Shown here: positions 1 to 64,000 of the stretch, piece after piece
How the letters are laid out: each line of letters opens with the position of its first letter
Position numbering within the stretch: position 1 is the stretch's first letter
Source: Dicyema japonicum
Lineage: Eukaryota > Dicyemida > Rhombozoa > Dicyemidae
Direction: 5' to 3'
DNA length: 64,000 bases
Assembly: GCA_011109175.1 (NCBI GenBank)
Contig: RDEW01000010.1
Location: forward strand, 124,001-188,000
Made by a program: the position numbers and the translations under genes
The notes under the pieces: model-generated
What the model was told of the DNA's origin: nothing
Databases searched by the model: none
Seen by the model: the letters and a program-made list of their open reading frames with translations, nothing else

Positions 1-1238
1 ACAAAGTTAACAATCCAACAGGGTATACCTGAACAGTCCAAACTTCTTGATTATGTTATTTACAAAGTTAACAATCCAACGGGTATACCTGAACAGTCCA
101 AACTTCTTGATTATGTTATTTACAAAGTTAACAATCCAACAGGGTATACCTGAACAGTCCAAACTTCTTGATTATGTTATTTACAAAGTTAACAATCCAA
201 CGGGGTATACCTGAACAGTCCAAACTTCTTGATTATGTTATTTACAAAGTTAACAATCCAACGGGGTATACCTGAACAGTCCAAACTTCTTGATTATGTT
301 ATTTACAAAGTTAACAATCCAACGGGGTATACCTGAACAGTTCAAACTTCTTGATTATGTTATTTACAAAGTTAACAATCCAACGGGGTATACCTGAACA
401 GTCCAAACTTCTTGATTATGTTATTTACAAAGTTAACAATCCAACGGGGTATACCTGAACAGTCCAAACTTCTTGATTATGTTATTTACAAAGTTAACAA
501 TCCAACGGGGTATACCTGAACAGTCCAAACTTCTTGATTATGTTATTTACAAAGTTAACAATCCAACAGGGTATACCTGAACAGTCCAAACTTCTTGATT
601 ATGTTATTTACAAAGTTAACAATCCAACGGGGTATACCTGAACAGTCCAAACTTCTTGATTATGTTATTTACAAAGTTAACAATCCAACGGGGTATACCT
701 GAACAGTCCAAACTTCTTGATTATGTTATTTACAAAGTTAACAATCCAACGGGGTATACCTGAACAGTCCAAACTTCTTGATTATGTTATTTACAAAGTT
801 AACAATCCAACGGGTATACCTGAACAGTCCAAACTTCTTGATTATGTTATTTACAAAGTTAACAATCCAACGGGGTATACCTGAACAGTTCAAACTTCTT
901 GATTATGTTATTTACAAAGTTAACAATCCAACGGGGTATACCTGAACAGTCCAAACTTCTTGATTATGTTATTTACAAAGTTAACAATCCAACGGGGTAT
1001 ACCTGAACAGTCCAAACTTCTTGATTATGTTATTTACAAAGTTAACAATCCAACGGGTATACCTGAACAGTCCAAACTTCTTGATTATGTTATTTACAAA
1101 GTTAACAATCCAACGGGGTATACCTGAACAGCCAAACTTGATTATGTTACAAAGTTAACAAATCCAACGGGGTATACCTGAACAGTCCAAACTTCTTGAT
1201 TATGTTATTTACAAAGTTAACAATCCAACGGGGTATAA
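1..1238. repeat. Minisatellite array, about 60/61-bp unit, about 20 copies
   Basis: The first 1.24 kb is one head-to-tail array. Each unit contains the blocks TACAAAGTTAACAATCCAAC, GGGTATACCTGAACAG and AAACTTCTTGATTATG. Units differ mainly by the number of G after CCAAC (60 versus 61 bp), CAGGG versus CGGGG, and an occasional TCC to TTC change. The last two or three units (about 1110-1238) are eroded, with short deletions, and the array then ends abruptly in unique sequence. The left edge lies outside the window. There is no unique spacer sequence and no coding potential. Confidence 0.97.
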
Positions 1239-2889
1239 TGGACATGTACAACACACAACAACTTCCAACAGTATAATAAATAAATATTTTCTTTAAAAAA
1301 TAATATATCACAAACTATTTTCTCTTGAGAAATTTTTATAAATGCGGCCCTCATAGCGAAATGAGTTTGACACCCGTGATTTAGATCAAGTCTGGACATT
1401 TCTACTCAGAAATGTCCTTCGTTAGAAAATCCGAATTTCTAATACCTCCCAATTCTGTCATTCCATCCATGCTCAGGAAAAAAAATAAGAGAATTTTTCA
1501 TTCACCATAAACCAGATATTCCATGCTCAACCTTTGAACAAACAACCAATCATATTATTAACCCGGGCTTACAATCTTTGGTTGTTTTTCTTATGGTTAG
1601 GTAGTGGCGTCCCTAGTGGGTATAGGGCCAACAGATCCAAGTCATGGAGTTCACATTATTAAATTATACTAACTTTTTTCTCGATTTTTTTCATCATAGA
1701 CAAGATCGACTCCTAGTGATCACTGTGTCTATTGACAGCACTGAAGACTTTGAACGTACTTATTTTAATCAATGGCAGATGCGTGTTCGCTGTGAATTTC
1801 CTTATCGCTCTTCGTGAAGCGCGGTCAATGACCTTCTTTTTGTTATTACGACGATGTCACGCTTGCGCAGAATAACGTGGCGACAGTTGTTTTTTCCTTG
1901 CTGCAGTCTTCTTTTTGATTTCTTGTGTGTATTAATTTCCTCTACTTTTATCCGACAAATAAAGTGAATATAACCAAGCGGGGCTCAAAATTGCCGCGAG
2001 AAAAAGCTCAGAGAAGGAGAAGATAATGCCATGAGAAGCTGTTTAGATGTGTGGTGAAGACTAAACAAGTTGCAAACGATCAATCTGATGCTGATAATTT
2101 TTACATGAATATTGTGTTGGGCAGGGATAATATTACACAACTTTTCTACTTTACTGTCCTTAAAAATCCTTTAGAAGTAACTCCAATCTCGATAAGTAAA
2201 ATCTCATTTTACATTGCCATGGACGAAAATATCAGGTTTATTGAATCTGACATGCATATTTATCTTTATGTATTTGTCACCCAGATTTAAACTCTCTGAG
2301 TACTGACTATGGTTGACAGAATGATTTTTCACTTCCTTTGACTTTTTGATGCCATACATTCTGCATAAGTGTAAATATACCTAACCAATTCGTTGTGACT
2401 TTTGATTTAGTCGCTATTAAGTATCCTGTTACAGCATATAGCCATATGATCCACATACTTTTTGTCAAAAAACAGATTCCTGTTTTGAAGAATTCAAAGA
2501 CTCAGATCTCGGAATATTGTTTCCACTGACTGATCACTCAGTGGATCCAGCAACATCAATATTAACATCCTCGCATCAGTCATAAAATATAGACTGGAGC
2601 GACCTCCTCCTGATACTACCCATAAGGCTTATTGAGTAAGGTTTATCTTGTACTAGAGGGCAAGTAAATCTTCGTTTGTGGTCTTATAGGACCAGCAGGA
2701 TTCCATTTAAGGAAAAATTGAAACATGTCTTCTCCCAAGTTTAGCACGATTAATATACAAACTCCTCGGTTTAATGTCAATTAAGCCAAATAGATTTGCA
2801 AGATTGAGCTTTGTATGAACTAATCTCACGTACCTCTTCATCACGTTTTCCGAGGTCGTCTTAAAAATATCCTACTTTATGAGGTTGCT
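1239..2889. other. Unassigned region, no recognised gene
   Basis: I recognise nothing here. A plus-strand open frame at 2051-2290 (79 codons) has no recognisable motif and lies in AT-rich sequence. Splicing with very short introns, as in the host genes here, could hide a small gene, but I could not assemble one. Confidence 0.4.
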
Positions 2890-3235
2890 GATACAATCTT
2901 TTAAAACTCAGAGGTAGCGATAGGCTTCATGTAGATGTATTCAAACGGGTAGAGACGGACATTTCGCTAGAAGGAAGAATCTTAAAACACAGATTGGCGT
3001 TCTTTGGGCATGTTGTCCGCTCTGATTCACTGGAAAGAACCATTATGCTGAGCAATATTACTGGGAAGAGAAGACCTGGTCGACCGAAGACTCGGTGGCT
3101 ATCCACGGTGGAAGACGTCATGGGAATCCCTATATCAAGGCTACTCCAAATTGCAACGGATCGGGGAGAGTGAAGGAAATTCGTTCATGAGATCTCCAAG
3201 GGTCGGACACGACTTAATTTGACAACATAACATAA
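2890..3235 (+). mobile_element. LINE reverse-transcriptase C-terminal fragment
   Basis: In the plus strand, a frame with one or two interruptions reads as the tail of a non-LTR retrotransposon polyprotein. Recognisable parts are LKHRLAFFGHVVRSD, then GKRRPGRPKTRW, then an ISKGRTRLN-like end. This block (FGH, then a GRPxxRW run, then a final KxRTRL) is common downstream of the RT domain in L1-like and related LINEs. Only the 3' tail is left; no RT catalytic motif is present upstream. Confidence 0.7.
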
Positions 3236-3494
3236 CTATATAGAATTCTGCTTAGAGGATTCATGACTAACACAAAAAGCTGAGACAAAGACTCACCGAC
3301 TCACTATTCCAGTGTTCAATTTAACCATTCCATTCATTTTTCTGTTGAAATTTAGAATAACTTTCCATTAGTCATTGGGGTCTTCACAAACCTTCCAATC
3401 TACGGCCAGAACAAAACATGACCGAGAAAACCATAGTTTACAAAGTCTTACGTTTTCTTACATCAATCCAAAGGCCAATAGGATGTTTTCATAA

Positions 3495-3743
3495 TCACTG
3501 TTCATGCAGTGGTTTATTAAAGCTTGCTCCTTCGTCCTTGACACTCTTCCTCGCCTCCAATTGATTGTTAGAAATAATGTCGAACACGGTATATTTTTTA
3601 ACCAATTTATAAAATATCAGCATACATGAGATGGGACGTAAATCATTAGGTGATCCACAAACACTCTTCGTGGGCTGAAATAGGTCACTCCTGTCTAGAA
3701 CCAAATCTCTGGTGAGTATTTGAGATCTTAAGAATTTCTTCAC
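3495..3743 (-). mobile_element. R4-like LINE RT fragment
   Basis: The minus-strand open frame contains NDLRPISCMLIFYKLV followed by a block ending ASFNKPL. It lines up with the same region of the R4-like element at 42.7-45.5 kb (KDFRPITCMPSLYKLM, then EQALVNKSL). This is the beginning of the RT domain of an R2/R4-superclade element. The fragment is isolated, with no endonuclease or catalytic DD motif nearby. Confidence 0.6.
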
Positions 3744-3744
3744 A

Positions 3745-6600
3745 TTAATTATTATTATTTAATTAGCCCGAGAGGGGAACACCAAGAAAGAAGGAGTAAG
3801 CCAACTAATCAAGTAATTCCGGTACACCTCAAAAGGATCGAGAGGTTTTTCTTATGTTCCTCCAGAGTACCCACGGCTTTCCTGTACTGACGATGATCAC
3901 CTTTCACTAGATTTTGAAGAGGTGTGGGTTTTTTTCCTAATTTACGTGCATTTGAGGCTTCTAGTTTTCAATGGAAGAAACGATTTGTTTCGCGACCAAA
4001 CAGATCGATGAAACCGGAACTTTGTTTTCGATTAAGGCGTGGTCAAGTATTGGGGGAAAAGATGGGAGGCAGATTCGTCAGAGTTACCAACTTGGATGCT
4101 AGGGAATTGATCTTGTACAAATTTGATATTGAAACTCCAATAGCTTATGAGGCACAAGCATATTCAACCGTCAGTTTTAAAAGTTGATTGTACAAGACGA
4201 CAGCGCATTCTCGTGATAGCCTGGAATTTAGGCATTATATTCAGTTTCCTGAGACCCTTTGTCATAACGTTCTTCACATTTTGAGAAAACGTCATCAAAG
4301 GGTCGAAAGTCACTCCCAGAATAGTTGGATAATCTGTAAAGGTAAAGAGTCTCCATATATGCTTAATTCCAGTGTATAATTTTCTTCTCTGTCTGTGGTG
4401 AAGATAGTGTCCGTTGATTTATCCCTGGATATGGAGAGACGATTCAAATTCAACCAGGCTTCTAGGTCGTCAATTTGTGACTGAAGCTCTGATTTTGCCA
4501 TATCCACGTACTTGCTCCTGTTAGCGATAATTATGTCGTTAGAATATTTAGAAAGCATTGAATCTGGCTTTCCAGGGCAGGGCAAATCGTTTAGGAATAA
4601 ATTGAATAGTGCCGGAGAGAGAAGCGATCCTTGAGGGACACCATTCGGTAGAAGACGGGACATCTTGCATGGACTATACAGACACGTCCTCTTTTTTTGG
4701 AAAGAAAATTGGCTATCCATCTTTTCAAAGCCGGTGAATGGTGGTGTCAAAAACCTTTTTCGTGAGTAATATTCTTGGGACAGAATCGAACGCCTTCTTG
4801 ATGTCCAGGGAGACCAACATTGTCCGTAGATCTGTTCGTTGAACCCTTCTGATATAAATTGAGACAGTGAAGTCAAATGTGTCGTAGTTGAACGCTCACA
4901 TTTGAAACCATGTTGAAAGTGGCAGTCGGGAAAATGGGGTTTAATTTTCTAGAGTACGAGTTTCTCCATTAGGCGCGATAATGCGCACGTTAATAAAATT
5001 GGACGGTAGGAAGAAGGTAAGGTTTTCGGTTTTAAGAGGGTATTATAAGTGAGTTCTTCCATTTGCATAGATGACGTTCTTGTTAGAAGACAAATTAAAA
5101 ATTGACGTAATCGAATTGATTGCAATATTACCAAGATGTTTTAGCAAAATTCCCAAAATATCGTCAGGACCACACGTACAAGTATCGATATATCCTGTGT
5201 GACCTCGGCATGCGTAAATAAATCGATCCACGAAATTGGTTTAGGTATTAAATTCCGAAGGTAACAAGAATGAGTTTTCTAGAAGTCCTTGTGACTTATG
5301 GATGCGTTATATTTCATTAGGTTGTTAGCTTGTTCAGTATTTGGAGCAGAAAAGGATTCTGATACATTAGATGATGATAATAGGAGGTTCCACGCCCTAT
5401 CTTTATTTTTTGATGAGTTTTGTTATTCTCTGATTTAAACATTTTATATTTTCCAAATCAGAAGAGGTTTGTTGATGATTCATCTTCAGGGAGTTTCTTT
5501 GCTTGATGAGGAGACGAGTCTCCGAGTCCAGAGTAAAGTTGTAGAATTTGTAGACTGCACGTGGGACAAACAACTTTTCAGTTCGAAGGATTACATGATT
5601 TAGATGGTCCACAGCATTGTCGATGGAGCAAAATGAGCTGGGATCAAAATGTATTAGGGTTTGGTCAATGAAGAGCTTGAAATTTGACCAGTAAGCTTTC
5701 TTGTAGATCTTGAAGGTTGCTTTAAATCTACGTGAGTTATTGAATTGGCTCAGTTTTAATATAATCGGATTATGATCACTATGAAAATCGTAGGAGACGT
5801 TCCATGAAATCACCGGGGCAATCCTAGAGGAAGCAAAGGATATGTCAGGGGAGGTTGGGATGTCATTTCTTCGGACTGGTGTCCTTGTGAAGATGTTAAG
5901 GTGCTTCAGAATCACCATTTTTCGAAAAAGTCATAATTAGACTCCCCTTGTTGTCTGCCGACTGGGTAGTGAACCATTGGGGACGTTTGGCTTTGAAATC
6001 CCCACATAGTAACACATTTCGAATTTCTTGTAGTTTGTCGAGCTTCTGAACATAGTTATTAGGACAGAATTCCGGCGGCGGAATGTAAATGTTGATTAGA
6101 ATGACTCATTAATAAGATCATAAGATATATGACTCATTAATAAGATCAATAGAAATTTGTTCAGCGTTCCTATCGTGTAGAATTAAATCATCCACTCGCG
6201 AGCTCACATCGTGGAAGGATAAACCGTTTTTAACAATGGTAAGTAAGCCACCACCACGTCCAATACGGTCTTTTCTAATAGAGATGTATCCAGGAAAAAG
6301 TGGGGTTGTACTCTTTGTAGAAAGTTTTGACTCCTGATAAGGCAAATGTCTATCTTGTGCTTCGATAATAGACATCGTAACTCCAGGATCTTTGTTTTTA
6401 CTCCGTTAGCATTGAGTTGCATGATAACAAGGGGTTTTGTCCAGGGTTTTGCTCGAGTTTCCAGTTGAGGTATACCATCCAGGCATACGAGGAGTCTGGA
6501 TGGGGAAGAGAAAATGGTTTTTTTGGTGAAATTCGACACTGAGCGCCACCATAAAAGGTGAACCACATGACGCCACGCTAACATTCACATTAATCGAACA
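3745..6600 (-). mobile_element. Jockey-like LINE, near full-length ORF2, decayed
   Basis: Read on the minus strand, the 5' end encodes an APE-type endonuclease. It starts at VIMQLNANGVKTKILEL (about 6425-6375), continues through GYISIRKDRIGRGGGLL (about 6300-6230), and has SDHNPIILKLS at about 5780-5745. A linker follows (5700-5403) and then the RT domain: PSSYRPILLTCALSRLMEKL (about 5020-4960), GVPQGSLLSPALFNLF (about 4650-4600) and a degenerate active site SNDIIIA where YADD is expected (about 4550). The 3' part runs to an ATAATAATAAT-like tail near 3745, the same kind of end as the copies near 37.0 and 47.7 kb. The reading frame is broken several times, so this is a dead copy. Family assignment (Jockey superfamily) rests on motif style only. 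Confidence 0.8.
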
Positions 6601-6828
6601 TCTTAAAGAGGAAACACACCAATAGGATTTCCAATTTTAATTGATAATATTTTAATAAGTCCGCGGATATATTCACCGAGTCTTCTACTCAACTAATACT
6701 TCTAATGATGATTAAAACGTAAGATTTTATCCTTTTCCCACAAAGTCTCCCATAATGATAAACAATCGTCATTACCAAAAATTAGAAAAAAACATATAAA
6801 ACATTACTAATTAACAAGTTAGGAGCAT

Positions 6829-8303
6829 TTATAGTGGAACCCTCTTATTGATATTCGACCTGGTCCTCGTCTGAATATTAAATTTCTGCCTTTTTCTGGC
6901 GCTTTCCTTATTCAGAATTTGGTTCTCATCTGAAATTCTTTTTCGAATCTTCATTTTGAGACTTTCTACATTCTCAATTTGGTATTTATCCAAAGTTTCG
7001 TTTTTTAGACCCATTCCTAAAACTTTCGGTTTCTCTATTTCATCTCCATGTGTTATTTTGTTGTGACGTCCCATTCCTCCATTTTCATTTTGGTCTCCCA
7101 TTTCCGGACTTTCCCGTTCCTGGATCTTTCCACCATTCATAGTTTCCCCTTGAGGAGGATTTTCGTTATTGCTTTGGGAATCCCCAATCATTGGGAGACA
7201 ATTTTGAAAGTCTTCACAGCAATACTTGGAATTAAATTCAATTATTGATCTCCCAATATCGCAGACAAATAGAACTATTAATGTTAAGTCTTTGAGTCTT
7301 TCTTCATTGTGAGTGAGGATTTCGTATTGTCTAAAAAGATCGTACACGTGGGAGTACTCATGGATAGCTTTGTTCTCTTTTTTAAAGTTGTAGAGATCTA
7401 AAATTTCACAAAATTGAAATCAAACACGTCAAGACCATCATGAAACTCAACTCGATGGAATTGGGATTCAATTTTTTGTACGAATTGGCCACGTCGAAAA
7501 TATTTTGGACAATTTCTTGGTTTTTCTTATCCCCCATGCAGTTCATGCATAGTCCAAGACCAAATGGAAATAGGATTATCCCCGTTCTTGATTGTAATCT
7601 TGAAGAGAACATAAAATGTAGTTTTCGATTACAGAGTTTCTCGTATAATTTATTCTGCCTTGAACATTAATCTAAATATTATTTAAATCCCTACAAGTAT
7701 CTTATCTCTTAACGCTGTCGCAAAATTCACAAAATAAGGTTTTGCTGATTTTATACGTTCGAATATTTCACTCCACTTTTCGTCATCATTGTCCTCTAAG
7801 GAGATAACCTTCGAGTCTTGGGTAAAGGTTTCTGGCCTTTTGTTGCCAATGATGACTTTGAATTCATTTTTCTTGATTAAAGGAAATATTAAGTTATCAT
7901 AAAGATTGGTCGCATAGTTAACCATCGGTAGGCCCATAATTGGAAATATAATTCTAACACGTCTAACTAATTCCTCTGTGGTTTTTGTGTAATTTGGAAT
8001 GCCTAACATGACCTTTAAGAGTTACTATTTGCTTGCATCCCCATTTCTATGCATTTAATCAGTCGACAAGCTGAACAGCGTGTTCTTGTTTTTTTCTCAA
8101 TGGAGCAGTCATAATTTTGCTTACAAAAAAAAATTAAACCATTCTTCACTGCACGACGAAAAAACCCCTAAGTTCAATTTATTAATTTACCTTGCAGCCT
8201 TCGCAAGATGTTATTTTGTAATGATGCCCGTAAGAAACGTCTCCACAGACTTTACAGAGCTTATGATTTTCAGGTTCAATATACTTGGGATACTTTCGTT
8301 TTC
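6829..8303 (-). CDS. Nuclear receptor (zinc-finger DBD plus ligand-binding-like region)
   Basis: Spliced on the minus strand this is a nuclear hormone receptor, a DNA-binding, usually ligand-regulated transcription factor. The exon 8303-8191 ends with the first zinc module (LCKVCGDVSYGHHY, then CEGCK; C-x2-C-x13-C-x2-C). A 23-nt intron (8190-8168) precedes exon 8167-8026, which begins GFFRRAVKNG and carries the second module (C-x5-C-x9-C-x2-C, ending CRLIKCIEMGM). A second 23-nt intron (8025-8003) leads to exon 8002-7695. After that comes either a 23-nt plus a 26-nt intron (7694-7672 and 7665-7640, with a 6-nt exon between) or one 55-nt intron; both keep frame. A tentative 28-nt intron (7425-7398) precedes the last exon, ending at 6829. 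The P-box (CEGCKG) is of the RXR/EcR/TR kind. The C-terminal half is helical and LBD-like, then low-complexity and charged. Subfamily is unresolved, and the N-terminus lies upstream. Confidence 0.85.
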
Positions 8304-8567
8304 CTATAAACAGTTGAAAAATAATTTTATAGAAAATAGATTATTCAAAATATAAATTTCATTAAAATTAGAAACAAAGTAAGGTTGTCCCGCTAACATA
8401 CAACTCTCATATATTTAAGGATAACGTGAACTCGTAAATAGTGAATGAAAGCAAGTTAATAAGTCAATTTGATGTAATAAGTTGCATTGCATAATGAAAA
8501 TGTACCACAGTTATATTGAAATGGCTAAATGACCTGCCTTAAGGACACGTTGGAAAGTTGAAATACC

Positions 8568-8735
8568 TATATCATTCTCGTATCTCTGTTTCTTCTTCTT
8601 TTCTGCTTGCTGTTGCGTTTCAACTGAAGAAGTCAAGTGGTTTTGAGTACTCGTGTTAACCTGTCCATCTTCGAACATATTGCGTTCTAGCGTATTTAAT
8701 AGTGTTATATAAGGTGTCGTTATAATCATAAGCAT
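8568..8735 (-). CDS. Possible N-terminal exon of the nuclear receptor
   Basis: A minus-strand open frame starts MLMIITTPYITLL and runs into a polar Q/K-rich stretch (VETQQQAEKKKK), consistent with a disordered A/B region upstream of a receptor DNA-binding domain. A GT at 8567 with an AG at 8538 would make a 29-nt intron. The link from there to the DBD exon at 8303 is not resolved (a further acceptor TTTATAG sits at 8310-8304). This is weak and based on position and composition only. Confidence 0.3.
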
Positions 8736-8984
8736 TGTCTAATCACTAAAAACCTAATTTGGATGATAATGATCCTAACGCTGTTTAACAATTAAGTAAA
8801 ATTTAAAATTGCAAAAAACAAATTTTTAATTGCTCACATAAAACAATACTCAGACTCCCAGCCAATTTAAAATCAATAATCGCTTATATTTAACATATTA
8901 TCAATAATCGCATATATTTAACATAACATATTATGTTAAGTTTGTCTTTCCTTGGATATGTTAAGTTTGTCTTTTTTTGGACTA

Positions 8985-9156
8985 GTGACGCCGTGAATGT
9001 TCACTACGGAACTGGATCGTCTGCAAAGGACTCACATCCAACAAAAATAAGTTAAAGAACATTTCTTGGCTTTCTTTTTTCAACGATTAGTTAGTATAAC
9101 TCTTTTTCAAACTAGTGTACGTCCTGCCTATGCGGAGCTCTCATGAAATATTTACT
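8985..9156 (+). mobile_element. SINE fragment (3' two thirds)
   Basis: This sequence matches the body and 3' end of the tRNA-derived SINE seen at 10.4, 29.9 and 42.4 kb. Shared landmarks are GTGACGCCGT, CGGAACTGGAT, GATTAGTTA, GTCCTGCCTATGCGGAGCT and CTCATGAAA. It is more diverged than the other copies and lacks the tRNA-related head with the A and B boxes. Confidence 0.75.
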
Positions 9157-9461
9157 AAAACAAATGGCATCATTTCCAACATGATGATCCACTAACGTGT
9201 GAAAAATTGACGTCTACAAACGAATGGGTGACCAGACATTTTAATAAATTCGACAATCGAAACAGTAAAATGACGATAGTTAACCCAAAATGACCTATTG
9301 ATCCCCAAAGCATTTTTCTTGCGAAGTGAAAAATGACTTTTAATTTACAAAATCTTTTTGGGTGCTGCACGTGCAAAATAACTTTATGCTAATGTGTAAT
9401 GTTGCTAATAATAAGAAAAGAATTTGGTTTTATGAAATTTCATTTAATTAAATGGTCTGGT

Positions 9462-9530
9462 TGATTGGTTGAGGTGGTGACGACACCTCTATGCACTATG
9501 TCTTATTATGTCGCGAGCCTCAGCAATTAC
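9462..9530 (+). mobile_element. Possible solo 5' end of an RTE-like LINE
   Basis: GGTTGAGGTGGTGACG at about 9467-9482 is identical to the 5' terminal block of the RTE-like elements near 17.3 kb and nearly identical to those near 37.0 and 40.2 kb. No coding remainder follows. This could be a very short element remnant or chance. Confidence 0.3.
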
Positions 9531-9659
9531 CGAGCCACAGACGTTACCTTTGACAGATGAAATCAATGTCAATCATTGTCAAAAAATAAAATAATCAATC
9601 ATTTCAAAGCAAACATTAACTAATTATTGATAATTATCTTCTTAAGGTTTAGAATGCAC

Positions 9660-9960
9660 CTTCTTCACAACTCACTCACAATCTTTAACATTTACAAAAT
9701 TATTAGACAATTTTGCAACAGTGACAGCATCACCGTAGGGATGCTCAAACCTTTGCAGACGTAGTAAAGGATTAGTTCCATAGTCCATCTGAATACGAAC
9801 CTTTTAAGTAATTCGAATACACCGTCTCCAATGTTAAATTCATATTTCGATCGATGCACTCCCATCTTTTTTATTCATTCTTTTATAATAAGGAGAATTC
9901 AAGTCTACCCGAGGAAAATCAAATTTGTAATCACCTTTTGTATAATTATAGACAAAAAAC
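9660..9960 (-). repeat. Unknown coding-like repeat, copy A (pair with 41.1 kb)
   Basis: Reading minus, this stretch encodes a conserved but unrecognised segment (YYKRMNKK, then KYEFNIG, then DYGTNPLLRL, then YGDAVTVAKLSNNFV) spread over shifted frames. The same segment occurs at 41.10-41.37 kb. Here it lies directly after the Tigger C-terminus and may be part of that element or of a gene captured by it. I cannot name the family. Confidence 0.5.
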
Positions 9961-10442
9961 CTTTACCGTCTGGCTCTGTTAATTCAGCAATATTATCCAC
10001 ACTTTCCAGGTTGTCTTCACTGTCTGTCTCCGTTACAGTATTTTTTCACAATGGTGTTGTAGCCCGGAATCTCTTGATATCTCTGAAACGGACTAACTAA
10101 CCGGAGAGTTTTCCTTAATAGTAGAGTCATCATTTATCTGCTTTGCCCAATTGTTAAATGCCTTTTCAAAGCAATTCCTCACTGTCGTTCTTGAAATATC
10201 ATCCCCACGCTTCAATAATCAATGGTATTGCATCAACTAGTTTGAAGCTTCTGATTTTTCATGAAAGTTAATTGTATCTTCTCTTTCAGTTAACGTAATA
10301 TTCCTCATCAGGAGGTTTTTATACTTCGCTTTAAATGATCTGATAATTCCCTGGTCAAGAGGTTGTATTTTTGAGCTGGTATTTGCGGGTATGAAGAAAA
10401 AATCAATATTACTGATTTTTTATCAATACAATTAGCAGGAGC

Positions 10443-10759
10443 TTAGTGGTTAGGTGTCGGGCTTAAGTGGCTTAAGCTACGGGTTCGAAACTCGCTGCTG
10501 TTCACCTGGTGGAAGGTTCCACGCATCTACGATGCAGAAATGGTTTGACGAGTGACGCCGTCATCAGTGAATACTCACTGCGGAACTGGATTTGTCTAGA
10601 AAGGACACTCACACAAGAAAAAGAAAAAAAAAAGTGAAGATCATTCCTTGGTTCTACGATTAGTTAAAATTAACTGTTCTTTACTTAAATAAAGTGTGTG
10701 TCCTGCCTATGCGGAGCTATAAAATACTATGGCTCTCGTGAAAAGTCTTTATTATTATT
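10443..10759 (+). mobile_element. tRNA-derived SINE inserted in the Tigger transposase
   Basis: The copy starts inside the tRNA-like head (TTAGTGGTTAGGTGTCGGG), carries a B-box-like GGTTCGAAACT, the common body and the 3' block TACTATGGCTCTCGTGAAAA followed by a TTA-repeat tail. It is bracketed by a 12-bp target-site duplication, ATTAGCAGGAGC, at 10431-10442 and 10760-10771. Removing it restores continuity of the flanking transposase homology. Confidence 0.9.
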
Positions 10760-11559
10760 ATTAGCAGGAGCGCAGTCTAACATAAGAATAATGTTTCGAA
10801 TTTCATTTTTTCATTAAGATTGTTCATTCAAATTTAAAGCAAAATACAATTCATCCATGATTTTTTGCTGTTGCCAAATGTTAACGGAAGATTTTTAGCA
10901 TTCAAATTCTTTATCCAACGAGGATTTTTTGATTTTCCAATGATAAATTGGTTCATTTTATCCCCAATAATTAGTACACAACATAAGTGTAATTCTGTTT
11001 TTATAAAACTATCCTGATGTGGCGTGCATTTAAAAAACAATGCGGTTTCGTCACAATTAAACACATCTTTGAGATCATATGACATTTTCGATAAAAAGTC
11101 AGCATGGCTTTCACATAAAAATATAGGATTGACTAATTGTTGTCTCGTGATATAGTACGAGATTTTATTCCAAATTTCTTCTTAAAAGAATTAATCCATG
11201 TACTTGAAGCTTTAAAATTCGGAAATGAAATTTTTTTTGAAATTTTTATTGTCATTTGTTGTAGCACTTTTGTAATAGTATCGCCGAATGATTTTTTCTG
11301 AATCCATTCATAAAGCGGCATATGAATTAAGGAAAACTTCGATGAGATTTTGTTAGAATTCTTGTTTTCAAAATCGGATTCATTATTGCTTAGGATTTTG
11401 TTTATTGTTCCTATTGGCATGTTGAATATTTTACTCAATTGAATTTGCGTAATGTTTTTAATTTTTTTTATATTGAAAAACTTCGAGCTTTCTTTGAACA
11501 CTATTATTTTTACGTGCACAAATCAGTCAAAATTCAAAAAATCGTTTTCGTTAATCCAA

Positions 11560-12150
11560 ATTTAACGATTAATCTATTGTTAGCAAAGGCGAGATGCAAT
11601 CATAAAATAGCCATAGCAGTTGCATCTACAGATATTGCGGCTACGCTTTTAGATGGTGGTCGGGCGCATTCAACGCAAACTACCATTTAATCTAGCAAGA
11701 GATATGGAGCCAGTTTGTAACATTAAAGGAAATTCACATATTGAGACTATTATACGAAATTGTAATCTAATAGTATGTGATGAGTGTACAATGGTAAGTA
11801 AAAGAGCATTTGAAGCATTTGATAGAACTTTTCGAGGCATAAAACACTCTGATATACCGTTTGGTGTATCGGTATTAGTATTAGCAGGTGATTTTAGACA
11901 GACACTGCCTATTATTCAAAGGGGAGCACCAGGCAGATGAACTAAATGCATGTCTGAAATCATCGAATTTGTGGACTTTTTAGATGTAAATATTCGTGCA
12001 CAAAACAAGTCAGAAACGAATACTTTCGCTAAGGTACTTTTAAATGTAGGGAATAGAGCACTCAAAAAAATCAGATTATTCAAAGTTCAAAGGGGAGCAC
12101 CAGCAAGTGAACTAAATGCATGTCTGAACAAAAACACCGAAATCGGTATC
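11560..12150 (+). mobile_element. Helitron-type PIF1-like helicase fragment
   Basis: Adjacent frames read LLLAKARCNHKIAIAVAST, then IAATLLDGGRAHST, then LIVCDECTMVSK (Walker B-like DECT), then VLVLAGDFRQTLPIIQRGAP. That order is typical of the PIF1-family helicase domain carried by Helitron rolling-circle transposons. The N-terminal Walker A and any Rep domain are absent. A 40-bp segment (ending GAACTAAATGCATGTCTGAA) is present twice, at about 11915-11958 and 12086-12128, evidence of local duplication. A host PIF1 helicase is less likely because only this internal piece exists and it abuts other transposons. Confidence 0.75.
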
Positions 12151-12152
12151 CA

Positions 12153-13758
12153 GACATTTGGCAGAGAGGACATTTATCCGACAAAATATTAGGCCGGCAG
12201 ACATTTGGAGTACAGGAAATTTAGCAAAAATAACTAAGAAATATGCCATACTTTTTATTAGCACATTGTTTTAAAATTAAGAGATAAAATTCAAGATAAA
12301 AACATCAAATAAAATGAATTGGAAGTTACATCAATACTCATTGTTCTGTAGGTAAAACAGTTAAGATTTACTTAAAGGCTATGAAAAAGCGCACTCAAAA
12401 ATTCAACTGGAGTGAATTCATCATATTTTTTCAATACTGTTTATCATTTTGTTCACATCCTGGTACTTCTTTACTTGTCTTATTGTAATTCCGGCCATCA
12501 CTTGTTCTACTGTGAGCTCTGACTGTTCTTTTCGTATTTTTGCAACAAGCCGAAAACAGTTGGATGTTTTATAGACACTCTTTTTGAATAAGATTTGTGT
12601 CATCCTTCAAGTGAATTCGTAGTTCTTAGGAAGTTTTCTTCTGCCTGTACATTCCACATTTCCAAACTAAACAATGGTCTTCTTCTCCTTCCACGTTGCA
12701 AGGCTCCTATTTATGTTGTCTCAAAATAGGTAAGAAAATCTCCCAACACGTCATCAGTCTCGTCATCTATAGTTTCAAAGAGCGCTCGGAAACTCTCAAT
12801 GACATGAGGTACAGGAACAAATGCCAGTGTTTGAATACTTTTAATTAATTTTGCATTTGCTGGGTCATTGTACCATGCCTGAAGTTCTAGATTTTGTATT
12901 TTTCGCCATAAACACTGCCCAAAGTGAAAGTAGCAGCCATACACATTTGCATTTGGAAAAATTCTGTTGATAGCATTGATCGCTGCTCGCTTATAATCTA
13001 TGGTAAATGATAGTGGATTCAATTGTGGTCTTTTCTCTTTCAGTGTTGAAAATATTTGTTTATACATTTGTTGAGATTTATCTTAAGCAATAGCGTACAC
13101 TAATGGAACCGTACACGTTTCACATGTAACATGTATAACTGAAAACCAAATGGAGATGAATCAAAAGTACCATCACATAATCAATGTTCTTTCATAGACA
13201 TAAGATCAATGTTTCTTGCTGTTGTTAATATAAGCAATCCATCACTATCGTGTAGCACAAAATCATCTCCTCTTAGAGTACTTTTAAGTTCATCAGTTAG
13301 AACATTACCGTCTTGAATTTGATCTGTACGCTGTCGAACAGTACGTGCAAGGGTTTCTTTTTGGTAGCGCACAAGCAGCATCAATGGGGTATGTGCTTAA
13401 ACAATTTTGGATAACTGTGGATGTAGTTTCTTCAGAATCTCTCGCTCTTTTCTTTATCGTATTGACGGTTTTCAGCGCATGTAAACGTCCTGCATTTGGT
13501 GGGTGTTCGTGTGGTGTCATAGTTCCATTAAGTTCTTCGTTAACAGTTTTTACTTCGCCTTTCCATTTTCCTTTCAGCTCACATCTCCAATATATGACAT
13601 TGTCTCTCTGTTTATCCATAATGTACGCATAGCATCATGCAGAAGTTTTCTCTCTTTTGTGTAAATTCCATTTTTACAGTTATTAAAATACTTAGTGTAT
13701 TTCTTGATCATTTATGCTTATTGAATTGTCGGCTAAACGTCTGTCGGCCAAATGTCCT
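12153..13758 (-). mobile_element. MULE DNA transposon with FLYWCH-type transposase
   Basis: On the minus strand an N-terminal FLYWCH-like zinc finger (NVIYWRCELKGKWKGEVKT, then HEHPPNAGR; about 13600-13500) precedes a MULE transposase region: LCDGTFDSSPFGFQLY (about 13170-13125), KRAAINAINRIFPNANVYGC (about 12990-12935), then CYFHFGQCLWRK. Terminal inverted repeats of about 32 bp are visible: 12153-12184 (GACATTTGGC at the outer end, CCGACAA at the inner end) and the reverse complement at 13727-13758. The frame is broken in several places and a target-site duplication is not clear, so this is a dead copy. Confidence 0.8.
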
Positions 13759-13794
13759 AGTACCACTTATGGTAGGCAAGAAACTGATCTTCAA

Positions 13795-14990
13795 AGGGGC
13801 TACCAGAAGATCGCACCATTTTCAAGAATTTTTGTTTTTTGCCACCGAGATGTTCCATAACTTTTTTGAGATCTAGTGTGTTCCTCATTTCTGACGTAGG
13901 CGTCATTCTGTCACATTTAAGAAGGATCCGGAGGCATTGGTTTTGTATGACCTCTAATTTGTTCTGCGTGGATATTGACTAGGGTGTAATCCACGCCGTA
14001 CATGCATGTTCCATTGTCGGTAGAATATACTGTTTGTATAATAATTTGAGATGAGAAAGTGAAGATATTGGAGATCTAGCAAAGGTCTTGAGGATCCCCA
14101 TCTTTTTTTAAACTCTTGAAATTATTGTGTCTACATGATGTGTGAACGTCTTCAACGGGTCATATGTAACTCAAGAATCGATGGGTTCTTATTAACTGGG
14201 ATAACCTCTCCATTCCAAGTTAATTTAGGGTCGAAGGATGTATGTTTTCTGTAGGAGAAGATAATCGCAGTAATCGACTTCCCAGGGGATATTTTCATGT
14301 GGTTTTTGAGGAACCATGGGTTCATAATGTCGAGGGTCTCCTGAACCCTTTGCGCAGCTTCTTTATGGTTTTGGTGTCTTGCTGCGACAATGAGATCGTC
14401 GACATAAGACAGAAGGATGGTATTTTGGATGTTTGGATTTGAAAGGTCTCTTGTAAATAAATTGAACAAGGTTGATGATAAAGGGGATCCTTGAGGGACC
14501 CCGTTGGGGAGGTATGTTGTCTTTATTTTTTATTATTCATGACAACTTGGCCTCTTCTTCCATTAATGAAATTGGCCAGCCACATCTGGATGGATATCGG
14601 TGTCAAAAATTTTTGTTGTTAGAGTCTTCCAAGGTACCGAATGAAACGCCTTCTCGATATCCAGAGCGACAAGTATTGTTCTTTTGGTTTTGAGTAGTTC
14701 AGTCCATCCGAGATGAACTGAGTTAGTTTTGTTGGATGTGTTGAGGTTGTGTATCCCGATCTGAGGCCATGTTGGAAACTTGCATGAGTAATCTTGTGGA
14801 GAATTAATTTTTCCAATGTTCTTGAAAGGCCACAATGGATAGATGACTGCCCTAAACGCATTGGAAATTGCTTCTTTCGCGCTTGCTTGTAAGTTATCAT
14901 TTCAGGTTCATTTGGGGAGACTCTTTCAAAATCCGTGCTCTTTGGTTTCAAATCGTTGCTTTTATAGCGTTCGACCTCAAAAATCAAAAG
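13795..14990 (-). mobile_element. Jockey-like LINE RT fragment
   Basis: Minus-strand frames include LILHKITHASFQHGLRSGYT (about 14810-14740), ILVALDIEKAFHSVPWKTL (about 14680-14625), a GVPQGSPLSS-like motif (about 14510-14480) and LSYVDDLIVAARHQNH (about 14415-14370). YVDD is a near-canonical RT active site. Downstream, decayed sequence continues to about 13795 with QIRGHTKPMPPDPS-like text. The element is truncated at its 5' end, where an unrelated AT-rich spacer follows. Confidence 0.8.
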
Positions 14991-15440
14991 TCGTCAGTTC
15001 TCTGTCAAAAAGGTTGTCATTGAACTGTTAGGAATTCAAATTTGAATGGGCTGTGTAATTCCCCTCAAAATAAGGATTTTATTGAGGATTTACTTACATT
15101 TTCGTTTGTGGAATCAATTTGCGAAATTTTTATCGAAAACAGGACAAATATTGCTGTTATTCATAACGAACTTTAATTTTGTCACAACCTGAACCTGAAA
15201 AAAATTGCAGAAATCCTCATTAAAGTTTAGGATTTCCTCCCTTTTCCGTTTTATTGAGTTTTAGCCGCTTTGATGGAATTTTGAGTGACAGATCATAGTT
15301 GGTCTTATTTGATTTTGAAAAAGTCAAATTTTGGATAACATAAAGTTCGATTTGTCACTTATGACAATCCCTTATCTCAAAACATTCCGAAAAAACGTGA
15401 ATTTCCCGTTAATATTTCTGGTGGTGTTTACCTGGACATT
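14990..15440. other. AT-rich spacer without recognised features
   Basis: No open frame with family resemblance and no repeat shared with the rest of the window was seen. It separates a Jockey-like fragment from an RTE-like fragment and may be older decayed insertion sequence. Confidence 0.4.
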
Positions 15441-15449
15441 GAAGCCTCC

Positions 15450-17346
15450 GAGAAGACGCGCACATGGTATATAATCAATCTATAGCTTTCAGGTTAATGA
15501 ACACGTGTCAGGTCGTGGAAAACTCAGACTTTGTTTCCAGATATTTGGTTACTACCGGCAATTTTGTGAGAAAATCCTGAAACCAGGAACTAATTTACAG
15601 GGCCCGAAATACGATCCAGAACAACAAGGGAGAGTATTTTCCTTGTCGCATTCATTAGTGTAATCGGGCATATAGATTTCCTCTTTCCTTTCCAGGTTTC
15701 TGAATTGGGATCAAGGTGCCACTCCCAGCATCAAAAGGGCTGTGACATTTGGACGTCCTGTTTAGGACTGTGCAGATTAACTCAGCCACCCTGTCTGACG
15801 CTTATTTCAATAATTCTGCATTCACGTTGTCCGGTCCAGATGCTCTGCCATTCTTGAGCTTACCCAAGGCTGAAACAAATTCGTATTGCGTGATGCTTTG
15901 ATTCGAGTTTCTGGGAATTCCTTCGAACGGTTCCAAGTGTTCATTGAGATTTAGTCGTTTTTTATAGAAAGCGTCAATTTTATTTGCTGATTCCTGGCCG
16001 TTGATTATTACTTTTCCTGTGTCATCAAGAATTGTGATTCTTTCCGGTCTGGTATTGCGTGATAATTGTTTAACAGCATTCTTACACCATGTTTATACTG
16101 TTCAGCGTCTTTTACCAAGTTATCCAGTGTATGCCGGGCTAGTTCCCTCACTCTTCTCTTTATTTTGTATTTGATTCTGTTGCGTTCTCTTTTAAGTCAG
16201 TTTGGCTTGTCGAGTCTGACGACTCTATTAAGAGTCGGAGTTTCCTTTGGTTTTTTGACAGTTCTTCTATTTATTTGTCAAAAATTCCCTTGAACCTCCT
16301 TGGGCGATTTCCCAGTACAATCCCAGCAGCCTGCCTGACTCTGATAGAAATATTCTTCCATAGCAGCACGGGTGACATTTTCGAGTCGACATTTTCCAAC
16401 AGTTTCGATATTTTCTCTCCGTACTTGTTACGGGTATTGTCGGAAGCACATAGAGCCTCCACGGCCAAGGTCCTGCTCCGCGTAAATACTGCCAGTTCTC
16501 CGGAGATTCCAAAGCGTCGCTTTAGAATGAGACGTGCCACTAGTAGTCTGTGATCACTCGAGGTCATCATGCCACTGTACGTTCAGGAGTCCCCTCTGTG
16601 TTTGCTTGCATAGTATGTAGTCGATTTGGTTTAATATTTATGGACTCGATTTCTATAGGAGTCTCTCCTCTGCTCTGTCCACGTCGTAATATGTCGTGTT
16701 GCACGTTGGAACGCCGTGTTACAAAGGAATAGTCCAAATGACTCGCAGAAATGTATAAGGGCCTCCCCGGACAGATTTCTGATCCATCGAGCGTGGCTGC
16801 CCAAGCAATTTGATTAGTCCCGCTTTTTCCCCACTTTTGAATTCCAGTCTCCCGCTATAAAGAGCATGTAGGAGCTTGACAGGTAGGAGTAAGCCGATGA
16901 TAAGGATGAGTAGAAATTGTCAAGTTCCTCTGCGTTGGCGGATACCCTCACTGTGGTCGGTTCATATACATTGATTATCGATAGAGTAGTATTATGGTTG
17001 TTTCCGAGGCGTAGTTGGAGGATGGCAATCCTTTCGTTATACTCTATTATCTATGAGCTACCATAGCTGCGTTCACGCTTGTAGCGAACCCCATCCCATA
17101 ATGTCGGCAGTCTGACGGCAACTGGAGCAGTCATAGTCGTTAATTGTTTCACCCAGATTATTGGGGACTTTAGTCTTCTAAGGACAGCATACAAATATTC
17201 CGTATCGTTGGAGGACAGCACATAAGTGTTGTCTTTTTACGTATGATGTTAGTCCTCTTGCATTGAATGATCCAATGGAAATAGGGAAGATTGAGTGCAT
17301 ATAGAAGACATTTGTACAAAAAAGGCACGTCACCACCTCAACCAGA
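15450..17346 (-). mobile_element. RTE-like LINE, 5' half (endonuclease and start of RT)
   Basis: The 5' end is at about 17346, where the reverse complement reads GGTTGAGGTGGTGACGTGCC, the same terminus as the copies ending near 36985 and 40255. The endonuclease region is decayed (17280-16580). It is followed by SSDHRLLVARLILKRRFG (about 16565-16510), typical of the end of the APE domain, and a linker. The beginning of RT is recognisable (ALGKLKNGRASGPDNVNAEL at about 15880-15820; then GSGTLIPIQKPGKE). The RT core and 3' end are missing. Confidence 0.75.
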
Positions 17347-18575
17347 AAGCACTTGCGGCACTTGGACTGAAACCGAACCCGTATAAATGTGAAATCATAA
17401 ACGTTGCTTGCGGAGAGGAAGACTTCGGCCGTGCAGTGAGGTTAATTTTTACTAATCTCCGGGATGTCTCGGTCACCCAACTCGAAAAAGCAATTTTTCT
17501 TAGCTCTCCTCTATACTGCAGTAATGTGTCAACTCGCCTGGAGGAAAAATGCATCCTTTTAACAATTCACACCAAATTTAAAAGTCCTGGACTCCCACAC
17601 GTCTTTATTCTTCCTCAGTAATTTTTACCTTACGTTCCCGGTTTCACGGATATGAACTTCTTAAGAGCCATCGACGAGGAGCTGAGGACTGCCGTTGAAG
17701 AAACACTCAACAAATCTTTTGATAAAACTGGCTAGATCCAATGCAAACTACTGCATCGCAGATTACGCGCACCACTAGAACTGTCTTCTCGGACTCTCTA
17801 TCTTCGACATATGCTTCCAGTGGTCTCACACGCCAGATCCTACGCTACATTAACGGATCGGACGCTGAACCAGTGGTATGCATGGCTCGAGAAGTCTGGA
17901 CGCAACTGGGTGTTGGATTCTCGAAAAACGCTAAAAAACAACGAGAAGGGGACAAGCATTTATGTTCAAAGATCATAGAAGAGATAAACCTGTGATTGAT
18001 CAGCATTGTCTGTCTTGCTTGGCTTCTGCATCGACAAACGACAATGGAGTCTGACTCAGAGCATTAACATGCACCTCACTTGGGACACTATTGGATGACG
18101 ACGCGACGAGGATTGGGGTTTCCGTCGACCTTGGAATAGATGTTTGCACGATCCATCGGTGTAGATGTGTAGGAATTATCGATGCGAAAGGTCTTCACCT
18201 TCTTTCCTACCGGACTACTCTTTTCCCATGGGAAAGTAGTAAATTCCTCGTTGGGACGCCACCTGAGTCGATATCCTCTCTCTCACCAACCTTGTAATGA
18301 CAGCAACTAACCCAGGCTCTGCTTCGGAGAAGGCTGAAACCCTAAAGTTGAAGAAATACGCATGTCTTGGAGGACAGTTCATTTTTGAACCAGTCGCCGT
18401 GGAAACGTCAGGAATCATAGGAAACAGGTTACTGGTCCTGTTAAACACAATCGGATCGCTCATCGCCCAGAAAAAATGATAGGAGAGAAAGGATTTGACT
18501 CATTGTGCGCATTTCCTTGCAAATCGTCAGGGGAAATGCGCTCATTATGAGAGCAGCCATCAGGTGTTAACTGTT
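17330..18575 (+). mobile_element. RPDG-type retroelement, 3' portion, decayed
   Basis: Plus-strand frames match the region downstream of RT in a widespread but poorly named eukaryotic retroelement family. They read GLKPNPYKCEIINV (about 17363), FLRAIDEELRTAVEETLN (about 17655-17710), DDATRIGVSVDLGIDVCTIH (about 18095-18150) leading into a Cys/His pattern HRCRCVGIIDAKGLHLLSY, and a terminal domain with LKLKKYACLG and FEPVAVETSG (about 18340-18410). The stop codons and frame changes between these blocks show that it is dead. The RPDG motif itself lies in a damaged part (about 18230-18260). Related copies are at 22.5-24.2 and 30.2-30.6 kb. Confidence 0.65.
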
Positions 18576-18649
18576 AGTTTTTGAATTAAATAAAATTGGT
18601 TTATTACAAAAATTCACTATTCGCATGCTAGGCAATACAAATCTATTAA

Positions 18650-19485
18650 TTGATCCTTTACTTACGGAACCTATTCCCTAGATGTGGAGACGGATTCCCT
18701 CATTTTTGTGATAAAGACTGATACCCAATTTGTATACTTCTGTCCTGGGCAAAGGAAAGTCGGTGGACAGAAATTCTCTAATCAATTTCTTGTTCAGGTA
18801 TGAGAGAAGGCGGTTCCAGGCAGCGGTGAATACAATGGATTGCTACAGATTAGATGAGGAATTGGAATCTTTGTCTTTCTCAGTGACCCCGGGGTTCTTA
18901 ATAAGTGAATCTCACAAAATCGGAATTCTAAAATAATAGGAGTAACGTTTGATCGTCATTGCTCTTCCACCATGTCAGAAGCATTTAGGCTAGCGGGCTC
19001 CCTCAAATCTGAAATGACCTGTACAACTGATCACCATAGACAACTCTTTTTTCCTTTGTTCAAAATCCCACTTTTAATTTTAACAACATGGCTTTAGTGA
19101 TTCATTATGTCTCAATTTAAGATGTTTATAAGAGATATTTTCGAATGTGAGCAAATTAAACAGACCTTATGTGGAATTGATCAAAAGAAACGGAGATTAC
19201 GTGAAAAGGCCTTACTATTTTTCGATTGTCACAGGTCATTCATAAGGCTTCGGAGTCCCTCTGGACTTTGTGGATGATGTAATAGAACACATCAAGAAGG
19301 ACTCCACAAGCAGGGGAGGGAACTTCGGACCATGAATGTCTGGCTTTGCTCTGGAGCAGAGGCAGAAAGGATCAGCATCGAGAAAGTACGCATTGGTTAC
19401 TTTAGGTTCGGTATGGCCCTAGAGCGATCAAAGAAATCCAGTGCTATAGCTGCCAAGGATTCGACCACACCAGCTCCCGATGCAC
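18650..19485 (+). mobile_element. Jockey-like LINE pieces, including an ORF1 CCHC knuckle
   Basis: An RT-tail-like segment (GVTFDRHCSSTMSEAFRLAG, about 18945-19000) is followed by ORF1-like sequence (SIEKVRIGYFRFGMALER, about 19375-19430). A retroviral-type zinc knuckle, CYSCQGFDHTSSRC (C-x2-C-x4-H-x4-C), follows at about 19440-19485 in an adjacent frame. CCHC knuckles are typical of Jockey-clade ORF1 (Gag-like) proteins. The order (RT tail, then ORF1) suggests two separate insertions joined head to tail. Confidence 0.55.
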
Positions 19486-20545
19486 TTTTTTTTAATAACC
19501 CCGGATACACCGAGAAAGAAGTTAAAGTAAACAACTAATTAAGTGTATCCAGTTTCCACTTCTACAGAAACAGAGTCCTTCCGGAATCAGCACAAAAGGT
19601 AAGACGTCCATTACATGCAGTTTGGAAACCCCTCCAGTGGAGTGGAGAAGAGCAAATGATCCTTTTTCGAGCCGGCCTAGCACTGGTCACCTAGACAGGT
19701 GGATCACATGACGCCACTCTATTAGGAAGAGAGAGGAGGAACAAACAAGCAAGCAGAAAACTTCAACCAATAAACCGATGCACTTATAAAGAGAAGTGCT
19801 TGAATTGATGGGATACAAATTCGCGGATGGCCTGTCAAATCAAAAGTCAGGTTTCTTAAGTGCGTGAACTGTAGCGAGGAGGGACTTTGACGTACAATTT
19901 GAAAATGGCCAAATAAATCCGCAATTGAAAAAAAAATTAAATTTTAGGGGCGCTGAAAATTTGAAGCTTTCAAAATTTTATCAAAAGGTGGCGCTAACTT
20001 AAAAAAGGTTAACAACCACTGATTCAGTCCTTGCAGTTTTTAGAACATATCCTTTTCAAATTCATCCAAAAAATATCAGAAATTGTCTCCAATCCCATGA
20101 CTAATTAACCCTACACTTTCCAGAAATGGACTGTAAAAATACTGTAATTCACCATAACCCATTCCATGAATTTATTTTTTATTTATTTATTATTTTTTTT
20201 TAATAACCCCGGGAACACGAGAAAGAAAGACAAAAGAGTCAGACAGTTAGGTGATCCCAGTCCTCGCAATCACTTGCTGATTCGACGTCTGTGATCCTCC
20301 ATCGTCCCCACTACTTTCGGAAGAGCCTTCTCTCGTCCATGAATTGACTCCATGACTCCAACCCATCATAATTCATAATCTATTCCATAAATTGACCCTA
20401 ACCGATTGTCTAATTCACCTTAAACATTCCAGAAATCGACATTAACCTCAATTCAACTTTGTTTCATGATTGACAAGAGCCTTGTCTTTAGTGAATATGG
20501 ATTAGGCTACAGATTCATTGACATCTGAAACTACGGTTTTGAACA
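19486..20545 (-). mobile_element. Short Jockey-like 3' ends in AT-rich spacer
   Basis: Two places (about 19486-19560 and 20196-20350) begin with TTTAATAACCCCGG followed by AACACGAGAAAGAA-like sequence. The second continues into GGTGATCCCAGTCCTCGC. This is the reverse complement of the 3' terminus of the Jockey-like copies at 37.0 and 47.7 kb (CCAAGACCAC, then GTGATCCC). Both are extreme 5' truncations. The rest of the interval shows no recognisable feature. Confidence 0.5.
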
Positions 20546-20629
20546 GTGGTGATGGACTAAAAATTGAAAAAAAACTAAATGATCATCTGTCGGAGGAATA
20601 GATGTCTTATTAGTAATCATCGTTAATTG

Positions 20630-22219
20630 TTAAAAGTTAAGTTTTGTGTATTGAGAGACTGTACTCCAATTATTCAAAGCAACAGAATTTTCATAATAAG
20701 TCCTATCTTTAGTTTCCGGCATGAAGATGAAAAGAAATATGAATCCCCCAATGCACATTGAGACGAAAACGAGCAAAATATAATTCTCAAGAAACCTGCA
20801 GAAATTATAAAGCATATACATTGCTAAGGGCTGGTCTGAATATCCAAAAAACAACAAAGTTTGCAAAATTTCCAACGAGAACCCCACCAGAGGCAGCCTT
20901 ACCCCTGGAATCTTGCGTAAAGTACTCAACCATAATAGCTGAGGGACAATTCCATATGAAACAGCAAATGATATAATGAAGATGTATATTGATATAATGA
21001 CAAGGCTGTATATTATGCACCAGAGATATGACTTCCATAATTAAACTTGTATAATTATTAGGGTTGGCCATAATAAAAAACCTTCTCCCATTTTTCAATT
21101 AATGGAATCTTAATGTAACATTATTAATTACGGCGAAAATTGTGGCAATACAATTTACTGCCCCAGTGCCGATTACTACATAAGGTATTGCCCATTTTTT
21201 AACCCCAGCTTGTCATAAATGGATCCGGTAAATGATAAAACTTAATTAATTGTAGTATTTACAGCATTAATTCCCGTGAATTGGACCAAAATTAGAGAAA
21301 CGAAAGACAATTGTGAGAGGTTGCTAAGTGATTTACGAGTGAACAGTTCTATCCATGAAATTCAGTCGTTGATGTATTTTCTATTTCTTCTTTCATTTCT
21401 GAAATCTCTTCTTACAAGTTTCTATTTCCTAAACTGATCAGTGCTAAAATGAATAATTTTATTACCATTCATAGCTTGGTTTCATCATTTGTTTTGAACA
21501 AAATATGACGAGGGCTGTCGGGAAAGAAGAAAAACAATGATGTGAATACTACTGAAATCATTCCCGGATTGTTAATGAAATGCTCCAATAAGATTCATTT
21601 CCTTAAATGTAAATGAAGAATACTGAAAATTGGAGGAATATTCAATATTTGAGCTATTAATATCCCCAATGTAATGGCGAACTGATGGATTGCAATTACT
21701 CCTCCACGGAATCCCATTGGCGTTATTTCGATCATGTACATTGTTACAATGGGCACCAGAATTCCTACAAACTAAGCAATACTTCCTTACCCACACTTAA
21801 ACCCGAAAAAAAGCGAGAAGGAAACAAAAGCTCGATAGAATTTAATGGTTTACTTAGTCCCCCAAAAAGTGACCCAATGATGACAAAGCGCTATTATAAA
21901 TAAGTGCCATTTTCCTTCCAACTCTATCAGCGATAAATGGTGCCATGAAAGCCCCAATAGTTGCTCCAATTAAATATATGCTGGCAATTCCAGCCCAAAT
22001 AAGAGAAAAACTTTTCTAATTCTATTCTGGTAACAAAACATATCTATAATTTAAGATAGTTACATTAATTCTTTAGCTTGCTATGGATAAGTCATAAACT
22101 ACCTCTTCTATGCCTTCCAATACCCCATTTCCATGTCCATATATTATGAGCAACCAAGTCCGGCAATGATATTGCACCATAATATTTCAAAGATACTGAG
22201 TTAACGCTTTTATATCCAT
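20630..22219 (-). pseudogene. Sugar-porter (SLC2-type) gene, copy 1, disrupted
   Basis: This is a diverged copy of the transporter at 51987-53605. The start codon (22217-22219) is followed within about 10 codons by a frameshift, and further 1-2-nt deletions occur throughout, for example in the FLILWP region near 21070-21090. Conserved stretches remain: AGIASIYLIGATIGAF-type sequence near 21990-21940, TPMGFRGGVIAIHQ near 21725-21680, QDSRGKAASGGVLVGNF near 20910-20865 and MPETKDRTYYEN near 20725-20690. Homology to the other copies spans about 20545-22460, so the duplicated segment includes about 240 bp of upstream DNA. The same tiny intron sites can be seen. Either it is a pseudogene or its frame breaks are read errors. 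Confidence 0.8.
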
Positions 22220-22494
22220 GTATAATTGTGACGATAAAAATTATTTAAGCAAATTCTAATCAGTTCTAGGAAATATATATTCCCGAGTCGTTTTTCGTCA
22301 AAATAGTTTTCAATTCCAGCTTATTGATTTTTATCAATTTTTCACAATTATGACTCCTAATTACGGTAGTAATTACAATTGACGTATTCCAGAACTCCTC
22401 TAGTCACTTTAGTATCTCTTAATAGTCGGACTGCTTTTTATACGTGACTTATTAACTTTTTTTCACTTAGTTAAACTTTTGTTTTGGTCAAAAC

Positions 22495-24160
22495 ATAAGT
22501 TAGTTAGTTGCCGCCCTCACAGCGTGGCTGTTCCCTCTCAGAATTGCGAGCGAAATCCGCTCAAATAGCCTGCGGTGTTCACGGAGATCTCCAGTGCATG
22601 ATGTGATCCGGTTTCCAAGACCTCCAAAAAACTCGATTGTAGAAGGGGAGTAGGATCCGTAAGTCTCCATTGCAAAGGGAACAAATTTGACATTATCGGG
22701 AAGGTCGACGTATTTTTCGAGTTTGGCCTTCTCCGCCTTGACGGCTGCAGAGCAGGCCTTTGAAGAGCACTCGTGAAGATTGTTCGGGGCGAACGTGTCT
22801 GTACATGTCACGTCCCAAACAAGTGGTTTCCTGGCCTCAAAGGGAAATATGGTCATTCCGTCCGGTCTTTTCCCATCACTTTGCATCCATAGCCCGCTTG
22901 ACAATCTCATTCAGAACCTTGTGCCTTGGAGATCTGCCAGCGCTCTTCTTGCATGCATGAGCAGTCTATCAAGGTGCCACATCGACACGGGTGAGGTACA
23001 CATACTTTTAGTCCCAGCCGCAGAGATACCACTTCTATTCCTCTCAAATTCCGAGGGAGAACAGCAGTGGTCCGAGGAGATCGCCCTTTTGAACACCTGA
23101 GGACGATGGAACTATGAAATCCCCGTGCAATAGTGACGTAGACTTTTCGTATGAATAATTGACCAGTTCAAATATATATGGGCATTTTTCTTTGCAGGCA
23201 TCCAGAATGTAGTCACTTCTTTAACTGTTAAAAGCGTTCTTGATGTCCAGCTTTACCATAATGTTCCTTTTAAAGCCTTGAATGCTGCGGTTCCTGAATG
23301 TCCTGACGGAGTGAACGGCTGCCTCATATCCAAAACGAACTCCGACTTCAACTTGACTGGGAAGTAAGGATTTTGACAAGATTGACGTAGAAAATCTGGA
23401 AGCAATTTTGGCTGCTAGTCTCCTGAAGGTGAATCCGACCGCGATCCCTTCTTGTCGACTGCAATCAAACTAGCCGAAAACAAGATGTGACGTATCAAAT
23501 CAGGCAAATATCCAGATAATATCCTGTTAATCAGAGAAGTGATGAGCAGGAGAGATGACATGCTGGTCTCCAATAGTCTGTGAAATTAGGTCTTTAAGAT
23601 GGCCGGGCTTTAAGCCATCAGACTTCCACTGCTACTTGGTGCAAAGTTCCATAACGCCGTGATGACATCCTAAGGCGAACAGGTCAAAGGGGTCACTTTT
23701 GATGGAAATTAACAGTGGCGTAGGTCATTCGGAAAGGATGGATGCTTCTCCAATAGAATCTTGTAAGTATCAGCGGTTGGATTCCGTGGTCCGTCTGAGA
23801 GGGCCTTTAATGTGGATCGAGTTCCTCCTTCAAGCAACTTCGATCGTACGGTTTTAGGAGAAAAATCTCCGTTTCCTGAGTTGAACTTCGAGTCTCAGTT
23901 GAACGGATGCAAAAGGATGGGAGGTCCGTTAAGTGAGTTCTATCCATAAATGCGCGGATGTTGTTTTTCATTTCAATCGAGAGAGACTCTTTCCCATTGC
24001 GATCTCGGGGGAGCCAAGTGCGAAAGGAGAAAAATTAAACAAACATATCCAGTCGTTTATAGAGTCGGAGCGGGTTTCCCAGAATCAAAAGGGAAGATCT
24101 GGTCGTTTCCCATCACGCCTGCAAAGACCGACTGGTTAGAGCATGGAGGGGTGTAACGAA
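22495..24160 (-). mobile_element. RPDG-type retroelement with RT and C-terminal domain, decayed
   Basis: On the minus strand, RRLAAKIASRFSTSI (about 23425-23380), then VGVRFGYEAAVHSVR (about 23355-23310), then NIMVKLDIKNAFNS (about 23270-23230) form the first part of an RT domain; KLDIKNAFNS is RT motif A. After damaged sequence, the C-terminal open frame (22910-22500) begins MRLSSGLWMQSDGKRPDGM and carries LVWDVTCTDTFAP, KYVDLPDNVKFVPFAMETYG, FFGGLGNRI and ISLAILRGNSHAVRAA. The RPDG and WDVT spacing resembles a PD-(D/E)XK nuclease core (inference). The 3' end carries AACTAACTAACTT, like the tail of an RTE-like copy in this window. Several frameshifts make it inactive. Confidence 0.7.
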
Positions 24161-24316
24161 TTTGTTCAAGGTCTTCCTGCAGAAGAGGGAGTAAAAGTTT
24201 CCCCGTCATCTCACCAAAAAACAGTCTTCAAAATTCCACAAAACCCTCATAAAACTTAAAAAACCAAATCGAATTTATTAGGAAAGCAAACAAAAATATA
24301 AATTAGTCAAATCCAC

Positions 24317-27082
24317 TTATTGAAACATAATATCAAAAACTTGAGCATATTCCTTCACGAAATGAATTTTAAAGCTTGATTTAATTGTTTCATCAAGTTG
24401 AGAAAAATCACTCTCATTATCAGAGGGAAGAATTAACTCATTAATCCCCAAACGTCGCGCCGCCAAAACCTTTTCCTTGATTCCTCCAACGGGTAGCACA
24501 CACCCAGTCAGGGACAATTCCCCTGTCATGGCGACAGAATTCTTACAAGGCCTTCCCAAAGCAGAAGAAAGCATCGCGGTTGCCAGAGTGCACCCAGCAG
24601 AAGGACCGTCCTTGGGCGTGGCACCCTACAATAAAAATCAATATCAAACCTCAGGAATATGAAGATGTAACCGCCCTTTCTTAGAACCAAAGAAATCATT
24701 TCCTGGGAACTTCCTAATAAGCAGAGCCTGGGCTACTGTCAACGCAATCTCTGAGCTTTCTTTCATTACCTCCCCCATGTTTCCAGTAAGTAGCAATCGT
24801 CCTGACCCCTCTTCTAATCTCGATCGACATTCGACGTACAAAACGGCTCCACCTGAGCTTAGACACTCAAAAACAACCCACTGAGGTCCATGCGAGTCCA
24901 GTAGTAACCCCCACTGGAGTCTCGGTTCCGTAAAATGTGTTTTCAGGATATTTCACCGGCCCAATGAGATCAAAAAGATGTTCACTGGTGAGCACTTTAT
25001 GAGGAGAGGAATTGAGGATTATTTCTAAGGCAGCCTTGCGATATATACGTTCAATCGTCTGATTCAGGGTCCGTACCCCACTTTCACGTGTATAAAATCG
25101 TATCAGGGTCCTCAGTGCTTCATCTTCAACTGTCAACTGATCTGGAAGAAGCCCAGTTTCCCTTCCGATTACTGGGATCAAATGATTCTTGGCAATGTGC
25201 ATCTTCTCGTCATCCGTGTACCCACTGAGAGCGATGAGGTCCATTCTATCCCTCAGAGGGGCTGGAATCAACGAAACGTCATTGGCCGTACAAATAAACA
25301 GCAACTTTGATCTCCACTAAGCACAACCTTGTTCAAATCTATCGGAACATCCATGTAATGATCCAAGAAAGAGCTATTCTGATGAGGATCCAAGACTTCC
25401 AGAAGAGCCGAAGAAGGATCTCCCTGAAAACCTCTCCCAAGTTTGTCAATCTACATAACAGAGATCACTACCTCGTCGATTAGGACCACAGGGTTCTGAG
25501 AATTCGTCTTCTTCAAACATTGGACCAGTTTACCAGGCATGGCTCCCACATAAGTTCGTCGATGACCCTTAATTTCAGCAATGTCAGTGAGCCCGCCCAC
25601 GGAAAAACGATAATACTGTTTGTAAACCATCGAAAGGAACCTCTCTATTAAGGGCTCGTGCAATGGACCTCCCAATACTGGTTTTCCCCACCCCTGGTGG
25701 ACCGTGAAAACATAGAATCTTTCCATGAGTCGACTTCTTGAGTGTTGTTACGGCTATGAATTCAAGAATTCGTTCTTTTACATCCTTCATTCCATAATGG
25801 TCAGAATCGAGTATTTCCCGAGCTTTCACAAGATTCTCGGAATCCTGTGTGAATTTTCCCCATGGAATCGACGTCAACCAATCCAGGTAATTCCTAGTTA
25901 CTGAAAATTCCGCAGAAAAGCTCTCCAAATTTGAAAGTTTACTCAATTCTTGCTCAATCACTTCAGTGATATGCTCGGGGACCGTTAATTTTTCAATCCG
26001 TTGCTTGAATTTCTCTGACACGGAATCTTTGTCATCTTTCAGGATCCCGAGTTCACGTTTAATAGCCTTGAGCTGTTCATTGAGCATGTGAGTCCTGTTT
26101 TGGCCCTTTACTTTCTCTTCAACCTCCGTTCTGATCTTCTGCTGAAGTTGAGACACCTCCAGTTCCTTCTTGAGGAGTTCTAGGGTCAGACGTAACCGAT
26201 TTGAGATCTAGGGACTTATAAATCTCCGATACGTCGGTCTCTTCCAGGACTTTCTGCATTTCCTCGCTCTCTCCGTTCACCAAGGCCGCCCCAATATCAC
26301 TAACGTAAACGGGGTCCTGCAAAGACCGCTCCAACTTAAACCCCCCTTGAAGTATCTGAGACACAGCCTCCCTAAAAATAAGTTTATAAAAACACCGGTA
26401 AATTGGATTTAGATGAGATATCTCTCGCACTGTTTGGACGATCTCATCTATCATGGCCTTTGTTTTTAAAGTTTTCTCAAAATCTTCGTTATAAACGTTC
26501 TCGGTCTTCACCATCAAAATATTCGTGGAATCAACAGGAATCTTCCCTTTGGAGAGCCTCTTCTTCCCAGTTACAACCGAATCAGCATCCTCTGGCAAAG
26601 GATCTATGATTTTAATTCTTAGAAAGAGGCAAAAACTACCTTCGATGAGAAACCAGGAAAACCCTGAGAGAGTTATCAGCCTCGTAGACTTCAACGATAT
26701 TGCAGAATGATCCCACGTGGTAAATGTCATCTAGGCTGACTTGGTCCTCAGCGAAGCTAACTTTAGGTAACCCTCTTACTCGTCCTTTTTTAGCATGAAG
26801 ACGCCGACGAAGGGTAGATTCAAGCTCATCTTTCGACGGATCAGTTCTATTAACTTCTTGTTCTTGATCTATCAGTCTTATTATAAAAAAACTTCGATTA
26901 TTTTGATAAATCCTGGGAACATGGGACTTTTTCGGATGGTCACAAGGGGCACATGGGAAAACTCTTCGGGAATCTTTGTGGATGTCAGTCCTCCTTCAGT
27001 TTTCTGCGAGTTTTTAGAAGGTGGCTTCTTCTTTGGAGGGACGGATGAGGAAAAAAAACAATCGTGGAGGTGCACATACTAG
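24317..27082 (-). CDS. LONP1: Lon protease, mitochondrial type, ATP-dependent
   Basis: This is the ATP-dependent serine protease that degrades misfolded and regulatory proteins in the mitochondrial matrix. Splicing ten introns of 21-28 nt gives one unbroken frame of about 840 residues. Introns: 26892-26869, 26779-26757, 26639-26618, 26395-26372, 26196-26169, 25640-25616, 25471-25451, 25327-25305, 24877-24853, 24650-24627. Order: N-domain ([36 protein letters not shown]), coiled coil ([20 protein letters not shown]), AAA+ module with Walker A GPPGVGKT (about 25703-25680), Walker B VVLIDEIDK across the 25471 intron, sensor region LFICTAND, then the peptidase domain with catalytic Ser in DGPSAGC (about 24600) and Lys in VGGIKEK (about 24475). 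The stop is at 24317. The start is unresolved: a TAG closes the frame at about 27080, and a further 29-nt intron could join an ATG there. A mitochondrial presequence was not identified. The gene looks intact. Confidence 0.93.
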
Positions 27083-27254
27083 TGGACGGACAAGAGAACT
27101 AATTCTGGGTCGTGTTGAAAACAATCTCAAATTAGCAGAAACACGGAAAATATTAGTTGCAAATCTAAACACTCTAGACATGTTAAAATTGTGTAATTTA
27201 AAATTTATATTGGATAATTCAATATTTATTTTACTGATTTAATTAAAAATATAT

Positions 27255-27590
27255 TAAACATTAAATCCTGGACTTCCTGAGCAGAAGATAAGGGCAAGTA
27301 ATCTATGAAACAAGATGGAGGCTGTTTGGACACACACTCCGCCACGATATGGGGAACCCTGCCAACATAACAATTGAGGAGTATTTTGTTTTAGAGGCTT
27401 GATGACAACACTGCCGGTAATCCTAGATGAAGATCTCAGGAGGATTGGAAAGTGCCTTAAAGATCTAGATATGCTACGGAACCTGGCAACGGATCGAAAA
27501 ATATGGGAGATGTTAATTAGATTGTTAACTTTTCATGTTGCACATGCTTTGTCATGATCCTGGCATCGCGTACTTGCCTATAATAATATG
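27255..27590 (+). mobile_element. RTE-like LINE, 3' end fragment
   Basis: Nearly identical to the 3' end of the RTE-like copy at 47.06-47.37 kb. Shared runs include CCGGTAATCCTAGATGAAGA, CTACGGAACCTGGCAACGGA and AGATTGTTAACTTTTC, and it ends GCCTATAATAATA. The coding part is only the last segment after RT (RLFGHTLRHDMG-like). This copy has a deletion relative to the 47 kb copy near 27390. Confidence 0.8.
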
Positions 27591-27779
27591 TGAAACATTT
27601 GATTAGAGAACGAAATAATCTAAAGATGGTAAAATCGCCAACAGAAAAAACATTAGAAAAATACGAGAACTGAACAGAGGGATCGACTAGAACATAAAGG
27701 CAAAAATGCAAATAATCTCCTACAAGAAGTTTTCAAAAAGAACACCAAATATTTTTAAAAAAGATTGAACCGAAACGCT

Positions 27780-29080
27780 CCGATGACTAGATCCTATTTA
27801 CTATCCAGGATGTCATCAGAGCAATATCCAAAGCCAACAACTCGGAGACCAAAAGACCAGACAACATAACCACATGTGAACTGAAGCACCTAGGCCATCT
27901 AGCCCTGGAACTATTAGCCTATATTTTCAACTTATCCATTAACACGAATACAATCCCTGAAATATGGAATTTTGGAAAAAAATACAAGACTCAATCTCCT
28001 TACCTTCGACCCAGCACGGATTCCGGGGTAACCATTCGACACAAACACCTCACAAGCCTCACACAATTCATTACGGAAAGATTTAACTCCCCCAAACCTC
28101 ATCAGAGGACAATACTTATAATTGTGTACATCACAAAAGCGTTCGACTCAGTCCCTAGGAAACTCCTTATAAAGAAAATATTTGAAACCAACATTCATCA
28201 GAATTTGAAACTTTGGCTTGGAAATTTTTTAAATGGAAGACGAACACAAGTATTCTGCAACAACATCAAATAAATATCTCGCTACTTTATAAATAGAGTC
28301 CCTTAAGGCTCCCATTATCACTCCAACTTTTCAATCTCTACATAAAGGACATGCCACAAACCTGTAATGAAAACTGTCTAATCCTCTCCTATGCCTACGA
28401 TATCATTCTTGCCTCCAAGGACAGAAGCATTCAATCAGCGACTCAGTCCGCTCAACAAATGCTTGAAAAACTGGAACTATGGCTCTCGAAGCGGAGACTT
28501 GACACATCAGTTACAAAGTCCTCTGTCACGCTGTTTACAACTTACAAGACAGCTCTGTATCGAACCAAAAGTCTTTATGAAGAACGAGGCTATTCCTATT
28601 AACAAAACACCGAGGATTCTGGGAGTCACTTTTGATCAGGGACTCACCTTTATCCGACATGTTGAGAACATAAATTCTGCTCTGAAAAAATGAGAATTTT
28701 AAAAGTGCTCTCAAAAACACTTAGAGAGCAAACTGGTACCCTTGTCACGATTTATGAACAATTCATCCGACCCACGGTGACATATGCAAGTCCTTCGTGG
28801 GCATTGCAGATTTCACGATCCTTCCTCACTGAAATTATCCGCAATCGAGGAGACTGCAATATAATTAATTGGACCAGAACACAAAATCCAGCCCATTGCA
28901 AATTTCTTAATCGAATTACAAACGGACACTCTGAAAGGAGAATAGTTTACGGAGGTGCCCTTTATTCCATACACTATCGAAATATCTACAATCATAAAGA
29001 AATTTTAGCCGATGCCATGTCCGATGAGAAGAGCTGTTCAAGAAAACCCACGTACAGAAAATTTGATATACGCTGATTGA
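27780..29080 (+). mobile_element. Jockey-like LINE RT fragment
   Basis: Plus-strand frames in order: AISKANNSETKRPDNITTCE (about 27808-27870), LTSLTQFITERFNSPKPHQR (about 28050-28110), TKAFDSVPRKLLIKKIFETN (about 28135-28195), an eroded GVPQG motif (NRVP-stop-GS at about 28295-28312), and SYAYDIILASKDRS (about 28387-28425) where YADD is expected. After these come INKTPRILGVTFDQGLTFI (about 28598-28655) and a C-terminal tail to about 29076. Stops and shifts are frequent. It is closest in style to the copies at 3.7-6.6, 13.8 and 47.7 kb. Confidence 0.8.
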
Positions 29081-29084
29081 CGTC

Positions 29085-29560
29085 ATAAATTATGATGTTT
29101 CTTTAAACCCTTTGGTATCTGAGAAACGTTTGAAAACGTACATGGACCAGATTGAAAAGTGGTGCAGTGAAAACTTCCTTCGTAACAACTTGAAAAAGTC
29201 TGGTATGCTCGAGGATATACTGGAAGCAGGAGATGTCTAACCTAAAGAGCTTGTTTAAAAGACATACTTCGGAAGAAGACTTGAAATACCTTGGCCTCCT
29301 AATTGACGAGGGAGGTAATTTATGGAACATGCTAAAATACGAAAGAAAAAAGCTACGAACGCTCTTTACTGCGTTAGAAAATTAAAGCTCGAGGTTTCAA
29401 AAATCGCACTAAAGTATCTGGCAAATATCTTCAGAGATGACTCTGTGTTTACGGATTTTTTGGGGAGACTGTCGGAGTAGAAGTCGGTTGGCATGCCCTA
29501 CCGTTTTATACTACTTCCCCATCACTTAATTTAAAGTGTTTTTTCTTTATAATAACTTAC
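29085..29560 (+). mobile_element. LINE RT C-terminal fragment (same type as 30.7-33.5 kb)
   Basis: The frame reads RLKTYMDQIEKWCSENFL, then a YLG-like EIPWPPN region (frameshifted DLKYLGLLIDEGG), then RKKATNALYCVRKLKLEVS. The same order (MYMEEIKDWCCLHGK, then LKYLGTAIE, then RAHHTLLCMRKLRFE) occurs at 32.87-33.12 kb, so this is the tail of a related LINE joined to an RTE-like 3' end. Confidence 0.6.
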
Positions 29561-29564
29561 CTTA

Positions 29565-29855
29565 TTCTATCAAGATGGCAGCTATTTGGACATATTCTTA
29601 GACTGGACCCGACTACGTCCTGTAACTGCATAACGGAAGAATATTTCTACTTCGCCAGAAGTCTGATTTACAGACAGACCAAGAAATAAACTTCCAATTC
29701 GCTTAAAAGATGATTACGAAACAACTGTCGTAAATTGGTGTTCGAATGAGGGCCAGAAACAAGATGATGTGTGCGAGGATGGTAGGAAGCAAACCATGGC
29801 TCAAGCAAAACCCTTTTAAGACTAAGCGAAAGATTACTTAACTTACTAATCCATA
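29565..29855 (+). mobile_element. RTE-like LINE, 3' end fragment
   Basis: This matches the 3' end of the minus-strand copy at 37.66-37.99 kb: GACTGGACCCGACTACG, then GAAGAATATTTCTACTTCGC, then AAAAGATGATTACGAA. The tail TTACTTAACTTACTAA is similar to the AACTAACTAACT tail of the 37.66 kb copy. Confidence 0.75.
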
Positions 29856-30170
29856 TAATAATAATAAAGCCTTTTCACGAGAGCCATAGTATTTATAGGC
29901 AGGATACACATTTTATTTAAGTAAAGAACAGTTAATTTTAACTAATCGTAGAACCGAGGAATGATCTTCACTTATTTTTTTCTTTTTCTTGTGTAAGTGT
30001 CTTTTCTAGATAATCCAGTTCCGCAGTGAGTATCCACTGATGACGGCGTCACTCGTCAAACCCTTTCTGCATCGTAGATGCGTGGAACCTTCCACCAGGT
30101 GAACAGCAGCGCGAATCGAACCCGTAACCTAAGCCACTTAAGCCCGACACCTAACCACTATGCCACCCGT
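29856..30170 (-). mobile_element. tRNA-derived SINE, near full length
   Basis: In reverse complement: A box TGGCATAGTGG (30165-30155), a B-box-like element (about 30122-30112), the common body, and the 3' block ATACTATGGCTCTCGTGAAA followed by TTATTATTATT at about 29870. No clear target-site duplication was seen; its 3' end directly abuts an RTE-like fragment. Confidence 0.9.
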
Positions 30171-30222
30171 GGACTCAGTTAAAATTTTTTTTTAAATAAT
30201 TTTTTTAACAATTAAACAAATG

Positions 30223-30610
30223 TCAGTTGAGGAAGCCTGCTGCGTGGATTGCGAACGAGTTCCCTCGGAGTATGGCTATTCCAATCTTTTGTCTTAGCCA
30301 TAACCCTTCTCGTTGATCCTTTTTCTTTCTGGCAAGCGATCCTCCGAGTTCTCGCAAGAACTCAGCCGTCATTGGACCAACGGCTCCCGATGATTCAGTC
30401 GCAACAGGAATAAATCGGTAGCGATCCCCGAGGCAAAAATGTTTCTTGATTTTTAGGTTCTCCGCAGTCGAAGCAGCTGCTCCAGGTGTCTGAACCGATT
30501 TGAAAATATTCGTGCTTGAGAACGTGTCTACACAAGTTGCGTCCCAGACCAAAGATCTTCCAGACGTGAAGGGGAAAAGGTTCATCCCGTCAGGTCTTTT
30601 TCCATAAATT
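30223..30610 (-). mobile_element. RPDG-type retroelement, C-terminal domain only
   Basis: The minus-strand open frame begins at GKRPDGMNLFPFTSGRSLVW (about 30606-30547), followed by DATCVDTFSS, AENLKIKKHFCLG, YRFIPVATESSG, EFLRELGGSLARK and IGIAILRGNSFAIHAAG. It is 5' truncated immediately before the RPDG motif. This is the best-preserved example of the domain in the window and is intact as a frame, though it lacks any RT. Confidence 0.7.
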
Positions 30611-30659
30611 TTTTAGAATATTTTTAGGCGAATCTTTAACTTTTTTAGGTTTCAAATTT

Positions 30660-33470
30660 CACTCATAAAATGAGTCGTTTGCTAAAGGAAAGGGAAAAAC
30701 GAAAATTAGAGATTTCCTCTCTGGATTGCGAGGTAATCCGGGGGCATCTGAAAGACAATCGAGAGAACTTACATATGTGATAACCGTCTAAATGAAGAAG
30801 TGTGATAAGGTAAACTTGGATTTACTGCAAGTGGTGGCTCTGGTCCTGAAGAGATCAGGCCGCCAAGACCAGTGAACCAAAACATAAGGATCATGCTCGT
30901 GAATGCCCGATCAATCTTGAGGAGGCATTACAAGCTAGCTTCCTTGCCAAATGCGAAGAAGCTGATGTGATAATTGTCAACGAAACAAAAATGAAATCAT
31001 ATGAGAACACAGTACTTCCGGGTTTCGAATCGATATCTTTATACTGAAAAAAGGGGCTATACCAGGAACTGGAACATCAATTTTTTATCGGTATCATCTG
31101 AAGACAAGGAATCTTAGAATTGTTTCATCAATTTGTTGTGAGTTTGTCGCCATTCATGTTCGTTGTGTCGACGGATGGCTCGCAATTGGCGGTATGTATT
31201 CCAAATCCTTGAGGGAATGTACCGGAGATATCTCCCAGTTCTTCAGCGTAAACCCGATGGCCATACTGGGAGGTGATCTCAACTCCAAGAGCACATCCTT
31301 TAGCTGCAAGAAGATGAAGGATGACTGATGAAGCTATCTAAAGGCCTAAGTAAAAGTCCTTACATCGAAAGAGGACAACCATTTTTCTCCTACGGGGTGA
31401 CAAGCTTGGTGTCTTCTTGATTCCCCTGCTATTTCAGAATACGCCGACGTACCAATTACTCTTCCGGATATTGGCAGTGACCACATTCCATTGCTAATAT
31501 CCGTGATATGAAAATGATTAATGAACCTGGAGTCTTTGTCGGTTACGATACCAAGAATCTAAACTGGAATCACTATAGGATGTTCATTGCAAAGGAATTG
31601 ATGTTAGGGCATACCGAGCTCAAGACTCGTCTGGAATTGATAAAACAAATAAGCGAGTAACGGATCTGATATTATGCTATCTGGATAACTTTGCTAGAAA
31701 AATATACTAAAGAAACGATAATGTTGTCCCTATTCCATGGCACATCAAGAAATTGTGTTAAAAGAAATAATCTAAACTAAACTGAGGAGATGCGTAGACC
31801 CATAGGACTGCTTAGCCTTGTCTCACAAAATTGGCGAACTACAAAAGCAGTTGTCAAAAAAATTCAAAATTTGGAATGAGAATAAGTGGAACTCTCAACT
31901 AAACAAACACAATCCCTCTTTCTGGAAAGTATACCGAAGAGTGAGGAACCCAGAGTCAATCGCAAATGAGATTGTGCTCAAGAAACCGGATTCTAGTTTT
32001 TGAGACACAGCTTAAAAAGATATTTGATGTGGACGATGATGTCATAGCAAAAATGACTTGTTAAACCATTGTCAGAGAAAACAGCATTTATAGAGATCTC
32101 TCTAGAAGAGCTGAAGATAGCAATAAGAGCTGTCAAGAATAAAGCTCCGGGCAGTGATTTCATCAAAGCTAGGATGTTCAAAGAAGGCTTGAAAATCTTA
32201 TTCGAATCATTAAAGATGTGTTCAACGCATGCATAAAAATTGGCCATGTTCGCAGGAATGGAAGAAGACCATTGTACGGATGGTGGCGAAGACAGGAAGA
32301 CCGAAAAATGATCATAAAAACTACCGTCCGATCAGCCAGATTAGGTCGATCTCAAAAGTCATGGAAAAAATTATTTCTGAAGGCTTACAAATCAGCTGGA
32401 AAAAAAGATTACTTCAGAAATGATCAATTTGGTTTTCGCCTAAAACGGTCATACGGTGATTGCTTATTTCACCTCAACTCCGATTTATGCAAAGCCAGAG
32501 AATCCAAATGTCTCTGAATGTCACATGTCTCGACATATCAAAAGTTAACCACAGAGTTGACAGTAACCACAGAGTCATAATCGTCGGATATCTCGGACGG
32601 GGAGCCCAAAGGAACTAGTGAATTGGGTGAAAGTATACCTAGAAGGAAGAAAATCCTATGTTAGATGCGGACGCTATTTTTCAAATATGATATTATTGAA
32701 GAGAGGAGTCCCACAAGGATCAATTTTGAGCCCTATATTGTTTAATGTTCTAATGGCCGGTTTCCCGTCTCCGTCTACACCGAGTACGAGATCTCTGATA
32801 TACGCAGACGACGTGCTACTGTCTGATATGTAGAGATCGAGCACGTTCTCAGAGAGGAGACTCAATATGTACATGGAAGAGATAAAAGACTGGTGCTGTC
32901 TTCATGGGAAAACTGTCAGAGAAAAGTCTTGTGCAATAATGTTCTAGTCGGAATGGTGAAGTAAATCAGAAAGACTCCATATGCGGAATCAACATTGTGA
33001 GCTCCCTGAAGTATCTCGGAACAGCTATTGAGAAAACTAGGAGCACATTATGTGACTTTAAACTCAAAAGGAAGAGAGCACACCATACGTTATTGTGTAT
33101 GAGGAAATTGAGATTCGAAACGGATATGTTTTTATTTATTTTTTTCACGTACGATCATTCCATCACTCCTTTATGGACTGGAAGGATAGTATTAAACTGC
33201 ATACAAAGAGCGTTTTATCTTTCTTCTTGAAAAAGCGAAGAGAGCAGGGATCAAGATTGCCTCGCACAAAAGGCTCGACGAGAAGCTAGATGAAAATGAA
33301 AATTTGCTAGTAATGTCGATAAGAGATGCAGCAGAAAAAAGGATGGTAAACTACCTGAAAAAAGATGCCATCATTGACTCGTATGTTGCAGCACAGAATA
33401 TACGATAAGAGGTGTCTGAGAGCGCAGAAAAGATTCCAAGCGTTTGCAGGATTTAAGCATGAGGCCAAAT
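30660..33470 (+). mobile_element. LINE with APE endonuclease and RT (CR1/I-like), decayed
   Basis: The endonuclease start is recognisable as IMLVNARSILRRHYKLASLP (about 30890-30950), then IVNETKMKSYENTVLPGF (about 30970-31026). The RT region has LEELKIAIRAVKNKAPGSDF (about 32102-32160), a damaged stretch, VNWVKVYLEGRKSYVRCGRY (about 32620-32680), GVPQGSILSPILFNVLMA (about 32704-32757) and LIYADDVLL (about 32796-32822). The YADD catalytic motif is intact, but many stops lie between blocks. The 3' portion runs to about 33470 with no clear tail. Clade is uncertain: it is neither the RTE-like nor the Jockey-like type of this window. Confidence 0.7.
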
Positions 33471-34139
33471 AACTCCTTTAATTTTTCCTTGCTAATAAAG
33501 TTGTTAAAGTTAATAAGTCTATTTTGAATGGAATTATATGTTCATGAAATGAATTATCAGTTAGTTAATAATTCCCCAATGTTCTTATCATACTCGTGTT
33601 CAATGTCCCAAAAATGGAGATAATTGTACGGGCTTATGGGAACCTCAATCACCAACTCACTCCTTATTTCCCACTTTCCTACAAACTAGATCACCAGAGC
33701 GTCGGTATTTGGTTTGTGTTCTTGTTAGTGACATGTTCCTTTACAGGGGGTAAATATTTATCGATCCACTCTATTGGTTAACAATATCAGCAAATACAAT
33801 AATTCTTATCTGAGAAAAGTCAGCTCACATTCCATAAATACTACATTTTTGAAAGCCACAATGAATTAATAGACTCAGGGACGCTGCAACATAGAGAAGG
33901 TATATATTTATTCACTACGTCTCGCTCTCAGAGAACGATGGTTTCCCTTAAAATCCTCATCGATGTTGCAAAGAATAAACTCAAGCATGTTGATGTAGTT
34001 AATTTACTTACCCCCAGTCACTTCAAGTGAAGGAAACAGATGGCTGACAGAAAAGTATAGCCAAAATGGACGCTCGTAGTGATCAGTCAGATGCATCCGG
34101 TGTGGCGGAGAAATAGATGATGCACCTGAACTGAGAAAA
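33470..34139. other. Unassigned AT-rich region
   Basis: No gene, repeat family or motif was recognised between the plus-strand LINE and the 3' end of the RTE-like copy. Short open frames (for example 33596-33781) have no family resemblance. Confidence 0.4.
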
Positions 34140-36985
34140 TATTATTATTAGCACTTTCATGAGAGCCATAATATATGTACAGCAAAAAAATATAAGAGAA
34201 AGAGTTAGCGTGTTCCAGGATTTTCTGTTCTTAGCCAGATCTCTCAGTGTGTCCAGATTCATCAGCAGATGCCAATGTTTTCTTTGTGTCTTTCAGATCT
34301 TAGTCTCCCACGATAGCGGCCTTTTGGCTAACATAGTATGTTTCCATAGATATGTTAGGTGGGGATGTTAATTCCATCCTCAGCACGTGTCCGAAGAGCT
34401 TCCATCTGGATTCCAGTACTTCTAAGCTGATAGGTCTAGTGCTGCATCTCTTATATAAAACATTTCGATATCTCAATTAGTTCCTGTTATTTTTCTCAGC
34501 TGACCTCTGTGGAACGAGTCTAGTTTTTTCATATCCGCTGATGAGGTCGCCCAAGTTCCAGCGTTATATGAAAGTACGGGTTTTATGAATGAGTCGTAAA
34601 ATAGGATTCTCATTTTCATGTCGATGCCTTTTTGATTGAGCCATAGATTCTTCAGTTTATATAACACAGCATTGGCTAGAGTTTTCCTACGTAAAATATC
34701 TTCGCTATCTCCCAAAAGTGAACCGTGTTTCTTTACTTGTCGCCACTTCTTTTCTAGGACGTTACTCACCCTTCTTATCTCTGTGAGTTCTGTTTTCTCT
34801 CTGTTCACAGTAAGAAACCATTTCCCTAGTACATCTCGTGATTTTTCTAATAGGTTTTCCAGGACCTCTTTGTCTTCAGAAATTAGGTCTACATCGTCAG
34901 CGTAGATTACTTCCTCCGTCTTTCCTTGGTATAACTGTCTAAGTTCCCTCATAGCGGTTTCCAAATAAATTGTGAATAGAGAAGAAGAGAGTCTCCTTAC
35001 GGAGTGCCCGTGTTTGTTTCAAATTTTCTTGAATAGGTCTTTCCGACTCTCACAAGGAGCTCAGTGTTAGAAAGTAGAATTCGGTCATCCTTAGACTCGA
35101 TTCATCAAGAAATCCGCTCAGTACCCCCATTAATTTGTTCCTGTTAACCGTATCAAAAGCTCTTGATAGGTCAATTCCCAGATTATTGGTGGCGTTACGG
35201 TATCTTTGATATGTTACACACCTTTATCTGTGACTCCAGACCGCATCAGCTGTGGATCTCCCTTCTCGAAAACCACTTTGACTATCTGGTAGGTATTTGT
35301 AAGCAGATCCTTTTATTCGTTCAAGCACAATGTTTGCCAAGACTTTGCGTAATGAATTTAGTAGTATGATGGGTCGCAAATTTTCGAGCGGTCCTCTGTT
35401 TTTGTTGGTTTTTTGTATGGGGATTAGTAGTCCCGTACCCAAAGGTAGAGTTGAGTTAGTTGAAAACATTTCATTTAGTAGTGTAGCGATTTTTTCAAAA
35501 AGGAGGTCAGGGCCGTATTTCAGTAATTCTGGGTTTATCGCATCTGGTCCGGGGCTGTTATTCTAGAGTTTTCGGCAGGCCGTTTTGATTTCCTCGGCCG
35601 TGATTGATATCTCCAGGGGTCTTGGTCTTCCATCAAATAAGTGGATCTCTATGGTTTTGATGTCGAAAAGCTTCTCAAAATGAGTCGCGATGGCTTCAGT
35701 TTGTTCTTTGGTGTTCAGTATCAGCTTACCGTTCTCGTCTTTTATGATGAGTCGACTTCGGTTTGTTCGCCGCAGCAAACGAGCAGCGACGTACACCTGT
35801 GCGTTGTCTTTCACTTTGTTTACTTTTCTATACAGAAAGCTATTTCTTCTAGGAAAAGCATCTTGTTCAGACTATTTATTTTTCTTCTGACACGTTGCAT
35901 TTCGCCCTGAAGGGCTTTTATCGTATTATCGTCAGTGGCATTTGATTTTCTCATTTTATTTCTTTTAAACTTTTCGCAAGCTCAGGAACATCTGGATGAA
36001 TAGCCTTCAGGTGCATTTTACTATTCTCCTTTTGCCAAGACATGCTTCAGCAGCTTCGTTGATGGTGTCCTTTGTGCGTTTCCAGGCGTCTTCTAACGTG
36101 TATCCACCAATACGTCCTGCATTAGTCTGAATGTATTGTTGATATCTCTCAGTAGTCTCCGGTTGGAAATCAGCCTTTCAGTCGCGTAGTCGCTTCTGAT
36201 TTTCTCAAATTCGTGATTTTTGCATTCTTGTATTTGATGGCATGTTTTTTCAGGGTGAAGGTCGCAATAACCATCTTGTGGTCGCTGACAGTCGTCGAGC
36301 CTTCATATGAACGTGCGTTTACTAGAAGGTGTTTGTCTTTAGCATATGACATAATCTATTTGGTTGTATATTGGGACCATCTTACCCTCTGAGTTCCTCG
36401 CTTCCCCATCCACGTAGTTTTATGGCAGGCATGTGGCAGGCATGATGCGTAAATGCAGTATTACATAGGAAAAGGTTGTTTGCCATACAAAAGTGACCAA
36501 GTATTGAGTAGAAGTCGTCTAGTTCTGTCGGATCTTCCGCTATTCTCCCGCAGTGTGACGCATAAAGATTTATTATTGTCAGAAAGATCTTTGAAGGAGG
36601 TAAGTCGTTTAGACAGATTTGTATAACACAGATCGTGTCATTCACACTCCATATACGGTGGACTGCACTTGTCAAATTTGATTGGATGGCAAATCCGAGT
36701 CCATAATGTTTTGAGTCGCTCGGCTGACATATAATTCGATATTCGCCATAGTTCTCATCTCGGCTACAAGTAACTTTCGTCTTTTGTAGGCACCCAATAG
36801 ATACGTCGTATCTCTCCAGGTCGTCACAGAGAATCTTCCTCGACCATGTTGTAGATAAGCCTCTAGCATTGAACGTAAGGACCTTTAGACGAAATCCATC
36901 CCTTTGTATCCATTGCCTTTTAGACATTTTTCACAATTGCGATCCAATCAAGAAACGAGACACGTCACCACCTCACCAAAAAATC
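34140..36985 (-). mobile_element. RTE-like LINE, nearly full length, decayed
   Basis: The 5' end is at about 36985 (GTGAGGTGGTGACGTG in reverse complement). The endonuclease open frame (36927-36382) starts MSKRQWIQRDGFRLKVLTFN, continues ARGLSTTWSRKILCDDLERY and ends in a region with TTVSDHKMVIATFTLKK (about 36290-36240). RT: ISITAEEIKTACRKL (about 35610-35570), LGTGLLIPIQKTNKNRG (about 35440-35390), DSQSGFREGRSTADAVW (about 35285-35235), VIYADDVDLISED (about 34910-34870), LTEIRRVSNVLEKKW (about 34785-34740). The tail ends TATGGCTCTCATGAAAGTGC followed by TAATAATAAT near 34140; that last block is shared with the SINE. Frames break several times, so the copy is inactive. Confidence 0.85.
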
Positions 36986-37004
36986 ACATTATTAGAATAT
37001 TTTT

Positions 37005-37658
37005 ATTTTATTTAACACCCAAGACCACGGTAAAACCAAAACAACTATCACGTAATCCCGATGCGTTCCGCCAAAATCCTCATTCTTTCTCGGTGCTCCT
37101 CCCTTGTACCCACACAAGCTCGTACTGGCCGCCTGACTGTATTTGCAGGGCCACCTTCCCGCATTCCGGAGTTTTGTTTAATGAGGGCCTCCAGAGTAGT
37201 CGGTCCGGTTCTGTGTCTCCCATAAGACCACCGCTCCGTCATTCTGAAAGCTTTCTTTTGAGCGTCCTCGATTTTCTTAGTGTTCGTCCATGATAATGAA
37301 GGTCTCCACGAAGCACACGCGTACGAGAAGCATGGTTCGATGTATTGCTTGCAAATGTTCATCAAGACTGGGTGGGTACCTGTCTTGCACATTCCAGATA
37401 AACATTTTAATACATTAATCCTCTTCTCGCACTTCAGAACAATGTTTGCCACGTGTGGTGACAAACATAAGTGAGTATCCAGTGTCACGCCCAGGATCTA
37501 CTGACATTTACTGAAGGGGATTTCAATGTTGTCCAATTTTAACTTGACAGTCATCTTCCCCAACCTTTTGTCCGAAGTAAACATAGACGTGACCGACTTT
37601 CTGGAATTTATCGTGAGTCGGTTCTTCATTACCCAGGCGTTGAGTCGGTCCAGAATAT
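37005..37658 (-). mobile_element. Jockey-like LINE, 3' end
   Basis: The minus-strand open frame (37488-37048) reads TLDTHLCLSPHVANIVLKCE, KRINVLKCLSG, YACASWRPSLSW and EEHRERMRILAERIGIT, the usual region after RT. The 3' terminus (reverse complement) has GATTACGTGATAGTTG, then GTGGTCTTGGGTGTTAAA at about 37010. The 5' edge is at 37658, where an RTE-like element begins; its last 65 bp recur at 40256-40320. Confidence 0.8.
37594..37658. repeat. 65-bp direct repeat, left copy (target-site duplication)
   Basis: Identical over 65 bp to 40256-40320 (begins CGACTTTCTGGAATTTATCG, ends GTCGGTCCAGAATAT). The two copies exactly bracket the RTE-like element at 37659-40255, as expected of a target-site duplication. 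The sequence itself belongs to the Jockey-like element into which insertion took place. Confidence 0.9.
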
Positions 37659-40255
37659 AGTTAGTTAGTTAAGAGCTCTTTCGCGTGGCCCTAAAAGGGG
37701 TTCGCTTGAGCCATGTTTTGCAGCCATCCTCCTCGCCATCCTCGCCCACGCCATCTTGTTCCTGGTCCTCATTCGAACATCATCCAGATCGTCCGCTGTC
37801 ACCAATTTACGACTATTTTGTTCGTAGTCATCTTTTAAGCAGGTTGGAAGTGTGTTTCTTGGTCTGCCTCGAAATCCGCGACTTCCGGCGTAGTAGAAAT
37901 ATTCTTCCATTATTCTGTTACATGGCGTAGTCGGGTCCAGTCTGAGGATATGTCCAAATAGTCGCCATCTCGATAAAATAACATCGGTGCTGAGTGGTCT
38001 GGATTTACATCGTGAATATAGATTTTCATTTGAGATTTTTCTCGGCCAAAAAATTCCAATCAACATGCGGAGTTGGTTCCTGTGAAAAGTATCTAGCTTC
38101 TCTAAATCAATTTTAGAACATGCCCATGTTCCGGAATTGTATAGCAAAATTGGTTTAACAAACGTATAGTCTGATACGAAGTTTCAGTGATACATGTTTT
38201 TTCCTTATCCAAATTTGGTACATTTTTTGAAGTATATGGTAGCCAGCATTTTCCTTCGACAAATATCCTCAGCATCACCTAGCAGTGAGCCGAGTTTTTT
38301 GGTATGTCTCCAGCACTCATCGTTCCTTGATTCTGCTCGTTCGACTCGTGTATAATCAGTTTTTTTAATGTTTATGCGTAAATCCCAATTCTTAAAAATA
38401 CGTTCGGCTTGAAGTAAAATTTGGTCAAGTATTTCTTGGTCGGTAGACACAAAGTCTACATCATCCGCATAAATTAACTCTGTTATGTCCCGGTATTTAG
38501 GACCCATGACATTTCTCAATTCCTTGAGTGCAGCTTCGAGGTAAACAATAAATATAATTGGGGACAAGGAATCTCCTTGTGGAGTGCCCATGTTGGTACT
38601 GAAACTCTTCGAATGCTTTGTTCCTATTCTCACGGATAGGTCAGTTTCGGAAAGTAATAAACTTATTAGTCTCAGGCAGTCCTCGTCAAGCAGTTCCTTT
38701 AGAACAATCATGAGTTTTTCTCTATTGATGCTGTCAAAAGCCTTCGTTAGATCAATTCCTAAGATGTAGATTACTTTCGTGTATTTTTGACATATTGATG
38801 TGAGCCATCGATGACTCCACACAATATCTGAGGTTGATCTTCCACTTCTAAACCCACTTTGACTTAGGGAAAGGTATTTTTCCACTGGCTATCATATACG
38901 GTTAAGCACTATGATCGATAAGGTTTTCCTGATAACTGACAATAAAATAATAGGTCTTAGTCCGTCCAACGACCTTTCTTTTTTCCCAGGTTTATGTATT
39001 GGAATTAAGACTCCATGTCCCAAAGGAAGTGGACAGTGAAGTTCCATCGACTCATTTAAGATATTCGTGATTATACACATTTATTAGAATTTGAACTTCC
39101 CAGTTTCGAACGTATTTCTTTCTGCTGCTCAGACAATTCTCGAATTAAGGGGTCATGAATCATTCGTCTATTTTGGTCTTTTTCCTGGTATCTAACAGTC
39201 TCTATCGCCGACAGTTTTAGAATATCCAAAATCTTCCCGAGGTCAGTCGAGGGGTGCCACTGGGTTCAACTCACGTAAACGTTTAGAGACATTTTGTTGG
39301 TATCTCTTTTGCCAAGTGTCAAAAGTCAACATTTCCACAGCCAAACGTCTATTTAGAGGTGTGCTTTTCCTCTTGACTGCCTCAATTCCGTAGTATCGTT
39401 TGAGATTTAATCTGGCCACCGTTAGCTTATGGTCATCGTCAGTAGTGGTTCTTCCATAACTCCTAGAGTCAGACAGAAGTCTCTTCAAGGAGATAGGGCA
39501 GATAATGTAGTCTATTTGGTTGAATATGCACGTGTGTTCGTCTTTGGACCTTCTTATGCCAACCCAGGTAGTTCTATGTTTTGCTGGGTGTTTAAAAGTG
39601 GTATTGCATAGATACAGATTTGAAGAATTACAAAAATCCAAGAGTGAGTGTCCAGAAAGATTACGATACCCTCTGCCATATTTTCCCATACAGACTTCGT
39701 CGTTCCTTCTCATGCCAGCCTTGGCATCCTAGTCACCACAGATAAATATAAGTGCAGATCGATGAACTCGCATATATGTATTCGATAGGATTTGATAAAA
39801 CTCATCCAACTCATCCATATTTTTGGAAACTCTGCCCATGTGTGGGGCATATACATTGATAACAGTCAGCATAGTATTGTTTGTAGATGATAACACAATT
39901 GCATAACGGCAACACGATCACTGACTGTCCATACTTTATGCAAGCAGTTCACTAGGTTCCAGTTAATTGCAAAACCAAGACCGTAATGTCGATTTTCTGA
40001 TGGGAGTAGAAGAATCCGGTAGTTACAAATGGTTTCATCGGATCCTAGGGCGTTTTTTGTTTCCTGTATGCAGCAAATGTCGATTTTGTAACGGGACAGA
40101 TCTTCGGATAATAGTTCCCTCTTGATCAGAGATGAGAGGCCACGAACATTGTATGTGGCGATGGAAAACAAGGATTTTGCATTTAGACATGATAAAGACA
40201 TGAATTTTTCTAAAGAAGAAAAACAGAAGCACGTCACCACTTCAACCAAAATAAA
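37659..40255 (-). mobile_element. RTE-like LINE, full length (2.6 kb), flanked by 65-bp TSD
   Basis: The 5' end at 40255 reads (reverse complement) GGTTGAAGTGGTGACGTGCT. The endonuclease has IATYNVRGLSSLIKRELLSE (about 40165-40105), DLSRYKIDICCIQETKNALG and, in the next frame, TTTDDDHKLTVARLNLKRYY (about 39450-39395). RT: PLPLGHGVLIPIHKPGKKE (about 39030-38975), SQSGFRSGRSTSDIVWSHR (about 38865-38810), ILGIDLTKAFDSINREKL (about 38770-38715), MGTPQGDSLSPIIF (about 38590-38550), LIYADDVDFVS (about 38485-38450), KLGSLLGDAEDICRRKML (about 38300-38250). The tail, AGAGCTCTTAACTAACTAAC, ends at 37659. Frames break several times, but every RT motif is present. This is the most complete RTE-like copy in the window. 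Confidence 0.9.
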
Positions 40256-40320
40256 CGACTTTCTGGAATTTATCGTGAGTCGGTTCTTCATTACCCAGGC
40301 GTTGAGTCGGTCCAGAATAT
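40256..40320. repeat. 65-bp direct repeat, right copy (target-site duplication)
   Basis: Perfect match to 37594-37658. Directly to its right (from 40321, GTTTTAAACAAATG) the Jockey-like sequence stops, so the original insertion was at the 5' truncation point of that older element. Confidence 0.9.
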
Positions 40321-40431
40321 GTTTTAAACAAATGATTTTTCAAGTTTAAACAAACTTAAAAATTAGGTTATTAAAATAAATATTTTTAAAATAAATCTTT
40401 TAAATTAAAAATAAATATATTCTGACTGTGT

Positions 40432-41024
40432 ATGGCGGATGACATGGAAATTATGTTATTCAGGAAAGTTTTGCCAGTCTATCAGATTCCACCAAACATT
40501 TCAACCTCAAAACGAGGTTACAAGGCTGCTGAGTGGAATCTGGACAATCCTTCTACGATGGCCACAATGATTATGACTTCCGTCAATAAATCCATAACAA
40601 TTTGCTTATATGACAGTATTTTTGTTTATACATTTTAGCTGACAATTCTGACAGTTTGATTGGTTCATGCACACTTACTGATTACCCGTCCCCGTTGTTG
40701 CAGAATGTGCTTGATTCCCAGCGATATTTTGTTCTCAGAGTTACTAAGGATGGCAATAGTGGCTTCGTCGGGCTTGGGTTTCAGGAGAGAGAGGACTCGT
40801 TTACTTACTTAACTTGCCTTCAAGACTTCTTTGCGAGGATTAACCGATCTACAAAGCCCTTAGAGAGTCACAAGCATGTGGATTTGTCCCTTAAAGACCA
40901 GCAAATCACTATTAATGTCCCTGGACTTTCTAAGGAGAACCACAATAAGGCCTCTCAGTCGACCTCTCTTTCCTCTAATCTGATTGCTCCCCCACCAAAG
41001 ACTGGACGAAGGAATAGAAATTAA
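40432..41024 (+). CDS. NECAP: NECAP-like adaptin-ear-binding coat-associated protein
   Basis: NECAP proteins bind the AP-2 adaptor and accessory factors at clathrin-coated pits and act in endocytic vesicle formation. Two exons (40432-40615, 40639-41024) are joined across a 23-nt GT-AG intron, giving 189 residues. The PH-like NECAP/PHear domain fills residues 1 to about 135. MADDMEIMLFRK is followed by VYQIPPNISTSKRGYKAAEW (family: YRIPP, then RGYRAADW), then LDSQRYFVLRV (family: DSSRYFVIRI), GFVGLGFQEREDSF (family: FIGIGFxDRGDAF) and LQDFFARI. A LKDQQITINV stretch matches the EGQTIKLNI region, and a short tail has APPPKTGRRNRN. The usual long proline-rich C-terminus with a terminal WxxF motif is missing, so the protein is shorter than animal homologues (about 260-275 residues). 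The start fits the family N-terminus. The gene appears intact. Confidence 0.92.
40616..40638 (+). other. 23-nt spliceosomal intron in NECAP
   Basis: GT at 40616-40617 and AG at 40637-40638 enclose 23 nt of T-rich sequence. Its removal joins ICLYD to TDNSDSLIGS in the family frame. Because 23 is not a multiple of three and an in-frame stop follows at the unspliced junction, retention would truncate the protein. Confidence 0.9.
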
Positions 41025-41099
41025 TTTATTTAATAATATTTGGTTAAATTAATTTATTTAATAATATTGATTTTTCTTGTGGTTCTCAATTTTATTCTG

Positions 41100-41370
41100 T
41101 GACTATCTTTGACAAAATCGTTAGACAATTTCTTGACAATAGTGGCTGGATCCCCATACGGATGTTAGAATTTTTTAATCGAAGAGAAGGATTCGACCCA
41201 TAATCTTTTTGAATACGAACCTTTAAGTAATTAAAAATGGAATGCCCCCAACATCTAATTCATAATTTGATGGATGTACTCCCATCTTCCTATTCATTCT
41301 TCTACAATATGAAGATTGAAAATTCACCCTTTCAATATCAAACTGGAACTAATCATCTTCAGTATAAGTA
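41100..41370 (-). repeat. Unknown coding-like repeat, copy B (pair with 9.7 kb)
   Basis: On the minus strand this reads YCRRMNRKMGVHPSNYELDV, then KVRIQKDYGSNPSLRL, then YGDPATIVKKLSNDFV in shifted frames. The same order is seen at 9660-9960. Nucleotide identity is clear in GAATACGAACCTTTAAGTA and CACTCCCATCTT-like blocks. No Tigger catalytic motifs are recognisable to its right, so the unit has been copied or retained independently. Confidence 0.5.
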
Positions 41371-42391
41371 ACTTTTATTATGAGTGTCAGTATTTTCTAC
41401 AATTTCATATAATAGACGTCAATTACTGATGACGACCAAGAAAATGATCATTTTCAAACAACGAAATAACATATTTTTATATTTTTTGGGTCATTCAGAT
41501 CTTTATGAAATCTCTCCGGTACAAGAGAAACTTTATCAACAATAGAGACTGCACGGAGTGTTATGAGTATCTTAGTCTTCTTAATTCCATATTTAAGACA
41601 CAAGTGCAGATATATGCATTTAACCACCTCATTATACCTTCACACGTAATCGCTGTTTAACATACGACCACACCTTGTTGGTTTCACTTTTTTCCAGGAC
41701 TGTTGAAGAACAAACTACGGTCTTGTATAATACACAATAATCCTTCGGATCTTGGAAAATTGTTCCCATGTGATAACCACTGAGATGAATTCCTCAATTC
41801 GACGTTGACATCATCCAAACATTCGAAAAGGATTCCATGATTAGAACGATTTTTTGACTGTTTTTCTGACCAAATTTTTAGAGACTTTATTGATTTTAAA
41901 AATTTGACCTTTTTTGACTTTATGACAAATTTATCTAGAAATTTTTTTTAATATGAAAAAAGCTAGTTCAAAACGTTTTTAGGTAAAAAATTTAGGTCGT
42001 TAGATAATAATTTTGCATTAATTAAAATCTTTACTGAATAGATGATGTGGAAAGATTTTTTTAAATAGCCGTCTATGCATGGAGAAATATAGTAAATACT
42101 TATTAAAGAAAATCTATATTCCAGATACTTCTAAATTTTGCATAAATCGTTACTGAAATACATTTTGAATCTAGTCTTCTACTGTGAAGTAAGTTTTCCT
42201 GTTATCTTTAACTTATAAACCACTATTGACATAATATAGCTGATAAACTCCTCCATAGTTCATTTTAATAGATTATTTCCAAGTATCTTTTATTAAAATT
42301 CCATTTTCATATAAACTCTTATAAGATTATAAAAAATATATAACACGTTGCTGGTTAATGGTTGTTGTCGATAAGAATCTAAATTCATCGG
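41371..42391. other. AT-rich region without recognised features
   Basis: Poly-A/T-rich sequence downstream of NECAP. A minus-strand segment (about 41510-41830) can be read as broken protein-like text but matches nothing I recognise. Confidence 0.35.
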
Positions 42392-42403
42392 ATTATGCGG
42401 ACT

Positions 42404-42719
42404 TCTGGGTGGCATAGTGGTTAGGTGTCGGGCTAAAGTGACTTAGGTTACGGGTTCGAATCTCGCTGCTGTTCACCTGGTGGAAGGTTCCACGCATCTA
42501 CGATGCTAAAAAGGCTTGACGAGTGACGCCGTCATCAGTGGACTCTCACTGCGGAACTGGATTGTCTAGAAAGGAACCACACACAAGAAAAAGAAAAAAG
42601 AAGTGAAGATCATTCCTTGGTTCTACGATTAGTTAAAATTAACTGTTCTTTACTTAAATAAAGTGTGTGTCCTGCCTATGCGGAGCTAATACCACGGCTC
42701 CGTGAAAAAGGCTGTTATT
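42404..42719 (+). mobile_element. tRNA-derived SINE, full length (about 316 bp)
   Basis: The head has a perfect A box TGGCATAGTGG (42410-42420) and a B-box-like GGTTCGAATCT (42453-42463), spaced as in a tRNA gene. The body follows (CACCTGGTGGAAGGTTCCAC, GTGACGCCGTCATCAGTG, GCGGAACTGGATTGTC), then the 3' block CCACGGCTCCGTGAAAAAGG and a TTATTATTA tail. Flanks ATTATGCGGACT (42392-42403) and ATTATGGGGACT (42720-42731) match at 11 of 12 positions, consistent with a target-site duplication. Confidence 0.92.
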
Positions 42720-45535
42720 ATTATGGGGACTCTGTGTCGAATTGAGTAAAGAAAGCCCAAATCGAACGGCAGCCGAGTTTGTCCGACATGTTTCCGACGC
42801 GGATGCTTCTAGGATTCGTCCTCAGCAAAACAACACGATATTTCCGGTTTTAAGAGCAATAATGTCTTCCTCAACAGCTGATTGTCGAGAACAATGGGCT
42901 ACTTCGGTTATTGAAAGCACGCGCTCTAGAATCGGTCGTGTCCCCAGAGGTTCCTTATGTCCTCGAGACCCCAAACCAAAAAGATTCCTTATGTCAAGAT
43001 TGACAATAGCTTATTGGAGTGTTTGAACTATGTCATTAGCCAATGGGTTAAAAAGAACTCTATAATTTCTACGGATCAAATTTCTACTCTTATTTATGCT
43101 GGTCAAGCTACATATCAGATCATTTCAGTGAAAAAAAAATGAACCATCAAAATGGAATGAGAATATATGCAGAAAATCGAAAAGTGGAAATCCTTTTTTT
43201 TTGCAAATTAAAAAATTTTTTATGAAGACGTTGTCATCAGGGGAAAAATCCTTAGTGGGATACAAAAAAAATCATGGTTAAAAAGGGAGGATTATTTCGT
43301 ACATTGAAGATAAAATTAAAATTGCGTGTATCTGAGTCCCGCAAGAAATTCCGCCTTGATAATCTAAACTTCGAATTAAATCGAAAATCATTTTACAGAA
43401 ACCTAACCTCTACGGCAAATAATGTTACTGCGTCTATTGATAATGAAAAATGTGCAGACTTTTGGGAAGACGTTTGGAAAAAGAAAGATGTATGTTTAGA
43501 GAGGGTCAATATTGAAAAAAAAACCGGCGTCGAGAATGTACCTGTTGGATATAATAGAAATGAGTTTAATGAAACAATTAAATTTCTGCCTAACTGGAAC
43601 GCCCCAGGCTGCGATATAGTTTTCAACTTTTTTGTTAAAAAGTTCACGTTTTTGCACGACTCAATATTTAATGTGATGAGTAGAGTTGTGGAAGGAGAAT
43701 GTGTGCCTGAAGAGTGGTTTTTCACTGGACTTACTTGATCCCAAAATGCACTGCCCCTGAGTCTCCAAAAGATTTCCGCCCGATTACATGCATGCCATCG
43801 TTATATAAACTCATGACGAAATGCATTAATATGAAGCTAACTGACTATGCGGAAGCATTTGATCTACTTACTGAAAACCAAATGGGCACTAGGAGATGCC
43901 AAGGTGCTAAGGAACAGGCTCTGGTGAATAAGTCACTTAACAGAATCAACAGATTTGGACTTTATGCAGCATGGATTGACGTTGAAAAGGCTTTCGACTC
44001 AGTAAACCATGATTTTCTCTTTGATGTCCTTGAAAACTCTGGCATTCCATTGTGGATTGTTAACGTAATTAAAATACTTATTAAAAAACTGGAAATACAA
44101 GCTTTTTTTAAATAAAGAAAATTTACGCACCATCAAATTACAAAGAGGAATTTTACAGGGAGATAGTTTGTCTCCTATGCTATTTGTGTTAGTGTTGGAT
44201 CTACTTAGCCGATTCCTTAATAACAGATATCCAAAAGTTTCTATTACCAGTAATGATCAGTCAATTGCATCGTTACCAACTAATCATCTTTTATTCATAG
44301 ACGACCTAAAACTTATTTCGAACGATGAAGAAGTTATTGTTAAGATAATGGAACAAGTTAATTTATATTTCAAATCTGTTGGTCTCAAAAAGAACTTGGA
44401 TAAATCGGCTACTAATTCCTTGTTGTTATCAAATGAAGCTAATTGATAGAATAGATGGATATAAGTATTTGGGTGTATTGGAAGGCCCATCTGGGCAAAT
44501 TAACAAGGCAGACATGCTTAAACAATATTTTCTGAAGTATGCCAAAAAATAGAAAAAATAGCAAACACTAAATTGAACTCGGTCAACCTTTTTAAAGCAA
44601 TTAACGAACATGCATTATCTTTATACAATGCTACAACGGATTAATTGATTTGGAACTGAATGAATTTGAGAAGATTGATACTCCGTAGTTTGCTGAATAA
44701 ATATCATATACACCTTAATCCAGCTTGCAAAGAGAGACTGTACCTACCTCGAAAGATGCTAGGGAGAGGATTGTGCTCGATCTCTTTCCTCAGTGATAGA
44801 ATGTTAGTTGGTTTTCTGAACAATTTGAAAGGAAAAAGTACTTGTTGCAGAAGAAGTTCCGCTATTCTTCAGGTCGAAACTTTAAGTAAAACACATATGG
44901 CTACCATTGAAGAATTTTTGCGGGAGAAGTACAATACATTTATCCTGGATAGTAAGAAAAGTCTTCATTCGCAAGTGTACAAAAACCTATCGGAAGAATT
45001 TTTAAACACTGAATTTTCATCTCTGTGGCTAGCAAAAGGGAACAACTTTGTTCTGTTTAGTCCAGGACAGAAATCTCTTCTTTGGAGAACTGAACAAAAT
45101 TTGCGCCTTGTGTAAAAATGAAAAAAAACCGTCGATCATTGTGCTACAAAATGTGAAGGAGTTGATACACCAGGCAGATGTCAAGATTGTCCCGATTGTA
45201 CTCACTTGGGATGGCCTAGTGACTTCACATTCGTGAAGTATGCCAGATCTTTGAATATAAGTGAAAGAACGTATGCGTATGTTCAATCGCTGGTAATCAA
45301 GAAGACTTTGAAAGTATGATTGTATCATATAGGAACGAAGTCGACGTTTCGCGGCGTTATGATAAACTTAACGAAGGGATAAAAGATAGTAACTCTTGGT
45401 CTGATTATGAAGCGAGAGAAGAGTGTGAGCGAAGTGATGTCAATGTATATTTAAGAAAAGGAAAAGGACTGTGACAATTGGGTTTACTCCCATAGTTGCT
45501 CGAAGAGGAAAAGAATTTGATAGAGAAAATTTTAA
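42720..45535 (+). mobile_element. R4-like (R2-superclade) LINE, decayed
   Basis: Plus-strand frames give an almost complete RT region. An N-terminal part (43274-43738) includes NEFNETIKFLPNWNAPGCD and VVEGECVPEEWF. The frame then shifts into PKDFRPITCMPSLYKLM (43770), GTRRCQGAKEQALVNKSL (43890), AAWIDVEKAFDSVNHDFL (43966-44020), LQRGILQGDSLSPMLFVLVL (44140-44200), LLFIDDLKLIS (44290-44320), YKYLGVLEG (44462), RLYLPRKMLGRGL (44740-44775) and a CPDCTHLG zinc-binding remnant (45190). The phrase order RPITC, GAK(D/E)Q, WIDxxKAFDSV is typical of R4/Dong/Hero-type elements. These usually end in a restriction-like endonuclease; I do not see its PD-type motif. The active site is FIDD instead of YADD. 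At least four frame breaks are present. A SINE abuts its left side. Confidence 0.8.
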
Positions 45536-45699
45536 TTAGAATTAACCGCTCTGTTATTATAAAAATTTACAATTAAAAAAATAAAATAAACTCTCAGTTA
45601 TTTTTTACTTCAATAAATTTTTAAAATATTATTCAACAACTTCAAGATAATTCTCCTTTCTGATCAGAATTTTTTGTTAGATTGGCAATTTCGGCCAAA

Positions 45700-47370
45700 T
45701 CAGAAAGCTACAAAGGAAAACACTGACTTAACGAGATGAAGAAGGAAAACATATTGCTAACCAACAAGAAATTGCAGAACTTATAGCGGACTATTTTGAA
45801 ACACAATTCGTATCAAAAATAGCAAAAAACTCACAATTAACAGGAATCAAGGAAAATTAGACGAAGAAATAACTTTGGAAGAAGTGATGACGGGAAGTTT
45901 CAAACTGAAGGACAATAAGAGTCCCAGCCCAGATGGCTTAAATGGTGAATTTTTCAAATATGGAACTCAAAAACTATACAAGATAATTGCCTGGATTCTA
46001 AACGAAACGTATAATAAAGGAACCACCTTGCCATTTGGAGAAGGACAATTGATACCTGTACAGAAGCCAAACAAAAAAGCAGGGAAAGTTGAGAACCTAA
46101 GACCAATGGTCTTAACCAACACATTACGGAAGATATTAGCCAATATTACGCTTCAAAGAATTGAGGAACGCCTAGACTCGTACCTGTCGGCTTATCAAAG
46201 TGGCTTCTGCTAAAGGAGATCAACGTCTGATGTTATATGGAGCCACAAATGGAGAAGTGCGACTGTTCAAAATTAAAAATAACGACAACTATTCTGGGGA
46301 TTAATATGTCAAAGGCCTTTGATTCCGTCAACAGGAACAAGCTGCTGCAAATACTGGAGCTCAACGATTAGGATGGTCAGGACACTCCTGGCATACACAA
46401 GTTTGATGGTCAAGGCTGGAAAAGCTTTATCGATAACATTTGAAACGACAATTAGTACTCCTCAAAGAGATCCATTATCCCCGATTTTGTTTATTATTTA
46501 TCTGGAGGCAGCTCTACGAGACTTGAAGCCTTATATCGGAGAAGAAACGAGCATAATAGCATATGAGGATGACGTGGACTTCATTTGAATAACAAAAAAG
46601 AGTTAATTTCACTTTTGGAAAAAATTTCTGATAAAATGGCTGAATGTTCATTAAAAGTAAACACAAACAAAACCGAAATCACTGAGCTAAAAAGAAGTGA
46701 AGAAAGGACCGAGGAGCACTGGCATAGATCAAAAAAACTAGGATCCCTTTTCGGTGACACCAAAGATATAACACGAAGGAAGACACTAACTATTGTCGCT
46801 TTCAACAAAATGAAGAAGACCTGGCTTCTGCACAAAAGGCTTGACCCTAAAACTCGAATGAGACTATACAATGCCCTAGTGAGGCCAATCCTATTATATA
46901 ATGCCGGTACATGGGCATGTACAGGGCAGGAACTCGAAAAGTTCAATGTTTTTCACAGAAATCATCTCCGAGCACTTCTTTCTTCTCGAAGCCTTTTCAA
47001 AATGCCGTCCGAAATCTTATACAAGAGAACAGGAACTGAGCCAGTATCATGTAATATTACTAATTCAAGATGAGGCTGTTTGGACACATACTCCGCCACG
47101 ATATGAGGACCCCTGCAACATAGCAATGGAGGAGAATTTTATCTTGGAGGCTTCGCGTTTCCGCGTCCGGCCGAGGACAAAATAGCCGGTAATCCTAGAT
47201 GAAGATCTCAGGAGGATTGGAAAGTGCCTTAAAGATGGGGATAATCTAGATATGCTACGGAACCTGGCAACGGATCGAAAAAGATGGGCGATGTTAATTA
47301 GATTGTTAACTTTTCGTGTTGCACATTCTTTGTCATGATCTTGGCAGCGAGTACGTGCCTATAATAATAA
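45700..47370 (+). mobile_element. RTE-like LINE, RT and 3' end (5' truncated)
   Basis: The open frames in order read LKDNKSPSPDGLNGEFFKYG (45905-45965), LPFGEGQLIPVQKPNKKAG (46030-46085), LRPMVLTNTLRKILANI (46098-46150), SAYQSGF (46190), a shifted MSKAFDSVNRNKL (46305-46345), QRDPLSPILFIIYLEAAL (46465-46520), an eroded active site AYEDDVDFI (46558-46586), KTEITELKRSEERTEEHW (46670-46725) and KLGSLFGDTKDITRRKTL (46735-46790). The 3' end reads GTGCCTATAATAATAATACC. The same 3' terminus appears at 27.3-27.6 kb. Confidence 0.85.
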
Positions 47371-47719
47371 TACCTCAAACAAGTTTTGTAAACTTTAACG
47401 TTCACCTTATGCAAGGAAAATCATGTTCGAGTAAGCATTAGTGACTTTATAGATCCTAGAGTGGTAGATGAATGAGAAAGTCAGATATTTTTACAGTGGC
47501 ATCTGTGAAATCGTAATTAAAATGATCTGTTAGCTTGAAATGTTTATTAGGCATAAGATTCAATAAAAAGCTGTTGTTGGAAAATTCGTGAGTTGATAAA
47601 AAACCTGAATATTTTCTACTAACAGTCTTAACCTTTTCAGTTACCTTTCTGATAAAACCAATAGTTATCAAAAACTCGAAAAATTTAACAAAAAAACCAA
47701 TAAAAATTATTCTTTATTA
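47371..47719. other. Spacer without recognised features
   Basis: AT-rich interval between the 3' ends of an RTE-like element (plus) and a Jockey-like element (minus). Nothing recognised. Confidence 0.4.
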
Positions 47720-49600
47720 TTATTTTAAAACCCCAAGACCACAAAGAATGAAAGAATTAACTTGCTAAATTACGTGATCCCAGCCTCCAACATCTCTTGA
47801 ATTCTCTTCGAATGCTCCGCCAGTGAACCAACAGCGTTTCTAAAGTGTCTTCTTTTATTTCTGCAAAGGAATTCTATCGGGGTTCACTTTTTAATTCCGA
47901 TCTGAATTCCTCCGCATGAACCACCCTCTCTCTGAATGGGTTTCCTAGCTCATTGCACATACGTAGGAAGCCTAGGCCATTTCTCACCGTCGCCTCTTCT
48001 GAAAGCAGACTGGGGATGGATGTGGAGTCTGATTTTACATGCCTCATGATCTTCCGTCTGAGGAAGTTCATGCGCTCCACCCTCGTAGAAGGAATTGCGA
48101 ATCTCCAGGCAGAACAGGCATATTCAGTCGTTGGCGCAATAATTTGGAGATATACTTTGCTGATACAAGCAGTAGGAAGGAAGGGGCTCTTCTTTACGAT
48201 GGCTTTTAGGACGTTCCATTTTCGAAAACCCTTGGTTAACACCTCCTCCGTGTGACTGGCGAACGTCATCAGAGAGTCGAAAGTTACTCCAAGGATATTT
48301 TGGATTCGTGTGTTTACGAGGAATATCTCAAGTCCACCTTTAAATCTTCTGTCCGTAGTAAATAGGGTGAACTGGATGCAGACACAGACAGTAAATTCAT
48401 GGATAGCCAGTCACACACCTGGTTGAGGTGTGACTGAACCACCGCCACAGCCCTGGAGGGAGATTTGTTCCTTGCAGCGATAATCAGGTCGTCTGCATAA
48501 GATAAAAACATGGTTGATAGTAGGTAAATCGTGTAGAAATAAGTTAAATAAGAGAGAAGATAGAGGGGGCCTTGTGGGACCCCATTATGGAGTAGTCTTG
48601 ATTTCGAAGTAATTTTTCCAATCTGGACTCTTCCACATCGGCCATTTAAGAATTTTTCCAGCCATAGCATGATGCTCGGATGTACATTTGAGTTAAATAT
48701 CCACTTTGTTAGGAGAGTCCTCGAAACCGAGTCGAAGGCTTTCTGTATATCTATAGACACCAGAGCCGTCCGTAAGTAAGTTTTCATGTTGAAGCCGTCT
48801 GTGATGAACTGGGATACAGATCCCAAATGCGTCGTTGTAGAACGGCCTGATCTGAAGCCATGTTGAAAATCAGGAAACACTAGAACAGGGGTGATCAACA
48901 TTAGTACAAACTTATCCAACACTTTTGACAAGGCGCCAGTTATGGATACAGGGTGGTATGAGGATGGAATGTCTTTTGATTTTCCAGGCTTGAGGATTGG
49001 AGTAATCACTGAGTTCTTCCATATGTTTGGTATTGTATGGGATTTTATAGACTGATTGTATAGTCTTGATAACATAATATGAGCCTCCTAGGTGGTTAAG
49101 GTGGATAGCACAGACACCGTCGGGGCCCCAGGCTCGGGTTTGTCGTAGAAATTTAAAATTCCTTTCCACGTCGTAGGGAGTGAAGAACGTCGTAAATGTC
49201 TACTGTTGTGGGCCACCTCGTTTGACATGCAGAGATCGAGAGAAGTCCTTGTGGCTGATCGACACATAGTATTTCATGAGGTTATTAGCGAGTTTCCGTG
49301 CATATTCCGGGGCAAAGGTAACGGTTTCCACTCTGCCGTCATCTTCCTTTGTGAGGCTGTTGCTACTCTTTAGTGTCTTCTAGAAGGTTCCACACGAGTT
49401 CTTGTGCCATAGTCGACCAACAAGCCGACTCCACTTTTGTCTTTATTTATCACGGAATAGTTGGGAAATTATGCGATTTAGAGAGCGTATGGACGATATA
49501 GAGCCATCTGATTGCATTCCGGTTTTCTTCAAGGCATCCCGTTTCTTGATATAAAATAGTTTGCATGTGCGCACTTTTAAAGTTCTTTATTTCATTTTGT
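47720..49600 (-). mobile_element. Jockey-like LINE, RT and 3' end
   Basis: The minus-strand frame 49075-48314 carries NSVITPILKPGKSKDIPSSY, GALSKVLDKFVLML, QHGFRSGRSTTTHLGSVSQF, ALVSIDIQKAFDSVSRTLL, HNGVPQGP and FLSYADDLIIAARNKSPSRA. The next frame (48269-47874) carries HTEEVLTKGFRKWNVLKAIV, YACSAWRFAIPSTR and HAEEFRSELKSEPR. Upstream, 49600-49080 holds the pre-RT linker. The 3' terminus at about 47720 reads TTGTGGTCTTGGGGTTTTAA. The active-site YADD is intact. The left edge of the tandem duplication (48875) falls inside its RT domain, so only the upstream part is repeated at 57012. Confidence 0.85.
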
Positions 49601-49969
49601 ACGCTTTGTCATGAGATTAGTCATAGCCTTGTAAACTAGTCACTAGTGTTGTAAGTGTGTTTTGTGACCAATGTTGTGATTGCTCAACACTCGGCTGAGG
49701 TAAAATTCTCTAACGCTAACTGGTTCGCGACAACAAAAAGGTTGTGACCACTGTTCTAAACGACTGCAAGACTTCCTATCTTGCCTCGGTTCACTTTCGA
49801 TTTCTGGGCCACAGAAGATACATCCAACTGATCTCTGCGTGCGTACGTTTTTGATTGTTACTTTCTGTTACTCATCTGTTTCCTTTATTTGAAGGGACTG
49901 GGGGTAAATATCGATATCCTCAAACCTTGAATGCTAGGAAGGAACGCTTAATGAATGAATACTATAATA

Positions 49970-50110
49970 CCAAAGACCACGGTAACACCAAAATATTTAA
50001 TCAAGTGATCCCATCACACTCTAGCAGAGATCTCAACATGGCCAATTTTCTTCCCCGACCCCATATAAGCACACATCGACTGAATGGCTTGATCTCCTTA
50101 GTCAACGACA
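49970..50110 (-). mobile_element. Jockey-like LINE 3' terminus fragment
   Basis: ACCAAAGACCACGGTAACAC, then TCAAGTGATCCCATCACAC is the reverse complement of the 3' end seen in the copies at 37.0 and 47.7 kb. Only about 140 bp are recognisable. The adjoining minus-strand frame 50309-50124 (PMYAASGVHSFVEQIF, then KNGFYNYGTMEFRKVP) is unrecognised. Both recur in unit 2 at about 58103-58444. Confidence 0.5.
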
Positions 50111-50929
50111 TGTCCCTCGGTTCTTACGTATTAAAGATACCAGAGGCATTTGAGACTGGGACTTTCCGGAACTCCATCGTTCCGTAATTGTAGAATCCAT
50201 TTTTTGCTACCTTCGGTCTTAAAAATATTTGTTCAACAAATGAATGGACCCCAGATGCCGCATACATAGGAAACGATGACTCAACGTATTGGTTGTATGT
50301 AGAATTCAAAATAGGGAGATTTCCGATATTCCATAAGACATTTCAATACGTTATTCTTATTTTCACATTTTGTTATAACTTCAACATAGGGGAGAATGGC
50401 ATGTGCATGTCAAAAATCACCCAATGATCTTTTGAGATTTTCTAAACGGGATATCACCATTGTTTTTTTAATCGATCGTCGTCTACCCAATATCTTGTCT
50501 GATGATTTGATAGAGTTGTGACTGACTTCTCAGTGCTATAGACAGGTGGTTCTACAGCAACTTTAAGAAGGTCCAGGTTTTGTTAGACTTTGAAGTCATA
50601 GTCTGGATGTCCCGATCACGTGACAATGATGTGGCTTGAGGTGGTATGATTGTTACTGACATTATTAGTGGACTAATTAATTTTCTGATTAATACTGACG
50701 TAAATGATTAATTGAATAAATGATGCAAACGTGTCAAAGGTAACTCTGAGGATTGAGGGATCTTCTTGATTGGGATCAGGTAGTCATTCAAGTTTACTTA
50801 TTCTCGTCTTTTTTGTGAAGCGTTACATGAGATTTTCCTGGTGGGGCTTTTTCACGGTTTTTTGAAAATCAAAAACTCCCGAGGTTAAATATCTTCATGC
50901 CTTTTCAGGTCTTCCATTTCTTGATGTAC

Positions 50930-51720
50930 TATTAAGTTGTCAATATAGATAAAAGTATATCGTTGGGGTATCTGGAGCTGGAAGGTCCTACAGAATAGGT
51001 GTTGGAGATAACGAAGATCCATGTGGGAGTCTGTTTAAGAGGAACCGCGATTTTAACCTTTTGTTATTCAACACCACTCGTCATGACCTGAGATTAGGAT
51101 GGATAGAAAACTTCCGGGAATCCATGTTCTCGCCTTCTTAGTATCAATCAAGACTAAACGATTATTTCGTATGGGTTAGGACGATTTAACTCCTCGGTAG
51201 TAAATCGAACTAGTTTGGTCAAGTTGGTTATAGTCATAGTGTTAGAAGGTGGTAGTTTATGGACGGAGAGATTTCTCAAAGGGCCAGTTTTTCTAACATA
51301 CATGAAATCCTGCGTGTGGCGAGTAAAAAGGATTTGATGGGTGATTTTTTTGTTTTAATGAACAAAATGTACCCGTGTTTATATGTCAAGCAGAAACGAA
51401 AGGAGTTGGGGGCGATCCATAGGACTGAAACTTTTTTGAGGTGCAGAATTATTTCATGTCTGGTAACAGTTAGATTGAAGGAAAGTCATCTATCTCGGAA
51501 AAGGATTTGAAGGTGAGGCTTCCGAAGTTGATGATGGTATGCTGTGTAACTCCCATTTTCTTGGAATTTTCAGTATAATTAGGTCATTGTCTAAATTGTA
51601 TGACATCCCAAGAGGTGGTAATAACCACAAAGGAACGGAAGGTCCGATGAAGTAAGGATTCGTTATGTCTGGTTTGGCCTCCCAGTGTGTTTTTTTAATC
51701 ATTAAAATTAATCAAGGGGA
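50930..51720 (-). mobile_element. Strongly decayed Jockey-like endonuclease and RT region
   Basis: In minus-strand frames, KPDITNPYFIGPSVPLWLLP, then MSYNLDNDLIILKIP (about 51685-51565) mirrors the end of the endonuclease in the 3.7-6.6 kb copy (SPDISFASSRIAPVISW, then YDFHSDHNPIILKL). NLTKLVRFTTEELNRPNPY (about 51230-51175) and a heavily mutated RT text follow to about 50930. No catalytic motif is intact. Recurs at about 59067-59856. Confidence 0.4.
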
Positions 51721-51986
51721 TATCTATGGGGACATGGGGGAATGCAGTTGTTCGCAATTGTTATTTGAATCCAAGAAAGGTGGATTTTTTGAGTTGGAAG
51801 ATGGCTGATAGGTGTACTGGTGATTTTCGTCTGCTACGGTTCGACGTCATTGCAGGAGAAGACATGATACTGGTTTTAAGTGGTTAATAGAAATTGAAAG
51901 AAAACTGAATGATCATCTGTCGGAATCGTGGTAGTTAACATGTTGTTATGAGGAATAGATATCTTATTAGTAATTATAGTTAGTTG

Positions 51987-53605
51987 TTAGACGTTAGCTT
52001 TTGCTTGTTGAAAGACTGTATTCCAATTACTCAAAGAAATAGAAATTTCATTATAAGTCTTATTTTTAGTTTCTGGCATGAAGATGAAGAGAAATATGAA
52101 TCCCCCGGTGCATACTGCGACGAAAACGAGCAAAATATAATTCTTAACGAAATACTGCAGAAATTATAAAGCATATACATTGCTAAGGGCTGGTCTGAAT
52201 ATCCAAAAAACAACAAAGTTTGCAAAATTTCCAACGAGAACCCCACCAGAGGCAGCCTTACCCCTGGAATCTTGCGTAAAGTACTCAACCATAATAGCCT
52301 GAGGGACAATTCCATATGAAACAGCAAATGATATAATGAAGATGTATATTGATATAATAGACAAGGCTGTAATATTATGCACCAGAGATATGACTTCCAT
52401 AATTAAACTTGTAATAATTAATAGGGTTGGCCATAATATTAAAAACCTTCTCCCATATATTTCAATTAATGGAATCTTAATGTAACATTATTAATTACGG
52501 CGAAAATTGTGGCAATACAATTTACTGCCCCAGTGCCGATTACTACATAAGGTATTGCCCATTTTTCAACCCCAGCTTCGTCATAAATGGATCCGGTAAA
52601 TGATAAAATCTTAATTAATTGTAGTATTTACAGCATTAATTCCCGTGAATTGGACCAAAATTAGAGAAACGAAGACAATTGTGAGAGGTTTGCTAAGTGA
52701 TTTACGAGTTAACAGTTCTTTCCACGAAATGTCAGTCGTTGATGTATTTTCTATTTCTTCTTTCATTTCTGAAATCTCTTTCTTACAAGTTTCTCTATTT
52801 TTCCTAAACTGCATCAGTGCTAAAATGAATAATTTCGATTACCATTCATAGCTTGGGTTTCATCATTTGTTTTGAACAAAATATGACGAGGGCTGTCGGG
52901 AAAGAAGAAAAACAATGGTACGAATACTACTGAAATCATTCCCGGAATTGTTAATGAAATGCTCCAATAAGGTTCATTTCCTTAAATGTAAATGAAGAAT
53001 ACTGAAAATTGGAGGAATATTCAATAGTTGAGCTATTAATATTCCCAATGTAATGGAGAACTGATGGATTGCAATTACTCCCCACGGAATCCCATTGGCG
53101 TTATTTCGATCATGTACATTGTTACAATGGGCACCAGAATTCCTACAAACTAAGCAATACTTCCTTACCCACACTCAAACCCGAAAAAAAGCGAGAAGGA
53201 AACAAAAGCTCGATAGAATTTAATGGTTTACTTAGTCCCCCAAAAAGTGACCCAATGATGACAAAGACGCTATTATAAATAAGTGCCATTTTCCTTCCAA
53301 CTCTATCAGCGATAAATGGTGCCATGAAAGCCCCAATAGTTGCTCCAATTAAATATATGCTGGCAATTCCAGCCCAAATAAGAGAAAAAGCTTTTTCGAT
53401 GTCTTTGTTAACCAAAAAATATTTATTCAAAAAGTTAATTCTCATTAATTCTTTAGCTTGCTATGGATAAGTCATAAACTACCTCTTCTATGCCTTCCAA
53501 TACCCCATTTCCATGTCCATATATTAATGAGCAACCAAGTCCGGCAATAGATATTGCACCATAATATTTCAAAGATACGTCTGAGTGTAACGCTTTTATA
53601 TCCAT
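51987..53605 (-). CDS. Sugar porter (SLC2/GLUT-type, MFS), copy 2, one frameshift
   Basis: A major-facilitator hexose transporter of the plasma membrane. From ATG at 53605 (MDIKALHSDVSLKYYG) to the stop at 51987, removal of seven short introns gives about 485 residues: 53482-53461, 53168-53143, 53002-52981, 52842-52820, 52631-52610, 52498-52476, 52178-52155 (22, 26, 22, 23, 22, 23, 24 nt). Family marks: ADRVGRKMALIYN (DRxGRK after TM2), FFSGLSVGILVPIVTMYMIE, IEITPMGFRGG, FFFPDSPRHILF (PxSPR), VQFTGINAILSFTGSIY (QxxGINA), DSRGKAAS and FMPETKNKTY (PETK). Residue spacing allows the usual 12 membrane helices. The only coding break is a missing base near 53080 (RGG region), where copies 1 and 3 read correctly. 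It is most like insect facilitated trehalose/glucose transporters, but the substrate cannot be read from sequence. Copies 1 and 3 are more damaged. Confidence 0.85.
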
Positions 53606-54119
53606 GTATAATTATAGGTGACGGTAAAAATTATTTAAGCAAATTCTAATCAGTTCTAGGAAATATATATTCCCGAGTCGCTTTTCGTCGTAAATACCAT
53701 TTTCAATTCCAGCTCATTGATTTTTTATCAATTTTGTTCACAATTATGACTCCTAATTACGGTAGTAATTACAATTTACGTATTCCAGAACTCCTCTAGT
53801 CACTTTAGTATCTCTTAATAATAGTCGGACTGCTTTTTATACGTGACCTATTAACCTTTAGGGATGATTTTGAAAAATAAACAAGGCAAACACTACTGGG
53901 AAAGACCCAGATAACCTAATGCCCGTGTCTTCAATTGACTTGTGTACCACCTAATGGCCGTGTAATTCCTTATTGATAAGTGGACCATTTTTATTGACAG
54001 TGGATCATAATTACTGGACCTAATGGGCACGTCATTCTTATTAGTACCGGAACACTTGATGGTGAGTCTTTAATGGCGCATAATTACTGACACAATTTAT
54101 GTAATTTTAAGGACAGAGG

Positions 54120-56290
54120 CTCAATTACCTGGTGACATGGCTCTGTTAAACATATGTAAAAAACACTCATTACGATACAATCGAGAACTTCTGAGGCTCA
54201 TGACATTTAACGTACGTGGAATATCAAAAGACTGGGCAAGGAAAGTACGTTGTGACGATCTCGAGAAATACAAAATATCTACAAGTGACGAAAATCGAAA
54301 ATAGACACGATGAAACATGGAACAACTACCGACTAATTGTCTTCCCGAGTGAATGTAAGCGGGATGGGATTTGCCTTACACGTGGATTACCTCAAAAAAC
54401 TACATCGCTATTGGAGAGTTAACGACCGAATATATGTCCTACAAGTCAAACTAAATGATTTATGCCCATCCAAAAGTCTATTAACTATGATAAATGTCTA
54501 TGCACCACACTGCGGGCGAGTAATCAAGAACCCTGGTGAGCTTGAGGAATCCTACTTAGAACTATCAAGAAAATATTCGAATAATGCGTCTTTGTTGCGA
54601 GAGATATGAATGCAAAGGCCGGAATGCGAATGGGACCCGAAGAATCCTCTATTGAAAGACACGGACACGGAAGGAGATAGGCATCGGGAACTTCTCTGGT
54701 GAACTTCTGCTAGGCAAATAGGCTATTCCTGTGCAACACTTGCCTTCACGCACTCAGCTCGCCACAGACGATATGGCACGGACAAAGGAAAAACTCTGTT
54801 AAGGAGACCATGAATATATAATCAAATCAACTACATTATCTGCCGAAAGTCTGATAAACACTTGCTAAATGATGCACATTCCTACGAAGGGACAACAACT
54901 GACAGCAATCATATGATCGTTATTGCAGAACTGTCTGTAAAAAAGCACTTGACTGGGAAAAAATATATTGAACAGACAACATTCATGGGAAATCATTACA
55001 TCCCTATTAAAAGATGTGGAGTGCCTAAATGACAATTCAAGGATGTTTGCGGCTTTACAAATCCTGCGGACAAAGATAGGACAAAACATCCTCCAAATCA
55101 AAAACAAAAAGGAAAATTCGTTGATAACCAAGAAGAAAAAGCCGAACTAATTGCATGTCACTTTGAAATGTTGCTGAATACAGACAATGAGGAATTTCCC
55201 CCTTTCCAGGAAGAACCGAGGACATTAATGAATGCTATTACAGTGGAAGAAGTTGAATCAGCTCTAAAAAAACTGAAGAATAAAAAGAGTGCTGAGCCAG
55301 ACAACATAATCACTGAGCTTTTAAAACATGGGTTAAAAAAACTTAGTGAAACAATTGCAAAAGTTTTAAATGACATGAAACTAATACCTATCTAGGACTT
55401 GGAAATGGATTATTAATACCCATACAAAAACCGAACAAAGTAAAAGGACCAGTAAAAAATCTTCGCTCGGTCATACTTCTGAACTCGATACGCAAGATGC
55501 TGGCAACCATAGCACCTTATGCGGATTATGTGGACTTTGTATCACGGGACACGCCCGCACTCCAACACCTACTCGAAAATGCACCTGCGGAGCTTGAGAA
55601 ATGGTTTCTCAGCGTAAATGTAAACAAAACCGAAATTACTGAAATCAAAAGAGAAGACGATATTACTCATGAAAAATGGAGGTGCACTAATGAGCTCAAC
55701 TCTACTAGGAGACACTGAAGATGTACTAAGGAGGAAAACACTGGCAAATGCAGCAATGGATAAACTGAGGAATAAATGGCTAAGAGCCAAAGACTTGGAA
55801 GTGACATCAGATACAGGCTTTACGACGCCTTTGTGAAACCAATTTTACTGTACAACGCTGGGACCTGGTGAAGTTCCTTCAAAGAACTAACGAAACTGGA
55901 TTCGTTCCATAAAAGACAACTAAGAAGCATACTCAGAATGGATTGGCCACGTAGAAAATCAACCAGTGGTATTTACAACAAGTCTATGTGTTCGTACATC
56001 ACAAGGATGTGATAGATCCCCGGTGGAGGCTATTTGGACATGTTTTAAGAATGAACCTGGATGCGCCCGCTAACAAAGCGATGGAAGATTACTTTGACAG
56101 TTGCGACAAACCCTTCCACAGACGACCAAGAACGACATGCCGATTGTCTTAAACAAAGATCTAAACCAGGTGAAAAAAAGCTCAAGACTGAGGAAAAATT
56201 AAAATCAGAAGAAAATGTAAAAACGCTAAATATTGTTTTGAGTGTTGCACATTTCTTAATAATAAGGCTCGTAAAAGTGCCTTATTAATA
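54120..56290 (+). mobile_element. RTE-like LINE with internal deletion of the RT core
   Basis: The endonuclease start is LRLMTFNVRGISKDWARKVR (about 54190-54245), followed by frames with MINVYAPHCGRVIKNPGELE (54487-54546) and a later TTTDSNHMIVIAELSVKKHL-like segment (about 54885-54945). RT begins with ITVEEVESALKKLKNKKSAE (55240-55295), GNGLLIPIQKPNKVKGP and ILLNSIRKMLATI. It then jumps directly to APYADYVDFVSRDTPAL (55503-55553), so the motifs between the first RT block and the YADD box (FRxGRST, KAFDS, PQGDSLSP) are absent, about 120 codons. The active site reads YADY. It then continues as KTEITEIKRED, LLGDTEDVLRRKTLA and a 3' end near 56290. The identical deletion is in the unit 2 copy. 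Confidence 0.8.
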
Positions 56291-57011
56291 AGGCTCCATT
56301 GCTGAAATGCGAGTGCCTTTGTTAACCATTCGACCTGATATTGATGATATATGCAAAAACAATAATAATAATTAAGAATTCATTTTTTTATTAATAAAAA
56401 TTTTGGCATTAAATTACGAATTTTTGTACTTAGTTTTACACATCTTTAAAAAATTAATTTTTTTATTTTTTAATGTGTGCCGTGTATTATTTTTTTACGA
56501 TTAGTGTGCCGCGAGAATTATTTTTGAAAAGCTCTGCCCTAGAATAACGAATTTGGAGATCAGCCTAGATTTCTCAAAATCTAAAAATCTGAATATTCAT
56601 ATCTTCAAGATTTTATCTCCCCCAGAAAGAGTTAGTGACACCGCGTTAACTCCGGCAGCTAAAAAACGTAAAGATGTGCTTTTCATCTGATGTGATAACC
56701 TATGCTTATATATCCTGGTGTCCAAGGAAGCGAATAATTCTTCTCTTCCACAAAGAGATTGATGACGCCCACACCGGCGAAACCAACTCTGGTTATCCTT
56801 GGAAGCGATGATTCAAAGGCATTGATCTTTGAGGCCTGCCCCGATATCCTGTCCCAATTTTCAGAGTTATTTAATTGTGACTTTTTAAGCCAGTTTCTGG
56901 GAGACAAGTGCATTTTCACCCTACCTCAGCTAACATTGGGAGTTCTTCAAGTGAATTAAGGAAGAAAACAATCCGCTTTGAATACCGCCCAGGCGTCTTA
57001 GTATTGGAAAA
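56290..57011. other. Unassigned end of duplication unit 1
   Basis: AT-rich sequence followed by a minus-strand open frame (56919-56683: ISGQASKINAFESSLPRITR, then VGFAGVGVINLFVEEKNY) that I do not recognise. The right edge is the junction with unit 2, TATTGGAAAA|AAACACTAG at 57011/57012. Confidence 0.4.
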
Positions 57012-57735
57012 AAACACTAGAACAGGGGTGATCAACATTAGTACAAACTTATCCAACACTTTTGACAAGGCGCCAGTTATGGATACAGGGTGGTATGAGG
57101 ATGGAATGTCTTTTGATTTTCCAGGCTTGAGGATTGGAGTAATCACTGAGTTCTTCCATATGTTTGGTATTGTATGGGATTTTATATAGACTGATTGTAT
57201 AGTCTTGATAACATAATATGAGCCTCCTAGGTGGTTAAGGTGGATAGCACAGACACCGTCGGGGCCCCAGGCTCGGTTTGTCGTAGAAATTTAAAATTCC
57301 TTTCCACGTCGTAGGGAGTGAAGAACGTCGTAAATGTCTACTGTTGTGGGCCACCTCGTTTGACATGCAGAGATCGAGAGAAGTCCTTGTGGCTGATCGA
57401 CACATAGTATTTCATGAGGTTATTAGCGAGTTTCCGTGCATATTCCGGGGCAAAGGTAACGGTTTCCACTCTGCCGTCATCTTCCTTTGTGAGGCTGTTG
57501 CTACTCTTTAGTGTCTTCTAGAAGGTTCCACACGAGTTCTTGTGCCATAGTCGACCAACAAGCCGACTCCACTTTTGTCTTTATTTATCACGGAATAGTT
57601 GGGAAATTATGCGATTTAGAGAGCGTATGGACGATATAGAGCCATCTGATTGCATTCCGGTTTTCTTCAAGGCATCCCGTTTCTTGATATAAAATAGTTT
57701 GCATGTGCGCACTTTTAAAGTTCTTTATTTCATTT
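57012..57735 (-). mobile_element. Jockey-like LINE, pre-RT part (duplicated, 3' part absent)
   Basis: Repeats 48875-49600. The minus-strand frame carries MITPILKPGKSKDIPSSY, then GALSKVLDKFVLMLITPVLV, then switches at 57012 into unrelated sequence (FFSNTKTPGRYSKR), the duplication junction. The RT catalytic half found at 47.7-48.9 kb is not repeated. Confidence 0.85.
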
Positions 57736-58102
57736 TGTACGCTTTGTCATGAGATTAGTCATAGCCTTGTAAACTAGTCACTAGTGTTGTAAGTGTGTTT
57801 TGTGACCAATGTTGTGATTGCTCAACACTCGGCTGAGGTAAAATTCTCTAACGCTAACTGGTTCGCGACAACAAAAAGGTTGTGACCACTGTTCTAAACG
57901 ACTGCAAGACTTCCTATCTTGCCTCGGTTCACTTTCGATTTCTGGGCCACAGAAGATACATCCAACTGATCTCTGCGTGCGTACGTTTTGATTGTTACTT
58001 TCTGTTACTCATCTGTTTCCTTTATTTGAAGGGACTGGGGTATATCGATATCCTCAACCTTGAATGCTAGGAAGGAACGCTTAATGAATGAATACTATAA
58101 AT

Positions 58103-58444
58103 ACCAAAGACCACGGTAACACCAAAATATTTAATCAAGTGATCCCATCACACTCTAGCAGAGATCTCAACATGGCCCAATTTTCTTCCCCGACCCCATA
58201 TATAGCACCATCGACTGAATGGCTTGATCTCCTTAGTCAACGACATGTCCCTCGGTTCTTACGTATTAAAGATACCAGAGGCATTTGAGACTGGGACTTT
58301 CCGGAACTCCATCGTTCCGTAATTGTAGAATCCATTTTTTGCTACCTTCGGTCTTAAAAATATTTGTTCAACAAATGAATGGACCCCAGATGCCGCATAC
58401 ATAGGAAACGATGACTCAACGTATTGGTTGTATGTAGAATTCAA
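58103..58444 (-). mobile_element. Unit 2 copy of the Jockey-like 3' terminus and adjoining frame
   Basis: Repeats 49970-50309. The 61-codon minus-strand frame (58444-58259) is identical in translation to its unit 1 counterpart, which only reflects the recency of the duplication. Confidence 0.5.
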
Positions 58445-59066
58445 AATAGGGAGATTTCCGATATTCCATAAGACATTTCAATACGTTATTCTTATTTTCA
58501 CATTTTGTTATAAACTTCAACATAGGGGAGAATGGCATGTGCATGTCAAAAATCACCCAATGATCTTTTGAGATTTTCTAAACGGGATATCACCATTGTT
58601 TTTTTAATCGATCGTCGTCTACCCAATATCTTGTCTGATGATTTGATAGAGTTGTGACTGACTTCTCAGTGCTATAGACAGGTGGTTCTACAGCAACTTT
58701 AAGAAGGTCCAGGTTTTGTTAGACTTTGAAGTCATAGTCTGGATGTCCCGATCACGTGACAATGATGTGGCTTGAGGTGGTATGATTGTTACTGACATTA
58801 TTAGTGGACTAATTAATTTTCTGATTAATACTGACGTAAATGATTAATTGAATAAATGATGCAAACGTGTCAAAGGTAACTCTGAGGATTGAGGGATCTT
58901 CTTGATTGGGATCAGGTAGTCATTCAAGTTTACTTATTCTCGTCTTTTTTGTGAAGCGTTACATGAGATTTTCCTGGTGGGGCTTTTTCACGGTTTTTTG
59001 AAAATCAAAAACTCCCGAGGTTAAATATCTTCATGCCTTTTCAGGTCTTCCATTTCTTGATGTACT

Positions 59067-59856
59067 ATTAAGTTGTCAATATAGATAAAAGTATATCGTT
59101 GGGGTATCTGGAGCTGGAAGGTCCTACAGAATAGGTGTTGGAGATAACGAAGATCCATGTGGGAGTCTGTTTAAGAGGAACCGCGATTTCAATCTTTTGT
59201 TATTCAACACCACTCGTCATGACCTGAGATTAGGATGGATAGAAAACTTCCGGGAATCCATGTCCTCGCCTTCTCAGTATCAATCAAGACTAAACGATTA
59301 TTTTGTATGGGTTAGGACGATTTAACTCCTCGGTAGTGAATCGAACTAGTTTGGTCAAGTTGGTTATGGTCATAGTGTTAGAAGGTGGTAGTTTATGGAC
59401 GGAGAGATTTCTCAAAGGGCCAGTTTTTCTAACATACATGAATTCCTGCGTGTGGCGAGTAAAAAGGATTTGATGGGTGATTTTTTTGTTTTAATGAACA
59501 AAATGTACCCGTGTTTATATGTCAAGCAGAAACGAAAGGAGTTGGGGGCGATCCATAGGACTGAAACTTTTTTGAGGTGCAGAATTATTTCATGTCTGGT
59601 AACAGTTAGATTGAAGGAAAGTCATCTATCTCGGAAAAGGATTTGAAGGTGAGGCTTCCGAAGTTGATGATGGTATGCTGTGTAACTCCCATTTTCTTGG
59701 AATTTTCAGTATAATTAGGTCATTGTCTAAATTGTATGACATCCCAAGAGGTGGTAATAACCACAAAGGAACGGAAGGTCCGATGAAGTAAGGATTCGTT
59801 ATGTCTGGTTTGGCCTCCCAGTGTGTTTTTTTAATCACTAAAATTAATCAAAGGGA
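59067..59856 (-). mobile_element. Unit 2 copy of the decayed Jockey-like endonuclease and RT region
   Basis: Repeats 50930-51720 with a few substitutions (for example TTTTAACC versus TTTCAATC near 59190). No additional intact motif. Confidence 0.4.
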
Positions 59857-60127
59857 TATCTATGGGGACATGGGGGAATGCAGTTGTTCGCAATTGTTAT
59901 TTGAATCCAAGAAAGGTGGATTTTTTGAGTTGGAAGATGGCTGATAGGTGTACTGGTGATTTTCGTCTGCTACGGTTCGACGTCATTGCAGGAGAAGACA
60001 TGATACTGGTTTTAAGTAGTTAATTGTTCAGAAATTAAAAGAAAACTGAATGATCATCTGTCGGAATCGTGGTAGTTAACATGTTGCTATGAGGAATAGA
60101 TATCTTATTAGTAATTATCGTTAGTTG

Positions 60128-61738
60128 TTAGACGTTAGCTTTTGCTTGTTGAAAGACTGTATTCCAATTACTCAAAGAAATAGAAATTTCATTATAAGTC
60201 TTATTTTTAGTTTCTGGCATGAAGATGAAGAGAAATATGAATCCCCCGGTGCATACTGCGACGAAAACGAGCAAAATATAATTCTTAACGAAATACTGCA
60301 GAAATTATAAAGCATATACATTGCTAAGGGCTGGTCTGAATATCCAAAAAACAACAAAGTTTGCAAAATTTCCAACGAGAACCCCACCAGAGGCAGCCTT
60401 ACCCCTGGAATCTTGCGTAAAGTACTCAACCATAATAGCCTGAGGGACAATTCCATATGAAACAGCAAATGATATAATGAAGATGTATATTGATATAATA
60501 GACAAGGCTGTATATTATGCACCAGAGATATGACTTCCATAATTAAACTTGTAATAATTATAGGGTTGGCCATAATATTAAAACCTTCTCCCAATTTTTC
60601 AATTAATGGAATCTTAATGTAACATTATTAATTACGGCGAAAATTGTGGCAATACAATTTATTGCCCCAGTGCCGATTACTACATAAGGTATTGCCCATT
60701 TTTTAACCCCAGCTTCGTCATAAATGGATCCGGTAAATGATAAAATCTTAATTAATTGTAGTATTTACAGCATTAATTCCCGTGAATTGGACCAAAATTA
60801 GAGAAACGAAGACAATTGTGAGAGGTTTGCTAAGTGATTTACGAGTTAACAGTTCTTCCATGAAATGTCAGTCGTTGATGTATTTTCTATTTCTTCTTTC
60901 ATTTCTGAAATCTCTTTCTTACAAGTTTCTCTATTTTCCTAAACTGCATCAGTGCTAAAATGAATAATTTCGATTACCATCCATAGCTTGGGTTTCATCA
61001 TTTGTTTTGAACAAAATATGACGAGGGCTGTCGGGAAAGAAGAAAAACAATGGTATGAATACTACTGAAATCATTCCCGGAATTGTTAATGAAATGCTCC
61101 AATAATGTTTATTTCCTTAAATGTAAATGAAGAATACTGAAAATTGGAGGAATATTCAATATTTGAGCTATTAATATCCCCAATGTAATGGCGAACTGAT
61201 GGATTGCAATTACTCCTCCACGGAATCCCATTGGCGTTATTTCGATCATGTACATTGTTACAATGGGCACCAGAATTCCTACAAACTAAGCAATACTTCC
61301 TTACCCACACTCAAACCCGAAAAAAAGCGAGAAGGAAACAAAAGCTCGATAGAATTTAATGGTTTACTTAGTCCCCAAAAAGTGCCCCAATGATGACAAA
61401 GACGCTATTATAAATAAGTGCCATTTTCCTTCCAACTCTATCAGCGATAAATGGTGCCATGAAAGCCCCAATAGTTGCTCCAATTAAATATATGCTGGCA
61501 ATTCCAGCCCAAATAAGAGAAAAAGTTTTTTCGATGTCGTTGTTAACCAAAACATATCTCTCTAAAAAGTTAATTCTCATTAATTCTTTAGCATACTATG
61601 GATAAGTCATAAACTACCTCTTCTATGCCTTCCAATACCCCATTTCCATGTCCATATATTAATGAGCAACCAAGTCCGGCAATAGATATTGCACCATAAA
61701 ATTTCAAAGATACTTGAGTTTAACGCTTTTATATCCAT
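60128..61738 (-). pseudogene. Sugar-porter gene, copy 3 (unit 2), several frameshifts
   Basis: Same gene as 51987-53605, including all the short intron positions. The start ATG is at 61738. A 2-nt loss soon after it (near 61715) and single-base losses near 60582, 60560 and 60511 break the frame. The RGG segment near 61215 is intact here (TPMGFRGGVIAI), unlike copy 2, so the two tandem copies carry complementary breaks. This is either an independent pseudogene or a functional gene obscured by sequencing indels. Confidence 0.8.
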
Positions 61739-62253
61739 GTATAATTATAGGTGACGGTAAAAATTATTTAAGCAAATTTTAATCAGTTCTAGGAAATATA
61801 TATTCCCGAGTCGCTTTTCGTCGTAAATACCATTTTCAATTCCAGCTCATTGATTTTTTATCAATTTTGTTCACAATTATGACTCCTAATTACGGTAGTA
61901 ATTACAATTTACGTATTCCAGAACTCCTCTAGTCACTTTAGTATCTTTTAATAATAGTCGGACTGCTTTTTATACGTGACCTATTAACCTTTAGGGATGA
62001 TTTTGAAAAATAAACAAGGCAAACAATACTGGGAGAGACCCAGATAACCTAATGCCCGTGTCTTCCAATTGACTTGTGTACCACCTAATGGCCGTGTAAT
62101 TCCTTATTGATAAGTGGACCATTTTTATTGACAGTGGATCATAATTACTGGACCTAATGGGCACATCATTCTTATTAGTACCGGAACACTTGATGGTGAG
62201 TCTTTAATGGCGCATAATTACTGACACAATTTATGTAATTTTAAGGACAGAGG

Positions 62254-64000
62254 CTCAATTACCTGGTGACATGGCTCTGTTAAACATATGTAAAAAACAC
62301 TCATTACGATACAATCGAGAACTTCTGAGGCTCATGACATTTAACGTACGTGGAATATCAAAAGACTGGGCAAGGAAAGTACGTTGTGACGATCTCGAGA
62401 AATACAAAATATCTACAAGTGACGAAAATCGAAAATAGACACGATGAAACATGGAACAACTACCGACTAATTGTCTTCCCGAGTGAATGTAAGCGGGATG
62501 GGATTTGCCTTACACGTGGATTACCTCAAAAAACTACATCGCTATTGGAGAGTTAACGACCGAATATATGTCCTACAAGTCAAACTAAATGATTTATGCC
62601 CATCCAAAAGTCTATTAACTATGATAAATGTCTATGCACCACACTGCGGGCGAGTAATCAAGAACCCTGGTGAGCTTGAGGAATCCTACTTAGAACTATC
62701 AAGAAAATATTCGAATAATGCGTCTTTGTTGCGAGAGATATGAATGCAAAGGCCGGAATGCGAATGGGACCCGAAGAATCCTCTATTGAAAGACACGGAC
62801 ACGGAAGGAGATAGGCATCGGGAACTTCTCTGGTGAACTTCTGCTAGGCAAATAGGCTATTCCTGTGCAACACTGCCTTCACGCACTCAGCTCGCCACAA
62901 GACGATATGGCACGGACAAAGGAAAAACTCTGTTAAGGAGACCATGAATATATAATCAAATCAACTACATTATCTGCCGAAAGTCTGATAAACACTTGCT
63001 AAATGATGCACATTCCTACGAAGGGACAACAACTGACAGCAATCATATGATCGTTATTGCAGAACTGTCTGTAAAAAAGCACTTGACTGGGAAAAAATAT
63101 ATTGAACAGACAACATTCATGGGAAATCATTACATCCCTATTAAAAGATGTGGAGTGCCTAAATGACAATTCAAGGATGTTTGCGGCTTTACAAATCCTG
63201 CGGACAAAGATAGGACAAAACATCCTCCAAATCAAAAACAAAAAGGAAAATTCGTTGATAACCAAGAAGAAAAAGCCGAACTAATTGCATGTCACTTTGA
63301 AATGTTGCTGAATACAGACAATGAGGAATTTCCCCCTTTCCAGGAAGAACCGAGGACATTAATGAATGCTATTACAGTGGAAGAAGTTGAATCAGCTCTA
63401 AAAAAACTGAAGAATAAAAAGAGTGCTGAGCCAGACAACATAATCACTGAGCTTTTAAAACATGGGTTAAAAAAACTTAGTGAAACAATTGCAAAAGTTT
63501 TAAATGACATGAAACTAATACCTATCTAGGACTTGGAAATGGATTATTAATACCCATACAAAAACCGAACAAAGTAAAAGGACCAGTAAAAAATCTTCGC
63601 TCGGTCATACTTCTGAACTCGATACGCAAGATGCTGGCAACCATAGCACCTTATGCGGATTATGTGGACTTTGTATCACGGGACACGCCCGCACTCCAAC
63701 ACCTACTCGAAAATGCACCTGCGGAGCTTGAGAAATGGTTTCTCAGCGTAAATGTAAACAAAACCGAAATTACTGAAATCAAAAGAGAAGACGATATTAC
63801 TCATGAAAAATGGAGGTGCACTAATGAGCTCAACTCTACTAGGAGACACTGAAGATGTACTAAGGAGGAAAACACTGGCAAATGCAGCAATGGATAAACT
63901 GAGGAATAAATGGCTAAGAGCCAAAGACTTGGAAGTGACATCAGATACAGGCTTTACGGCGCCTTTGTGAAACCAATTTTACTGTACAACGCTGGGACCT
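62254..64000 (+). mobile_element. RTE-like LINE with internal RT deletion (unit 2 copy, cut)
   Basis: Repeats 54120-55866, with the same RT-core deletion (IRKMLATI directly followed by APYADYVDFVS at about 63625-63670) and the same frame breaks. It reaches the window edge within the region after RT. Confidence 0.85.

Follow-up and report, generated by a model that had tools for sequence, protein, structure and literature searches.

Probable spliceosomal introns of 21-25 nt in the Lon protease gene of Dicyema japonicum, in a genome with conventional-looking spliceosome parts

Introduction

Introns of about 25 nt with weak splice sites are known from dicyemids and have been in print since 2007-2008. 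For Dicyema acuticephalum, one study that defined introns from genomic and cDNA clones gives a length of 26.2 +/- 1.9 nt (n = 16; PMC2222250), and another gives a mean of 24.93 nt (s.d. 2.51, n = 41) and describes the weakest known 5′ boundary (PMC2483917). For the predicted genes of a Dicyema sp. an intron median of 27 nt is quoted, with citation of Ogino 2010 (PMC6543705), and the gene models of D. japonicum are described as having a mean intron length of 38.2 nt (PMC6736024). Introns of similar size are reported from Paramecium (20-35 nt) and from the nucleomorph of Bigelowiella natans (18-21 nt; PMC2222250, PMC2483917), and still shorter ones from Stentor coeruleus (15-16 nt), for which a role of altered branching factors has been conjectured (PMC9505925). 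Among U12-type introns, the shortest average in the data of a broad survey, from which introns below 30 nt were excluded, is that of Blastocystis, at just under 42 nt (PMC10639083); a term search of the main text of this survey returned no mention of dicyemids.

Here we describe the gene for mitochondrial Lon protease of D. japonicum. Judged from the genomic sequence, ten segments that interrupt it are almost certainly ordinary U2-type introns, shrunk to the 21-27 nt that are standard for dicyemids.

Ten probable short introns in the Lon gene

The window, by which we mean the whole 64-kb stretch of DNA that was analysed, carries the Lon gene on its minus strand, from 27181 to 24317. A 190-aa ORF is similar to PDB chains that carry the name 'Lon protease homolog, mitochondrial' (best E-value 6.8e-72), and a family search located Lon_C at a single place in the genome. 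We aligned a Lon profile, made from 22 animal homologs out of 120 listed, to the DNA, allowing intron lengths of 12-60 nt with GT or GC..AG ends. The aligned coding sequence amounts to 2439 nt, and the alignment predicts ten GT-AG introns between 26892 and 24626, numbered below in gene order.

27080..27181, minus strand: probable first coding exon, an open frame with its ATG at 27181, encoding a mitochondrial-targeting-like peptide (MSRVFRFATNIFRVSANLRLFSTRP...)
27031..27079, minus strand: possible 5′ intron, 49 nt, GTATGTG..CCAAAG, one of at least 12 frame-compatible GT-AG solutions
24317..26994, minus strand: conserved Lon body, coding exons and ten introns (spliced profile alignment 26994-24320, 1405.5 bits, 0 frameshifts)
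26869..26892, minus strand: intron 1, 24 nt, phase 0, GTTTTTTTATAATAAGACTGATAG
26757..26779, minus strand: intron 2, 23 nt, phase 2
26618..26639, minus strand: intron 3, 22 nt, phase 2
26372..26395, minus strand: intron 4, 24 nt, phase 2, NPIYR|EAVSQ
26208..26232, minus strand: intron 5, 25 nt, phase 0
25616..25640, minus strand: intron 6, 25 nt, phase 0
25451..25471, minus strand: intron 7, 21 nt, phase 0, VVLIDE|IDKLG, in the region that we take to be Walker B
25305..25327, minus strand: intron 8, 23 nt, phase 0
24853..24877, minus strand: intron 9, 25 nt, phase 1
24626..24649, minus strand: intron 10, 24 nt, phase 0
24317-24319, minus strand: Lon stop codon

Removal of the introns yields one continuous Lon protein without frameshifts, in which GGIKEK and other motifs (19 further protein letters, not shown) are unbroken; we presume that these motifs have their usual functional roles. 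As a control, the alignment was rerun with each of the 256 possible pairs of donor and acceptor dinucleotides. GT-AG scored highest, with ten introns and no frameshift, at 1405.5 bits against 1297.6 bits for the runner-up and a median of 1169.2 bits; together with the continuity of the protein, this argues that the observation is real and not due to chance. The first-pass annotation had reported ten GT-AG intervals breaking conserved Lon sequence, and the profile alignment and its 256-pair control return the same count and a continuous protein. Of the lengths it gave, 21-28 nt, those of 21-25 nt were recovered, while the 28-nt intron is absent and a third 25-nt intron stands instead. Its description of the protein as strongly conserved holds in part: the protein is conserved but not extremely so, with an identity of roughly 50-52% to most of the animal Lons listed, as estimated with an approximate query.

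Retention of nine of the ten introns would shift the frame or introduce an in-frame stop. The tenth, intron 4 (26372-26395), is a multiple of three in length and free of stops, such that its retention would add eight residues, and a mechanically called ORF (26119-26730) runs across it uninterrupted. Upstream of the Lon body, the open frame at 27080..27181 is probably the first Lon coding exon, although its conservation is too low for proof, and an additional 5′ intron likely separates this targeting-like exon from the Lon body. Rfam and tRNA searches within the 64-kb window returned no matches.

Several other ORFs in the window were named by eye. Fragments of reverse-transcriptase-like ORFs surround Lon (4310-6584, 14152-14993, 34473-40339 and 43256-49087), further reverse-transcriptase-like ORFs (55033-55718 and 63167-63852) form a repeat at a distance of 8134 bp, and there are three copies of a sugar-transporter-like C-terminal piece (20630-21040, 52031-52402 and 60172-60624).

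Short introns across the genome

Of 142 kinase-domain matches in the genome (64.67 Mb in 191 contigs), we took the 30 best and sampled introns from their loci and from Lon, using homology-guided splicing only for all intron statistics. The kinase profile was seeded from eight uninterrupted kinase pieces of the same genome and refined over four rounds, and splicing was allowed over 12-150 nt with no length preference and no motif beyond GT/GC..AG. Despite the aligner having no preference for length, kinase introns peak at 22-24 nt. From 107 aligned gaps, seven (five of 12-15 nt and two of 89 nt) were dropped before counting as probable alignment errors. Both 89-nt gaps sit in related kinases, and may each combine a coding insert with a short intron.

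Among the 100 introns counted, 93 are 20-28 nt long (median 23 nt, mean 24.35 nt), as are 83 of the 90 that remain when Lon is left out, and the donors comprise 99 GT and one GC. At least one intron of 20-28 nt was found in 29 of the 30 kinase loci, the remaining locus being intronless in its kinase domain. One locus that was spliced with two frameshifts (L048) is included in these length counts but was kept out of the decoy and classifier tests described below. As the kinase boundaries derive from divergent profiles, some are likely to be off by a few bases. With this distribution the Lon gene is typical for its genome, and the suggestion that it is exceptional finds no support; short introns are the rule in the genome sample and in dicyemids.

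Ab initio gene models were less useful. A tandem repeat at L041 (C159:700001-710000), a long array of low complexity that contains open frames, captured a first, self-trained model. When L041 was excluded, a second model found a large part of Lon but yielded three genes only, and a third, for which the homology-spliced exons served as training set, predicted too much and placed the ends of some Lon introns inexactly. The third was used solely to obtain draft SF1 and U2AF65 proteins, which were then compared with Pfam and PDB. Among 7937 candidates scored, a Pax6-like protein read by eye at L075 had as its best match the Pax6 of D. acuticephalum, with 59% identity over 89% and a score of 403 bits, against 335 bits for the second match; this comparison, which concerns one gene, places the genome among the dicyemids but in a species distinct from D. 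acuticephalum.

Weak local splice signals that may suffice in combination

Signal statistics were computed on 96 introns of 18-31 nt. Donor information at positions +3 to +6 is 0.42, 0.14, 0.10 and 0.09 bits, less than 1 bit together, while the exon carries A at -2 in 58% and G at -1 in 57% of the 96 (G at -1 in 54/95). A G at +5, which animal donors usually conserve, is present in 18 of 95 GT introns, and only two of the 95 start with GTAAG, which points to weak pairing with U1 although the U1 5′ end is intact. Matches to CAGGTAAGT are likewise weak, averaging 4.72 of 9 positions in donors (n = 92) compared to 3.62 in exonic GT (n = 1130). At the acceptor, T or C precedes AG in 82% of the 96 introns. 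A TACTAAC-like motif, which we predict to be the branch site, has a mean score of 5.42 compared to 4.65 in shuffles (s.d. 0.157), and in 34 of 61 well-matching introns the A of this motif is followed by 4-8 bases to the intron end. Intron bodies contain 42.7% T and exons 28.1%.

We found no depletion of GT..AG pairs at 20-28 nt within exons, where 507 were counted against 511.5 +/- 20.2 in synonymous shuffles; spacing alone can therefore not be the intron code. Nor did we find any strong avoidance of introns that are a multiple of three in length, the remainders 0, 1 and 2 being represented by 36, 31 and 29 introns; an in-frame stop occurs in 22 of the 36 multiple-of-three introns, and 14 of the 36 are stop-free (a case also seen at L067). 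We then trained a classifier on donor, acceptor, composition and length, evaluated by leaving out one gene at a time, with 92 introns and 745 exonic GT-AG decoys of 19-30 nt. The combined classifier reached an AUC of 0.959 and, for 85 of the 92 introns, ranked the true one above all pairs that overlap it; the AUC was 0.943 for the two splice sites together, 0.834 for the donor, 0.872 for the acceptor, 0.699 for composition and 0.710 for length. This success suggests that weak local signals suffice in combination within the sample, as they would under intron definition: a simple local code picks most introns out of coding sequence where GT..AG spacing alone fails.

Parts of the major spliceosome

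Genes for the major snRNAs are present in multiple copies: 25 matches to U2 snRNA (best 155.1 bits), ten to U6 (best 107.8 bits), and 11 to U1, of which the best, at 69.0 bits, falls slightly below the gathering score of 69.5. The U1 sequence ACTTACCTG is retained in nine of ten copies fetched of the 11 found (loci L022-L031, which have diverged), the exception (L024) carrying ACTTACTTG. GTAGTA is present in all ten U2 copies fetched, of the 25 found, and ACAGAGA in nine of ten U6 copies. We note that the nine U1 copies keep ACTTACCTG though donor sites hardly match it.

The draft SF1 matches the PDB chain 'Splicing factor 1' (7vpx_D) at 4.2e-89 over 281 query residues, in an alignment that spans the hairpin domain and KH up to the zinc knuckle. 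For the draft U2AF65, comparison with U2AF65 chains gave 1.8e-62 for the first two RRMs and 3.4e-30 for the third, the UHM. Gaps of 22 and 23 nt interrupt the U2AF65 gene too; longer gaps predicted in the drafts (68 and 70 nt in U2AF65; 31, 49, 49 and 55 nt in SF1) stand outside our intron counts.

With the snRNA motifs unbroken in nearly all copies fetched, and with the draft SF1 and U2AF65 aligning over the domains that bind RNA and partners, the factors that read intron ends appear conventional so far as they can be seen. The first-pass annotation had concluded that these introns imply a spliceosome adapted to minimal introns, and had proposed a search for changes in U1, U2 and U6 and in SF1 and U2AF; in the parts examined, which are U1, U2, U6, SF1 and U2AF65, no such adaptation was seen, the recognition sequences being canonical and the draft proteins canonical-looking. 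Its more basic claim, that the segments are extremely short spliceosomal introns, is supported by the genomic evidence. In other animals the minimum intron length is some 40-60 nt, and the co-occurrence of tiny introns with canonical U1, U2, U6, SF1 and U2AF65 suggests that this larger minimum is probably not set by these parts.

Intron ends, lengths and composition, the snRNA genes, and the SF1 and U2AF65 genes can all be read from the DNA, and we propose the following sequence of events around them. Nuclear Lon pre-mRNA would be spliced by a conventional major spliceosome, in which U1 would form a weak pairing at the degenerate donor, AG|GT(A/T). The branch site, likewise degenerate and with its A mostly 4-8 nt before the intron end, would be occupied first by SF1 and afterwards by U2, and U2AF would read the (Y)AG just downstream of it, while the T-rich intron body may help to mark the segment. 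Since donor, branch site and acceptor would fall within some 25 nt, recognition would proceed by intron definition, with factors sharing one stretch.

AT-AC introns and a possible minor spliceosome

The genome contains a U12 snRNA gene (C68:163471-163599, L076; 85.4 bits, gathering score 53), the 5′ part of which is close to the family consensus and includes GTAAGGAAAAT, as well as a U6atac gene (C34:237761-237858, L084; 37.0 bits, gathering score 33). A search for minor introns with the pattern TATCCTT..CCTTAAC gave no enrichment over a backward-read control, with 19 hits compared to 44 in the control at a spacing of 0-30 and 18 compared to 28 at a spacing of 31-61. The flanks of six of the 37 pattern hits were judged by eye. 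Two were coding with homology and are listed below, two were not classifiable, one had a T before TATCC, and one was continuous coding sequence.

C137:646004-646051 (L080), minus strand: AT-AC intron, 48 nt, in a gene for an SMAP-type ArfGAP, supported by coding fit
C126:181460-181517 (L079): AT-AC intron, 58 nt, in a phospholipase C gene, supported by coding fit

The SMAP protein, when spliced over its AT-AC intron and a 23-nt intron, aligns without gaps to 2crr_A (SMAP1B) over 65 residues (1.4e-17). In phospholipase C the downstream exon is plain, and conservation is lower in the linker upstream, where the best alignment contains a gap of 7 residues. Within these two genes a 23-nt GT-AG intron lies 86 or 165 nt from the AT-AC intron. 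Both AT-AC introns have ATATCCTTT donors (RTATCCTT was tested) and TTCCTTAAC branch sites, which we take to match the U12-type consensus; as the donor and branch motifs were the search key, the independent evidence for these introns is their coding fit. A third probable core of a minor intron, TATCCTTTT..TTTTCCTTAAC, 45 nt (C148:743073-743117), is a candidate from the pattern alone.

These cases suggest that the floor on intron length is higher for the minor than for the major spliceosome in the same nucleus (n = 2, with the motif key itself imposing a lower bound on length). We tentatively consider, at somewhat less than even confidence, that the genome keeps a working minor spliceosome and hence two machines with different length floors, 21-27 nt and 48-58 nt. 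If true, minimal intron length would be a property of the machine and not only of genome compaction, and this nucleus would let nature's own comparison be drawn between two spliceosomes exposed to one shrinking pressure, in which minor introns remain twice as long. A literature search over main texts, largely of open-access papers, turned up no description of a dicyemid minor spliceosome.

Alternative explanations

We considered whether the Lon segments could be something other than introns. It is very unlikely that they are eliminated from the DNA of somatic nuclei, like the internal eliminated sequences of ciliates, instead of being spliced from RNA. Such sequences have TA-type ends in Paramecium; these are absent from the Lon segments, which end in GT-AG, with a YAG bias and a branch-like motif, and genes for snRNAs, SF1 and U2AF65 have been kept in the genome. 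Unusual DNA processing has been discussed for the group given 24,065 'circular' contigs in a Dicyema assembly (PMC6543705), but the introns of D. acuticephalum were defined from genomic together with cDNA clones (PMC2222250). In a window full of retroelement-like ORF fragments (named by eye), one might suspect Lon of being a decayed pseudogene, or its gaps of being assembly errors. We regard this as extremely unlikely, given that each of the ten gaps has GT-AG ends and a length of 21-25 nt, that 2439 nt align without a frameshift, that the motifs are intact, and that introns of such length are found again in 29 of 30 kinase loci.

A further possibility accepts splicing but attributes the narrow range of lengths to a spliceosome with altered core parts, which would measure out a fixed distance of about 23 nt like a ruler. 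The concentration of 93 of 100 introns at 20-28 nt, combined with very weak donors, would be in keeping with such a ruler. The snRNA recognition elements, SF1 and U2AF65 are nevertheless canonical-looking, length is by itself a poor discriminator between introns and decoys (AUC 0.710, compared to 0.943 for the two splice sites), and exons are not depleted of decoys of 20-28 nt, all of which make a ruler unlikely. We therefore favour ordinary U2-type introns of dicyemid length, recognized by a conventional major spliceosome.

Comparison with known systems

The introns described here resemble the ultrashort introns already reported from dicyemids in being short, uniform and several per gene, with a median in the present sample (23 nt, n = 100) slightly below published dicyemid values. 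A branch-like signal is present above shuffles in our sample, whereas PMC2483917 reports no such signature. The AT-AC introns share donors and branch sites with U12-type introns, and their lengths of 48 and 58 nt are found here in an animal.

Stentor coeruleus also combines tiny, AU-rich introns with a set of snRNAs described as complete (PMC9505925), but its branch A is nearly fixed in introns of 15-16 nt, whereas here the predicted branch position is variable, introns are 21-27 nt long and the G at exon -1 is kept. Paramecium and the Bigelowiella natans nucleomorph are likewise described as having uniform tiny introns with weak sites; these are, however, a unicellular organism and a nucleomorph, with donors that are largely GT(A), whereas A or T stands at +3 in D. 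japonicum. Lon adds a gene to a known curiosity, that of animals with introns as short as those of Paramecium.
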